From assembly GCA_001466705.2 (NCBI GenBank), contig LATX02000214.1, forward strand, positions 62,001-126,000: 64,000 nucleotides of DNA, given 5' to 3'. The notes below the pieces were generated by a model. It worked only from the letters and a program-made list of their open reading frames with translations. It did no database searches and was not told the DNA's origin. Of this stretch, positions 1-64,000 are shown piece after piece. Within the stretch, counting starts at the first letter, position 1; every line of letters begins with the position of its first letter. Both the position numbers and the translations under genes were made by a program. The stretch is from Moniliophthora roreri (Eukaryota > Basidiomycota > Agaricomycetes > Agaricales > Marasmiaceae).

Positions 1-155
1 CTGGCGCCTAGTTTCCTTCGTATGAAGTTGGTCCAACGAACGCCTTCTTACAGACTTTGTGCGACGGGCCCTGGCCTGCATGGACCGAGTTGACCGGGAT
101 GACCTGACAAGAACGGAAAGAGCCTTGGTCTCAAAAGTCATAGACTTGTCGGCAG
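1..155. repeat. Duplicated fragment of the 17.6-kb ORF
   Basis: This stretch is a near-identical copy, in the same orientation, of about 17616..17770, which lies inside the unassigned ORF read on the minus strand at 17168..17818. Only scattered substitutions separate the two. It still contains CpG dinucleotides, unlike the DNA that follows from about 230. It may extend left of the window. The adjoining part of the 17.7-kb locus (17765..17905) is found as a second, decayed copy at 3168..3312, so the two pieces could be one duplicated copy split by about 3 kb of inserted DNA. Confidence 0.8.
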
Positions 156-344
156 TGGGCCGGCGTGAACCGCCGACAGGAACGAGTTCGGTTTTTTTTT
201 TTTTTTCAATCATTTGCTAGCTGCGAATTTATTTCCATTATTGGGTGCAGCATGTATTAGTAGGTGCGACGTACTTTCTCACGGCTCATGTTCAATCAAG
301 CAACAGTGGATGTAGCCGTCTGATCAGAACCTCCACATTTTCTT

Positions 345-1985
345 ATTGGCCGTCTTTCAGATATTATGCACTGGCAGAAGGTCAGTTGAATTTCAGACAG
401 CTTTCAGATGAGATTCCCACCATCTGTCTGGGCCTTGCTGCCCCAGTATCCTCTCCTCTCCATGTGTAGATAGTGAATGGAATGTGCTATGAACATATAA
501 GTGTTATTATTCTGGTTGAAACAGGATTGGGGAGAGGAGAGAAAAACATACTGCTTTGCTATGGAATAGGTGCCTTTTCAGATGGCTTGGTACCTTTCAG
601 ATGGTGATGGAATCAAAAGGGACACCTTTCCAGACAACTGGGTGCTTTTAAGATGGAACCAAGAATCTGAAAATTTTATCAGAAGACGTTATGGTATTTT
701 CAGATGCCTATTTCAGATTTCAGAAGAACACATACTGAAGCTCACTTGCAAAACCATCAGCTTGACATCAGCCACCAGTTGTATTATTCATAGAAAACAT
801 ATTGAGGGTGAAGTAGAATTTTGAAGGCCATCTATAAACCATCATGGTAAGTTCAGACATTCCTTAATGTACATACCTTTCAGACAGTTTCTGGATATGT
901 ATGTCTAGTGAATACCTAGTGGCATAAGGTATTATTAAATAAACAGGTCAGCTACTTGCAATATGTGTCCATATCTGAAGCCCTGAGCAACACATAAGCA
1001 GCTCAAGGAGCAGCCTAAGTAGCAGAAGACAGAGCAAATGAAAAGAGTAAAATTGCTAAAAGGTTGTGCATAGTCTATGAGTGTCAAACTGGCACTAGTC
1101 ACTTTCCAGCTCAGCATTAATATAACCAGTTGCTGAAAAATGAGAAAAAAAATCATAGCAAACAAAATATGCACCTTTAGCCTTAGATAGCATAGATCCT
1201 AAATCAGATAATAAGTCATATAAGCTGAAAAATTCAGTGGGTACGGGGAATCAAAGAGTAAAAGGTTACACAATGCATCTGATTGACCTGTCCTCAGACT
1301 GCATGCATAGGTGAAATGTATCCAATTGGAGTCATCTTCAAGCACCTGCTCACCAATGTTAACCTTGCTCAGAGTCAGAAGCTCCAGTATAGCTTTAATA
1401 CTCTATAGTAACATATTGAAAGACTCCACTGCTGCTGAGTGTGTGTATGGAACTAGTATATTATTATGTGGGGTTGGTTGTGCAATGCTTTCAAGTTTAA
1501 TCAATAAAACTTACTGACAGCACAGGCCAGAGCTACAGTATGTTAACAGATAATTGGAAACCTACTTGAAGATTAGTAAGAGTATCTGCATGAGTTCCAA
1601 GTGCAGCAACATGTATGTTCTTCAAGTTTCAACAAATGATAACTTTCTGGCAGTAACTGTTTGGGACAGTGGCTCTGATTGGTACTGATGTTGCTGCATT
1701 AGCTATGTCAGTAGGGCTGAATTTCTGAGGTATATAGAAGAAAATCAGCTTGGATTTGAGTTGCATAAGACATAGCAAAACAAAAAAACATACTAATGTC
1801 AAGTATATGTCAAAAAGTGAAAAGAAAGAACTATGTCATTCAAAGAAGTAAAAAGCACAGGAATATCTGAAATGTCAACAGCATATGCCCACTTTCAGAT
1901 TTTTAATTTGATCTGAAAAAACCCTGTGCAGTCTGAAATAATATGTTGGCTTCTGAAAGAGTACTTCTGAAAAAGAACAATCTTT
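345..1985. mobile_element. Possible non-autonomous element with TTTCAGA subterminal motifs
   Basis: The heptamer TTTCAGA (usually followed by T or C) recurs about nine times between 350 and 900 on the plus strand. The complementary TCTGAAA or CTGAAA recurs between 1863 and 1975. Motifs in one orientation near one end and inverted near the other are the layout of subterminal transposase-binding repeats in DNA transposons. I found no clear terminal inverted repeat or target-site duplication, so the borders are only approximate. Confidence 0.35.
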
Positions 1986-3083
1986 TCCCTTATCCTCTGT
2001 TCACCTCCATATTGCCTCAATATGGAATACAACCAGAACAATATTGTTTGTCACAACCATATAGTTAGTACTCATATATAGGAAAGGAGAGAATTTTGCA
2101 GTAGGGGAAGAGTGGGGCTGGGTTGTGGGAACTACTGTCTGAAGACTGGCTTACTACCAGTTGCCCTTGCAAAATCTGAAAGACAGTGGACAAGGATTTG
2201 TGGGGGTTCTGATCAGATGGCTATATATATTCCTCAATCAAGTCTCACCTTTCTGCTGCATATAGAGCAAAGCAGGCCTTATGATTTTGACAGCATGTGG
2301 CCAAATCCAATGATATTATGTTAAGGTCAGTGTTGAACATGTACTTGCCCCTCTGATGGGGAAGAGCTGCCATACCATCATAGTACCATACCTGGTTATG
2401 TATATCAACACTTCTGGATACAAAATGGTACTCACTGAAATAAATTATGCCTCTTAAATTATAATTTACTAATCTATGATTCATAGGAAGTTGGAATGAC
2501 ATGTTGACATATGGAGCTTAATTGGGCATATTAGGCCTTAAATCTATACCCAACAATGGTAAATGGGCCTCATACTTGTTTTGGGAACCAACAGGGCTGC
2601 CACATGCCCTACAGCCAAAAGGAAGAATGCATGTAAGAGTCTTCTCTAGTATGTTTTCTTATAAGACATGAAATAGAATTAACAACATTGATACTTTGGT
2701 CAATTAAGATTGAGCAAGGTACCCTGTTACTGGCAGATGGCAATCATAAAAAGCATTGTCTATTGAATATGACAACAAAAGGGATAAAATTCCCACAAGG
2801 CAAGATTATGATTATGATGTTATGAAATGAAGAAATTTTAAGCCAAGTGTGATAATGGAAAATTTTCCCATGAAACTGAATGTAATATGCATTTGCTACA
2901 GTCATCATTTTTTATTCTATTGATATTCTGTATCAAAGAGGACTCATTAAAAAAAAAGCCCAAGGAAAGTAACATTATCACAGAAGTGTATGTAGAGCAG
3001 TGAGTTAAAGTATTGCTATAAAAGAGGTGGAACATGGGTGAATTGTGCTACAAATGTATATCATAATGGATCACATTCATTTT

Positions 3084-3168
3084 CATGAGAGAAAATTCCA
3101 TGATGGCCAAATTCTCTCTCAGGTGAAAAAACAGATAAAGAATAAATCTGGATAAATCCAAACTTTGA
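3084..3168. repeat. CpG-decayed copy of 11698..11790
   Basis: The blocks reading GAGAAAATTCC and GGATAAATCC match 11698..11790. Where the 11.7-kb copy has CCGTG, TTCGGATAAATCCGAAC, this copy has CCATG, TCTGGATAAATCCAAAC. The differences fall mainly at CpG sites. It directly adjoins the decayed copy of 17765..17905. Confidence 0.65.
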
Positions 3169-3312
3169 CACTGGCAACCAGTGTGAGATAGAATTAGTAT
3201 GAGCACTGTCTGAGAGCTTGTGCACTGTGTTCTAGTACAGAGATGATGACATAAGTACTAGCAGTTAAGGATCTGGGCAGGGAGATGCTCTTATATTTTT
3301 TAACATATGTGG
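3168..3312. repeat. CpG-decayed copy of 17765..17905
   Basis: The segment aligns over its whole length with the region upstream of the ORF at 17.2-17.8 kb. Differences are dominated by CG to TG or CA: CACCGCGTCC becomes CACTGTGTTC, GAGACGATG becomes GAGATGATG, GGCGACC becomes GGCAACC, GACGTATG becomes AACATATG. Every CpG of the 17.8-kb copy in this stretch appears lost here. Confidence 0.85.
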
Positions 3313-4321
3313 GGTGAAAGAACAAGATATAGGTAATGTCTGGTGACAAATGTCACCTCACAGACAAAGTACAGTGAACCTTCCCATGGTCACATAATTA
3401 ACTATCAGCCACATACATTGCAAAGGACACTTTATAGAGGAATCCATATACACTGCTAGCCATGCATATTATTTTACATGTATGTACCAGAAGATGATGC
3501 CAGAGTGCACTTCCTGTATGTGAAATAGATGGTGGCCTAGACCTGGTCTATACATTAATTGCCATTTCTGTGTGGTATCTGTTGTAAGCTGTAATTGCCA
3601 GCACTGTATGCTGGATATACATGTGGCAGGCCCACTAGATATGTTATAGATTGTATCAGTACAGTCAATTCCTTCAAGTACAATGGATGTACTGTTGATA
3701 TATCTTCAATGGATTGATATTGTACTCATGTAACACAACCCTTATGTGTATGTTTCTGGTCTTGTTCATACTATAGATTGAGAACAGCACAGAATATAGA
3801 ACACTTGCAGCTTGTGGGACCTGGAATGTGCTGGGCAAGATAAAACAAACTGTATTGCAGGATATAGACAAGAAATAATAGACAGCCAGCAATACAATAA
3901 CAGGAATGGAACACAGTTATAATGATGATACTATACAGAACATGGCCAAAGTAAGAAAACAAGTACAATAGTGACAACTGCAGCAACTACAAAAGCAGAC
4001 TTGAATGTAATTAGTGATGAAAGCAGTAATAAAATAGGCCAATGGCAATCATGAGAAAGTATTATGTAAGATGCTTGTGGTGCCTGTGTTCAAGGAAACA
4101 CAGAGCAGGCTACTCCAGGATTCATGCTACACTCTGGAAGTGCATAGCATCTGTAATAGTCTTCTGCCAGTCAGGTATGCAAGATGCTGTGTTATCAGAG
4201 AAGATCTTGACCCAAGAATTGGGCTTATAAACCTTGGAGTTGTTCTGCAAGACAAGGATGAAGAACCTGGAGAAGTTATTGTCTTAGTACTCAGGGAATA
4301 AGCTTAAGGCATTAAAAAAAC

Positions 4322-4630
4322 TTATACTTCCAACTTCTTAGCAGTTCTGTACTGTTTCTTGCAATTAGTAGAGTTTGTGATGTGAGCCTTCTCAAGCTTC
4401 TTGAGGGCCTTCTTCTCTGCTTCTTCCTTGGTGGAGGTTAATTTAGAGTCAATGAAGTTGTAGAATTGAGTAGAATTGAACTCCTTTTGGAGCCATTCAA
4501 TCTCTTCCTTCTGTGCTCTCTCTAATCTCTCCTTAATGGTTTCTTCTTTGGCAGCAGCATTGTCCTCATTCACACTTCTGGTGAAGTTGAAAGCTAGTAT
4601 TGGGACTAGGGCCATTATTGGACATTCCAC
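4322..4630 (-). pseudogene. Lysine/glutamate-rich ORF of unknown origin in the repeat region
   Basis: A 102-codon open frame lies in the CpG-depleted block. It is rich in Lys and Glu (ERLERAQKEEIEWLQKEF), suggesting a coiled-coil, as in the structural or gag-like part of a transposon. I do not recognise a family, there is no flanking gene structure, and it may simply be a surviving fragment. Confidence 0.25.
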
Positions 4631-5007
4631 TAATGTGGTGCAAATAGATGAAATTACTTAACAAGAGGCAACACAACCTCACAAAGAGTTGAAACACCTC
4701 AGAACAAGTGTAGTTATGGGAACTACAGATACAATGGGACATATAATTGATATCTAGGGAATAGATAAGATTAAGAACAAATTATCAAAGGAGACAGGAA
4801 CAGGGACAGTATGTTCCAGCCTTGGAAGCTTTGAAACCTGGACATCTGCAGCTGTGTGGATGCTGAAAAAGAGAATGCAGAACAGATAGACTTATCCATC
4901 CATCCAGACCCATCTAGAAAAGAGAAAAATCAAATATCTAAGAGTTCAGAACACCTGGAAAACAGATACCTGTGTGGATATGGTTGGATACCCTAATGGC
5001 CAGACTC

Positions 5008-5380
5008 TGTGACACCTGAATATTCTCTTTTAGCATCTCAGTTACTCATTTATTATTTTCCTGAATTATTGGACATTATAAAAGGACAGCTAGATATTCA
5101 TATGTACCCAAGTAACTCTGCCCCCTCTGATTGTGAATACATGAAGAGTTTGTTTGGTGTATAACTTTGTGTGCCATTCCAGTTTTGCTTCCTCACTTCA
5201 GGCTCTAGAGATTGGTCCTGAGTGACTCCAGAGAGATAGAAATCTGATAACAAACTTGCATTGTAAGAGACAAAGAGTAACATTTTTAGTGCACTTGGCA
5301 CTTTTCTAAGAGATAACTTTACACCAAAAGTTCTGGTGGCTTTTGGAGTGTGGCCTGTGTGTGTATCAGGTTGTGACACA
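5008..5380. repeat. LTR-like direct repeat, copy 1
   Basis: The segment begins TGTGACACCTGA and ends TCAGGTTGTGACACA, so it has TG...CA ends. It is repeated in direct orientation at 5823..6233 with many transitions and small indels. I read the pair as decayed LTR or LTR-fragment copies. The spacing of about 440 bp is too short for an intact retrotransposon interior. Confidence 0.55.
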
Positions 5381-5572
5381 CTTAGAGTCTTAACAAAGGA
5401 ATTGGGCCTGCAATTAAGCTCTTTGTAGAAACTGGTCTAGGACCTTTTCCAGTACACTGTGTACTGTAGTTGTCTTAAAGAAGTCTTGAACTCCATAGGG
5501 TCAGACTATATTGGCTACCAAGTCTTTTGGTGGAACTGTAGCTCTTGTGTTTTGTGCTTTGTGCAACTATAT

Positions 5573-5602
5573 TCTTGTGTGTGTGTGTGTTTGTGTGTTT
5601 GA
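5573..5602. repeat. TG/GT microsatellite
   Basis: A short run of TG dinucleotides between the two LTR-like repeats. It is followed by a TATAAA-like sequence at about 5602, as in an LTR promoter. Confidence 0.8.
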
Positions 5603-5635
5603 ATATAAACCCTTTTAAAACCCATATATACTCCT

Positions 5636-5822
5636 CTGGAGGTGAACACTTTGAAGTAGATTGCTTTGATAAAAGAGAATCAACCCAGCTAAGAGTTTAG
5701 TTGATGTTCTAAGTATGGCAACTCTGATCACATTGATCCACACTTGCTTAAACAACCTCAGTTAGACTTTTGGAGGTTATCTTTTGGTAGTTTTCCAATA
5801 GTCTTATCTTAGACAAATTACC
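5636..5822. repeat. 190-bp repeat, copy 1 (possible LTR R-U5 end)
   Basis: Runs from GGAGGTGAACACT to GACAAATTACCA and recurs at 7645..7832. It sits after a TATAAA-like box and ends exactly where the second LTR-like repeat begins. The simplest reading is that it is the 3' part of one long LTR (about 5008..5826), whose 5' part is then repeated at 5823..6233. Confidence 0.5.
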
Positions 5823-6233
5823 ATAACACCTGAATATTCTCTCTTTTAGCATCTCAGTCACTAGTTTATTATTTTTCTGAATTATTGGACATTATTTATA
5901 TTTTCCTGCAGACATATTCCATGGACCATATATAAGGCCAGCTAGATATTCATACATACTCAAGTAACTCTGCCTTCTCCAATTGTAAATATATGAAGAG
6001 TTTGTTCGGTGTATAATTGTGTGTGCCATTCCAGTTTTGCTTCACCACTACAGGCCCTGGAGATTGGTCCTGAGTGACTCCAGAGAGATAGAGATCTGAT
6101 AATAAACTTGCATTATAAGAGATAAGAGTAACATCTTGAGTGCACTTGTGCACTTTTCTAAGAGACACTTTACATCAAGAAGGAGCCTTGGGCACTTGGA
6201 GTGTGGCCTGTGTGTGTATCAGGTTGTGACACA
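5823..6233. repeat. LTR-like direct repeat, copy 2
   Basis: Direct repeat of 5008..5380. It shares TAGCATCTCAGT, CAGCTAGATATTCATA, GGAGATTGGTCCTGAGTGACTC-type blocks and the TGTGACACA end. Both copies are CpG-poor. A 50-bp segment around 5890..5935 is present here and missing from copy 1. Confidence 0.6.
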
Positions 6234-6276
6234 TTCCTCTTTTCTAGCATCTGCACATCGGCAGAGGCCTAGAGGC

Positions 6277-6719
6277 TGTTAGAACTATGCAAGAAAGCAA
6301 GGTCGAGTACGGCCAAGCGGCAAGGGGAGTGCCGTATGAGAATCACCATACGAAAGAGATGGGTTCGCTGAGGCTATTGGCAACAGCACTACTGAACTAT
6401 GGAGCTCAGCTGAGATGAAGGGTCTCCGCACGAGCGAGATGGAAGGCAAGGTAGAGGAGAGAAGTGAAGAGCGTAGAACAACGTTAATTTTCCACTTGGG
6501 GTATCTCGGTAGAATACAGTGGTTTATATCTACTGGAAGAGAATACAACGTGGAGAACGTATGTAGTCCATGAGGACAATGACCAAGATGTCGCTACAAG
6601 AAAACGTGTTGTAAGATGTACAATGGTGGAGATTAATGGAACGTGTAGGTTATGATGGAGGAGATGCGTAAGCATGTCTCGTACAGGTCACGGCCGAGCC
6701 GAGTCGTATGAGCGTAACA
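6277..6719. mobile_element. Solo LTR with 5-bp target-site duplication
   Basis: A 443-bp segment with perfect terminal TGTTA...TAACA. It is flanked on both sides by the same pentamer, GAGGC (6272..6276 and 6720..6724). These are the marks of an LTR left by recombination between the two LTRs of a retrotransposon. It contains many CpGs while the DNA on both sides has almost none, so it inserted after most of the surrounding CpG decay. No reverse transcriptase or gag is adjacent. The superfamily cannot be decided from the LTR alone. Confidence 0.85.
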
Positions 6720-7644
6720 GAGGCCAAAGTTTCCAAGGTTGGAACATGCTGTTACTGTTCCTATCTCCTTTGATAATGCATGCTTGGCCTTAGTTAGGAC
6801 TTCTTATGCATTAGATATTCTTCATATGTCTCATTGTGTTGGTCTATTAAGTCACTCCAGTCCTACAAAAGTAGTCTTCTTGCTTCCAAGGTTACTTTAT
6901 GCTTAATTATGTTATTTCATATGTTTTCGCCACCTTTGAGCTCTTTATTAAGAGATTGTCTGCTTTGACATTGATCTGTATATTGACTTCAGAGGACAAT
7001 CATTCTTTGATTGTTCCTATTCTAAGCCATCTTTTTGTTTCCATGTCTCTTTTAAGTACCTTTGTACTATTTGACTGCATGTTGCACTTTGCAGGTATTA
7101 AAGAAGGTTAAAATAAAATTAAAATCCCATTGATAGCACTTCAAGAGCTTGGTTAACTAGCCAATGCATTTATTGTGCCCTAGTTAGGTTCTCTACAGGT
7201 TTCAGGAGTGATCTGTTTTGGATCTGATACATAGATAAGTCAGAAAGTACAACTTAGACACCTCTATATAGCATGTCATATAGCTCTTCATACTTTCCAA
7301 TGCACCATAGCTTCTCTAAGGCAATGACTAGCAGACTGGGCTCACTCTAGTCCTTAATACCCATTATCTTGTGTCATATTAAAGTGTTCCAATTCAAAAG
7401 TAATGTAAAAAATGAATGAAATTGGGGTCTTTTCTAAGTTTGCCATATTACCAAGTGTTATTGCCCACATTCATGAAATTTTGACTTGCTGAGGTTCTAT
7501 ATAGTACAATATATTACCAGGTAGTTGACCACCTTCTCAGATAGCAGAAGGTCTTGCAATATAGAACCTAGGTTGCCTATGGATGCTATTCAACTATTTG
7601 ACCTATATTCTGCTACATAGTGATTGTACAAGTTCCAGATGTTG

Positions 7645-7832
7645 GAGGTGAACACTACAAAGTAGAACACTTCAATAAGAGAGAATCAACCTAGCTAAGA
7701 GTGTTGTTGGCATTCTAAGTGCAGCAACTCTGATCACATCAACCCATACTTGCAACAACAACTTGAGTTAGACTTTTGGAGGTTATCTTTTGGTAGTTTT
7801 CCACTAGTCTTATCTTAGACAGATTACCAACA
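7645..7832. repeat. 190-bp repeat, copy 2
   Basis: Copy of 5636..5822. It ends in ACAGATTACCA, and the sequence after it becomes Ty3/gypsy pol-like. It is therefore probably an LTR end that was joined to, or inserted into, an older gypsy copy. Confidence 0.6.
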
Positions 7833-8000
7833 CTCTATCTTGACAACCAGATCACATAGAAGAAGACAACAATGATAATGAAGATGTCATTCTGTTACCT
7901 GACAAACTCTTCACCAAAGCAATTGATTTGGATCTTTAAGGCAAATTATGGAAGAGATTGGGTCTAGACAACTTTCACAGATCAGTCCTAGAGGTATTAC
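7833..8000 (+). pseudogene. Ty3/gypsy pol relic (RNase H to integrase linker)
   Basis: The plus strand reads L-S-stop-Q-P-D-H, then DNNDNEDVILLPDKLFTKAI. This corresponds to the LSRRPDH...NEDVVLLP...LF..AIDLDLQ stretch that I recall from basidiomycete gypsy polyproteins, between RNase H and the integrase zinc finger. The stop and the Gln sit where two Arg (CGA) codons would be expected, that is CGA to TGA and CGA to CAA, consistent with CpG decay. A further stop follows within 20 codons. The family assignment is from memory and not searched. Confidence 0.5.
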
Positions 8001-10824
8001 TCAACCAGAGTGTGCTGCCAATCAAATCCAGCTGGTGTATCAAGTCTTTAGTTAAAGTGACTGATAATTATCTGAACAACTATTGCAGAAGTGTGCAATA
8101 ACTTTTAAAGTAACTTTTGCTAAAGCAGATACACTTTTGTTAATGTTACTCTGACCACTGGTCTGCTTTTTTTGGCTTTTTCAATTGGAAAAGAGTTTAC
8201 CACACCCTCTGGAAGGTATTCTGGTGCACTTTGCTGTTTCCAAATAGGGAAGAGATTCCCATAGCATGCTGCACCCATGATACCTATATTGGGAAGTGTA
8301 CTGAGGGCTATTGGGCCATGCTGGGGGGTTATAAAAACTGGGGAATTGATTGAATATACTCTATTATACTATAGGATGCTTCCCCTGCAGTTTGGGAGTG
8401 TCAGGATGCTAAAAAAGCAGTGTAATTAGAAGTTAAATAGCCTATATATGCAGGATGGAGTATTAATGCTTGGGCTGCAGGAAAGATATTGACATAGGGT
8501 AACTTCTAGCATGTAGATATAATTAATACAATGTCTGGGACACCAAATAGTAATATATTTCATTGGGTATTAGTATAGATATGAGCAAAATACAGGAAAA
8601 AACTGAAATAGAGTGATAAATGGTACTGTATGGGATCTATTGTTGCTGGACCCTATCTCTCATAGCTGGGGCACCCTCTATATGTCTAAATGTTGGAGCC
8701 AGCAGTTCAGGAGCCTAGTATTTTTTCCAGAATTACTACAGCCAAATTCACTTTTTTTTAGGTTTTGGTAGTACTACATCACAGGGAATAATCTGGAAGG
8801 GCCAAGGCATGGTCAGAACTCCTTTATTAATGTACTGACAAGGAATATATACTTACCCATCATGGTACCCTCTTCCTTTCCTGTCCATCCACAGTTCCCT
8901 TCATCTTCCATAGGTTTCCTCATTGATAATGAATTTCCCAACCCCAATTCCTCAGCTTCATCACTGCTGCCACTCATTATCACAGTGAGCTCACCTACTC
9001 CAACTATCAATCCACCTTGCCCATCAAATCTGAACCTAAACACAAGCCCCTCAAACTTGAACTCCCCCCCATCACTGTTCTTACAACTCCAGAGCCAACC
9101 TCAAATGCCAGCATTCAACCACATGGTCAAGGTGTCTTCCAAGAAAGATGAGGGAGACAGTGAGGACAACCATTCCAGGGAGGTGCCAAGTGGCAAAGAC
9201 TGTCAGAGAAGAAACTTGAGACCAGAGACTTCAGTTCCTCATCTGGATCCAGTATCATTATCTCAGTGCTCTGTGTGCTGATTGGATGGCCACAGTCCCT
9301 AGAACTGTCCAGAGTACTGTCACAAGAAATGTCTCTGGTATGCACCTGGATATCTCAGTCAATATTACCCCCACCATTGAAGGTCTAACTGAGTTGTGGC
9401 ATGAGAGCATTTTAAATGTCCTTACTCTTTTGAGGAGGGTGGAGATCATGACAATGAGTTGTATGAAGATGGGGAATAGTAAGCTCATGGGGCCAGAGGC
9501 TGTGCTGGGACACCCAATCTTCATACCTCCAACCTTCAGGATTATGGCTGGAATCTAGATCTTAAAAGAGGGGTAATATTACAGACTTTCTATATTATCA
9601 TTTACATCATCACTTGTACTACCATCCATGCTTCTCTTTCTTTTGGACTTATACACCTTCCTAGCTCCCTTTTTCTTTTATGACATCATAAACACATAGC
9701 TACACATATTTACACATAAGTGGACACATCAGACCATGTAGATACATGTAGCTACTATTGTATTATAAATAGTGTGCTCACCAGGCTCTAAGCTCCTCAG
9801 CTTGACCTGGTCAATCTTACCTTGAAAACACTCTGTCTGAACTACTTGACCTCTGAACACTCCTGATCTTGAACTTGTGTAAATGGAACTTAAGCAGCCA
9901 TCACTTAGGTTTGACTTGTCACTGTATTTGGCACAAGTGACATAACAAACTTTGTCTGAAGGAATATTTTTCCAGTAGCAAAGAAGGTCAAGGTACCAGC
10001 TGAGATAATGTGCTTCAGCCAGCAGGCAAGCAATACACCATTTCCAAATGCAGAACTGTTGAAAATAGCAGTAATGTGCAGCCACAATGTTATGAACATG
10101 GACTTGCATAGTAGGATGTTGAGACTTGCACACTTTGTGATTGGCCTTTGGAGTGTTGACAAACAACCACTCATTGAAGCTATGTCATGTATTCAGTTAC
10201 TGGTCAACTTCATATGTGGAGGGGTGGAATGTAATCACAGGATAAAGCTTCCTGTTCACATGGATGTCCTCAAATTATGGCTGAGACTACTCTGGCTGTT
10301 CGGATCTCTCAGACTTTTGGACTATGTAAGGACTTTTCTCAGACTCTTTTAGCTAGCATGTCATTCTTTGCAATCTCACATGACCTCTGTATGGCAGGGA
10401 CTTCATAACCACCTTCCTTTCTTCCTTTCCTCAGTTGTGTTATCACCCAACTGAGGTATGCTTCTATCTATTATCATTCCCTAGCTTGTATTGACTCTGT
10501 CTTACCTAGGTGCCTTTTCACTTCACTGGCTTCTTGTGTTGATAGATCCTCAAGTGGTGGATGTAGAAGGGCATGAATGAAAGCAATACTTTCAGTACAC
10601 TGACCTTGGTGGAAAGACTGCAGTAGAAATGCATCAACTACTGAGGGGAATGGTTGTGCACAATGATGCTAGAGGGTACTTGTTGTGGAAGTGCATGAAG
10701 TTACAGGCATAATTAAAGAAGTTGGATTTATGTACCAATTATGTCTAGTGTTTCCTCATCACATAAATGAACATTTATTTGCTCACAAAGCATTTTGTTA
10801 TAATTGTTGTACATACATCGTCTG

Positions 10825-11624
10825 CATCAGCAAAATGGACACCTAAATATAATAAATTATAATGTATTTTGCTGATTTTAGTCCATTGTAATAGATTAAA
10901 ATCAAGCAATGCTATTACAATACATTAAAATGCATTAAAATGAGACTGGTGTTATTATAATCCATTAAAATACAATAAAATGGGATGGTATTATTATAGT
11001 ACATTAAAATGCAATAAAATGGGATGGTATTATTATAGTGTATTAAAATGCAATAAAATGAGACAGAGTTATTATAATGTAGTAAAATAGATTGTAACAG
11101 AGGCAATCAAAACAGTGCATTTTTATGCCTTCCAGAGGACAGGGAGAGGACTCTATAAAGTGAAGGGAAGCTTTTGGTTGGGGATTTGATCAATAGAAAC
11201 AGCAAGGGGTGGAGATAGGTCTTTTGAGTAAGGGGATATATTGCACTATGTGTGGTGGTAAGTATATGGCACTGTGGTACAGTGGTCTTGAGCACCCCGT
11301 GGCTGCCAAGGATCATGACTAATCCACCTTGAGGTCGAGGGTTCGACTTACGGGGGTTGCAACAAATAAATATTATTTCTTTTTGTCCCCGACCCCCAGG
11401 TGGGGCCGATGCATTATAATGGCTGAAATACATTATAATAGCCAAAATACATTATAATAGCCAGAATACATTATAACCATTTTGCTTCATTTTAACTCAT
11501 TAAAATAAAGGAACAACAATTATATTACATTAAAATACACCATAATGATTATAATGTATTTTGGCCATTATAACATATTTCACTCATTTTATTCCAATAT
11601 ATTTAGGTGTCCATTTCGCTGATG
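10825..11624. mobile_element. 800-bp terminal-inverted-repeat (MITE-like) element
   Basis: The left end CATCAGCAAAATGGACACCTAAATATA (10825..10851) is the reverse complement of the right end (11598..11624), with one mismatch that is itself CpG to CpA. The interior is AT-rich, with repeated blocks of the type ATTATAATNCATTAAAATG. Two 39-bp units around 10981..11058 are nearly identical. There is no transposase frame, so it would be non-autonomous. No convincing target-site duplication was found. Confidence 0.7.
11268..11405 (+). mobile_element. tRNA-derived SINE-like insertion
   Basis: TGGTACAGTGG (11275..11285) fits a pol III A box, and GGTTCGA (11340..11346) fits a B box about 55 bp downstream, at tRNA-like spacing. 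The acceptor and T stems do not pair, so it is not a working tRNA gene. It keeps several CpGs, unlike the AT-rich TIR element around it, implying a younger insertion nested in that element. Confidence 0.5.
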
Positions 11625-11639
11625 TGATGCTAGCCATGC

Positions 11640-12178
11640 ACAGGACAAAGTGCTGTGTCACACGGTAAGAGGCTGCTACCATAAGGAGTAATCCGCTCAT
11701 GGGAGAAAATTCCGTGATGGCAAAGGCTCGAAAAATTTGGCCCAGTGCAAGAATAAAAGAACGAATTCGGATAAATCCGAACTCGTAAACGGGACCCGGA
11801 CGGGAGCGTTACACTATTCTCGACTAAATCCTTTAAAATTCACATGTTTCACACAGGATTCGCTGCAAAGACAAATGTGCATCGAGTATGTAGATCTACA
11901 TAGAAGAGCATTCAATGCCATCGGACACAACATAAACTGTACATGATATGCATATCTGTAAATCATGGAATGTGACTAGGGCTGCCCCAGGGCCCAAGGG
12001 TATGTATCGTATCCATGTATACACAAACATCTCACCCAGTCCGACCTTGGAGTCTAGATTAGACTTGACTAGAAAACGATCGATCAGTAATAAGAAACAG
12101 ATCAAGAAACACAGGGAAGTTCCCTGAACTCCTATCAGTGTCAAGGCGAACCACTCACTTGCAGAACTGGACACGAAC
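11640..12178. other. Intergenic, no gene recognised
   Basis: CpG content returns to normal here. The stretch contains the intact copy (11698..11790) of the repeat decayed at 3084..3168, including the near-palindrome TTCGGATAAATCCGAA. I see no coding region. Confidence 0.6.
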
Positions 12179-14248
12179 CTAGGGTGTTCCGTCCAAACCA
12201 TCGTTACCTTCTAGTGTCATATGGTTGCTTTTGCTGTCAAAAGCATATTCTTGGGTTGTGTCTATCCGAACGGAAAGATTTTGACTACGGGATTTGTGTG
12301 TCGTTGGTGGCGACACGACGCTCGAAGGTATTGAGACCATTTTATGTTCATCTTCGGTGCCTCGGATGGCTTTTCTGGTGTTGAGAGCCACGAGTAGCGA
12401 GTTTGTGTACACTGAAATAACTCAACTTCAGACGACAGGGGGAATTGAATAGAAGACCACTTACAACGTCCGATACAGAAGTAGAAAAGAGCGTAAATGA
12501 GTGTTTCCGGAGACGCCAAAAGCTGCCCATCAAGTGAGAATCATACAAGAGGAGACCAGGACTAGATGCATACCGATATCAACGATGCCATAGCGCACAT
12601 GCTAATTGCATCAAAGTATTAACGAACGACGACGACAGGATCTCAATACAAGTCAAGTTTACCTAGTCGCCCTGCAAAGGTATGAGAATTGGGCAATAAT
12701 CGACGAAGCGCGACAAACTCACAGTCCCGTGTTCGCACTGAAGGTGATCTGAAAATAATAAGGTCCATGTCAACTGCAATATGATACTTTCATGGAACCT
12801 TGACAGGACTGACCAGTATACTGATCGTTGTATCGGTTCTAAATTGCAACTTCATTCAATACGGCCTGTAAACGTCGATTGGCAGACTATACGCACCGCT
12901 TGAACCCAGTCTTAGCACGGTAGAGCGTGATGCAGAGAGAAGCAGCAATAAGCACATCGGCTGCTGCCGAAAGGGCATTTATCGAGATAGTGAGCGGCTG
13001 AAAAGTGTTGAGGCAGAGAGCACGGGGTTAGGTCGGACGGCGTACGTTGATCGTAAGAAGGTCGGTGAACGTCTTCATCTGGAGTCTGCGAAACGTCTCT
13101 TAGGATGTGACAACGAATCTAGTAGAAGCAGAACGAACGATATGATCACCCACGCTGATATTGGAGTGGAGAATCTCAGTATCCGTTCACATAGGAGTCG
13201 GAAAAGACATACCAGTACCGCATGCTATCAAAAGAGACATAGACATTAGTATATAGACGAGCTTCCTGCGCAGAATACCACTCACCAGCATTAGTAAATA
13301 CAATAATGAGGATGAGGCCAGCGAGATAATAATTTTTCTTGCTCACTGAAACTAGCTTCAGACTAGGGAACCGGTTAAAGTAGTCGTGACTCACTTTGCC
13401 AAACCCTAACGGTGTAGAAGCTGGATTCACGATTTAGCGAGTAATAAGTGTCCAACATATATATAACACACCACTGCACCAAAGTACCCGAAACACCCTT
13501 GATCACATGAAGGAATTAGACAGAGAACAAGGGGAAAGATTCGGATGATCCTTACTGTGGGAACTGCCTCTGCCTTTGGAGCACACTTAGTAGGCGAATT
13601 GATTTTCCAGGTAAAGAAATCCTCACCAAGACGGACCTGAGGCGCACAGCTCGTTAGATTCGGCCGTAGATTCTCAGAAAAATACGCACCAAACCATTAC
13701 TGTGAGTTCCTCCTTAACGCTTTCGGGACGGGGATGTGAGGACAAATAACTAGGACGATGTGGAGAAAACCACTACTCACTAGTATGTTGTGATTGTGTA
13801 ATGATAGACTATGAGGCCGTGCGTGAGTGCTATGATGCTCATGGACTTGATGGGGAGCTTACTGGTATGCGTAATGCAGGCAAGATGGATAGTATCGAGA
13901 ACTAAAGTCGCAGCAACCTAAGCGGGTTTGAGGGGGGAAAAATATTTTTGAGCACTTCGATTACACGCACCAGATACTTCAGATACCAAGGATCGTTTGG
14001 GTATCCTATGAGGCTTTGGTTAGGTCGTGTGCCTGTTATTAACTTGTTGGACTACTCACGGTTATAGTAGTATGCGGTTTGAACCAAAGAGATACCATAG
14101 AACACAGCGCTGATCATGACCCCGATGTACATGACGCCCATGGTGTCGTCCAATGGCTGCTGCTCCCCAGGATTCTAAAGTTGTGATGGATAAGTAAAAC
14201 GTTCGGGTTTTGTAAGTTGAGTTGACGAACTTGGATGGTGGCGGGCAT
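12179..14248 (-). CDS. DUF6534 domain multi-pass membrane protein, intron-dense
   Basis: The gene runs right to left from ATG at 14248 to TAG at 12179. Conserved blocks can be read through many small exons. They are LDDTMGVMYIGVMISAVFYG (exon 14060..14174), RYPNDPWYLKYL (13971..14005), VAATLVLDTIHLACITHT (13863..13917), then EAVPT, GTLVQC and FYTVRVWQ. They continue with SKKNYYLAGLILIIVF, NALSAAADVLIAASL, RAKTGFKR, SANTGL, YALFYFCIGRLY and finally TNSLLVALNTRKAIRG. This order is that of the basidiomycete DUF6534 proteins, which have about seven membrane segments and no known function. Several exons are tiny (28, 10, 10 and 14 nt). The polar tail after the last segment is probably cytosolic. 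The exact exon list around 13.1-13.3 kb is uncertain. Confidence 0.85.
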
Positions 14249-15050
14249 TGCTGAAACTCGAGACCCAAGGATGTGACAAGGGCAATTAAATCAGTGTTGG
14301 ATCTTAAGGGGTTATTACCGTGTAGACCCCTTAATACCTTAATTGGGAGGGCTTACATGGGTAACATGGGAACGAGACACAACTCGATGGGATCAGTCGA
14401 GAGGGATCGGTCGAGAGGGATCGGTCGAGTCGAGCAGGAAGTGACAGACAGCCGTTAAGATACTTCCAAAAAAGGCAAGACGAGGCACGCGGGGTACGGG
14501 CAGAAGTCGACAACTAGATCTCGGCGTTCTGTGACAACACTGATACTGAACTGGACAGTGCTTCGTTTTGACGATAGTGGGTGCGTTGATGAAAGGCGAC
14601 TGTACAGTGTGGGGTTCCGGAGTCGGTCGAATTAGCAGAAGCTGACGTCGTAAGGATTGAGTGGTATCCATCGACTGATCCCTCGTAGTGTAAGCCCTGC
14701 CAGTTTTAAACTCGGATTTGCAGGCATACATGGTCTCTGAAGTCCAGTGCAGCTACCGGGGTACTTCGGACCTGTCCGTCCGGATTCAAGGCCTGGCGGT
14801 CCGTGATTTTCGGATTTTAGCGCCCAAAATCAGCCCAAAAACTGCCGTGCCGGCCGTCCTCGATACGGTATCCTCCATGATTTTTGGCGGTTACAGAAAT
14901 TTTGACCCCTATGACCTGCGACCATCCACTGTTGGGTGCAATCTGGTACAACACGGACCCTCCCCTGTCCAGTGTCTTGTAAAAATGCTCTGATCGAAGC
15001 TCTACCATTCTTCACATTTCCCATCCCTCCAATCCTTTCCTGCTGATATC
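14249..15050. other. Intergenic between divergent DUF6534 and P450 genes
   Basis: No coding region is seen. It holds a short tandem duplication of GAGGGATCGGTC near 14400..14428. It must contain the promoters of both flanking genes. Confidence 0.6.
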
Positions 15051-17002
15051 ATGTCCTTCTTTCGTCGAAACCCTGCCCTTCCTCCCGGTCCTTCTCCGCT
15101 TCCTCTGCTTGGGGTAAGCAAACGTTTCATGTCTACCTCTCCCGACGCTGAACTGTCTTCAGAATGTCTTCGACATGCCCTCTGGTCAGGAGTGGCTCAC
15201 ATTTGCCGAGTGGGGTAGGAAATATGGTACGTCGTCATTGTGCTCAAATAAGACCTTCCATTATAATGGCTTACAGGAGGGATATGCTCCGTGACGCTTA
15301 TGGGTCAGCCAATGATCATCATCAACTCGGCAGATATTATGGCCGAGCTCGACAAGAAGAGCGCCATCTATTCAGATCGTCCCAGGCTTGAAATGGGAGG
15401 CGAGCTCGTCGGTTACTCGAAGACCCTAGTGCTGGTTCCCTACGGAGATCGGTTTAGAAACTACCGTAGATACATATCTCGCTTGATTGGCACCCCGAAG
15501 GCGATGTCAAAGTTCTATCCTATGGAAGAAACCGAGATGCATCGTTTCTTGCAGAGAGTCGCGCATAATCCTGACGACCTCAGTCAACACCTTCGAAAGT
15601 GAGTGTCGCTTTGGGTCTACTGTGATTGGATGCTCACAGACGTCTCACACGCTAGGACTTCTGGCGCGATCATCATGAAGCTCGCGTACGGTATTGACGT
15701 CTTGGAAAAGGACGATCCATTCGTCGAACTTATTGAACATGCCAACGATAACTTCAATATAGCCACTGCACCAGGTCACAATCCATTTTAGCTTTCCTCA
15801 GTGCTGTCCACTTAATTTGGGTCTTTCGACTTAGGCGCTTTCTTGGTCGACGTTTTCCCGTCCTTGAAACATATACCCCCAGGTTTCCCGGGTGGCGGTT
15901 TCCATGAACTGGCCCACAAGTGGGCGAAGGCGTTCAATGATATGGTTGAAGTACCATACGCGCACACGAAGCATCTGATGGTGAGTTGTGTACTGCGTGC
16001 GGTGAGGTCCTTGAGCTCATTTACATCAGTCCTTGGGGAAAGCGCCCGTATCCTTCGTCACCAGTTCACTTGAAAACGAAGACAAGCTAAGTGAAGAAGA
16101 GATTTTCGAGATCAAGCACACCGCAGCCTCACTGTATGGGGCTGGCGCAGATACTACTGTCTCTGCGCAATATGCCTTCTTCCTCGCCATGGTCCGCCAC
16201 CCTGGTAGGCCTTCATCCAGCGGTCAGAAGAACATTACCTGACACGCCACTTTTTTTTTCAGAGGTCCAGCGGAAAGCTCAAGCCGAGATTGACGCAGTC
16301 GTGGGGAATGATAGGCTACCCTCTTTCAGCGATAAGGAACATTTACCATATGTCAATGCCGTGCTCAGCGAGGCTCTCCGATGGAACAGTGTTGCGCCTA
16401 CTGGTAGGGACCTTCATTCTTCATCCGCCTTCTTTATTTTGACCATCGAAACGATAGGTGTTCCCCATCGGGCGACAGAGGACGGCATGATTGGGGGTTA
16501 CTTTATACCGAAAGGATCTATCATTATCACCAACCTTTGGTTTGTCCTGTAGAGCCCGCATTCCCCGTTACCTTCTCATGAACACCCTTCAGGTATATGT
16601 TGAATGACCCGGCGGTCTACCCTGACCCCTTCAAGTTTGACCCGGAGCGATTCATCGCTACACCCGAAAAGCCAGCACAAAGGGATCCTCGACACGCCTG
16701 CTTCGGATACGCCCGTCGCATCTGTGCTGGGTTGCATCTCGCCGAAGCATCACTCTGGCTGTGCATTGTCATGTCACTTGCAGTGTTCGACATCAGCCCT
16801 GCCATAGGAGAAGACGGGAAACCTATCATTCCAGAGCACGAGAATACGAACGGAACGATTAGGTCAGTAAAGCCGCAATAATCTTCAATTCGAACGCGCT
16901 CACCGGACATTATATCTCAGTCATCCAAAACCATTCAAGTGCACAATCAAACCTCGTTCGGAGAAAGCCCTTTCTCTTATCGACAGCGACGTATCGCAAT
17001 AG
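15051..17002 (+). CDS. Cytochrome P450 monooxygenase
   Basis: Ten exons join in frame to 487 residues: 15051..15113, 15163..15226, 15277..15598, 15656..15774, 15835..15980, 16030..16204, 16263..16403, 16458..16539, 16593..16862, 16921..17002. Family marks are the proline-rich start (LPPGPSPLPLLG), the I-helix GAGADTT, the K-helix EALR, the DPERF meander motif and the heme loop CFGYARRICAG with its Cys ligand. The layout resembles CYP5144-type enzymes of basidiomycetes, which hydroxylate small lipophilic compounds. Two oddities are seen. The protein begins almost at the proline hinge with no membrane anchor, and the heme loop has Ala where FxxGxRxCxG has the conserved Gly. The substrate is unknown. 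Confidence 0.92.
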
Positions 17003-17167
17003 ACTTACCTTCCTTCCAAGTTTCATCCCATTCGTTAATTACTCTATTTGGATCGCCTGATCTCTCCCTTTACTGCGGCTATTAGTACCGAAACATATAA
17101 ACTTTTATTGGGGTGCTGGGTCTACATTCACGCACTAGGTAATTCAATAACCCTTCCTTCGCACGCG
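17003..17167. other. Short intergenic stretch after the P450 gene
   Basis: No features are seen other than the P450 3' flank. Confidence 0.5.
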
Positions 17168-17764
17168 TCATACCGTGGTATGCAAAGCTGGAGCATTTTG
17201 TCGACGGGGTATGGGAAAAGGGTGATCTCTGCCCCTCCTGGGTGTCGGCCTGGTCACCGTACGCGCCGCCGGTGAATTGTCTTCAAGGCGTGGATCAATG
17301 GGCGACGGTGTGAAGTCGAGGTCTAGATTATCTCCGTTCGAGATTTCGACAGCAACAACCGTGATCGGTGGCTGTGGACTTTCTGGTAAACTTTCAATGC
17401 TCCGTTGTCGAGTCCAACTCGGGGGTTGTTTCGTCGCCGGGAGACTCGTACTGCTAAAGTTTGAAAGCCTCCCAAACCTTCCGTCTCCGAATCGCTGACT
17501 GGCTGAGCGAACCAGCCTTGGAAGAAAAGGCATCTCCGTGCTCCCAACGGAAGGCTTCGACCGAGGTAAAGTGTCTTCCAATAAATTCCTGAAAGTTGTT
17601 CGTCTCTCGACTCGCGACTGGCGCCTAGTTTCCTTCGTATGAAGTTGGTCCAAGGAATGTCTTCTTACAGACTTTGTGCGACGGGCCCTGGCCTGCATGG
17701 ACCGAGTTGACCGGGATCGCTTGACAAGAACGGACGGAGCCTTGGTCTCGAAGGTCATAGACAT
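17168..17764 (-). CDS. Basic, disordered hypothetical protein, probably 3' exon
   Basis: A long open frame is rich in Arg, Ser and Pro (VKRSRSTRSMQARARR), with no recognised domain. The first in-frame ATG is at 17764. The frame stays open upstream to about 17820, where an acceptor-like CTGTACTAG occurs. An upstream exon is therefore likely; a donor-like GCA/GTGAGT lies near 17933. Copies of its 5' part and of its upstream region lie at 1..155 and 3168..3312, so the locus belongs to a repeated sequence and could be a degenerating family member. I cannot assign a function. Confidence 0.4.
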   Translation of the reverse strand: MSMTFETKAPSVLVKRSRSTRSMQARARRTKSVRRHSLDQLHTKETRRQSRVERRTTFRNLLEDTLPRSKPSVGSTEMPFLPRLVRSASQRFGDGRFGRLSNFSSTSLPATKQPPSWTRQRSIESLPESPQPPITVVAVEISNGDNLDLDFTPSPIDPRLEDNSPAARTVTRPTPRRGRDHPFPIPRRQNAPALHTTV

Positions 17765-17905
17765 CGGCGACCAGTGTGAGGTGGGATTAGTATGAGCACT
17801 GTCTGAGAGTTTGTGCACCGCGTCCTAGTACAGAGACGATGAAATGAGTACCAGCAGTTAAGGATCTGGGCGGAGGGATACTCTTACATCTGTTGACGTA
17901 TGTGC
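17616..17905. repeat. Parent-like copy of the segments at 1..155 and 3168..3312
   Basis: This 290-bp segment is contiguous here and CpG-rich. Its two halves recur at the left of the window in the same order and orientation, about 3.0 kb apart. The right half is heavily CpG-decayed there. Confidence 0.8.
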
Positions 17906-18259
17906 ACTGATCGTGATGATTTGAATATCAGACTCACTGCTCCCTCTCGTCGGATTCGAGTTTCTCTTTCTTCCGCACCATTTGAAGAAGCGTGAGCCTC
18001 CTCTCCGAAGAAAGTGTAGGGCACAATGGGTATGCATAGGGAGCGGTAGAGATACAACGAATGTGGGGAAGGTAGCCTGCTAACCTTTGATGGGAAGTAA
18101 TCAACCCCGTATCTCTAGTACTTATACCAAACGCAACAACTATTCGTGTCTAGATAAAGTAAAATGTTACAATTCAACCTGCCGGCGGCAGTTCACACCC
18201 ATCTCCTCCCGCTGTCCAGCAACAGCGCCACAATGCATCACTCCCGATTTAGTGATGAT
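17906..18259. other. Intergenic, possible 5' exon of the 17.2-kb ORF
   Basis: On the minus strand a short open stretch (about 18060..17934) ends in a good donor, GTGAGT. It could be an upstream exon of the ORF at 17168..17764. Otherwise nothing is recognised. Confidence 0.35.
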
Positions 18260-19693
18260 TTAAAGTTGACTTGTCAAGGATTGCCTCTCGTAGGCTCCTT
18301 GGTACCTTTGCCGCAATACTGAAGCCCTTGCATCCAAAGAAAGCCGGACTGCTCCCGCATTGACACCCTGCATCGTGAGTGAAACTGGTAGCGGTCGAAT
18401 TGGCCTCGTTGGAAACGGGCTCTCACGAGCTCTTACCGAGGACGACCTCCTCAGTGGCCCGGGGCGAGATGGACGGGAAGAAAATGATGTATCCTCTATT
18501 GCCTGATGAGAGGCAGGCAGAGAGACTCTTCGCATACGCATCCCGTTGCTATTGATAACAGGCTCCGTATCTGCGACAATCGGTGCAGGCTGGAGTTCGT
18601 CATCAAGAAAGCTTTTCCGCAACGTCTTGGATATCGAGACAGGATACATCGGAGACGATACTTCGGCCTCATTATTCTGCGGTGGCAAAACGCTGACCGG
18701 AGAAAATATGAAAGGTGTTGTCACCTCTACCCCATCCTCGTATCCCAAAGGAAGGGGAGAGACAAGAATGAATGGTGATGGAGGTAGAGACCTGGAAACA
18801 GCGAGATGACCGTCCCTGTCCATTGAAGGTTTGACTACAATGGGGACCAGATCGGGAGGATGACGATTCTTCCTGCGTGTGGCCTTTACTGGAAATTGGA
18901 TTGACTGTAGTGGGAAATGTGGGAGAACGGATGTCTTCCGTTTTGAATTTTTACCTTGAGCTATGATATCCTCAGCATTTTTATTCTCTACCCTCTCCTG
19001 CTCAATGGCTTGGAGCAAAGTGGTATGGACGTCGCCTACCAAAGGAGACGAACGCTCTGCATGGATGGGCAGGAGGATAGTCTGCTCGATGTGCTGATGA
19101 CTAAAAAGGGAATGTGACGCTGAAGGATTTGCCACGAGGCGCGTGCTTTTGGCCGCGAGCGTCCCAGGCTGGTCTTTTGGTAAGTTTTTAGGTGTCGCAG
19201 GACGTTCAGATGGAGGGACAGGTTCCGTTGGTTCTGAACGAGAATGACTTCTTCCCCGATCAAAAAAGGATGCCCAATGTGCGGACTTCGTGGTGGGTTT
19301 AGAATCGACGGATGTATTTTCCTCTGCGTCGGGAGTTCCTTGCTTTCTGGATTTCGACTTCGACCGCGACCGGAGGCCTAGCAGTTTGGCAGACACCTTC
19401 GCCTTTGCGTTCTGCAATCTACCCCTCGGTACCGGTGCTACGTTCTCTTCCTCTCGTCCATCGTAGAACATTCTCTCCTCTACTGGCGATGTCCTGTTTC
19501 TGCCATGATTGACCTGACCTAATCCTTTCGTTCCTCTCTCGTCTCTGGCTGGTTCTGGTAGCGATGCACCTTCCCCCGTTTCGAACATCCACTGATTCAA
19601 CAGACTGTTTTCCTTGAGCCCTCCCAATTGTGTGAAAACATCGAGTAATGATTCCCTGACAGCAGTCGAGTTTCGAGTAGTCTTGTAGGACAT
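18260..19693 (-). CDS. Hypothetical protein, 477 aa, disordered, single exon
   Basis: An uninterrupted frame runs from ATG at 19693 to a stop at 18260. The N-terminus (residues 1-45, RESLLDVFTQLGGLKENSLLN) could form helices. The rest is low-complexity, with an Arg/Lys/Ser track (RSRSKSKSRKQG, about residue 110) and proline-serine-rich stretches (SLPPSPFILVSPLPLGYEDG). The absence of introns is unusual among its neighbours. No catalytic motif or membrane segment is seen. I do not recognise a family. Phosphorylation-regulated scaffold or signalling proteins of fungi often look like this, but that is only an inference. Confidence 0.7.
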   Translation of the reverse strand: MSYKTTRNSTAVRESLLDVFTQLGGLKENSLLNQWMFETGEGASLPEPARDERGTKGLGQVNHGRNRTSPVEERMFYDGREEENVAPVPRGRLQNAKAKVSAKLLGLRSRSKSKSRKQGTPDAEENTSVDSKPTTKSAHWASFFDRGRSHSRSEPTEPVPPSERPATPKNLPKDQPGTLAAKSTRLVANPSASHSLFSHQHIEQTILLPIHAERSSPLVGDVHTTLLQAIEQERVENKNAEDIIAQGKNSKRKTSVLPHFPLQSIQFPVKATRRKNRHPPDLVPIVVKPSMDRDGHLAVSRSLPPSPFILVSPLPLGYEDGVEVTTPFIFSPVSVLPPQNNEAEVSSPMYPVSISKTLRKSFLDDELQPAPIVADTEPVINSNGMRMRRVSLPASHQAIEDTSFSSRPSRPGPLRRSSSVRARESPFPTRPIRPLPVSLTMQGVNAGAVRLSLDARASVLRQRYQGAYERQSLTSQL

Positions 19694-20031
19694 TTATGTC
19701 GATGGCACTGATTCGTTTTGGTTCTGACCGAGGTGAAAGGGCGTGCAGCTACATGCTTATGTGTGGGAAAGGAAAACACGGTCTGTTAGTCTCCTTGCCA
19801 ACAAGGCATGTATAACACGCTTCTCACATGCAATCCCGAGCTGAACGATGGGATGCCGTTGGCCGTTGAGAGGAGACGACCATTCAATAGACTTTTCAAT
19901 AACATACGGCATAAACTGCAGTGAAACTAAATGAGTCTATACAATTCAAGAGACGCGAGGGAAGGCATGCTTGGCATATAATCGATTCAGCTTGTGTGAT
20001 ATTATTGATGATGGGAGAGGGACAAGAAAGG

Positions 20032-21196
20032 TCACATTCGGTTGGTGAATTTATCTCTAGCTTTCTGGTTACGTCTAAGGTCCTCGCCCTCCAGTTTTGC
20101 GGTAAGTCCCGTGTGAATTTCTTTTGCATATTTCTCCCCTTCCTTGAGGTCTGTTAATCTTGTCTGAGTGATCCTGAATGAGCCTCAACGTACCTTGAGT
20201 TTTTCTTTCAATTCGGACATGGTCAGCTCCCCAGGGCCAAGCATTCGCATCCCTTGCAGTTGTGGAACCGGGGAGGCGGGGGAATAAATCAAAAGCAGCC
20301 GTATTGATGACGATAACTCCTCAAGGGGTGTAGCATCGAGAAAATGTGTGGGAGGTACCTGGATTTTCATGAGACAATAGGATGCATTGCGGGAGTCGAG
20401 CAACACACCAGATTCAACGACACACAGACAGGCCACCTGTCCCTGCCATCCAAGACTTCGCCTTCATCCCAGTAGTCCGGAAGCTCAAAGTCTATTGCAG
20501 AGCTAATCTTTCTGGTATCAAATCCACTGGACGTATCTTCATCCACATCCATATCTCCGGTAGACGTGTCTTTTGCTCCAAGTCCGCCCTTCTTTGCCTT
20601 GTACTCGATACTTTTTGTTCTGGGAACCTTGGTATCCCATAGAGCGGCAAGAGCTGCCATGAATAGGGCGTCATAAATGTTCCCGGAATGTGCTAAAACA
20701 ACCAAATCCAAGTTGAGGAGCCAGGATTTTTTTCGAGGTAGGATCGCAAGGTTTGCAGGATGTAGCGATGGATGAGAAAGGGTTTGGTGTAGAACATCCG
20801 TAAAATCGTGCTGAAGGTCATCGAGTGCTGCTGACGAAAGATTTGGGTATGCAGAGGGAGAGCTATCTTCATGCCATTTAGTTGAAAAGTCAGATAAAAA
20901 AAAAAATTGTACCACACGAACCAAGATACACTGCATACTATACGACCCCCATCCGCACCATCCTCTTCAACATTCTCGACTTCGAGTTTCACAGCTGCTA
21001 GCACTTCTGTTCCTCCGCTTCCGTCATGTGGATTTCGACCGATGTTGAGGCGAGCACTTCCATTCGACAAGGGTGCTACGCCTGTCTCGAGAGCGATAGG
21101 ACGAAAATCATGGAGAGAACGACCATCTGCACGACGTGGAGGATTCCCGAGAATCCCTGCTTGTATGAAAGATTTTTCTGCTTTTGAGATGGACAT
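20032..21196 (-). CDS. RRP42: Exosome core subunit Rrp42 (RNase PH-like)
   Basis: Four exons (20922..21196, 20409..20862, 20194..20358, 20032..20163) join to 341 residues. The N-terminus SKAEKSFIQAGILGNPPRRA with DGRSLHDFRPIALETGVAPL-type motif and GSARLNIG is diagnostic of the Rrp42 branch of RNase PH-fold proteins. GGTEVLAAVKLEVE and DALFMAALAALWDTKVP follow. The acidic insert DMDVDEDTSSGFDTRK and the C-terminal QGMRMLGPGELT also fit. In eukaryotes this ring subunit is structural and catalytically inactive. The exosome processes and degrades RNA 3' to 5' in nucleus and cytoplasm. It lies head to head with the Xaa-Pro peptidase gene, with only 81 bp between start codons. Confidence 0.95.
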
Positions 21197-21277
21197 GGTG
21201 ATGGTACTCGTGGAGCGAGAGATTTCACAGGCACTGCTGCAAGCTCCGGCAGCTCTCTACTTCCAACTATCATCATC
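21197..21277. promoter_or_regulatory. 81-bp divergent promoter region, RRP42 / Xaa-Pro peptidase
   Basis: The two start codons are 81 bp apart on opposite strands, so promoters and 5' leaders of both genes must share or overlap this interval and each other's coding DNA. No TATA box is obvious. The interval contains GGAGCGAGAGATTTCACAGG and a CT-rich tract (CAGCTCTCTACTTCC) before the peptidase ATG. Confidence 0.6.
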
Positions 21278-23257
21278 ATGGTCTATCCCGGTTAGTATCT
21301 CTGGTATATTGGACCTTTTCGAGGTTCTGATATACTCTCGTTTAGCTAGCAAACATGCTCTCAAAGTTTTTGAACAACTGATCAAGCTCGTACCAGCCAA
21401 TGAGCGGAGCAAAGTAAGCAATTACGTCTAGCGAGATTCAGAATAGGAATTTAACAGTCTTGAATAAAGCCCCATGTTCTTTTCCTAGCAGGAGAGGTGA
21501 CGCCCTTCAGGAATGACACCGACCGCGAAATCGTATTTCGTCAGGAATCGAACTTCTTCTACATGACTGGGTGCACTGTGCCGTCGTCCTATCTTTTGGC
21601 AGTCTATCAAGAAGGAACATCCTTCTCGCAGATTCCTTCGCTGGAGTTGTTCATCCCAAAGATCGAGCTCGCAGATCTTATGTGGTCCGTTCCACCACCT
21701 ACTCTTGAGGCAGCGGCAGAGACCCACGACGTAACACATGTTGATTACTCTTCTTCCGTCTCTGAAGCGATCAAGACTACGATTAAGGCCTTTCCTGACG
21801 CGTTGTTTCACACATTACCCCGAGGTTCACCTCTCTTTCCCGTCATTTCAGCTGAGTTTACTCAGCTCATCCTTTCACCCGAGCACGAGGGTTTGGCTGT
21901 CAGTGATTTATACCTGCTTCCAGCCCTTCACCAGGCACGATTGATCAAGGATGACGATGAACTCGCTTTGATCAGACATGCTAATGAAATCAGCTCACGA
22001 GCACACGAAACTGTGATGAGAGTACTAGGAAAGGCTGTCAAGGGTGAAATCGAACGAGGAAAGGGTGCTGGTGTCGACCGTCCTCTTCTTCCAGGAGAAT
22101 GGCTGATTGAGAAGGAAGCGGAGGCAGAGGCAATCTTCGTTGCTTCATGTAGACGGGAGGGGTTAGTCATTATCATTAACTACTATGTCGACCTTGCTGA
22201 CATGCGGTTATTAGGGCCGTACATCAAGCATATCTACCTATTGTAGCAGCCGCTAATCGTGCTTCAATCTTGCATTACTGCTGTAATGACAGGTAAGCAT
22301 ACCTACCTATTTACAGCAGCTATTAATTTTGCATTCGACAGGGAATTTGGATGGGGTCCAATCAACCCTCATGACCACAAGAACCGAAACGAATTCGCTC
22401 ATGGCGGTGCCAAGAAGCTCCTTCCCCAAGTTCTACTCATCGATGCCGGTTGCGAATGGAATTGCTACGCATCCGACATTACCCGAACTATGCCTGTTGG
22501 AAACGGTGGCAAATTCACTCCAGAAGCTCGTGCTATCTACGAGCTTGTCCTGGAGATGCAACGCGTGAGTCAGGTCTCGGCACTTCCAACATGTCGTTGA
22601 TATGTTTCCCCAATAGCTATCTATGGATATTCTTCGACCGGGCCTTCACTGGGATGCAGTCCAGCTTCTTTGCCATCGAACTCTCGTCAAGGGGTTTCAA
22701 CGCTTGGGCATCTTCAAGTCTCCTTCGAATGGTGCCATTTCATCTACATCCCCAGCAGGCTCCGAGGACTACAATAGTGAGCATGACGAAGAGGCTATTC
22801 TCGCGTCAGGCATCAGTTCGGCGTTTTTCCCGCATGGTCTCGGACATAGTTTGGGCATGGATGTGCACGATGTGCCTAGCGCAAGCAAACCAGCAGTCAA
22901 TGATACGATTGGGAAAGGAGTGAAGCTCGGTCATGAAAGCTTCTACACCTATCTTAGACTTCGGTTGCCCCTGGAAAAGGGCATGGTGGTGGTCAGTTCT
23001 CTGTGTTCCTGATTCGATTGATGTGCTCAAGTTCGTTCGGTCAGACGGTTGAACCCGGAATCTACTTTTCGCCTCATTTAATTGCCCCGATTCGCGACTC
23101 CAAACACATCAATCAAGAGGTTTTGAAGCAATACGAAAGTGTTGGTGGAGTTAGGATCGAAGACGTGGTCGTGATCACTGAAGACGGATATGAGAACCTC
23201 ACGACAGTAAAGAGTGATGTGGACTGGGTGGAGGGTGTATGTTCTGGGGAATTGTGA
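21278..23257 (+). CDS. Xaa-Pro dipeptidase/aminopeptidase (peptidase M24B)
   Basis: Seven exons give 553 residues: 21278..21290, 21346..21413, 21470..22161, 22215..22292, 22342..22564, 22617..22991, 23045..23257. The start ATG is in a 13-nt first exon, and the frame then reads [14 protein letters not shown]. The N-terminal creatinase-like domain contains [20 protein letters not shown]. The pita-bread catalytic domain shows [20 protein letters not shown], then the metal ligands: the Asp pair in [16 protein letters not shown], His in [13 protein letters not shown], Glu in TVEPGIYF and Glu in [12 protein letters not shown]. These are the five ligands of M24 di-metal peptidases. The enzyme removes N-terminal residues preceding proline, or cleaves Xaa-Pro dipeptides; no targeting signal is visible. 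Confidence 0.93.
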
Positions 23258-23480
23258 TTCATATTATGAAAGTCACGGGAGAATGAAGGAAGCATGATAA
23301 CAAGGTATGTTTTCTCTCACGTTGAGACTGCTGCCTTTTTGCCAATAATCTTTCTGCAGTAAAGTTGTATGTGTACCGGTAAAAATACAAATTAACACCA
23401 TCTCCATGATCCTCCCTTCGTACCGCTAAATATACAGAACGTGAAGCTAGTGCCCAGAAAGGTATGATATAGCGCCGCGC
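23258..23480. other. Short convergent intergenic region
   Basis: Lies between the stop codons of the peptidase gene and the G-domain gene. Poly(A) signals for both strands are expected here, but none is diagnostic. Confidence 0.5.
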
Positions 23481-26400
23481 TCAGCGCTGAAGCTAAGGCC
23501 GATGATCAGCTCAAGTCAACAATCCGACCGCTACACTCACTTCAAAATGGTTATCTATCAACAACTTCTGATACTTCACTGCCAAGGCTCTCAACTTGTC
23601 GCGATAAAGATGCCCGTCATTACCCAAAACCGTCGTTGCCATATCCGTATACAACTCCCCCGCTATCACACGGAACAGATCACGAGAAGCTCGCGAATTA
23701 TCGTACTGAAAGATGACATTGCGAACGAGGTCGATGTTATGCGGTGTGCTCCCCCCATTCCAAAATAAGCATTCGGCAATAACCAGAATATCTGGGAGGT
23801 TGAGGATATTTAGTAAGCCGCTTATCCTTACCGTAGCCCTCACCGATAAAGAGTACAAGTAGTTGGTGCTTTGTCGTTGCTGATGGATTCTTCTAAATAT
23901 CGTTCAACGCCCTGTTTCTTTGCGACCACAGGCGTGCGTGCGTACCCAGGAAAACGCAGCCTGGACGATGATACGGACAACTTCCTGATCCTGGGAGGTC
24001 TGTTGAAAGTTATTTACAGTTCATGAAGGGAAGGTAAGACTCACAAACTAGACGAAGGCAATGACGGAGAACCTGGTGAGGACGAGATATAAGAAGTCAC
24101 GCAGATGGCTTACAGTCTACACATATATAGGCTTCAATGTACGTCTGACGCGTAGATGGCGGGCAACGCTTACCGGCTATACAGATCCCAAGCACCTTCT
24201 AAGTTTCTCAACGATTCGTTCAAATTGATTCACTTACAGCCTGCCATAGTCTCTTTACTAGAAGCGTCACACTGAAATCGCTGAACCACGTACCCACTAT
24301 TACAGAAGATAACCAAGTTTTGACGTCTGAGTTGGTGCAAGTAAGGGATAGAGGGACTCACGTCCTGTTTGGCGCAAATGGTGTGTTAGTATCATTTTCC
24401 CGGAGGTACGAAGACCACATACATCCTGGATGCAATGAATCAGTGATCATCGTTAAGGAACAAATCGAGCACGTACGTCCTATCGTTGAACACCATCATG
24501 TACTTGGAACTTAGCCTTTCGACCATAACGGAGTAATATACGCACCCACTGACAATGGCGGTCGATTAGCATTGACGGAAAGGTGATATCAAGCAGACTC
24601 TTACTTTCTGTCAATTTGGCGAGGGCCACGTTAGTGAGACGGATAACGTTTGGTTCAGTGTACTAGAACTAACCCACTACGGCGGATATTGAGCGTTAAC
24701 CGGACATCGCAATGGATTGGCCTTACGTGCTAACAATCGTAATCGAGACAGAGTGTTTAGCGACGATGAATCCAAGTATTTTACACGGAACGTACCCACT
24801 AAAATCGATGAATCAACACACGGCCCCGGAAAAAAAGGTGTAACTTACTTCCTAATTGAATCGATGCCCGAACCGCTTTTAATCGAGTCCTGAACAAGCC
24901 AAGATGGCGCACGCACCCACTGTGATAGCGGATGAGATGTCGTGATACGGTCAATACAAAGCATCTTACATTCTGTAAAAATAGGTCAATAATTGTCAAC
25001 GGAGATATGCAAAGAAACGACCGAACATCCTAATATGACATGCCACGTGGCAGGTATTGCGGTGAGTTGAGATTTATGTCGCTAATGCAACGGATTCACC
25101 TCCTAGTAAGGAGACTCAGTACAGAGAAGGCTCCGCAAGCCACGAAAACCTCACCATCTAGAATTGACGAGAGTTCCTTGAGGTATCTCATAACTGAAGC
25201 TGAGCACTCACATTCTAGACAAATGGTTCAGCGAACTGCTCTCGAACTTGGGAAAATACCTACGAAAAACTATGTCGGCGTTCAGAATTCGTCAATAAAC
25301 AATTTATGCATCAGTCTTTTGAGTCTAGACGTACTTCCTAAGAGAGAGGATTAGATCATAATTTCTAGCAAAGAAATGATTATGATACACACTTTCTGAA
25401 GTTCCAAATTTAGGGAGTGACGTCGACTTCAGCTTATATCATTATCGACAACTGCCACTTACCCAGTGGGGAAATAGAGAAAGCAGCAGAATCGACCATT
25501 CATACACTTTATTGTTTTCCAGTCGTGCATGTTCGTGTTTCTCGTTCGCAAGTGACATGGCGCTAGTAGTCATGATGAGACAAAAGAACTGAGATGACAC
25601 CAGGTGAACATACTAGACCAAGGCGATTCCCATCGAGACTTCCACGCTATTTCGTTGGACCATGGCGAAAAGGCGCGAAATGACCTCTGTCTGGATGGTT
25701 CTGTGAGTGGCTGAAGTCAAGTCGGCGCACGTTGTTTCCGGTTTGTTCATATCTGGGGTAGATGAGTGGTATGACAACTGAAGTTATAGTGCAACTTGCT
25801 CTGCAAGTAAGCGCAATCTGCAGGCGGGTATCTCATCTGTCGCCTCCGTTCTGAAAAGAGCACCTCAAAGTCCCGAAAGGCTTTCTCTGGCGCACGTCTC
25901 CGTGCTTCCCTCAGGCTCATACCGCCGTCGCGAAGTTGACTAAACGCCTTGGTGATACGATCCTCAAACTTGGTGAATACAGCAATGACAGGGACTGAAG
26001 AACAGATTACCACCGAGCCCTGTAGAAAGCAACTAAGTCACTCACCGTCTCCGGTACCCTGCTCAAAAAAAGCCATCTCTTCGTGACACAGAGGCCGACT
26101 CGTGTCGGTAGGCAAACAATACCTTAGATGGATGTTAAAGGAATGGCTAACCCAACACTTCGAGGGCTCACCATATGACATGCAACTTCTCGCTCAATGG
26201 TACCCTTTGGATTCTCCGCTTTATGAAATCCTTCAACGTCTCCAGCTCGTCTCGCGACCCAGCTTCCATCCCGCGCGAGTCGTGAAACACAAAGCGCTCA
26301 TTACTATGAACAGTCGTGTGAGTCATCATACGACCCATTTGAGTGAGTGAAAAGAGGACCTTGGATAAGTTATTTCCCAATCAATGCGACTTCTACCACG

Positions 26401-26821
26401 CTAGAAAGAACAATTGAGATCCATGAACAAGTAAATCAGTAGTAGCAGCACTCACTTCAACGGATGGCTGCAGTATGGAACCGGGATCTACCTGAAGAAC
26501 CAAGGTCGTCAATTGGGATTAATATTATAAGATCCTCAGTGTCTAACCCACTTGATTTCCATTTGAGTCATGAACGACAAACTGTCCATCCGAGCTCTGA
26601 GTCATTTTCTGCAGAATTGTGGTCTTTCCTGCATTCCTTCTGCCCATTACCAGAACCCGAAATCGCGGAACGTGCTTCTTTACAACATCTTCGGGGTCTC
26701 TACCGTGCGATATGGTTATTCTGGAATGAGGCGTTTGTACGGTGCCGTCCGATAGTCGACGAGAATGCATAGAGTGCATAGGTATGAATGAGTCTTGAGG
26801 GTCAAAAAATTGCGGTCGCAT
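23481..26821 (-). CDS. Fungal G-domain (P-loop GTPase-like) protein with 35 exons
   Basis: All exons join in one frame to 475 residues. The first ATG is at 26821. Large exons are 26552..26821, 26456..26491, 26360..26400, 26172..26303, 26046..26122, 25800..25994, 25614..25752, 25463..25562. Then come 23 micro-exons and 23946..23999, 23844..23892, 23541..23791, 23481..23492. Walker A is GRRNAGKTT (about residue 60). The switch-like FVFHDSRGMEAG replaces DxxG, and the base-recognition block is PVIAVFTKFE. Later blocks (MNKPETTC, LFAMVQRN, LLVLFIDILVIAECLFW) follow the order of a large basidiomycete family of unknown function. The hydrophobic stretch IDILVIAECLF may be a membrane segment. Intron 6 is GC-AG. 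The last intron is optional: without it the protein ends ten codons later. Confidence 0.88.
24045..25395 (-). other. Array of 23 consecutive 3-6-nt micro-exons
   Basis: Reading the minus strand, the micro-exons are 25393-95, 25335-37, 25264-69 (6 nt), 25212-14, 25155-57, 25100-02, 25027-29, 24970-72, 24917-19 and 24849-51. They continue 24796-98, 24727-29, 24674-76, 24605-07, 24546-48, 24477-79, 24423-25, 24362-64, 24294-96, 24238-40, 24174-76, 24114-16 and 24045-47. Each is preceded by AG and followed by GT with a good donor (GTAAGT, GTACGT, GTGAGT, GTGCGT types). The introns between are 49-70 nt within the array and 45 and 67 nt at its edges, all in phase 0. The codons begin AAA, GAA, TTT-TTC, AAT, ATG, GAG, GAT, AAT. 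Five later ones are TGG. The flanking 100-nt and 54-nt exons are in the same frame. Alternative: one 1463-nt intron, with the internal sites acting as recursive splice points. Confidence 0.8.
25753..25799 (-). other. GC-AG intron of the G-domain gene
   Basis: The frame requires splicing from ...TACTTGCAGA to ATATGAACAAACC. No GT donor gives the right phase. The sequence GCAAGT at the junction is the classic GC-type donor, and CCCCAG is the acceptor. The 47-nt length equals that of the neighbouring introns. Confidence 0.75.
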
Positions 26822-28051
26822 GACAGACAAGCCGATTTAAGTACTATTCTGAATATGGGGTAGAGATCAATCAATTCAATTAATCCTGAGTCAAGCTGAT
26901 ACCAATTCGCCGGAACGGCGGCACGAAGAAGGTTAGGTGCCTTTTTTCATTACAGCCTGCGCATCGCGCTCGTGCCTATCCGGCCTCAGCCCCATCGTCC
27001 GTGGAGTTGAATACATGTACACTTGCTACGTTGTTTCGTCTACCGTTCAACCCAGGTCGGGGTATCAAGAGAAGGAGTTGAGGCCTGTCCAAACTAGTCA
27101 AATATGAGCTATTTGTGCGGTGTACAACAGTAAGTGAAAATGGAGACCAAAACAACAACGCCCTAGAAGCAAAAAAGGGACAGCTGTAGCTTTGCTGTAG
27201 CCGCGACTCGTTCTCGAACCTCAAGAGTCAGGTTCCCGTGTTCCGAAAAACAATCTGAACCAATCGCTTGTGAGCCAGTGAAGAACGTGCGTCGTTCTGG
27301 GCGGGAAGGAAAAGTTCGTGGCGACGTTTCGGTACCTTTTCCATCAACATCGCTCTTCAAACAAATACCAGAGCTTCCCATGACATTGACAACAACAGAT
27401 CTAAAATGCCATGCATGATGCCAGTGGTTCGTTCGATGCAGCGCAATGCGCAGTAAACTGGCGATGCATCGTTCCATTGTTGCTCGAGCCTGGGGCATCA
27501 TTCATAATTGACAGACATGATATGTTGGGTAGTAAACTAGAAACTGTAGGAGGTCAAATAAGTCTACAAAACTAGACTGCTGAACAAATGATGCCATGCA
27601 CACCGTATAATGATCTCCGTAATCACCGTACAGAAATCGAGCCTGCTTCAATCATTTTCTGTGAACATCGTATTGCTCTTGGTGAACGGGATACAATGAG
27701 AGACAGGTTCGATGGGGCGTTGAACGGATTTGAAGGTAGTTGATTGACATGGAGTCGAACCATCTCTGATGACTAATACTCCAGGAGTTTCGTTTGAAGA
27801 AGCTTAAGAGGAAATGTATATTCTACGTATATGTATATGTCAGTGGGTATATAATACATGGAGTGAAGGACAAGGATTGGCATGAAGCGGGATCCGGCCA
27901 GCTAAAAAGAGGGCGCAAAGAAAAACGACAGTAATTTACCAAAAGACAATGTATATGATACAATCCAAAGCATTTTGACCGCAAGCAGATAAATCTTCAC
28001 CAAAAAAAAAGGAGGAGGCAAGAAATCCAAAGAGAGAATGACCTGAGTGAC
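26822..28051. other. Intergenic, nothing recognised
   Basis: A 112-codon minus frame at 27163..27501 has no recognisable family and no splice-supported extension. Purine-rich and AT-rich stretches near 27.8-28.0 kb are probably the 3' flank of the next gene. Confidence 0.5.
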
Positions 28052-30552
28052 TCATATCCAGACCTTTGACGAGCCTATGGGGGGCTGCCTCACACCTTTG
28101 GGCAATCTCGGTACAGGAGGAACAGCAGGAATAGCACCTCTACCAATCCCACGCGGAGCAGGTGATGGTTTCTCCCTCCCAGTTTCATCGTAGAACATGT
28201 CAACCCTCCGTAAGAACCTTTCCCTCGCCTGTTGGCTTTTCTCGTTATCCATGAAGCTAACCCGGCTTCCAGACTCCCAGCTACCTCTCCGACTCAAATC
28301 TCCACCAAGCGTGCTGTACATCGTGGCCCTTCCAGCGGTCACTTCATCATCCGGATATCTCGACTTGTCGTCCGACGAGTCCACATCGTCAACATAGTCA
28401 AAACCCCGTTTCGATTGGACATTGGGTGAGCTAGGTCGAGACGTAGAACGACCACCGCGGCCACGAGGACGGGTCACAGCGATCGTAGTCTGAGGATTCT
28501 GATACCGGTCCCTCAACGCCTCGTATGAATGACTTCTACTCAACGCCGCTTCGGTCTCTCTTTGGTCACCCCCATAATGTCCCAAATCCGAAACGCTCCT
28601 GTCACTAAACATGCCATTCACCACATAGTTCATCTCTTCCTCGTCATAATAGTCGCTGTCCCCGAACCCATCTTCTCCACCATAGCCTTCATCATCGCTT
28701 GGTTCTTCAACCTTGATACCGACTTTGGTACTCTGCCGCGGTCGATGACGTCTGGAATCAGGCTCCCGACTGGACGTATCCTGCATGTAAATATCAGGTA
28801 TCGGGCTCGTTCCCCTGTCGTCTTCAATTTGCCCTCCCCATCCATACAAATCCCTGTACCTCTTTACCTTCACACGAGACTCAAACCCAGCATATCCGGT
28901 ACCAGGCTGGGGCCTATGTGAAGTCCTGTGCGAGCTAGGAAGAACTGGACGCGAGGGGAAAGGCGACTCTCTTCCTCGTTGCGGCGTAGAGTTAATCGTC
29001 AAATTTGTGGAAGAGTTGGAAGGTGAGGGGAAAGGCGACTCTCTCCCTCGTTGCAGCGTGGAGTTAACCGTCAAGTTAGTGTTGGAGTGGGAAGGCTCCG
29101 GGCGTCTATGCTGCTGGGAAGCGAAATAACTTCCACTGTCCTGGTTATCAGGTGCGTTTGCCGACGGAACGTCAGGCAACGGCGATGTCGGCGGTGGCGT
29201 TACGGGAGGTAAGTCGGAGTAAGGTGAGTGATGGATGACTGGAGGTGTGAAGTACGTGTCATTGACGCCAGGACGAGGCGAGGGTACGATGTAGTCGGTG
29301 GACGGTACGACGGGCGAGCGTGCAGGGGAGTGATCACGGCTGGGTGTAGCCGAGGAAGGAATCTGTAGTCTAGAAGGCTGCTTTGTGACAGTGTCCGAAC
29401 TATTCGACTTCTGAGCACCTGTTGAAGGTTAAGCATTACTTATGAATTAGACAATGATTATGACATACCTAGACGACGAGGCTCTATAGTTGGTGATGGC
29501 GTTGGATTAGGAGTAAGTACGACAAACGGTGAGCCTGCTGGAGACCAATCTTCTGGTAATGGGCTCCGATTCATCTGGGGATTGAGACCCTTTCCTAAAT
29601 CGGAAGGAACACGATGGAGGAAGAGAGGCTTAGGTACATTTTTGGTACTCTCCTTGTTATTTGGTAACGGATTGGGTATGATTTGTATGGTAGGGGGCGA
29701 AGGCGGAGGCGAAGGCGAGCGTGTGATTGGATATGAAATGACAGGTTTGGAAGTCGTGGGAGGAGATGATGGCCTTGTCGTTGGAAAAGTCACAGCTGGG
29801 ACTTTGGTTTTCACCGGAGAGCTGTTGTTGGAAGATGAGAAAGGCTCGAATGAAGTGAAATTTAATTTCGAGAAAAGAGAGTTGCTGCCGGATTGCATGT
29901 GGTTATCACTGCTTCCGCTGTCCCTGCTGTACGCGACGTCCTTCTGGAGGGTAGAAGCAAAATGAACAAAATTGCGCTTGGAGCCAAGATCGGGTAATAA
30001 AGAAGGACCATCAGTGAGATCGAGTTCTTTCGGGGTTGTGATGAATGAAGAAGAGGAGGTAGATAACGGAGAATTTGTAGAGGAAGCGATTGGAAGAGAA
30101 GGTGGAGGACCTAACGGAGGTTCTGCGGTCGCGCCCTTATTCACGTTGCCCAGAGTGGTAGCGAACCGCTCAGCAATCGGTAGACGAAAGACCGGAGGAG
30201 GTGGCATTGGAACCGGAGGTGGAACTTCCCGGTTTTCGTCGTCATCTATCTGGGTCTTCGAGCGGTTCCCAAGTTTGAAGAACCTTGACTTTGACTTTGA
30301 CTTGTGCAAAGGAGGATGCCCAGCCGTCGAAGATATGTACCCATCGTCAGTCTCGTATCCTGCATCCCCACTCCCCTTGCGATTCTTGGACTTTTTCTTC
30401 AGCTTGGTCCGTGTTTTCCCACTTGAGGTCGCGTCCGTCTCGTATCCGGCGGTGTCTGCAATATCCTGTTCTGAAGCTTTTGCAGCAGCTTGAGTTTTGG
30501 AGACCCCGCTCTTCTTTCGTTTCCTTTCGGACTCCTGAGTATCGGCGGCCAT
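28052..30552 (-). CDS. Large disordered protein, 816 aa, function unknown
   Basis: Two exons (29469..30552 and 28052..29418) with a 50-nt intron. The start is MAADTQESERKRKK. The N-terminal third is basic, with repeated GYETD motifs (DTAGYETDATSSG, DAGYETDDGYISS). The middle is Pro/Ser-rich (SPSPPPSPP). The C-terminal part has a duplicated unit (NLTVNSTLQRGRESPFPS then NLTINSTPQRGRESPFPS), an acidic patch (DEGYGGEDGFGDSDYYDEEE) and an Arg-rich RPRGRGGRSTSR. The conserved-looking end ERFLRRVDMFYDETGREKP may be a short functional module. There is no catalytic domain or membrane segment. Dense SP/TP sites suggest phospho-regulation, but that is inference. Confidence 0.8.
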
Positions 30553-33122
30553 GAACGAGGAGGAAATGAAGTGAAAAGAATGTAAAGGCTGAGGATAAAG
30601 AAAGTGGGCAGGAAGAAGAATGAACGATGCAACTCTGTGCAAATTTATCGTCCAGCGACCTGGCCAGAGCTTCGAACTTCGAATGAAGGGGAACAAAAAC
30701 TGAATCAGCTGCGACAGCGGCGAATCACGAGGAACGTCAACTCGGTGACGTAAAGCTTGCCTTTTCAGGACTGTCATGGTAACCCCTAACATAACATTAT
30801 CCTCAGGCTTTGACGGGCATCAATCGCAGCAAGACTGATTCTTTCATACCTATGTTGATACGCTTCCAGAAAAAATTTTGGAGAGAACGAGTTCCCTTAA
30901 CACTGAGAATCAATGTTGATTATTTCGTCCGTGGGTGAGTCTCGGTAAAAGCCGAATATGTGCGATCAAAAAAAAACAAATGAATGTCCCCCGAATTACA
31001 CCGTACGCGTTGCGATTTCTCGAGGTGTCGCTTTAGGTTTCCTAATATTTCAAATGTTTCAGTAAGCTCACGGCAAGGTGTAACAAGGGACACTACTCAC
31101 ACAAATGTCATGCTTGCACGACATCGATGACGAAGCGCAACTACCATGAATGGAAGCGCAGTGTTGTAGGTTGCTAACACCGTACATCATCAATCAAATA
31201 ATACGGCGTGAGATGCTTTTGTCCGCTGATGCTTTTGTCCGTGATACCTTTTTGTCCGATACTGGGATACCAGAATTCATGCTGTTTCCGTCGGGATTTC
31301 GTGTCGGAATTTCGTACTTTGAAGTAGCTGCAGACCTGTAAAGGTCCTTCAACAAGGCAGGTTGAACCCAAATGCTTCACAAAGAACAACTGTATCTGGT
31401 CTGTGTTTGTGGCTGCGGGACGCTGGGCCAAGAAAAATATGCCTTCGTGAGAGACCCCTCCCGTCTTTTTGATATCTCGAGATCTGGAAACCGTTCAATC
31501 ACCGCACCGTCAAAAAAGGCACCCTCCATCTCAGAAGAGCAACATACATGCGATGATCGTGTTCTTGCCCCTGGCCAAGGAAGCTTTGCTAGGGGCCTGC
31601 CATAAGGTATAACATTGATAAGTTCATATCAACATCATTGACGAAATTAAGCACCTACTGGCCTGCAAAAAGGATGTGAAGTAGACGCCTGGATCACGTC
31701 GTCAATGACACGCGTCTCGCTTCTGTGCAATGCCGCCAATTTTCTAATTTCGCACGATCTAACGATGATTCAAACGTGAGTTTAGTACAAGTTGGCTCAG
31801 AACACCCCTCTGTTCGGATACGAGATCAGTGTAATGTTCTTCAGGAGATTTGATTAGCAGAAACACAGGCCAGCTTCTCCTTCCTAGTCGTTTTAGGTCA
31901 AAAATAGTCTTATTCGGCAAATGGGTCAAATCGAGAGCATTTATTGACGTCGAAACGTAGATAGGTGCGGTGACAACGACTGGAAGCCTTTCATTATCGT
32001 CAGAAGTGTCGCGTCGTTACGAATTATGACACACCAGAGCTCTGTTTTGCATATCTCCCCTCCTTCATTCTCCAACGAAACCAAAGTCGCCACTTCTTCG
32101 GCAGTCATCGATGATAGATGGAAAGAATCTCAATTTATTCGCGAGTTGCCACCTGCCACTTGTCGCAGAAAGACGTCACGACCCAGGCTTAAATTTGAGA
32201 ATCAACAGTCGAGTCTAGTCGAGAAGGGATATCATACAGAGCCGCTTGGCAGACCCTAAAATGCAGCGACGTGGAAGAAGAGAAAACGCGGAACATTGAA
32301 TTTGCCGCGGACTGCGTAACATCACGTGATGCTGTGACTGTCACGACGACCTGATCATTTTCACCAATGTTCCACTGTTTGACCACCCTCCATTCTTCAC
32401 CACCGTCCATAAATTTGTCCTTCTGATTTTTCCAGACATCAATGCATGAATTCGAAAGGCCGATAACTCGACGCTTAGTTTCTTATCGGCCTCGGCCCTC
32501 GGGACTTACCCGCTATATCAACCGAGCTCAAGTCACGGCATGTAGACAACCTCGGCTTCTCCCCGATTCGCTGACGTTCTCATCCTTTGATTGGCTGTTA
32601 TTGACCGTGCTTGTCATGATTGCAGGTCCGTTCCGAAATCGTATCAATTTCTACACTGCAAAACGGGTCGGGTAAAGCGGCGATTTTTCCAGGACAATGA
32701 AACGGTGGTCAAGCCGAAGAACCTGAGGGATGATAAGGCGTCGGTGATTCTGGTCCTTATGCATACCACCTTGCTTCGCCGTGTTCAATTTTGAACTTTT
32801 TTACCAGCTTTGGTTCACGAAACGTCCACTGAAAAGTACTGGTAACTCAGGAAGTAATAATGCTATAATTTTTTCTTACTAGATCTTACGCTGCGGACTG
32901 AGATGCTCTGTCAATCACTGTGGTGATAGCGGGGAGCTTGCAGACTGGAGTACTTGAGGACCAGGGGTCATTTCCTAATCCGGGCACCGACGTGAACACG
33001 GATATCGATGATAGTCGATGATTCATGTTGCTTGGAAATATCAAACCCTGTTTCGACGACATTCGTCCGGTAATAAAAACTTCATCTCTGCAACATGGTG
33101 CTAACAAAAAATCTCCCCGAAG
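30553..33122. other. Long intergenic region with only remnants
   Basis: No intact gene is seen. A triplet of similar units (GATGCTTTTGTCCG type) lies at 31209..31260. On the minus strand around 31430..31600 is a degraded coding-like patch containing LARGKNTIIA, reminiscent of a P-loop but interrupted by stops. A perfect 12-bp palindrome CATCACGTGATG lies at about 32319..32330. Confidence 0.5.
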
Positions 33123-35074
33123 ATGTCGTCGAACGCCTCGTCCGCGACATATTTTTCTCAACCTCATGACACCGAAAAGCAGGCTAAACAACTCCGAGAC
33201 TCAGACTCCCTTTCACGCGTGCAAGATCCGTATGAGGTCGACCTCACCCCCGATGAACACCCTCAGAACATGAGCACAGCTAGGAAGTGGTTAATTGTGC
33301 TTGTGATCAGTCTTGCATCATTGTGTGTTACATGTTCCTCTTCTGCGGTATGTTTAACCTATCCTGTAGAGCTCCGCAGAAGCCTGAAAATTTCTTCTAT
33401 GTAGGCTGCATTTGCGGAAGGAGCCATGGCCGAAGAATTTCACGTATCCCGCATCGTCACCGTTCTCACCGTTAGTCTCTTTGTCGTGGGTTTGGGTGTA
33501 GGTCCATTAGTTGCCGGCCCTCTTTCAGAGGTTTACGGCCGGAACATCATCTACCGAGTGTCCTTTACACTCCTGTTTGTGTTTTCATGGCCGATAGTAT
33601 TCGCGCCAGATATCGGTGTGTCCTCCCCCCAAAACGTTGTGGATTACTTTCTGATCCCGATGTTAGCCGTTATGCTCGTGTTTAGATTCTTGAGCGGACT
33701 TTGTGGATCGACCTTTTTGAGTGTTGCAGGTGGAACTGTTAGTGACCTCTTCACGAATGAGACTGTGGCCAAGTATGACACTCGCAAGAACTAGCCCAAC
33801 AAAGTCCTTACCCTCTTTGCAGCCCAATGTCGTTTTACACGCTTTCTCCTTTTATTGGACCTGTGATCGGACCATTATATAGCGGGTAAGCTCCACGATA
33901 TTATTGCTCCTTGATGATCGCTCATTCGTGGCGCTCATTGACAGCTTCGCCAATCAAGTATGTGCTTTGTTATACGGAGGTGGCATACAATATCTGACCC
34001 TATTACTTAGAATGCGAGCTGGCGTTGGACATTCCGCGTCTTGCTTATCTGGACATTTGTCCAAACAATTGCTCTATACATAGTATGTGATTTTCTCTTC
34101 CCATTCTGTCAACTCTAATTGATTTCATAGCTCGTTCCCGAGACCTATGTCCCAGTGTTACGCAAGAGGAAGGCCGCCAAGTATGTATTTAATTCCGCTG
34201 TCTATGTCGCGCCCGACTGACATTCGCGCTAGGCTCCGAAAAACTACAGGAGACTCGAACTATTGGGCTCCTCTGGACCATCATGACAAAGATCTCATGA
34301 AGTCGATTCTTGTCAGTTGTTACAAACCTTTCGAACTCATTTTTTACGATCGTATGGTTCTCTTACTCAACACATGGTACGAGTCTGTTTGCAAACTTGT
34401 ATCCTCGACAGTCGACTGACTGATTGACTATTCAGGACCGCCTTGATCCTCGGTATCCTCTATCTCACCTTCCAGGCCTTCCCTATCATCTTCCAGCAAA
34501 ATCACGGTTTCAGTATGCAACAGACTGGCATGACCTTTCTTGGAATTGGCCTTGGAATGATTCTCGCCATGCCAACTCAAGGCTACTTCAATCGCTTTGT
34601 CAACGCGACAAAAACCCCCGAATCCCACCTTCATAAAGCAGAATTCGGGGGCATACTCATTCCTCTGGGACTATGGATCCTCGCTTTCACGACATACCCG
34701 CACGTGCACTGGATTGTTCCTATCATTGCTTCCATTCCGTTTGGTGCAGGAATATACTTGGTGTTCACGTCGGTCTTTACTTTCCTCGTGACCGCGTATC
34801 GACCGATAGCAGCGAGTACCATGGCATCCAACTCTGCGATGAGATCTGGATTTGCTGCTGCATTCCCACTATTTGCAGGCTTTATGTATGATGCGCTTGG
34901 CACGGTCGGGGCGACAGCGTTGTTGGCGGGCATCATGACAGTCATGGCACCATTACCGTAAGTAAAGTCTAACCATAACCCCTGGAGGCTAACTGACTGA
35001 TCTTTTGCAGGTTCATCTTCCGAAGAATCGGTGCTCGTCTTCGACAGAACTCTCGTTTCGCTGCTCAGTCATGA
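33123..35074 (+). CDS. MFS transporter (DHA1-like), tandem copy 1
   Basis: Ten exons (33123..33347, 33405..33615, 33667..33772, 33823..33885, 33945..33957, 34011..34082, 34131..34180, 34233..34376, 34436..34957, 35011..35074) give 489 residues. After a polar N-terminus, TM1 starts at KWLIVLVISLASLCVTC. The signature loop reads GPLSEVYGRNIIYRVSF (motif A), with further segments RFLSGLCGSTFLSVAGGTVSD and LVPETYVPVLRKRKAAK, and a C-terminal half beginning ALILGILYLTFQAFPIIF. The family pumps drugs, polyamines or other small compounds by proton antiport in the plasma membrane. The substrate is unknown. A 13-nt exon encodes FANQ. Confidence 0.92.
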
Positions 35075-36115
35075 TTTGAACGACATTTTACTGATTGACC
35101 GGACTAGATGGAAATGTATTATCACGAGCTGCACATTACTGTATTATAATTCAGCACATACAAAGTAGTCTACTTGGATGGAAATAATGTTTATGATAGT
35201 CACGTAGTATGGCTCCTCCAAACTTCAAGTATGACGTCACGCGTCGAGATCGGCCAAACCATAACCACCAACAGAGTCCCAGACTCCCAGGACGTCGGAG
35301 CACCGCTGTGGAGTGGAGATCAGCTTCAGATTACTTTTGCTGTGTAGTGTTCCAAGTTGTGCAGGCCCTGCTCTAGCCCAAGCCATTCGGAGCCCAGAGC
35401 TAGGGTAGAAATTATGAGAAGGACTTTTGGTGGGCACTGAGAAAGACTTGCGCTTGTAATCTCCGAGGCGGAGTACACATATATGTCATATTTTCAGCTT
35501 CCCCCCGTTTCATGGCGAGGTATGTGCATCTAGAACTCGAAGCCTCGAAAACATGTAAATCATACTTACCTTCCACCATTTGGCTAGAAAACTGTTAGAG
35601 AAACGACCGTGATTAGAATGAGTGAGAGCTGCCATTCCAACCCGTCTGTCAAATCATCGGTCCCTTGAACCCACGATTAGTTCATTCCGGTACACGTAGG
35701 CTCAGTCTAGAATTGGGCAGCGAAGCCGATGTTGACTGGACTTGGGCTCGGTAAAGTCCGGCTCTTCCCAGGCTCTTCCCACCTCACTCCAGCATGTGTT
35801 CAACATTTCTTGTGTTGCACTATCTTTGCACCGTGTAATGTGAATCAACCACTGAAGAATGAAAGTTCCGTGAGTAGACTCCCAAGTTTCTACTAGATCT
35901 AACACTGCGTTACATTGTTAGCAACTGCAAAATAGCAAGGGGAGGGAATTTGGCTACGGGAGTACTTAAAGGCGCACCGTTACCTACGGCCTTTTGCTAC
36001 CTAATCTTGGACACAGACATGAGCACTGGCAACTCCGAACCGCTTCGACAACACTGCTCCGCCTATAAAAGCTCCCCGACTCTGCACAACATGACTTCAA
36101 AGAAATTCTCCAGTC
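35075..36115. promoter_or_regulatory. Spacer and promoter between the MFS tandem copies
   Basis: No gene is seen. A TATAAAAG box lies at about 36064, 50 bp before the ATG of copy 2, which fits a promoter. Confidence 0.5.
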
Positions 36116-38127
36116 ATGTCGAACGCCTCATCCGCGACATATCTCCCCAATGATCAATCCCAAGATCCCGAAAAGCAGGCTAAACAACCCCACGACTACT
36201 TTTCATATCCATTCGAAGTCGACCTCACCCCCGATGAACGCCCCGAGAGCATGAGCACAGCTAGGAAGTGGTTAATTGTGCTCGTGATCAGCCTTGCATC
36301 ATTGTGTGTTACATGTTCCTCGACTGCAGTACGTTTGCCAAACCTTGCAAAACTTCATATCTAAACTTTCTTATAATTATGTAGGCTGCGTTTGCAGAAG
36401 GTGGAATGGCCAAGGAATTTCACGTATCCCACATCGTTACCATTCTCACCATTAGTCTCTTTGTCGCGGGCTTGGGTGTAGGACCATTGGTTGTCGGCCC
36501 TCTGTCAGAGGTTTACGGCCGGAACATCATCTATCGAGTGTCCTTTACACTCCTGTTTGTGTTTTCATGGCCGATAGTATTCGCGCCAAACATTGGTATG
36601 TTCAATGCCTCTATACTTCGGATTACTTTCTGATTCCGATTCGTTAGCCGTTATGCTCGTATTCAGGTTCCTAAGTGGATTTTGTGGATCCACGTTCTTA
36701 AGTGTTGCAGGTGGAACTGTCAGCGACCTGTTCACGAATGAGGCTGTGGCTAAGTACGTCCTTCGCAAGCTCTGGCTCGACAGAGTCCTTACCCTTTTTG
36801 CAGCCCGATGTCATTTTACACCCTTTCCCCCTTCATTGGCCCTGTACTTGGTGAGTCTTTGTTGGTGCCATCGGTTTCTCAGTGCAGATGTTCTAATACT
36901 GTCAGCTCTTAGGTCCCCTATATAGCGGGTACATTCCAGAATATTGCTCCTCAATAATTGCTCATTCATGATACTCATCAACAGCTTCGTCAATCAAGTG
37001 TGTCCTTTATTATACAAAGGCAGCATACGAGATCTAACCCCATCATGTAGAATACGAGTTGGCGTTGGACGTTCCGCGTCTTGCTAATCTGGACGTTTGT
37101 CCAGACAGTTGCTCTTTATACAGTATGTAGTTTTCTTCTCCTGTCCTGCCAGCTCCTCTAATCAGCTTTATAGCTCGTTCCCGAGACTTATGTTCCGGTA
37201 TTGCGCAAGAGGAAGGCCGCCAAGTATGTGTTTAGTTCCGCTCTCCATGTTGTTCCCAACTGACACTCATACTACTAGACTTCGAGCAACCACGGGAAAC
37301 CAGAGCTATTGGGCTCCCTTGGATCGACAGGATAAAGACCTCATGAAGTCGATCCTTGTTAGTTGTTACAAGCCTTTCGAACTCATCTTTTACGATCGTA
37401 TGGTTCTCTTACTCAACACATGGTACGAATCTGTTTGCAAACTCGAGCTCGTATGCCTGACAACCGACTGATTGACTACATACTCAGGACCGCCTTGATC
37501 CTTGGTATCCTTTACCTCACTTTTCAAGCCTTCCCGATCATCTTTGGGCAGAACCACGGTTTCAGTATGCAAGAAACCGGGATGACCTTTCTCGGGATTG
37601 GTCTTGGAATGATTCTCGCCATGCCAACTCAAGGCTACTTCAATCGCTTTGTCAATGCGACAAAAACTCCCGAATCTCACCTCCATAAAGCAGAATTCGG
37701 GGGTATACTCGTTCCTGTGGGATTATGGATACTCGCTTTTGCAACACATCCATCCGTGCACTGGATCGTTCCCATTCTTGCTTCTATTCCGTTTGGTGCT
37801 GGCATATATTTGGTATTCACGTCGGTCTTTACCTTTCTCGTGACTGCGTATCGACCGATAGCGGCGAGTACATTGGCATCCAATTCTGCGATGAGATTTG
37901 GATTTGCTGCCGTGTTCCCACTGTTTGCTGGCTTTATGTATGATGCGGTTGGTACAGTCGGGGCGACAGCGTTGCTGGCGGGCATCATGACAGTCATGAT
38001 ACCATTACCGTGAGTAAGCTCAAACTTACGAATGCCGGTCCATCTGACATGTACATATCGCAGATTTATTTTCCGAAGAATTGGTGCTCGTCTGCGGCAG
38101 AACTCTCGCTTCGCTGCTCGGTCATGA
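36116..38127 (+). CDS. MFS transporter (DHA1-like), tandem copy 2
   Basis: Eleven exons (36116..36328, 36385..36595, 36648..36753, 36804..36850, 36913..36928, 36985..36997, 37051..37122, 37174..37223, 37279..37422, 37488..38009, 38064..38127) give 485 residues, closely similar to copy 1 throughout. All intron positions are shared except one: the 63-nt exon 4 of copy 1 is here split into 47 and 16 nt by a 62-nt intron (36851..36912). Short exons of 16 and 13 nt follow each other. The copies arose by tandem duplication. The polar N-termini have diverged more than the membrane parts, hinting at separate regulation. Confidence 0.92.
36851..36912 (+). other. Extra intron present only in MFS copy 2
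   Basis: Copy 2 reads CCTGTACTTG/GTGAGT...CTCTTAG/GTCCCCTATATAGCGG. Copy 1 reads straight through CCTGTGATCGGACCATTATATAGCGG. Donor, acceptor and phase are all good. Confidence 0.85.
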
Positions 38128-38398
38128 TTCGAACGACATTTCATTGGCTGCTCACATTAGATAGTGAAATGCTTACAGTTCGCATATAGAAGGTAGACTA
38201 CTCCGTTGCAATAATAAACATTACGGACTTCCAACTCTATATCATGATGTCTTTGAGGCACTCGTCTCAAAAGCGGTACCATATACTTTTATACATATAA
38301 ATGATATACTACTGTACATGCAAGTTTCTGCATTGCTTCGTGTTTCAAGTAAACCATTGTCCGCCGGTATCTTCAAGAATGATATACGTAAGTCGTGT

Positions 38399-41300
38399 TT
38401 ATTTCGGAACGGGAGTAGCCTCGAGGTTCCAGTAGCTCTCAGCATACTCATTAATAGCCCTATCGGAACTGAACTTGCCCATCTGCAGAACAGAAGTGAG
38501 TTTTGATCATGATGGACAACGGTGGATTTACCTTCGCAGTAGTACGAATCGACTTCTTGACCCACTCGTCCTTGTCAAGGTATGCTTCGTCGACGAGATC
38601 CAAGACAGCGATATCTATCCACAACGGGTTAGCGATCAAGGGGAACACAATGCCGATTGTTCCTCACATGAATCGAAGTCGTCCGAGAGGAGATAGTAGT
38701 CTCCTTGTCTAATGGTGTTCAGGAGTCTGCGTTTCAACAGTAAGCAACGTAAACAGAAACCACAGCGCAATAAACTGACGGTTCGTAAACACCGCCATCA
38801 CCAAAGAGTCCGCTCGAGACCTGGTTGAGAACGTTGGCAAGGGCAGGGCACTTCTCTTCGATAGGAACAGGGTGGTAAACATGTTGGTATCGAAGGTCTT
38901 CTACGGCACTGATAAGAAAAAAGTACGTTATCGCTCGGTCGATCAGACCACAAATGAAGTGAAACGACTTACGGAGCAAGATGTCCAAAGAAGACTTCGA
39001 AACAGGATCAATGCCAGAGTCAGTAAGCAATAGACTAAATCAAACGTACAGACGTTGCTCTCGCCGACCTAGAGGCGCATTAGTACAAATATCACGGCAC
39101 AGGGGTCTTGTCAGCCTCACCTCTTCGGCAATCTCAATGTTTGCACCGTCCACGGTACCAACGAGCAATCCGCCGTTGAGACAGAACTTCATGTTTGACG
39201 TTCCAGAGGCCTCGGTTCCGGCGGTAGAGATGTGTTGGGAGATATCGGACGCAGGAATCAATATCTCGGCTAACGACACCGAGTAGTCAGGGAGGAAGTA
39301 AAGACTGAGTAGGTCTTTGGTGTCGGGGTCAACATTGATGACGCGAGCAACGTTAATGATTAGTCGAATAGTCAACTTCGCGATGTAGTCTGAAAGCAAT
39401 CAGTGTTGGCATCACAAAACTCCACTGCAATCTTGGAACTCACATCCAGGGGCTGCCTTTCCTGCGAAGAAGACGACACGAGGGTTGATTTTCTTGCGCT
39501 CTGCGGGAGACATCTTCTTGAGAGTGAGATACCTCTACACAGGTCGTCAGCGAATGCACACTACGGCACAGCAGCATCAGTCTCACATGGATCACACCGA
39601 GAATGTTCAACGTTTGACGCTGTATGATATCTCAGCAAGGCCATCATCTATTTCATGAATTAAAAACTGACCTTGTATTCATGCAAACGCTATAGTTAAA
39701 CAATACTGTTAGTCCGAGTTCCTGACCAATAACGTCAAACAATCACCTTGATCTGGACATCGAACATCGCTTTCGTGTTCACGGTGAAGCCAAGAGTAGT
39801 CTGTACGTGATGTGCCAGTCTCTCCTTGTTTCTCTGTTTGATTGCTGCCCACTCCGCCCTAAACTTCTTATCTTCCACGAACTTGAGAAGGCCTTCAAGC
39901 TTATAGAGATCCTTGAGCCAGACGCTCTTGTCGAGGCCGAGAGTCTTGGAGATCAGAGCGCTGAGCTCAGGGTTGCACTATAACGAGCGTAAGTGAGCAG
40001 TCCCCATTGCAACTGCCGAGCAGTTAGCCTCACCTGATCTAGCCAACGACGAGGAGTAACTTTTAAGGAATCAGTATTTGGACAACTCATTTGCAGTCCC
40101 GGTTCTCTTACTTCCGTTAGTAACATTGCTGAACCTGTGGGATGACAATGGGTCAGATGTGTCGTTACAGTAAAAAACCGGTTTCTCACTTTCCGACACC
40201 CTCAAACTCGACGAAGTCTTTAAGGATTGTCGTTCGGACGAGCTCACTATGCAGCTAGTTTGAACAACAAAATCAGCATATGGCAAGTACCACAGGACAC
40301 CAGCACGAACTTCAGCGACACCGTTTACTTTTCGGCTTCCTGTAAAGCTCAGTTGGTGAGTAAAGCGATACCTCCAGGTATTCGGAAGTCGGCAACGAAC
40401 CAATGCAAGCGAGATATGCCATCCTGACTTGTTTAGGGAATCCCTCTGAGCCGACTATAAGTAAGAGAACGATTTACTCCAACAGAGGTGCGTACCTTCG
40501 ATCAATGACATTCTACCAAGTCTATCTCTATCACCAGGGAACCTCTTTTCCACAGCTTGTAAGAAGAATCTGTCGCGAGCCCATAAATCAGTAGCTTCAT
40601 ATATGCGTTCTGTCAGACGCACAGGTTCTGTAGGCATACATTAGCTTTGATCTCGAATTAGAGAGAGAAAAGACACGCACAATGTCATAAATGATTTGCA
40701 TATGTCTGTAGCGCGATTGTCAGTACGATAACTTCGATGTGATGCCAACCACCTACCTAGGCAACAAATGTTCCATGAGAGGAACCGGCCACTTCTCCAA
40801 AGCTTCCTGTAAGAGGACCTTAGCAAACAGCTAAAAAAAAACGATACGATCTATGCTTACAGGAAGGACCGTGTGATTCGTGTAGAAGAAAACGTTCGTC
40901 ACAATAGTCCATGCAGCATCCCATGGAAGATCTTCCTCGTCAATAAGGATACGCATCAGCTCGGGTATCGCCAATCTGTGCGGTTTCTTCAATAACTGCA
41001 TCGTTCATCAATGCGAACTAACTTACGTTGGGTGAGTCTGCGATTGCCGTATCAACATTTTTGTATCCGGGTAAGAACACGGTTTTACTCACGTCATTCA
41101 GCTGGATCGCAACAAGATCAGGCAGTTCAGTGATCTTCTTTCCAGTGTTCTTGAATCGTCGAATGATATCTGCCAGACTGGCTGCAGTCCAGAAACTGTT
41201 GATCGAAAGGTTAGGAATGACCAACGTCCATGAAACAGTGCACGCACTATTGTTGCTTCAAGCGCAACTCCTTTCCGACTGTCGTCGAATATTAGTAAAC

Positions 41301-42787
41301 GGTTTTCATTTAAGCAAGAGATATTCTTACAGGTCCTGCAAAATGGCTAGTTAGAAGATGAATTTGCGGGAAAGCGAAGAACGCACGTATGATCATTAGG
41401 ATAAAGGACGGATGTGATAGCGGCAGCGCTGTTAGAAGACTCCACAGCCCGTTCATAATCTCCAGCTATTCCCGAGAATCGTTAGCGCGATAAAGGGTAT
41501 AGCCAATGAACACGGACCGTTGAAAGAGTTCAAGTCAAATCCTCTCTTCGGCTTACTCTCCCACAACCTCAAGTTGTTCGTGTTCTTGGTGTAACAACCA
41601 GGGATCATGACATCGTAGGCGACGGCGAGAACTTCTTGCCCTCCGGTCCAGAGTGCGCGTCCGGTGCCGTCGTTGAGGCGTTCAGCATTGCCGTAAAAAC
41701 GAACTTCGTAGGTAACATCAAGACGAGGTAGCTGGCAGTAACCGTTATCATCAGAAGAATGATAGCATACATCAATGAATGAACCTCACCTCCCAAGGAT
41801 TTTGGTTGTCGAGCCAAGGATCAGGCGCTTCGAGCTGTTGCCCTTCGGGTGAAATCAACTGCTGGAAGATACCATACTTGTATCGCAGTCCGTAGCCCCA
41901 CATCGGTAATTCCTGGTCATCAAAACATTAGCATCCGTGAAAAAATTCATGCCACTAAAAACTACCTGAGATGCTGAGGAGTCCAAGTAACAAGCTGCCA
42001 AACGACCCAGGCCACCATTTCCGAGGGCGGCATCCCGCTCTTGTCCCAAAAGATCTTCCATGTTGAAGCCGAGCTTGCTGACGCCTTGCTTGTACTGGTC
42101 TTTCAAGCCCAGGTTCAAGAGCTGTGGACGGTATCAGGATGCATGCCGGGAGCCAGAATCTGCGCACTCACAGCGTTATCAAGGGTACGACCCATCAAGA
42201 ACTCTAGGGAAAGATAGTACGCTCGCTTGGGGGATTTCCTGGTGTAATGAAGTTGAGTTTCGTTCCAGTTGACCTTGATACCGACATGTATGAGGACATT
42301 GCTTCCTAGTTAAAAATCCAAACTGACCAGCAAACTATCCCGAACAGATAGCGCAGTAGCTTGATACGCGCCGAAATCATCTGGGGGATCGCGTGGATAA
42401 GCGCCTATTATCAAAAATCTGGGGAAAGTGCGGCTCACCAAGATTGTAAGCTTGACGAGCCAGAGAGGTCTGTACGTGGTTCACAAAAGACTTGGAGATG
42501 GATTTGACGTCTGAATGGGTCGAAGAAAGTGAGCGAGATGCAAAAAGCTCGGCGAGAGCCCTTACCTGCATCAACACCTCTCAGACCTTCCTTCCACACC
42601 ACCTCCTCTCCTCGAGGCCATTTCTCTTTTCCAGATGCATCTGTCTCAGGTAGATATCCTGCAAGCGAGATCGGTAAGAAATCGCGCTTGTCGATGACAA
42701 GAACTGATCCATACCTGTGAGTGTCCTGACGTGTCTTCTTGGTCTCTGAGGCCTTCCAATGGTCTTGGGATCAAGTACGGAGGTCAT
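38399..42787 (-). CDS. GPH1: Glycogen phosphorylase
   Basis: An intron-rich gene reads from ATG at 42787 ([18 protein letters not shown]) to TAA at 38399 ([11 protein letters not shown]). It catalyses phosphorolysis of glycogen to glucose-1-phosphate in the cytosol. Clear family blocks, in order, are [67 protein letters not shown] and [13 protein letters not shown]. They continue [16 protein letters not shown], then [15 protein letters not shown], whose Lys binds pyridoxal phosphate, and [20 protein letters not shown]. About twenty short exons are expected; I did not fix every border. The N-terminal regulatory serine segment of animal enzymes is not evident, but RRHVRTLT could serve as a phosphorylation site, as in yeast. 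It converges with MFS copy 2, with 271 bp between stops. Confidence 0.93.
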
Positions 42788-44433
42788 GATGAATGAAGAA
42801 GAGAAGGATTGGGGGGTATCAACTTGCTGAGGTGGTGGTTGAACAGCAAGATGAGTTGAGGAAGGAAGGAAGTCCAACTCTGGCCTTATACCAAACAGAG
42901 GCCCGGAGTCACGACGTCATCGGGTCTAGGCTAATAAAGGCTGATTTCGCCAGCATTTCCGATTCGCCCTCGAGCTCGAGACAACGACACAAATTCTTCT
43001 TTTAACCATCATTCTTTACATACAGCAAGACAGCAGTGGGAATTTCCGTATTTCGAGTCATAACGGTCAATGGAAACTTCTGCCGGCTCTTCATGTGCCA
43101 ACCTCCCGGATCAATGCAGACCATCACCGCTCAGGGCCAATGCAGGCTACAGTCGACCCAACCCTTCGATGTCAGCCTTAGGCTAGTACTGAATGACTGT
43201 AGTAGGTTTGGGATCAATCAACTGCCGAACCGTAGGTAGATTTTGGGTAGATGTAGTTTTGATATCACTGTCAAGATGATAAAAGTGAATTCAGCTTCGG
43301 CTTGGGAAATGATAAAAATTGAACGTACAAATTCCGGGTTGCAAGATCAGCAGGTGCGGTAAGACGTCACTGAGGAGCTAAAGAGATTGAAAGAAGCGCG
43401 ATGTGCGGAGTTGTTCCCAGATAACGCGGTCGTATGCAAAGAATCGTGTTCATTCCTTGCGGACCGAGCGGGGGCCATGCGTATCATATTGCTTGCTCCA
43501 GTTGCAAAATGAGGCTTGACTGAAATTACCAGCAGTGATACGGCAGTCTTAGAAGCAAAATTGTACACCGAGTCATGGGTAGGTTATTGGGCGGACAAGA
43601 CCAGCCGATTCCAGCGTAAAACGAATCTGGGAATTACAAGGTTACCGTTAGCTCGATATGCTTGGGAGAAGCAGAGATACATACGAGTCATAGATAGTAT
43701 TTGGTCTAGTAACCAGATATTCAACCGGCGACAACAAATGAGTTTTCATAGAAATGAGCAAAATTCTCCAGCACAAGGCCTGAAACGTTGAGATCTTGAA
43801 ACTAGGACGTCTAAAGGACAACAGAAAGGACAACGTGTGGGAAGCGAGGATAAGGAGGGCTAGAGAGCAAAGCGTGAGAACTCGTTACTGTTAAAGTTTC
43901 GCTGTATATTGCACGTTGGTTCTGTCAGCCCCAAAATACGCATATTGCGCCTTCTTGCTCCACATTGCGCTATATCAAGGAATACTGGTCATAAACAGCC
44001 TTCCTAATTCTCGCTTGACTCTTGCTTTCCGGCAATAGACAAGAATGTAGCACCATCCAAGTGACAATCTTCCTCTAGTCAGACGGGGTGTGACAAAGGG
44101 AGTGTGTAGGCGCCCGGAATGGCTGGCGGATGCACAGAAGAGCAACCATCCCTGGAGATGCACTGCAGGTGAAGGGGATGACCCTTTCGATGATTTCCAT
44201 CTGTCATATCCTGAATATTGACAATATGCCCGGGATTGCTGGTTCCTTTAGTCCAAGACACCGCGGACACGTTCAATTTCGGCATCGTATTTTCGCAGTG
44301 CCGGCTCTTTTCCTCCTCTATCAACGTGAGTATGGTGACAATGTCTGGGGGGTTAGGAACCGAGTGTTTCATTTGTCAGATAAACTTTTGCGTGGGTCAG
44401 TCTTTTGGAACATTTCATTAGTCCCTACACGGG
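42788..44433. other. Intergenic, nothing recognised
   Basis: Frames on both strands (for example 43516..43791 and 44130..44540 on plus) are short and lack any family signal. The left part must carry the glycogen phosphorylase promoter. Confidence 0.55.
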
Positions 44434-45187
44434 TCAGAAGGCGTATTTCTCACCAAAAATATTCCGGTAAGCTGCATTCTTCCCCCCTAAATTCCTCACT
44501 CCGTTCTCCGGGTCAAGCTTGTCCATGTTCTCTTTTATAACTCCTGTCGATTGGTTTAGAACGCTCATGTAAATGTCCTCGTGCATCTCCTTTGCAAGGC
44601 GTATCGAGAGTCGGCTCATCCAGTTCGATGATAAAAGACCGCAACAGTATCCCCATTGACGAAGCGACCATCCTTATTGGATCTCTGATCATAATGATCG
44701 GGATGATTTCTGGAGAGAAACGCGTCTGGTAGTCTTATGGGGTTGAATACTAGGGTCCCCACTTTCACAATGGTCATCCTCCGAGGCACGAATCAGGCCG
44801 TGTCCTTCCTTAAACCATCCGTGAATATAGGAGTTGGTAACAGAAGGTATCATGTCCGTCAACATATGGTCCTTTACGAGAGATACGAGGCCCTGTCATC
44901 TGCCATTGATAGATTCTTGTATGTGGTAGGCCATCCACGTATCCTCTCTTGATCATCTTTCAGCTTCTGCTTCAGCTTACGACACGCATATTGGAACGTT
45001 TCCTTTTCGTCTATTCCTCAGTAACCCAGACGGGATTATTCGGAACAGATCTTTCAGGTCCGGTACGATTCGCAGTATGCAGACTTGGTTCTCCGTCGTG
45101 AGAAGAGTCTCCAACAGACGAAGGAGTAGGTTGGAACGTGTGTGTTCAAGGGTGAGAGAAGGATGAAAACCAGGGAAGGGTTAGCCG
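44434..45187 (-). pseudogene. Sulfotransferase-like pseudogene
   Basis: The minus strand carries, in shifting frames, the blocks of the intact genes at 49-52 kb. They are MTANPSLVFILLSP, then TRSNLLLRLLET, ETFQYACRKLKQKLKDDQ, VKDHMLTDMIPSVTNSY, PEIIPIIMIRDPIRMVASSM and KEMHEDIYMSVLNQSTGVI. Several frame changes and at least one in-frame stop separate them, so it is no longer a working gene. Order and spacing match the intact copies. It lies on the opposite strand, beyond the MFS gene. Confidence 0.8.
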
Positions 45188-45367
45188 TCATTGGGAGGTA
45201 TCTCACATTTGACTTTGATGTTGGTCCCTTATACGAACAACCATGTGAAGATCGGTAGCAGCTGTCCATTCAGATTCCACAAAATCCAGGTTCACGATAT
45301 GATAGCTACATACACACGTTACCTTTCGTATAGTCCCATGAATCCATCTAGCGTGAGTATCGTCATA

Positions 45368-47441
45368 TCAGATCGAGGCTTTTCCTCGAGGTTCATAAGG
45401 TAAGAGTAAAGCCAAAGCTCCAGCAAAGATGATCAATGCCCCGGCAATATAAACCGGGACAGAGGTCGTTATGTCTGCATAAAGAGCAATGACGGGGGCC
45501 TATTCAGCAAAAATATCAACAAACGGCGAGCCCCAGCATTGCAGGAGACACTTACGATGACACCAAATACACGGGTCGCAGTGGAAACTAATCCATTGCC
45601 CGTACCTCTGTCTTTTGCAGGGAAAATCTCAGGCGAAACAGCGTACAACACGCCATACATTATCTAAAATGCGTTTAGTCCACCACCAAACCATGTCCAT
45701 GACAGGCCATACTCACGTTAGAAAAGAATGTATACCCGCAATTTAACCCCAGCAAAGCATTAGAGCTTCGCGCGGTGGTAGTAGCCAACAAAAAGGCACC
45801 AGTGAGCCCTGTCTTTCGCGAGGGGTCGTTGAATAAAGTCAACCAGAAGAGAAAACTCTGTTACTCGCCCGATGCTATGGCTAATGTGCCCCTACGACCA
45901 ATGAATGGAAGTTCAACGGCCCAACCTGAAAGGAATGCACCTGGGATGCCGATAACGCTGAGGATGAATTGCTGCAGGATATGAATGAGTTCGACAAAAG
46001 CCCGGAGGCGAAATGAAAACCAACGTTGCGATATGTGATGTAGAGAGAACCGTCCCCAAAGCTTGCACCGCGAGTGGCTAGGCTGTAAGTTAAGGTCAGA
46101 GGGGTCATCAGGAATGGAACTGAACGCGGTCACGCACACATAGGGCAAAAAACTGTTGTATAGCGTTGATGCTAGACCAATGATACTCCAGAGGGAAATA
46201 AGGAGACTAGTCGTGAATGCTAGCTTCTTTGTCCTAAAGAGCGCCTTGATGTGATCTAATCCGAAGATGGAGGTCTTACTCAGAACCTTCCTGCTTGTTT
46301 CCGCCTGAGCCTTGTGCTTTTCGCCTAAATCCACCCTACCAGTGTTTAGGAGCTGATCGACCGTCAGACTCGAGGTCGTATTGTTGAACTTGGCGAGCTG
46401 GTGGATGATCTCTACCGCCTCCGCATCTTTACCGATACCAACAAGGAATCTTGGGCTTTCGAAAAGTTTGAAAACGAAGAAGCGGAGACCCCAAAGAAAG
46501 AGTGTGAGTCCTCCTAAGGTAAAGAGGAGATATCGCCATCCCATATTTTCGGAACGCGTACAAGTCGTAGCGGTGGTCGGGCAAGAGAAGTTGGCGATAA
46601 GTGGCCATGCGAGCTAAAGGTGTTTGATGAGATGCCATCCTTGGAAACGAAGAGCCCTTCATACCAAGCTAACCACGAGCTGGCCAAGAGACCACCAAAC
46701 CGCCAAAACAGTGAGAAGGTACTGATGCGTGCCAGGAACCAAATCTTTAAATGAAATCAGTGTGAGAAGGCATAAATCCGACCACTGAATGACGAACCAA
46801 GAAACACGGCAGAATCAACGGGCATATTACCGCCCACACCAATCCCAAGAACAGCTACCAGTGACGCCAGCGTGATAAAATCAGGAGATCCGCCGGCCGC
46901 CAGACCGAATATACCAGTAATCAATAGTGTGAGATTAAACGACCATCTGGAAATGTCTCCGTTGAATACCAGCTGTCAGATATAACCGAGGAACACGCAC
47001 CTGCGGCCCCATATATCACATCCTAAACTCCAGAACATAGCTCCGACCAGTAAACCAATGTTTGCTGCCAACGACAGGAATGGACCGTCGAATTGGAACT
47101 CTGCAATAACGGGAGATAGAATCAATCCCGTCATGAGAGGCCAAACACTGTCCCTGTACAAATTGTCAGTCAGTGAACATTTGAATGGACAACCATACCA
47201 CTTACGCGAACCAACCGAACCCTGCGCAGCAGAAGAGATATGTTTGGTATCGTCCCCACCCAATCTCTTGGATTGCAGCGTTGAGTACACGGCCTTTGGC
47301 TTGGTAGACTGGATCAACGGTTCCATCCTCAAACATGTCATCCAACAGCACCAACTTCTTCTCCCCGTGCTGGCCAGCGGTAACATCGGTCATGCTTGTT
47401 TCGAGGGAGCGAATGTCTCGGGTTTGCACTGGGAATGACAT
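45368..47441 (-). CDS. MFS transporter, sugar/metabolite:H+ symporter type
   Basis: The gene reads from MSFPVQTRDIRSLETSM at 47441 to PRGKASI at 45368 through several introns. The cytosolic N-terminus contains GRVLNAAIQEIGWGRYQTYL, typical of the SV2/organic-cation-like branch of MFS. Membrane segments follow: WPLMTGLILSPVIAEF, NIGLLVGAMFWSLGCDIWGRR (motif A), LLITGIFGLAAGGSPDF and GGNMPVDSAVFL (the usual substrate-channel block). A central loop with ESPRFLVGIGKDAEAVEIIHQLA comes next, then six more segments ending AGALIIFAGALALLLPYEPRG. Homologues transport sugars, carboxylates or nicotinate-like compounds. The substrate here is unknown. It lies between two sulfotransferase-like pseudogenes. 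Confidence 0.88.
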
Positions 47442-48046
47442 GGTAGCGGTTTTGGGGAAAGGGACTTGACTACGTGTGGGTAATCAAAAGGATTATAAAG
47501 GGCACGGAGAGCACGGATTCCGATTAGCGTATTTTTTCACAGGGTGAGGTACAATACACTCCACGGCGACGCATACTCACCGGAATCTACATACCGGATT
47601 TGACCGATGAGATATCCGGGTACATCAACTTCCGACGACTGAAGGAGATGTGCGGTGACTGAGAGAATGCACGAGGAACGTACTGAGTGATCCCGCGATA
47701 CTGGATACTAAGCAATATGTTTTTTTGACATTCGTAGTCCGCGGTGAGTACCATTTTTATTCGCTAGATGCTGCTTTCTTGTAGTCGCACATCGACAACT
47801 CAACAAACTCCTTGAGTTTATTTGCTACAACATCATCCCCTTCCTCTCCCATTTCTCCGATTTTACATTCAAATCAGGGGCCTCCAACGTTTCCTATATA
47901 CGCGGAGGACAGATAAGCAAAAGCTACATAAAATGTGGCATCCGTCATGGTTAATCTACCTTTCACTTTATAACGCCGGTGGACTTTTTAATACCCTCAT
48001 AGTGGGCGTCCCAGACCTTTCTCCATCCGTGGCCTTCTTTTGATTC
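47442..48046. other. Promoter region of the MFS gene, no other gene seen
   Basis: No coding signal. The stretch around 47800..48040 has short frames only. Confidence 0.5.
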
Positions 48047-48388
48047 TCAGCTATACTGTATCTGGCTTTCATCTAAGCCGACAGCCTGACACAGGGACTT
48101 CATTTGACCTTCGGTGTCATTGACAAGCTTATCGCCGTCGATTATGACAGGTCTTCTAGATCCCGGAAGGGACTGGGCGTCACAGCACGCGCTGTACCAG
48201 GCGTAAGTCATTAGCGAGAACTTGAAATTTGCATTAGAAGGGAAATCGGTATCAAAAACGGTCCCTTCAGTGGTAAGCGTTTGAGAACGGGCATGGTGCT
48301 CAATGACAGAAGGGATCAGAAGATTTGACCTTGTCCGTGGAGTCGCGAACAGAAAGAGGCGCGGATTCGATTGCAGATGACTAGACAT
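48047..48388 (-). pseudogene. Internally deleted sulfotransferase-like ORF
   Basis: An open frame starts MSSHLQSNPRLFLFATPRTRSNLL, the PAPS-binding start of the family. It soon jumps to the C-terminal half: FKFSLMTYAWYSACC, then PVIIDGDKLVNDTEGQMKSL and GLDESQIQYS. The RDPIR block and the last 70 or so residues are missing. The frame is open, so a short protein could be made, but the core fold would be incomplete. It is on the opposite strand to the intact copies. Confidence 0.7.
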
Positions 48389-49081
48389 AGGTCGAGATAC
48401 TCGAGGTACTAATTTGAAATAAGGGTAGATAAGAGCACTTTCGCCCTGGTAGGCGCATTTATACATATGCTGGCTTTTTTGCTTGTCATATTCACCAGAG
48501 CGCGTGAGACATGGCTACCTTGGATAGCCGTCTTTAAAGTGGCTAACTGGCGTCATGAATAGAGCCAAAAGAGAGATATATGCTTGACACCGTGAAACGT
48601 AAACGGAGGTAAGAAAACATTGAATGAAGGGATCCGGATGACTATATCCCGCACCTTGCCTCCCTCATTGAAGTGAAATAGCACTGTGTAAGCTAGTGAG
48701 CATGAGCGAATATTATGCAACATTTGAGTACTAACGTCAACAGCTAGTCTGAAACAGTCGTTTTTCTGCCTAAGCGGCGCCTTCTTCTTTGTCGCGTAAA
48801 CCACGTGATAAGACGCGTCTTGAGTCCACGGGGCAGATTTATGTCGTAGGTTGGGGCCTGAGAGATGGTGTTTCCTGGTGATTGAACATTGGACCGAGCG
48901 CATCAAAACACATACTAGCTTTCAATCACAGAGAAAGGCCCCGGGTACAAGTCGATAACAATCGAAGCTCGTTCCGTGGTCAGCAGCTGCAGGGTCATAT
49001 GGGACGTGTAATTCAGGAGGGCTCATATGATGGCTGGAACCTTCGAGCCGTGAATAATGAGCACCCGTATCCACTCAAACC
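48389..49081. other. Intergenic, promoter of sulfotransferase-like gene 1
   Basis: No gene recognised. The segment upstream of the ATG (TCACAGAGAAAGGCC, about 48926) resembles that upstream of gene 2 (about 50745..50765), so the duplication included the promoter. Confidence 0.5.
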
Positions 49082-50093
49082 ATGAGAGACACACCTGCAC
49101 CCATTTTTATTTTCTCCACTCCTCGAACGCGTTCCAACCTCCTAGCCAGGCTACTGGAAACTCACCCTCGCACCGGAAATTCGATATTATATCCACTGCG
49201 GGCCGCTTACTGTGCAGGGATCGAGAGGCCGATTCCAGACAGTTCTGTCTTTGCTACCCGGAAGATAAACGAAGAGGAGACCTTCCAATTCGCGTATGAT
49301 AAGTTGAAACAAAGGTTGACAGAGGACCAAGATGAGGTATGTAGAAGCTAAACATCGAATGAGATTCATGTTGATTCATGCTGCAATAAAATAGGGCCTC
49401 GTACCTCTTGTGAAAGACCATATCCTAATGGCCACACTGCCCTCCGTTATAAACTCCTACTGCAACAGATCTCTGAAAGAAGGACTCGGGTGCATCATTG
49501 ACCCGGACGGTGACAATGGATTCCAATTCAATGATTCTACACCAGAGGAAGTGACGAATTCCACATGCCTACCAGAGGTCTTCCTCTACAGGATCATTCC
49601 AGTCATTACGATCAGGGATCCCATAAGAGCGACAGCATCGGCCATGGGAATCATGTTGCGTTCTCTGGGCGCGACGCTAGACGAAGCAAATCTTGAAGCG
49701 TCATGCACTTTCAAGTGGTCCAGGCTGCTTTTCGATTATTACGGGGCCAAAGGCGGCCCGGCTCCCATAGTTGTCGATGGTGACAAGCTAGTTAAAGATC
49801 CCCAAGGGCAGATGAAGAAGTTGTGCGAGTTGATTGATATTGATGAGTCGGGGATACAATACACCTGGGAGGCAAGAATCCAAGTACAGAACGAGGAGAT
49901 GCATGAGGATGTATTCATGGGTGTTCTGCACCGATCGACAGGTGTAATCAGGGGAAACGATGCACCACTTGACCTGGAAGAAGAAGTGAAGAATTGGGAA
50001 GACGAATGGGGGACAGAGGTAGCGGAAACAATGAGAGGCTACGTCGAGCGCTCGATGGAGGATTATCAGTATTTGCGACAGCACGCCATCTAA
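49082..50093 (+). CDS. P-loop sulfotransferase-like protein, tandem copy 1
   Basis: Two exons (49082..49336 and 49395..50093) give 317 residues. The N-terminal APIFIFSTPRTRSNLLARLL is the phosphosulfate-binding loop of the sulfotransferase fold. IIPVITIRDPIRATASAM carries the second binding motif (RDP). WSRLLFDYYGAKGG and PIVVDGDKLVKDPQGQMKKL are family blocks, and the acidic tail ends EDYQYLRQHAI. Such fungal proteins are annotated as P-loop or sulfotransferase family, and the acceptor is not known. No signal peptide is visible. Four copies, two decayed, lie within 7.5 kb. Confidence 0.85.
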
Positions 50094-50898
50094 CACAAGC
50101 CACGGGGAAGTAACCGAAGTTGGAAATGGTCGGCAAAACGGTTGCGAGAGGCAGAGCTTGTAGGCACGCGTTAAAGCCTAAAGGGATCGGGAACAGGGCA
50201 GTACAGTAATATCTTCAGTCAATTACAACTGCGTGGGGTATGCGTTTGACACCTACAGATCCTCCAACTTAGTCATGTTCACAAGTTCGAGTATGCCAAT
50301 ATGAGGACGCTAGAGAAAGGCGGAGAATTATTAGGGAGAATACCGGGGCAATGGTGAAGTGATACCAGTGGCAAGAAGTGAAAGGATTTTATCTGAGGAG
50401 AACGAGTGTACTGGAGGCTAGTGGGTCGCGAAAGCCATGCTGTCAAATGTGAGTCACTGGTTAGTCCGAGGTTTTGTTAGTATCAGAGAAGCTGCACAAG
50501 GGAGGTGTAACGGGGTAAAGAGGATAGAAAAGCCAGTGGGAGGCGAGCGAGAAAAACGTGCCAAAAGGGCAAAAGACGCGCAGCGCACTGACACCAGTGA
50601 GCTTGCTGGTAAGCTACATGACTCGAGACGTCCATCGAGCCGGGGACGTGTCCAAGTTCAAGTAATAATCAGAAGGTCAGTGTACACAGAGTCGACGCTT
50701 TGGGCCATACACGTACCCGCTGTCCTCCCACGTCTCAATGATTTCAATTAAGAGAAAGGCCTCAGGTAGAAATGTAATGCGAAGCTTCTTTTGTGGTTAG
50801 CAGCAGCGGCAGGGTCATCATTATGGGGCGTGGAAGCTCAAATGGCCCTATATGAATGGGTGGACGTTCCGAGCTGTGAATACACATTTTTCCTAATC
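50094..50898. other. Spacer between sulfotransferase-like genes
   Basis: No gene recognised. The last 150 bp resemble the upstream region of copy 1. Confidence 0.5.
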
Positions 50899-51905
50899 AT
50901 GACAGACAAGCACACTCCTGTTTTCATCTTCTCTGCTCCTCGAACGCGTTCCAACCTCCTAGCTAGACTACTGGAGACCCACCCTCGCACCGGAAATACG
51001 ATTGCTTATCCCTTTAGAGCTGCATTTTGCGCTGGACCTCAAAGGCCGCTACCGGACAGTTCGGTCTTTGTGACCAAGAAATTGCATGAGCAGGAGACCT
51101 TCCAGTTTGCATACGATAGCTTGAAGCAAAAACTGAAGGAGGATCAGAATAAGGTATGTAGCTCAGCCAGTAAACCAGGTTCATTCTTATGCGCGTTATC
51201 GCAAAACAGGGCCTTATACCTCTTGTGAAGGACCACGTCTTGCTATCTACGTTGCCCTCCGTTATAAACTTCTACTGCCACAAAGATCTGAAGGAAGGAG
51301 GCCCCATCGTCGATTCAGATGATGTCGGTGAATCCCACTTTGGTGGTTCTGCAGCGAACGAGGTGAAGAATCCCACGCGTCTACCAGAGATATTCCTCTC
51401 CAAGATCATCCCAATCATCACTATAAGGGATCCCATAAGAAAGACAGCATCGGCCATGAGGGTCATGTTGGGCTCTTTGGGTGCGGACTTGGATGAAGCA
51501 CACCTCGAGTCGTCATGCATCCTCAAGTGGTCCAGGCTGCTTTTCGATTATTACAGAGCCAAAGGTGGCCCGACTCCCATCGTCATTGATGGCGATGTGT
51601 TAGCGAAAGACCCTGAAGGACAGATGAAGAAACTATGCGAGTTGATTGGTATCGATGAGTCGGGGATACAATATACTTGGGAGGCAAGAACCCAGGCACA
51701 GAACACGGAGATGCTTGAGGATGTATTCATTGGCGTTCTGCATCGATCGACGGGTGTAATCAGGGGAAACATCGCGCCACTTGACCTGGAAGAAGAAGTG
51801 AAGAATTGGGAGGACGAATGGGGGACAGAGGTAGCGGAAACGATGAGAGGGTACGTCGAGCGCTCGATGGAGGATTATCAGTATTTGCTTCAGCATGCCA
51901 TCTAA
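50899..51905 (+). CDS. P-loop sulfotransferase-like protein, tandem copy 2
   Basis: Two exons (50899..51153 and 51210..51905) give 316 residues. Exon 1 has the same 255-nt length and the same intron phase as in copy 1. Motifs are PVFIFSAPRTRSNLLARL, IIPIITIRDPIRKTASAM, WSRLLFDYYRAKGG and PIVIDGDVLAKDPEGQMKKL. The last 110 codons are nearly identical in DNA to copy 1, whereas the region after the intron (about 51290..51370) is much more diverged. This suggests recent duplication or gene conversion of the 3' part. Confidence 0.85.
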
Positions 51906-52074
51906 CAAAAACGAGAAGCAAATGGACAAAGAGCTCGCCTGACAGGATCACAGGCAGGAAAGTTTTAGTATTACACGGCATGGAGATCATTGTACGGTGT
52001 TTTTGACTCTGGAACTAAGAACTATCAATTACAATCATACGGGGTACGCGTATGCAACCTACAAATCTCCGACC

Positions 52075-52977
52075 CTAGCCACTGTCCTTCTCTGTCTCTT
52101 TTCCAGCAGCCTCTGCTGCTAACCTCTTTTCTCGTCTCCGCTTGACATCCGCATTATACACTCGCGCCATGTTCACCTCCATCACTGTGAGCTGTTCTCG
52201 CAAAAACTCTAGATCTTCGACCGTGTTTGCCAAAGTTGTCTCCGCTGCCTGCAGTTTTGACTTCAGAAGGTCGATAGCGGCAGGAATTTTGTATGAGAGC
52301 ATGACATTAGCCTTTACAAGTGAATTTCAACAAAATTGGAGTGGGATAGAAGATCAGGACAACGTACCCCCAGCCATAGATAAACTGTGTCCGTGTCTTC
52401 CAACTCTGCCTCTGCAAACAAGGTATCGTTCAACTCGAACGTTGTTTTCAATGGCTTTGGCTCTGAGTCCTCTTCTAGATCATCTTCTAGGTCATCCTCT
52501 GCATCGTCTCCAGCTTTCTTCCCCTCCTACAAAAAATACTCAGCGCGTCAAAATCACGACGTCAAGCAATATAGCACGCACCTTCCGGTCCCGAAGAAAT
52601 TGCACCATACTCAGAGTCTTCTTGATATCGGGTATCTTTTCCTCCAACCCTTGTCGTCTTTGTGTCAAATTAGCATCCATATACCGATACTTGCTGTGCG
52701 ATGAGTTTCAGTCCAGATAAACGAGAACCGTGAAAAGCTGGGATTGATTGGTTGGTTATAATAAACAACGCGTACGCTATGGAGTCTTGGATAGCTTTCA
52801 ATGGACCTTCAGCATCTGCATCTGGGCCACCTATGTGTGCCTCGGGGTCGACCTACGCAGAAAAAAATGAGATCATCCGTGAATATCAATATGTATAGAT
52901 CTCAATTTCTAGGGACTCACGATAAACGGTGCCTTCGGTATTCCACGGGGGTTTTTTTCTCCAGTTTCCAAAGACAT
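52075..52977 (-). CDS. PAC10: Prefoldin subunit 3
   Basis: The gene starts MSLETGEKNPRGIPKAPFI at 52977. Exons then read VDPEAHIGGPDADAEGPLKA, KYRYMDANLTQRRQGLEEKI and PDIKKTLSMVQFLRDRK. An acidic insert (GDDAEDDLEDDLEEDSEPKP) and TFELNDTLFAEAELEDTDTV follow. The C-terminal helix is LKSKLQAAETTLANTVEDLE, then FLREQLTVMEVNMARVYNAD, and the chain ends in a Lys/Arg/Glu tail. This is the alpha-type subunit (VBP1/Pac10) of the hexameric cytosolic chaperone that delivers actin and tubulin to CCT. Two long coiled-coil helices flank a beta hairpin. It lies head to head with MRD1, 186 bp apart. Confidence 0.95.
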
Positions 52978-53163
52978 ATTCCGCTAATCGCGTCGAAGAG
53001 AAACAGAAAGCCGAGGACTGGGATAAGAGAGAGATAGAGATCGCAGAGAATGGTCAAGAGCTCGGACAACGGAACGGAGGTTCGGCAATGGCCGGCCGGT
53101 CCGAAAGAAAATTTCTTTTCTCGATTACGGACTTCCACCTTCATCCTTCTGCTCATTCGAGCA
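52978..53163. promoter_or_regulatory. 186-bp divergent promoter, prefoldin 3 / MRD1
   Basis: Start codons on opposite strands are 186 bp apart. The interval contains CGGTTGGCCGGCC-like GC boxes near 53085..53100 and no clear TATA box, as expected for housekeeping genes. Confidence 0.55.
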
Positions 53164-56100
53164 ATGTCGCGACTCATTATCAAGAATCTACCAACATATG
53201 TCACCCCTGCACGACTACAGGAACATTTTCAACAAAAAGGTGCACCATCTGGCACCCTCACCGACGTCAAAGTCGCTCGCAAACCCGATGGCACTTCTCG
53301 TCGCTTTGGTTTCGTAGGGTTTTCCAACGATAAAGAGGCCGCGGCGGCGAAGGATTGGTTTGACAAGACCTTTATTGACTCTACGAGGATCAGCGTTGCT
53401 GTTGTTGAGGTGAATAATTCACTTCCTTGTTAAATGGCCGACGATACTGACTGATCCCTGGAGCTGCTAGGGCGCTAAAGATGCACCACCTCCTAGACCC
53501 AACAAGCGACCGCGAATAGAAGAAGCAACCACACCTTCGGATGCAGCGAAATCCGAGCTTAAAAAGGCCCGGAAGGACAAGAAGGAGGATGGCAAAAAGC
53601 CAAAAAACGACAGCACGATGGCGGAGTTCCTGGAGGTCATGGCTCCCAAGAAAAAGCCTACATGGGCGAACGAAGCTCAGTCACAACCCGAAGCCTCTAC
53701 CAGTGCAAAAAAGATTGACGACGACGTCAAGGACATTGATATGGATATTCCTGAAGAGGGGCTTTCAGACCTTGACTGGATGAGACGCAGGATGACAGGC
53801 AACATCAATGAAGTAGAGAAAGCTTTCGAACAGTCGGATGACGAGGATGGTTCAACTGGCAGAGAAGTCAGCTTCTCCGATCTTGATACCTGTGTTTGTG
53901 GCGGCTGAATCATGTTTCACAGAACGAGTCAATTCCAGTTGAGCCTAAGGAACCGAAAGATCCAACCAAGGAGACTATTCTCCAAACGGGGCGACTCTTT
54001 GTTCGGAATCTTACATTCTCATGTTCGGAAGAGGACCTTCGAGAAATGTTCAGCCCCCATGGTCAGATATCTCAGGTTAGTGGAAGACCTCTTACACCTT
54101 GTTATATTTTGTCTTTGCAACGTCCTTTTTCGAGATGATAAGTCAAATAGGGACAGCAGACCTTCGAGAATGCTGATCCTCCGGGAAATTGATAGTAGAA
54201 TCTTTTTCTGAGCCCTTTCTCGCTTCAAATACTAGTTTTGACGAATGAATGCTAATCCCTTGACTTCTCTAGGTAATTTCACATTCTATTTGCTCTCCAA
54301 GATGAAATTTCTGTATAGGGACATCAGACTTTCGGGAATGTTGATCCTTCAGGGAAATTCCGATAGTAGAAATATTTTCTGACTTTGGTCTTCTTCCATA
54401 CTTGTTGATTCGACACTGACTTCCTCTCTTCGCAGGTAAATATCAAGTCTCTTTCCCATGCGGGATGCAAAAACCAGTATAGGGACATCAGACTTCGAAA
54501 TGGTGATCCATACGGGAAATCGATAGTAGAAATTTTCTGAACCTCTTTCCAGTTCTCGACTCGTTCCTGCATAGTTCGTTACTGACCCCATCCTTATCTT
54601 CCAGGTACATATCCCGTTAGACCCAGTCACACGGCAATCCAAAGGTCTTGCCTACGTCACGTTTGCTGACCCTGTGGACGCAGCGGCAGCGTATGAGGCA
54701 CTTGACAAAAGGTCGTTTCAGGGTAGACTGCTTCATATCCTTGGAGCAGTGGATAGAAAAGGCAACGCCTCGGTCGAAGATCCAAAGAAGCGAACCGTCA
54801 AAGAGGAGAAAGCTGCCAAGCGCAAAGCTATGGCCGGGAAGGACTTCAACTGGAGTATGCTCTACATGAATGTATGTGATTTTGTCTTGCTCGTATCCTT
54901 TCAATTTCGCTGAAAAGCCCGTTTGGTATAGAGCGATGCCGTGGCTTCCTCCATCGCTGACCGGATGAACATTCCCAAGACATCGATCCTGAACCCCGAC
55001 GCGGATTCCACTGATGCGTCTACCAATCCTGCTGTTAGATTGGCCCTCGCCGAAACCCATATCATCAACGAAACGAAAGCATACCTTGAGTCGAATGGCG
55101 TCGTCTTATCAGCGTTTTCCACTCGTGCACGATCAGACACCACAATTCTGGTCAAGAACATACCTTATGGGACTACAGAGACGCAGATCTGGGAGCTTTT
55201 CGAGCCTCACGGATCGCTTACCCGCGTACTCGTCCCGCCAGCTGGGACCATCGCTGTCGTGGATTTTGATCGACCTGACGAGGCATCCAAGGCATTCCGC
55301 GCAGTTGCTTACAGGCGTTTGGGCAATTCAGTGGTATACCTGGAGAAAGCGCCGTTAGGTATTTTCTCTGACGTGGATCCACAAACGTCCGTACCAGGAA
55401 CCAGCTACGCTCATGCAATAAAGATACCAGAGCAGGAAGCTGGTTCCACAGAAGATGTCGAAGAACCATCGCTGTCAGCGGGTACCACCCTCTTCGTGAA
55501 GAACCTGGCGTTCTCTACGACGACAGAGCGTCTGACACAGATGTTCCGCAATTTACCGTCGTTTGCGTTCGCTCGTGTTCAGATGAAACCTGATCCAAAG
55601 AAGCCGGATGGCAAGCTGAGTATGGGTTATGGTTTCGTTGGTTTCAAGGATGCTGAGGGTGCGAAGAAGGCGATGAAGAGTATGCAGGGCTTTGTTCTGG
55701 ATGGACATGCACTTCACATCAAGTTCGCTGGCCGAGGGCAGGATCAAGAGGATGCCGAGAACAAGAGCGCCAGTTCTAAAAGTCGAACTACGAAGATTAT
55801 CGTCAAGAACGTGCCCTTCGAGGCAACGAAGAAGGATATCAGAGATCTCTTCGGGTGCGTCATGTTCATTATGTATTCGTCTTCCAGCTACTAATCTCCT
55901 TTTAGATCACACGGTCACCTCAAATCCGTGCGTCTACCGAAGAAGTTTGATTCGCGGACGCGTGGTTTTGCATTCCTGGAGTTTGTGTCGCGACATGAAG
56001 CAGAGAATGCTTATGATACTCTGAAGCATACGCACTTGCTTGGGCGTCATCTCGTCCTGGAGTGGGCGGAGGAAGCTGAGCAAGATATCGACGCGCTCAG

Positions 56101-56203
56101 GAAGAAGACAGGCGTGGGCCATGGGTCAGGGCAGGAGTTGCCAGGACGGAAGCGCAAGCTGGATATGGACGTTGTTGGGGAAGGGGAGGATGTGCAAGAC
56201 TGA
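53164..56203 (+). CDS. MRD1: Multiple RNA-binding domain protein 1 (pre-rRNA processing)
   Basis: Six exons (53164..53409, 53471..53866, 53923..54075, 54605..54871, 54932..55854, 55906..56203) give 760 residues. Five RRMs can be read. RRM1 starts SRLIIKNLPTYVTPARLQEH. RRM2 has GRLFVRNLTFSCSEEDLREM, RRM3 TILVKNIPYGTTETQIWELF, RRM4 TLFVKNLAFSTTTERLTQMF and RRM5 KIIVKNVPFEATKKDIRDLF. A basic linker with PRPNKRPRIEE follows RRM1. Mrd1/RBM19 binds pre-rRNA and is needed for small-subunit processing in the nucleolus. The intron splitting RRM2 is unusually long (529 nt) and built of three repeats. Confidence 0.95.
54149..54604 (+). repeat. Triplicated segment inside MRD1 intron 3
   Basis: Three imperfect tandem units start at about 54149, 54316 and 54480. 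Each begins GGGACA(T/G)CAGAC and contains GGGAAAT...GATAGTAGAA...TTTTCTGA. Each ends in an acceptor followed by GTA: TCTCTAG/GTAATTT, TTCGCAG/GTAAATATC, TTCCAG/GTACATATC. The last is the functional acceptor, because GTACATATC continues RRM2. The upstream two are duplicated copies of the intron 3' end plus the first codons of the exon. Confidence 0.8.
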
Positions 56204-56551
56204 GAGTAAGGTTACTTGCATTTTTTGTTTCGTTGTACTCCTAAGTTATTGCTATATCGGTACATGCCTTCTCTCTTGCTTCTCTTTGACACTAGAAATC
56301 TGGATCCAAACAGTGATCATCGAGTAAATGATCACGGCGAAATCACATGTTCACCATGACATGGAGTTCATAACTTCGTTCCTCGGCTTGAGACCTCCAC
56401 TTCGCTATACTTTCTTTATATTCCGTGACCATGCGATTGCGGGTTTACCGTGAATCCATCATCTCAGACGACGTGATATCATACGATATTGACGAAGATA
56501 CCGAACTTGAACACCTCGAGCCCAAGATATAACACAGTCAATTCAACGACC
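56204..56551. other. Intergenic between MRD1 and the Crinkler-like gene
   Basis: A 33-codon frame starts at 56431 (MRLRVYRESIISDDVI) and ends in TAA before the next gene. It may be a 5' leader ORF. Nothing else is recognised. Confidence 0.45.
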
Positions 56552-58528
56552 ATGGCTCGTGCAGTCACTTTTTGGCGTTTGGTACATCTAATATCCACAT
56601 GCTGCTGGACTCTCTAACGATACCCCATTAGCTGCGCCCTGTGGCTATCCAACCCATATCGGAACTACCTCTCCGGATAGCCAACGCTGGCACGGACGAA
56701 CAAAAAATCTCTTTTTCAGAGAAGGCTCGAGACTGGCGTCAGGATGATGTGGTTGTCAAAGTCAATCTTGGTGATAGCCAATAGCTCCTCTTCATCCTTT
56801 GACATTTTTGAACGCTTCGTTCTCACTAGATCTCGTTGCTGTGACCGAATTCAACGGACATCGCAGGGCTCATTCTTGGCTTGGTACGTAGCGATAGATA
56901 CCGCGCGCAAATTAGGTCATTAACAGTACAGAGTAGCTTATATGTATCAGGGGACGGAATGCGTCAATAATTTATTCCAACAAGTCATAGAGGAGAGACT
57001 CGTTCTGGTATACATAGGATACCCTAGCTAATAAACATGCCCTATAGGTCCGAGGGACGCCTGGGTCGGGGAAAAGCACACTGATGCACCTCTTGAAGGC
57101 TAAGATCGAGAGGGAAATGCCAGAAGCGTTGATCGAAGTTTTTCTGTATTGGACACCTGAAAAAGAGGCCGAGGGTGAGTACATTATTCCTTTATGCACT
57201 GATGTGCCACGTCTGATTCTTCAAGTGAGCAAGGGACCGCGCTAGATCAAAGACTGGACTACGGAACCTATCGTATGGTCTCTTTGCAAGAAGTGAAGGT
57301 ACCTGCTCAATCCAAATCGCGAGCTGAAAACTCCAATCTGGTTACCCTTCGACGACGCTCAGGCAACGTACTGGGATACTCAGCTTTGGATTACCATATT
57401 CAAACTCGACATCTACCAAATCTATACATAACACTCTTCGCTTCGTACGGAAACCCAACACAGCAAATAGATCCATGTCTCTACGGCATTTCACAGAATT
57501 TCGGCGCATGCACTCATGGGTCTTTTCCCAACAGAGCATGTAGCGCATGCTCTCCAGTTCACACCTTTGGAATATAGTTCATTTATCCGGGGTGCGCCAA
57601 ATCTGCAGTCCCGATCATGGCCAGTTTTAGACCAGGCGTTACAGGAATTCTTTTTTGTCATGTCAAATGGGCATATTGGTGCGATTGAGACCCTTTTGAA
57701 CATGGCAGCAAAAGCAAATAAAGTAGAAGTATGTACCTGACACTTTGCTTCGTGTACTGACGATATATTGGAAGGATCCTGACCATCGTCATCTGCCTTA
57801 TCTCAGCCATGATGATTTTTTCAAATGCTTCGAAACACCGGATGACTTTATGGTGATCCTTAAGGTTGGTAGTGGTTCCTTTTGTAGGGGTCTCTCCTTG
57901 TTTCCAGCGGAATACTCCGACATCTTGCGGGTCCTAATTGCAGTCGAGTGTGGCGGTGCTACTTCATACATCATGTTCTCTTCTCTCAGCAACGCTCTAA
58001 AGGAAGCATCCGAAGATGCTCCCTGGTCTCCACCAGATATCGGCATCAAGCTACCTCTGAGTACTGTACGTTTCAATCGCGAGCATGAAATGCCGGTCAA
58101 CCGCAAGCGCCACTACGGTTCAGCGGCTGGGGACGCACAACCTCTGATTGAAGACGACGATGTCAAGGCACTTTTTACCAGTGGGCGGTGCACGCGTCGA
58201 TCGCAAACACCGTGAGGGTGACCTGATGGCTTTTAAACATCCGCTTATGGTCAAGCTTGAGACTTCCCCGCCCGCGTCTTCCTCGTACCCCCCTTGCTGC
58301 TGGGTTGCGCGATGCGTACCCTCGCGGGAGCTCGGGCCCACAATGTCGCGATGGCATTTGCTTTCCTCGTGGTCCCGATTCCGTTGATGCGGTGAAGGAG
58401 AAGTGTGATAGCATGCTCATACCTCCACCTCGCTACCGCACAGACAGCCAAGGAGGGCTCGAAATTAGTACGGTTCAGGAAGACTTCAATGCCCTCCCGG
58501 CACCACAGCGGAATAACTGGTGTTCATG
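56552..58528 (+). CDS. Crinkler-type P-loop ATPase, possibly degraded
   Basis: Spliced reading gives MARAVTFWRLLRPVAIQPIS, then DDVVVKVNLGDLVAVTEFNG and EERLVLVRGTPGSGKSTLMH (Walker A, exon starting 57048). TPIWLPFDDAQATYWDTQLW (Walker B-like) follows, then IYITLFASYGNP, FTPLEYSSFIRG, FFFVMSNGHIGAIETLL and PYLSHDDFFKCFETPDDF. The order matches the ATPase module of fungal Crinkler-like proteins. Between Walker A and B, and after SQNFGACTHG, the frame does not follow from simple introns. The expected C-terminal domain is interrupted by stops (58215). The copy may be a pseudogene, and the ends are approximate. The first 70 residues may form the ubiquitin-like head. Confidence 0.6.
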
Positions 58529-58713
58529 AGTACTACGAGGAGTCCCAAACAGGGCATGATAACATTAAGCACCATAAACATGTAGCAGGTAGCAGAATGT
58601 GTAGAATAGCGTCAATGAATTGTAGCTATGGAATGAAAGGTGCATGACTAGAGTTTGTGTGTTGTGCGATGCATGTGAAGTGTAACAACTTGAAACGATA
58701 AAAAAAAAAGTCC

Positions 58714-61104
58714 TCATGCCCGCTTGACCTTCTTCTGAGCAGGACTCGGCGAAACCGGCTCCTCCAGAGCACCATGAGGCCGCTTGGCAGGCATATTTGC
58801 ATCAACAGAGTTGACCGGGCTGCCATGGCCATAACTAGCGGGAACCGTCATGGTCTGATTGTGGGACATTACCCTGCTAAAAGTCCGCTTCTTCTTCTCT
58901 TGTGGTTTGGCAGTAGCGATATTTTCGATGCTGCCCAAAGGTGTCATTCTTGGAGTGGAGGGCGCTTCGGTAGGGACAGGTGATGTCAGGCGTTGTGACC
59001 AGTCTTCCTCGTCAACGTCTTCCATATCATCATCTTCCGAGGACATGAGGATATTCTGCAGACGAACGTCGCTTTCGCATACTTCGCGGTAGCCGTGTTG
59101 GATTGCGCCGACGTATCTATAACATGATTAATGAAGAAGGAAGACCCCAAAGGTAAGCGCAAAGACTGACTGAGATTTCTTCGAGTATATTTGCAGCTTG
59201 TACTCGGCGAATACGTTTGGACGAAGGGTGGAATAGTCGCCGCTTCGAGCCTTGAAAGCCTCTGTCGCACCATACAATGAGACAACTACTCAGACCTAGC
59301 ATTCGGAAGACTTACTAGTGGGATCCGACTTCTTGTAAAACTTGACCGACTCCAACGGATTCTTGTCCTTCATGCCATAGTGCATCAAGGTCAGGTCAAC
59401 GATAATCTCCTCTTCAGTAAGACCCGTGAGGTCGATTCGTTTGTCTTCTTCATTTATTTCGTTCCCGAAGCGGTCCTTGATTGTCTTGAAGATGGCGGAA
59501 GCGGTGACTTTCTCCTTCACGTACTTGGCGTCGTCACCTTTCCAGGGGAAACACTTGAAGTCTGCGAGACGGTAGAGATCGCGTTCGTGTATACGAGCAA
59601 AGATGGCCTGTGCGGATGCTAATCTCTGTTGATTAAATGTTTGTTCAGTTATAGAGCATTCGGCAACAGGTAATAATGTGTACCTTATCCTCTGATTCTT
59701 CTATTCTCTCCATTACGGAGTCGGTCAGATGAACGTATCTCTTGGGATCGAAGACGGAGTCAGATATCTTCATTATGGGATCCGCTAAAAGGAGGGCATC
59801 TATAATCATGTACTCGATTGCTTTGGCTACAAGAGCTATGAGCGTGGAATATTGTTCAAAAAGGACTTGCTACATACCGGCTCTGTGATTATAAACCATC
59901 TTATGTAGTTCGAAACGGTTTTCGCCAATCTTATAAATGTTGTTGACTTCTTTACAGTCGAAGCAAATTTCATTGTTAATGACCCGCGCCGACCCTATGA
60001 TTCTGAGAATGGAGTTGGAGGCTATGAACGCGGAGATTGGATGGCCTTACGGACCTTTGCGTGTCGAGATTTACCTTGTGCCCTACCATTAAGGAGTCAC
60101 GCACAATATAATCGAACCTATTCACGAGCAATCAGAGTCGAAAGATAACGAGAGAAGTGATACATACTTGTCCACGTCAAGTCCGTTTCTCCTGTTGGCA
60201 ACAATGTCGAACAAAAAGGGCTTCTCATTTCTGACGTGCAGGTGAGCAGCAACCATCAATAAGGCAGTGATAAGACGTACGGGTTACACTGGGTAGGATC
60301 CCCAGCAATCAAGGCTTTGATGAACCGCTTGTCGTCCTCTGGAATGTTGATCCTCCTCGTTTCGATAAGGTCGTCGAACATTGCTTCAGAACCCTGTTCA
60401 TGCTGCCAGTTACTATCGGGCCTATGAACGATGTTTATTGGTAATTGCAATCGGGGGAAATGCTCTGCGGATGAACCCACTTTGCTTTCGGCATGAACAT
60501 GGAATCGAAAACGTGCGACCAAGGGCCGTGTCCAAGGTCGTGGCAGAGGCCTGCCACATGCACGCAGTCGACATCGCGAGCGGTGATCTTCAGTTCAGGT
60601 TGGGCCGTCTTTAATCGAAGCGCCAGTTCGCGGGCCAAGTGCCCAACGCCTATTATAAGAATCGATTAGATTCTCCATAATTGTCACACAAAGATTACGC
60701 ACCAAGACAGTGCTCAAATCGGTTATGGCTCGCATTCGGCCAGACGTAGGGTGTTGTGCCAAGCTGTTTGACCTTGCGTAGTCGCTGGAAGTGTCGCCTA
60801 AAGAAAAACATGACAGAAGATCAATCAGTTACGAAGATTGTATCATGAGGAAACGCGCGTTAAGGACGCGTTTCCTCAGGACACACGATGACGACTGACG
60901 AGTCTACAACGAGGCATCCCAACGCACTGAGTTTGACTGTAGTAGATGGATAAGGTTGATTTCATAATTGAGCACTCAAGATATCATTCATAAGACAGGA
61001 TACGCACCATAGTTGTGAACAGGACACTTGATAAGCCTAGCGCAAGGGTCGGATCCAGGGACTTGGTAGAGTGGTTCTGGGCTGAGGGATTGTTGGAGGG
61101 ACAT
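58714..61104 (-). CDS. HD-domain phosphohydrolase (SAMHD1-like dNTPase)
   Basis: The gene starts [17 protein letters not shown] at 61104 and ends KVKRA at 58714, with many introns. [20 protein letters not shown] and [11 protein letters not shown] lead into [19 protein letters not shown], the HD metal site. Downstream blocks are [46 protein letters not shown] and [20 protein letters not shown]. They are followed by [19 protein letters not shown] and [19 protein letters not shown]. This is the order of SAMHD1, which hydrolyses dNTPs to nucleosides and triphosphate and controls nucleotide pools. There is no SAM domain. The C-terminal 110 residues are an acidic then basic disordered tail ([24 protein letters not shown]), possibly with a nuclear signal. 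Confidence 0.92.
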
Positions 61105-61743
61105 CCTGTCTGATGGGTTAAGAATTGAGGATGGAATAAATATTCACAATGAGTGTCTGTAAGGTAAGGAGGAGCGGGAAAGATGCAAGTTATATATCTT
61201 TCCTTGAACGAAGAAACAAAGAGATATGGAAGTCAAGAGCAAAGGGGAAAACACCATTTTTAGATGTGGCAGTGTATTTGAAAGCCGCTCTTCCGAGGCA
61301 AAACATCTCGACAACTCGACATGCGCAGCTTTTCTCCGAACGCCGATGACAATGTTGCAGTGGATTCTTCTCGACGTCCAAACAGCTTTTGGTCACATTG
61401 GTGATGTCCAGCCGCTGCGGCGTGCAATTTAGAAGAAATGGGTGCTTCTTCAGTTTATACCTCTAAGATCAGCAAAGGTGCTCCGACTTATCCCTCCGAT
61501 TGTGCTTTCAGAGCCGCACTAACGAGTATTTCATTCCCTCCGCAAATGGCAGCGTTGATTTTCCGTCACGGTAGTTCAACAACCTGCAGTCTGAGAAGTA
61601 AGTAAGCCTGCGGAGAAGCTATGAATGAAGGCCGCAGTCTCTGCCAGACGGTCTGGCAGATTCTTTAGCCAGGTATGTGCGCATGTCGCCATAGAATTGT
61701 TTATTCAAGACTCGAATCAAAATTCACTCTACATTCTGCGCTC
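61105..61743. other. Intergenic, nothing recognised
   Basis: Promoter side of the HD hydrolase gene and 3' flank of the GTPase gene. Short frames only. Confidence 0.55.
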
Positions 61744-63641
61744 TCAGTGGTGACTAAAAACATCCCTGATGGCTTGTCGGCCCCTGGCCAGCGCTTCGTC
61801 CGCAACCCTCCTCAACCTGGACTTCTGAGCATCCTCCACCACTTTCTTCTTATTCTCCAGGAGCTTGATGCGCTGAGCCATCCTACTAAGAGCCTCTTCA
61901 CTGGCGCGCTCCTTCTTCATCGTCTCTTCACGAAGCTTTAGCAAGTGAATTGCTGATGAGATGTAGCCGATAAAGCTTCCAGAAAGCGCCAAGTTGTTAT
62001 ACCTTTCGCAGAGTTCAGAAAGCTCCTCCTCCAGATCGAGGATGTCTTTCTCGAGCTCTGAAATCCGCATCTTCACCCCCTCCATCAGTGCCGCAATTCT
62101 ATCAGCCTCGTTTGTTGCTTCATCGTAGCGCTCCTTGGCTGCCTGATCAACCTGTCTATCTTCCTTGATCTTCTTAACCCACTTCGACCGGTAGTGTTGG
62201 TGCTCCTCTGCCAAATGCCCACAACCATCCTGCTGACAACGACGTTTACCACCTGACCAAGCAAAACCCGACCCATTGAATGCAACACATTGCCACCCCA
62301 GAGTACTTCTATCCATGGTAAATCCGACACCGCAGCCAATGTGGCAGTTTGAATAGCAGTTTCCTGCGATGCAGAGTGTATTGTGTTGGGACCCAGTGTC
62401 TTCATGCTCAAAGAACGGTTTGTTAATGATCTCTTCGTATTTCTCGTTTATCTTCCTCGCCTGATCTCGTCAGTGGGTTTCAGGTGCATTTGCAAAAAGA
62501 GAGCAACGAACCTGTTCTTGGGTAGATTTATCATTCTGGAGAGCTACAAGCTCTGAGCACATTCCCTCCGTCTGATCCATGCGTGCAATCACGTTCGAGA
62601 TGGAAGCCTCAATCTCCGTCGACATGATATAGAGTTTGTAGATTTCGGATGTTGGCTGTACAGTGCACCTGTCAAGCCACTCAAACAGATTGGAGAGAGT
62701 CCTCAACGACTTCCTGTACCCACGTCTGACACTGTCATCCATATCTTCCAGTATGTCAATGTCAGGGGGAGGATTCTGGTTCCTTTTCTCCTGATATTTG
62801 AACCACTGAGCAAAAGGATTATTGATCGACCACAATGGAGCCTGTTGCAGTTCTTTTGGTAAAGAGCTGCGCTCGAAGTTGAAGTCCGTGGGGTCAGAGA
62901 CCATGGTGAAGACAAAGCCGATGTTATTAATGATGGAATTAGGAAACATGCCGGCTATGATGGTCAACGCGTAATCGGTAGCAGCACCTAATCGCGCGAG
63001 AGTTCCATTCGCCAATATGATCACAGCATCGATGACCTCAATGTCCTTGTTGATGGCATTCGCGATGGACTCCTTGTGGTGGTTGTCCATGTCAATGCCA
63101 CGTGTATCAGCTAGACCAGGCGTATCGAGTATATTGACCTGACGACCGTCGGCGCATTTGATGTTGTAAAGCACCGGTTTATTGGTCTGACTGCCAGATC
63201 CAGATCCACCCTGTTCATTGTCGAAGGCATGTGTGTGGTGGAATTCCTCCAGCTCAAAGCCTGCACAGACATTTGCTAGCAAGTTCAGCATTGCTGTCTT
63301 CCCGACGCCGGTTTCTCCAATGATAATGATATTAATTGTTTCTTTCTTCCATTGCTTGAGTATCATTTTTCTAGGGACCCGGGGAGCACTTCTATGTCAC
63401 GATGGTAAGCATCGATATCAATAATAGAGCAGTGGGTGGTAGCTAGCTCCGACTCACCTGTATAGCTCACTGAGTGCCATAGATGCATCTGGTATTGTAG
63501 TCGCGTCTTTAGGCCTGCACAAAACGTCTTAGATGAAGTACTAGAGGAACGGAGTATTTGAGCATACGAGGACAGTTGAAGCATCAGTGGTTGAGGCATC
63601 GGGGTGGCAAGGGTACTCCTCAACGAATACATTGCGAGCAT
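61744..63641 (-). CDS. AIG1/septin-like GTPase with C-terminal coiled coil
   Basis: The G domain reads INIIIIGETGVGKTAMLNLL (G1), VNILDTPGLADTRG (G3), then DAVIILANGTLARLGAATDY and NIGFVFTMVSDPTDF. The main exon is followed by an intron and then ARKINEKYEEIINKPFFEHE. A Cys-rich segment (CIAGNCYSNCHIGCGVGF...CQQDGCGHLAEEH) that could bind zinc follows. The final 130 residues are a long coiled coil (ISELEKDILDLEEELSELCE). Animal and plant AIG1/GIMAP relatives act in membranes and immunity; fungal ones are uncharacterised. Two small 5' exons precede the G domain, so the start could be 63641 or 63599. Confidence 0.82.
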
Positions 63642-64000
63642 TTAATAGCCGATCGGTGTTTGGTATGTTATATCGGGGTCTTGTCGAGGCCCTGCATCTG
63701 TCCTGACGGACAAAGCCTCAAGTTCTGCCTTCTGAAAACTTTATCTGGACCGATCACTGGCAGACAAGCCTTGAGGGCAGTCATACAGTCAAGTAAGCCA
63801 GTTTGATGAGATCTACTAGGCCATGGCTGGTAATACGGCTTCTCGGAGGCGGATGACCGTCGACAATTCTCAATCCGCGAATTATCTTGAACTCTAGGGG
63901 AGCAACTTGACGCCCGAGGCCTGGTGATGCTCTGCGACCCTCCTAAACTCTGCTACTACTACCCCAGGGCGCTCTACACGACGACGATAATGCTTGCACG
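63642..64000. other. Right edge, no gene recognised
   Basis: Upstream region of the GTPase gene. No frame with family signal. Confidence 0.5.

What the first reader, a model, noticed from the sequence alone, without database searches (positions are those of the whole stretch)
24045..25395. Twenty-three consecutive micro-exons of 3-6 nt, one per codon, in a G-domain gene
On the minus strand the pattern AG-NNN-GT recurs 23 times (one unit is 6 nt) with 49-70 nt between units. Every unit is a multiple of 3 and every intron is phase 0. Both flanking exons (25463..25562 and 23946..23999) are in the same frame, and the whole 35-exon model is open over 476 codons with conserved family blocks on both sides. 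Donor and acceptor sites are good in nearly every case, and some introns carry branch-like CTAAT/CTGAC motifs. Single 3-nt exons are known in eukaryotes, but I know of no run of this kind. Exon definition cannot work here, so splicing would have to proceed purely by intron definition, or the sites act as recursive splice points inside one 1.46-kb intron.
Basis: partly seen in the sequence, partly recalled or inferred. Interest (0 to 1): 0.97.

Follow-up and report, generated by a model that had tools for sequence, protein, structure and literature searches.

The report
Gene spliced one codon at a time
In the cacao fungus Moniliophthora roreri, one gene holds 24 consecutive codons as 23 separate three- or six-base units between splice signals, which are likely stitched together one by one, and a sister gene holds the same kind of unit in near-identical tandem copies that would each add one amino acid.

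Summary
On the minus strand, 25395..24045, 22 triplets and one hexamer lie between good splice signals, with introns of 45-70 nt, all phase 0. Under a strict donor rule no run of even two 3-nt exons occurs in 170 kb of the same genome or in the rest of the window. Read in order the units spell KEFFNMEDNWEWHWKWDDDWAPTF. A relative's 372-aa ORF on a 1,435-nt contig (P0002, most simply a spliced transcript) has the homologous peptide, unbroken, at the same place: 10/24 identical; 0 of 2,000,000 permutations reach its score. The genome is Moniliophthora roreri. A dispersed copy (L009) keeps the whole array. Two distant sister genes (L013, L012) carry arrays at the same place, including a 69-bp tandem repeat of 3-nt exon plus 66-nt intron. 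In L013 the repeat introns differ by 5.5% but the codons by 57%, which points to growth by tandem duplication, one residue per unit. Gene models of relatives often fail at this point. No M. roreri cDNA could be examined. New variant of a known kind.

The parts
26552..26821 (-). exon 1 (ATG, P-loop GRRNAGKTT)
   Evidence: open frame and homology
26456..26491 (-). exon 2
26360..26400 (-). exon 3
26172..26303 (-). exon 4 (FVFHDSRGMEAGS block)
26046..26122 (-). exon 5
25800..25994 (-). exon 6 (IAVFTKFE block); followed by a likely GC-AG intron 25799-25753
25614..25752 (-). exon 7
25463..25562 (-). exon 8, ends LLLSLFPHW at phase 0, upstream flank of the array
25393..25395 (-). microexon AAA (K)
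25335..25337 (-). microexon GAA (E)
25264..25269 (-). microexon TTTTTC (FF)
   Evidence: FF also in P0002
25212..25214 (-). microexon AAT (N)
25155..25157 (-). microexon ATG (M)
   Evidence: M in P0002
25100..25102 (-). microexon GAG (E)
   Evidence: E in P0002
25027..25029 (-). microexon GAT (D)
24970..24972 (-). microexon AAT (N)
24917..24919 (-). microexon TGG (W)
24849..24851 (-). microexon GAA (E)
   Evidence: E in P0002
24796..24798 (-). microexon TGG (W)
24727..24729 (-). microexon CAC (H)
   Evidence: H in P0002
24674..24676 (-). microexon TGG (W)
   Evidence: W in P0002
24605..24607 (-). microexon AAA (K)
24546..24548 (-). microexon TGG (W)
   Evidence: W in P0002
24477..24479 (-). 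microexon GAC (D)
   Evidence: unit intact in L010
24423..24425 (-). microexon GAT (D)
   Evidence: unit intact in L010
24362..24364 (-). microexon GAC (D)
   Evidence: unit intact in L010
24294..24296 (-). microexon TGG (W)
   Evidence: W in P0002; CGG in L009
24238..24240 (-). microexon GCT (A)
24174..24176 (-). microexon CCG (P)
   Evidence: P in P0002
24114..24116 (-). microexon ACT (T)
   Evidence: ATT in L009
24045..24047 (-). microexon TTT (F)
23946..23999 (-). exon after the array (TSQDQEVVRIIVQAAFSW)
23844..23892 (-). exon (KNPSATTKHQLLVLFI)
23541..23791 (-). exon (ILVIAECLFWNGG...), open at its donor; terminal exon not modelled

Best explanation
The sequence shows 23 units of 3 or 6 bases, each between an acceptor-like YAG and a donor-like GT and all phase 0, that are predicted to be spliced one by one, likely by intron definition, into a 24-residue tryptophan- and acid-rich loop of a G-domain protein of Moniliophthora roreri. 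How it would work (inferred): every 45-70 nt intron is recognised across itself. The donor signal lies in the intron (+3 R in 22 of 24, +5 G in 23 of 24) and not in the exon (only 1 of 23 units ends in AG), so a codon can serve as an exon. Because a 3-nt exon would not hold two spliceosomes at once, neighbouring introns would have to be removed in turn. How it arose (inferred, best seen in sister genes L013 and L012): tandem duplication of a phase-0 unit of 3-nt exon plus intron, each copy adding one residue without disturbing the frame, after which the codons diverge. The window array would be an old, decayed array of this kind.
For: (1) P0002, a 372-aa ORF on a 1,435-nt contig, has NNFFHMERHYEVHWDWIEGWTPFL after FPYW where the window has KEFFNMEDNWEWHWKWDDDWAPTF after FPHW, both followed by DQE(V/I)V: 10 of 24 identical, BLOSUM62 score 69; of 2,000,000 permutations none reached 69 and 4 reached 10 identities. 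(2) L009, a copy 94-95% alike, keeps the 23 units; 0 changes in the 92 AG/GT bases beside them and 0 in 42 ordinary splice-site bases, against 34 in 1295 array-intron bases; no stop in 453 aligned codons. (3) Sister genes L013 and L012 have AATTAT/AATCAT, GAT, TAT, GGAGAGACA, GAG and further triplets as microexons at the homologous place. L013's NYDYGETEE matches SYDYGKTEE of P0180, the best of the transcript-like relatives, on a 1,554-nt contig (7 of 9; 63 of 1,000,000 permutations reach 7), and less closely P0139, P0126, P0137 and P0153; P0158 does not show it. (4) L013 has a 69-bp tandem repeat of exon plus 66-nt intron, 5.5 copies against 2.5 in L012; the 5 full introns differ by 3.6 of 66 bases on average, the codons by 1.7 of 3. 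Minimum changes are 4 of 15 exon cells against 9 of 330 intron cells, Fisher p = 0.0013. A genome search lists the repeat only at C66 and C132 (that search skips very common words). (5) In 28 of 36 genome-derived relatives with tails of 2-60 residues the model reads V-S, V-R, V-G or V-C (a GTNNGT donor translated) within 12 residues of the block where the array starts; 9.6 in shuffles, 0 of 20,000 as high. (6) Retaining any one array intron except GAT>AAT (54 nt, in frame, no stop) would shift the frame or meet a stop.
Against: No cDNA or protein from M. roreri was seen, and the deposited model of the C132 sister gene skips the microexons (P0121). Between window and L009 the microexons changed in 3 of 72 bases (W>R, T>I, one synonymous), no less than the array introns (2.6%). 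P0002 has two residues more than the window between the loop and DQE. The window's own introns show no residual similarity to each other. Their alternating lengths (65, 50, 66, 50, 66, 56, 66, 51 from TGG at 24919) give lag-1 autocorrelation -0.56, p = 0.003, but lag 2 only p = 0.06 and near-equal lengths two apart are not in excess (p = 0.26), so a duplication origin of this array is inferred. Strict CTRAY is not enriched.
Confidence: 0.86

Rival explanations
1. A relic: the microexons were spliced in the ancestor but the window gene (and L009) is no longer expressed or no longer spliced at all sites.
For: 22 nonsynonymous against 17 synonymous codon changes in 453 codons between window and L009, only mild constraint, and no lower rate in microexons than in introns; none of the 120 listed hits is a near-identical transcript; L010, a third copy, has lost about 1 kb of the region and its gene end.
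Against: Frame open over 472 codons, YAG and GT intact at all 24 array introns of the window, all 134 tested splice-site bases unchanged in L009 and no stop there.
Confidence: 0.08
2. One 1.46-kb intron: the AG-NNN-GT units are decoys or leftover signals and the mRNA joins FPHW to TSQDQE.
For: The deposited Marasmius crinis-equi model P0001 joins FPHW straight to NVADHECIRVI.
Against: The unit codons in order match P0002 residue by residue; the nine other introns of the gene model are 47-60 nt; models of relatives fail at this point in a way that looks like missed short exons.
Confidence: 0.04
3. Recursive (ratchet) splicing: the sites serve stepwise removal of one intron and leave nothing in the mRNA.
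For: Regular spacing of acceptor/donor pairs.
Against: Recursive sites join AG directly to GT (recalled); here every unit keeps 3 or 6 bases in frame, which match a homologous protein.
Confidence: 0.02
4. Intron insertion instead of unit duplication: a once continuous exon was cut between every codon by copies of one intron (introner-like). This rivals the origin, not the splicing.
For: In L013 introns are nearly alike and codons differ, as insertion into a pre-existing exon would give.
Against: The 69-bp unit is listed only in the two tandem arrays at C66 and C132; L012 and L013 differ by whole units, so the protein changes length; the window introns show no common sequence.
Confidence: 0.15

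Closest known systems
nank (NACHT-ANK) NLR genes of the truffle Tuber melanosporum, Iotti et al. 2012 (not held; known to me through passages of PMC9815663, PMC3689799, PMC4986451, PMC10197012)
   Same: Fungal P-loop NTPase family; dozens of 3-bp mini-exons reported; alternative splicing said to diversify the C-terminal recognition domain.
   Different: Ascomycete NACHT-ankyrin receptors; the window gene is an Agaricomycete G-domain protein, and no NACHT or ANK was found in the four relatives scanned. Order, spacing and tandem-unit origin of the truffle mini-exons could not be compared.
Micro-exon genes (MEGs) of schistosomes and tapeworms (passages of PMC7653826)
   Same: Runs of in-frame microexons; exon skipping said to give proteins differing by a single amino acid.
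   Different: Animal genes; there exons up to 70 nt count as micro; here 22 of 23 consecutive exons are exactly 3 nt, in a G-domain gene.
Aphid bicycle and megacycle genes (passages of PMC9168663)
   Same: Many microexons in one gene (more than 100 in megacycle); putative fast-evolving family.
   Different: Insect effectors whose internal exons are almost all phase 2; here phase 0 and one codon each.
Single ultra-short exons: 1-nt exon of Fusarium CYP621A (PMC12940212, abstract and introduction), 1-nt exons of plant APC11 and VPS55 (PMC8831610, passages), Trichoderma Xlr2 microexon (PMC11121469, passages)
   Same: Show that very short exons are spliced, also in fungi.
   Different: Isolated exons, not a run of 23.

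Membership tests
Truffle nank-type genes with codon-sized exons | many 3-bp exons in one gene | tested here: met
   22 exons of 3 nt plus one of 6 nt
Truffle nank-type genes with codon-sized exons | NACHT domain with ankyrin repeats | tested here: not met
   Pfam scan of relatives P0002, P0126, P0121 finds MMR_HSR1 (in P0121 also Arf below cut-off), P0001 none; the window protein itself was not scanned
Truffle nank-type genes with codon-sized exons | alternative splicing of the codon-sized exons | not testable with these tools
   no RNA data held
Micro-exon gene (definition in PMC7653826) | at least seven exons, at least half micro (<70 nt, multiple of 3), at least four consecutive | tested here: met
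   34 exons in the model, 25 such exons, 24 in a row (23 units plus the 54-nt exon)
Micro-exon gene (flatworm MEG class) | flatworm gene of that class | tested here: not met
   fungal G-domain gene with Agaricomycete relatives
MMR_HSR1-like G-domain family (PF01926) | profile match above the curated cut-off | tested here: inconclusive
   relatives P0002 25.3, P0126 25.9, P0121 26.8 bits (cut-off 21.9), P0001 no match. The six-frame PF01926 search of the genome does not list the window gene, which is cut by introns; its P-loop GRRNAGKTT is read directly
Recursive splice sites | AG and GT adjacent, nothing left in the mRNA (recalled) | tested here: not met
   3 or 6 bases between AG and GT in 23 of 23 units, matching P0002
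Introner-generated introns | dispersed near-identical intron copies (recalled) | tested here: not met
   69-bp unit of L013 listed only at C66 and C132; window introns not alike

The most novel reading that the evidence does not exclude
A codon-by-codon diversity machine: in a large Agaricomycete G-domain family one loop is written as an array of one-codon exon-intron units that grows and shrinks by tandem duplication, keeps its introns alike while selection drives the codons apart, and, since every unit is phase 0, can be skipped in any combination (2^23, about 8.4 million in-frame versions of the window gene), giving each cell or strain a different loop.
Probability: 0.3. Interest if true: 0.96.

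Novelty: new variant of a known kind. Interest (0 to 1): 0.83.

Why it matters
If the run is spliced as predicted, the spliceosome of a basidiomycete can join 22 exons of single-codon size in one gene, a strong case for pure intron definition and a test for models of spliceosome crowding. The sister gene L013 offers something that the passages on truffle genes that I could read do not mention: a visible way to make such arrays, by duplicating an exon-intron unit that adds exactly one residue per copy, with the codon more variable than the intron around it. It also suggests that annotation of this family is wrong in many mushrooms at the same spot: of 44 genome-derived relatives with the block before the array, 31 end within 30 residues after it.

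Tried and rejected
Residual similarity among the 24 array introns of the window: best z 3.9 of 276 pairs, mean 0.35, and 0.02 among the introns after TGG; taken as none. A further microexon AAG at 24198: left out for a 19-nt intron. L013's repeat as a mobile introner: not favoured. L011 (C88), another G-domain relative: no run of four or more units of 3-12 nt. A second haplotype as explanation for L009: of a 19.9-kb query only 4.1 kb matches on C93 at that place, so it is a dispersed copy. A region search with P0002 residues 275-372 found only P0002 itself. An earlier count of relatives (47 carriers) missed seven models seen; with a wider pattern (54 of 240) replaces it. A first codon count between window and L009 (17 synonymous, 38 nonsynonymous) took in an unrelated first 57 bases, on the aligned part, gives 17 and 22 and replaces it, and I lowered the relic rival from 0.10 to 0.08 for that. 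The 42-nt reading VQYEVGATIRRQFE in L013 was set aside for a 12-nt exon because L012 does not share the longer frame. Strict branch-site enrichment: not found. The structure prediction of P0002 (33 sequences, mean pLDDT 77.7) puts residues 294-307, the first part of the loop (294-317), below 50; it says no more than that the loop is poorly predicted, perhaps flexible. No fold search was run. Paper searches behind the novelty claim: (open-licence PMC papers only). Iotti et al. 2012 and Martin et al. 2010 are not held, so how far the truffle arrays resemble this one is not known to me.

Full report
What is there. On the minus strand of the window, between exon 25562-25463 (ending LLLSLFPHW) and exon 23999-23946 (TSQDQEVVRIIVQAAFSW), 23 units of 3 or 6 nt stand between YAG and GT, with introns of 45-70 nt, all phase 0. 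Together they encode KEFFNMEDNWEWHWKWDDDWAPTF. The rest of the gene model follows conserved blocks of a G-domain family and needs one GC-AG intron (25799-25753). The run is far outside chance: longest strict run 10, against at most 2 in 1000 Markov sequences, and no strict run of two 3-nt units in 170 kb of the same genome or in the rest of the window; weaker rules give runs of two or three there.

Where it comes from. The window is part of contig C113 of a 59.4-Mb assembly. Its contig C132 has 588,431 bases, exactly the contig length given for the M. roreri protein WG66_001719 (P0121). By eye, the L010 reading frame matches the M. roreri kinase-like protein P0004, and L009's first exons match A0A0W0G752 (P0101) letter for letter. 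The organism is therefore Moniliophthora roreri.

Are the units coding? The strongest test is an independent protein. P0002 is a 372-aa ORF on a 1,435-nt contig, spanning places where the window gene has introns, so it is most simply a spliced transcript of a relative (inference). At the place of the array it has NNFFHMERHYEVHWDWIEGWTPFL. The 24 residues align without a gap to the window's units, 10 identical, score 69; 0 of 2,000,000 permutations reach the score and 4 reach ten identities. The genome-derived protein P0001 skips the region, and P0003, P0008, P0010, P0013, P0014, P0015, P0016 and P0026 leave the alignment right after the same tryptophan (read by eye). Over both searches, 54 of the 240 relatives listed carry the block before the array. 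Of 44 genome-derived ones, 31 end within 30 residues after it; of 10 contig-derived (jgi, lgn) ones, 4 do and 6 run on for more than 60. Of the 36 genome-derived ones with tails of 2-60 residues, 28 show V-S, V-R, V-G or V-C in the first 12 residues, as if a donor had been translated, against 9.6 in shuffles and 4.1 (maximum 11 of 2000 draws) in other stretches of the same proteins. These relatives are not independent of each other, and such a failure shows a hard exon boundary, not by itself a run of microexons.

Copies and sister genes. L009 on C93 keeps the whole array (95% over 3,978 nt; about 4.1 kb in all), with 3 changes in 72 microexon bases, 34 in 1295 array-intron bases, and 0 in 134 splice-site bases (92 beside the microexons, 42 at ordinary exons; about 3.6 expected at the intron rate, so only mild evidence); 17 synonymous and 22 nonsynonymous codon changes, no stop. 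L010, on the same contig, is 78% alike. It lacks the stretch that corresponds to 25612-24582 (one exon and 14 microexons), and nothing beyond 24317 was matched, but it keeps the GAC, GAT and GAC units with their splice signals, while the acceptor before its TGG unit is changed. L013 (C66) and L012 (C132), 39% identical to the window gene over about 60 residues of the G domain, have their own array between WFCHVY and LLICAEHSFW, the homologous place: AATTAT (AATCAT in L012), GAT, TAT, GGAGAGACA, GAG, then GAA CAA GAT GTT TAT CAA in L013 and AAG GAT CAA in L012. L013's NYDYGETEE lines up with SYDYGKTEE in P0180 (7 of 9; 63 of 1,000,000 permutations; P0180 is the best of the set) and more loosely with P0139, P0126, P0137 and P0153, all jgi contigs of about 0.9-1.6 kb; P0158 does not show it. 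L011 has no such run.

How such arrays grow. In L013 the last units are a 69-bp tandem repeat, 3-nt exon plus 66-nt intron (5.5 copies, 91%); L012 has 2.5 copies (94%). In L013 the five complete introns differ by 5.5%, the codons by 57%; all three exon columns vary against 9 of 66 intron columns (Fisher 0.004), and minimum changes are 4 of 15 against 9 of 330 (p = 0.0013). These are few events, and the test was chosen after seeing them. The genome search lists the unit only in these two arrays, so it does not look like a mobile introner. The plain reading is duplication of the whole unit, one residue per copy, with the codons then changing faster than the introns, as diversifying selection would make them. 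Intron insertion into an older exon is not excluded. The window array shows no sequence trace of duplication but has four TGG units followed by 65-66 nt introns (a fifth by 53 nt), with 50-56 nt introns between (lag-1 autocorrelation -0.56, p = 0.003; lag 2 p = 0.06; near-equal lengths two apart p = 0.26).

How it would be spliced. Array introns are about as long as the nine others of the gene model (means 58 and 53 nt). Donor strength lies in the intron; only 8 of 23 units end in G and 1 in AG. CTNA motifs occur in 18 of 24 introns against 11.2 in shuffles; strict CTRAY in 6, not enriched. Intron definition with removal of neighbours in turn is inferred. Whether all units are always included is unknown; P0002 suggests inclusion as the default.

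Compared with the known. Truffle NACHT-ANK receptors are reported to have dozens of 3-bp mini-exons, alternatively spliced (passages in PMC9815663; PMC3689799; PMC4986451; PMC10197012; the original paper is not held). Flatworm MEGs and aphid bicycle genes also have many microexons. So the kind is known. New here, as far as the searches named in Tried and rejected reach, are the gene family, the fungal phylum, the protein-level confirmation of an almost pure 3-nt run, and the tandem exon-intron unit. The probability that the window's units are spliced into mRNA I put at about 0.9, the duplication origin at about 0.7, and regulated skipping as a diversity device at about 0.3.

Noticed in passing
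L013 minus 2596-2251; L012 minus 2445-2307: The 66-nt repeat intron of L013 is nearly open in the frame of its exon (VSVSLAALEAGSADKAL, then a stop, then KCVQ); whether this means anything is unclear.
   Followed up: partly
P0126, P0180, P0219 (relatives, not window): Just after the block matching the L013 microexons, relatives have length-variable low-complexity stretches (DDDDLLLLL, GGLGGGRLGG, MMLILMMVMMLLLLL), as one-codon duplications would leave.
   Followed up: no
L010 (C93:568500-574500, minus strand): A third copy is joined to a kinase-like reading frame (M. roreri P0004) and lacks about 1 kb of the array region; the acceptor before its TGG unit is changed.
   Followed up: partly
25799-25753: Likely GC-AG intron with the donor GCAAGT, needed to keep the frame; same signals in L010 and the same protein junction in P0004.
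   Followed up: yes
22612-26766: The 4.1-kb stretch copied to C93 includes part of the neighbouring plus-strand gene, which by eye looks like an aminopeptidase.
   Followed up: no
about 16018-17762: Copies 93-95% alike lie at C113:59230-60897 and 60899-62145, just left of the window; the second reaches 145 bases into it.
   Followed up: no
63007-63330: Another G-domain ORF (PF01926 match at C113:125007-125330); no microexon run of four or more in the window outside the array.
   Followed up: no
49410-50093 and 51189-51905: Two similar plus-strand ORFs in tandem, by eye sulfotransferase-like.
   Followed up: no
1-12000: GC 0.37-0.41 against 0.45-0.52 in the rest of the window, with 39-bp and 19-bp tandem repeats.
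   Followed up: no
L011 minus, about 3000 and 2065 onward: By eye a stretch of about 0.93 kb is repeated in tandem with an N at the join, possibly an assembly fault.
   Followed up: no
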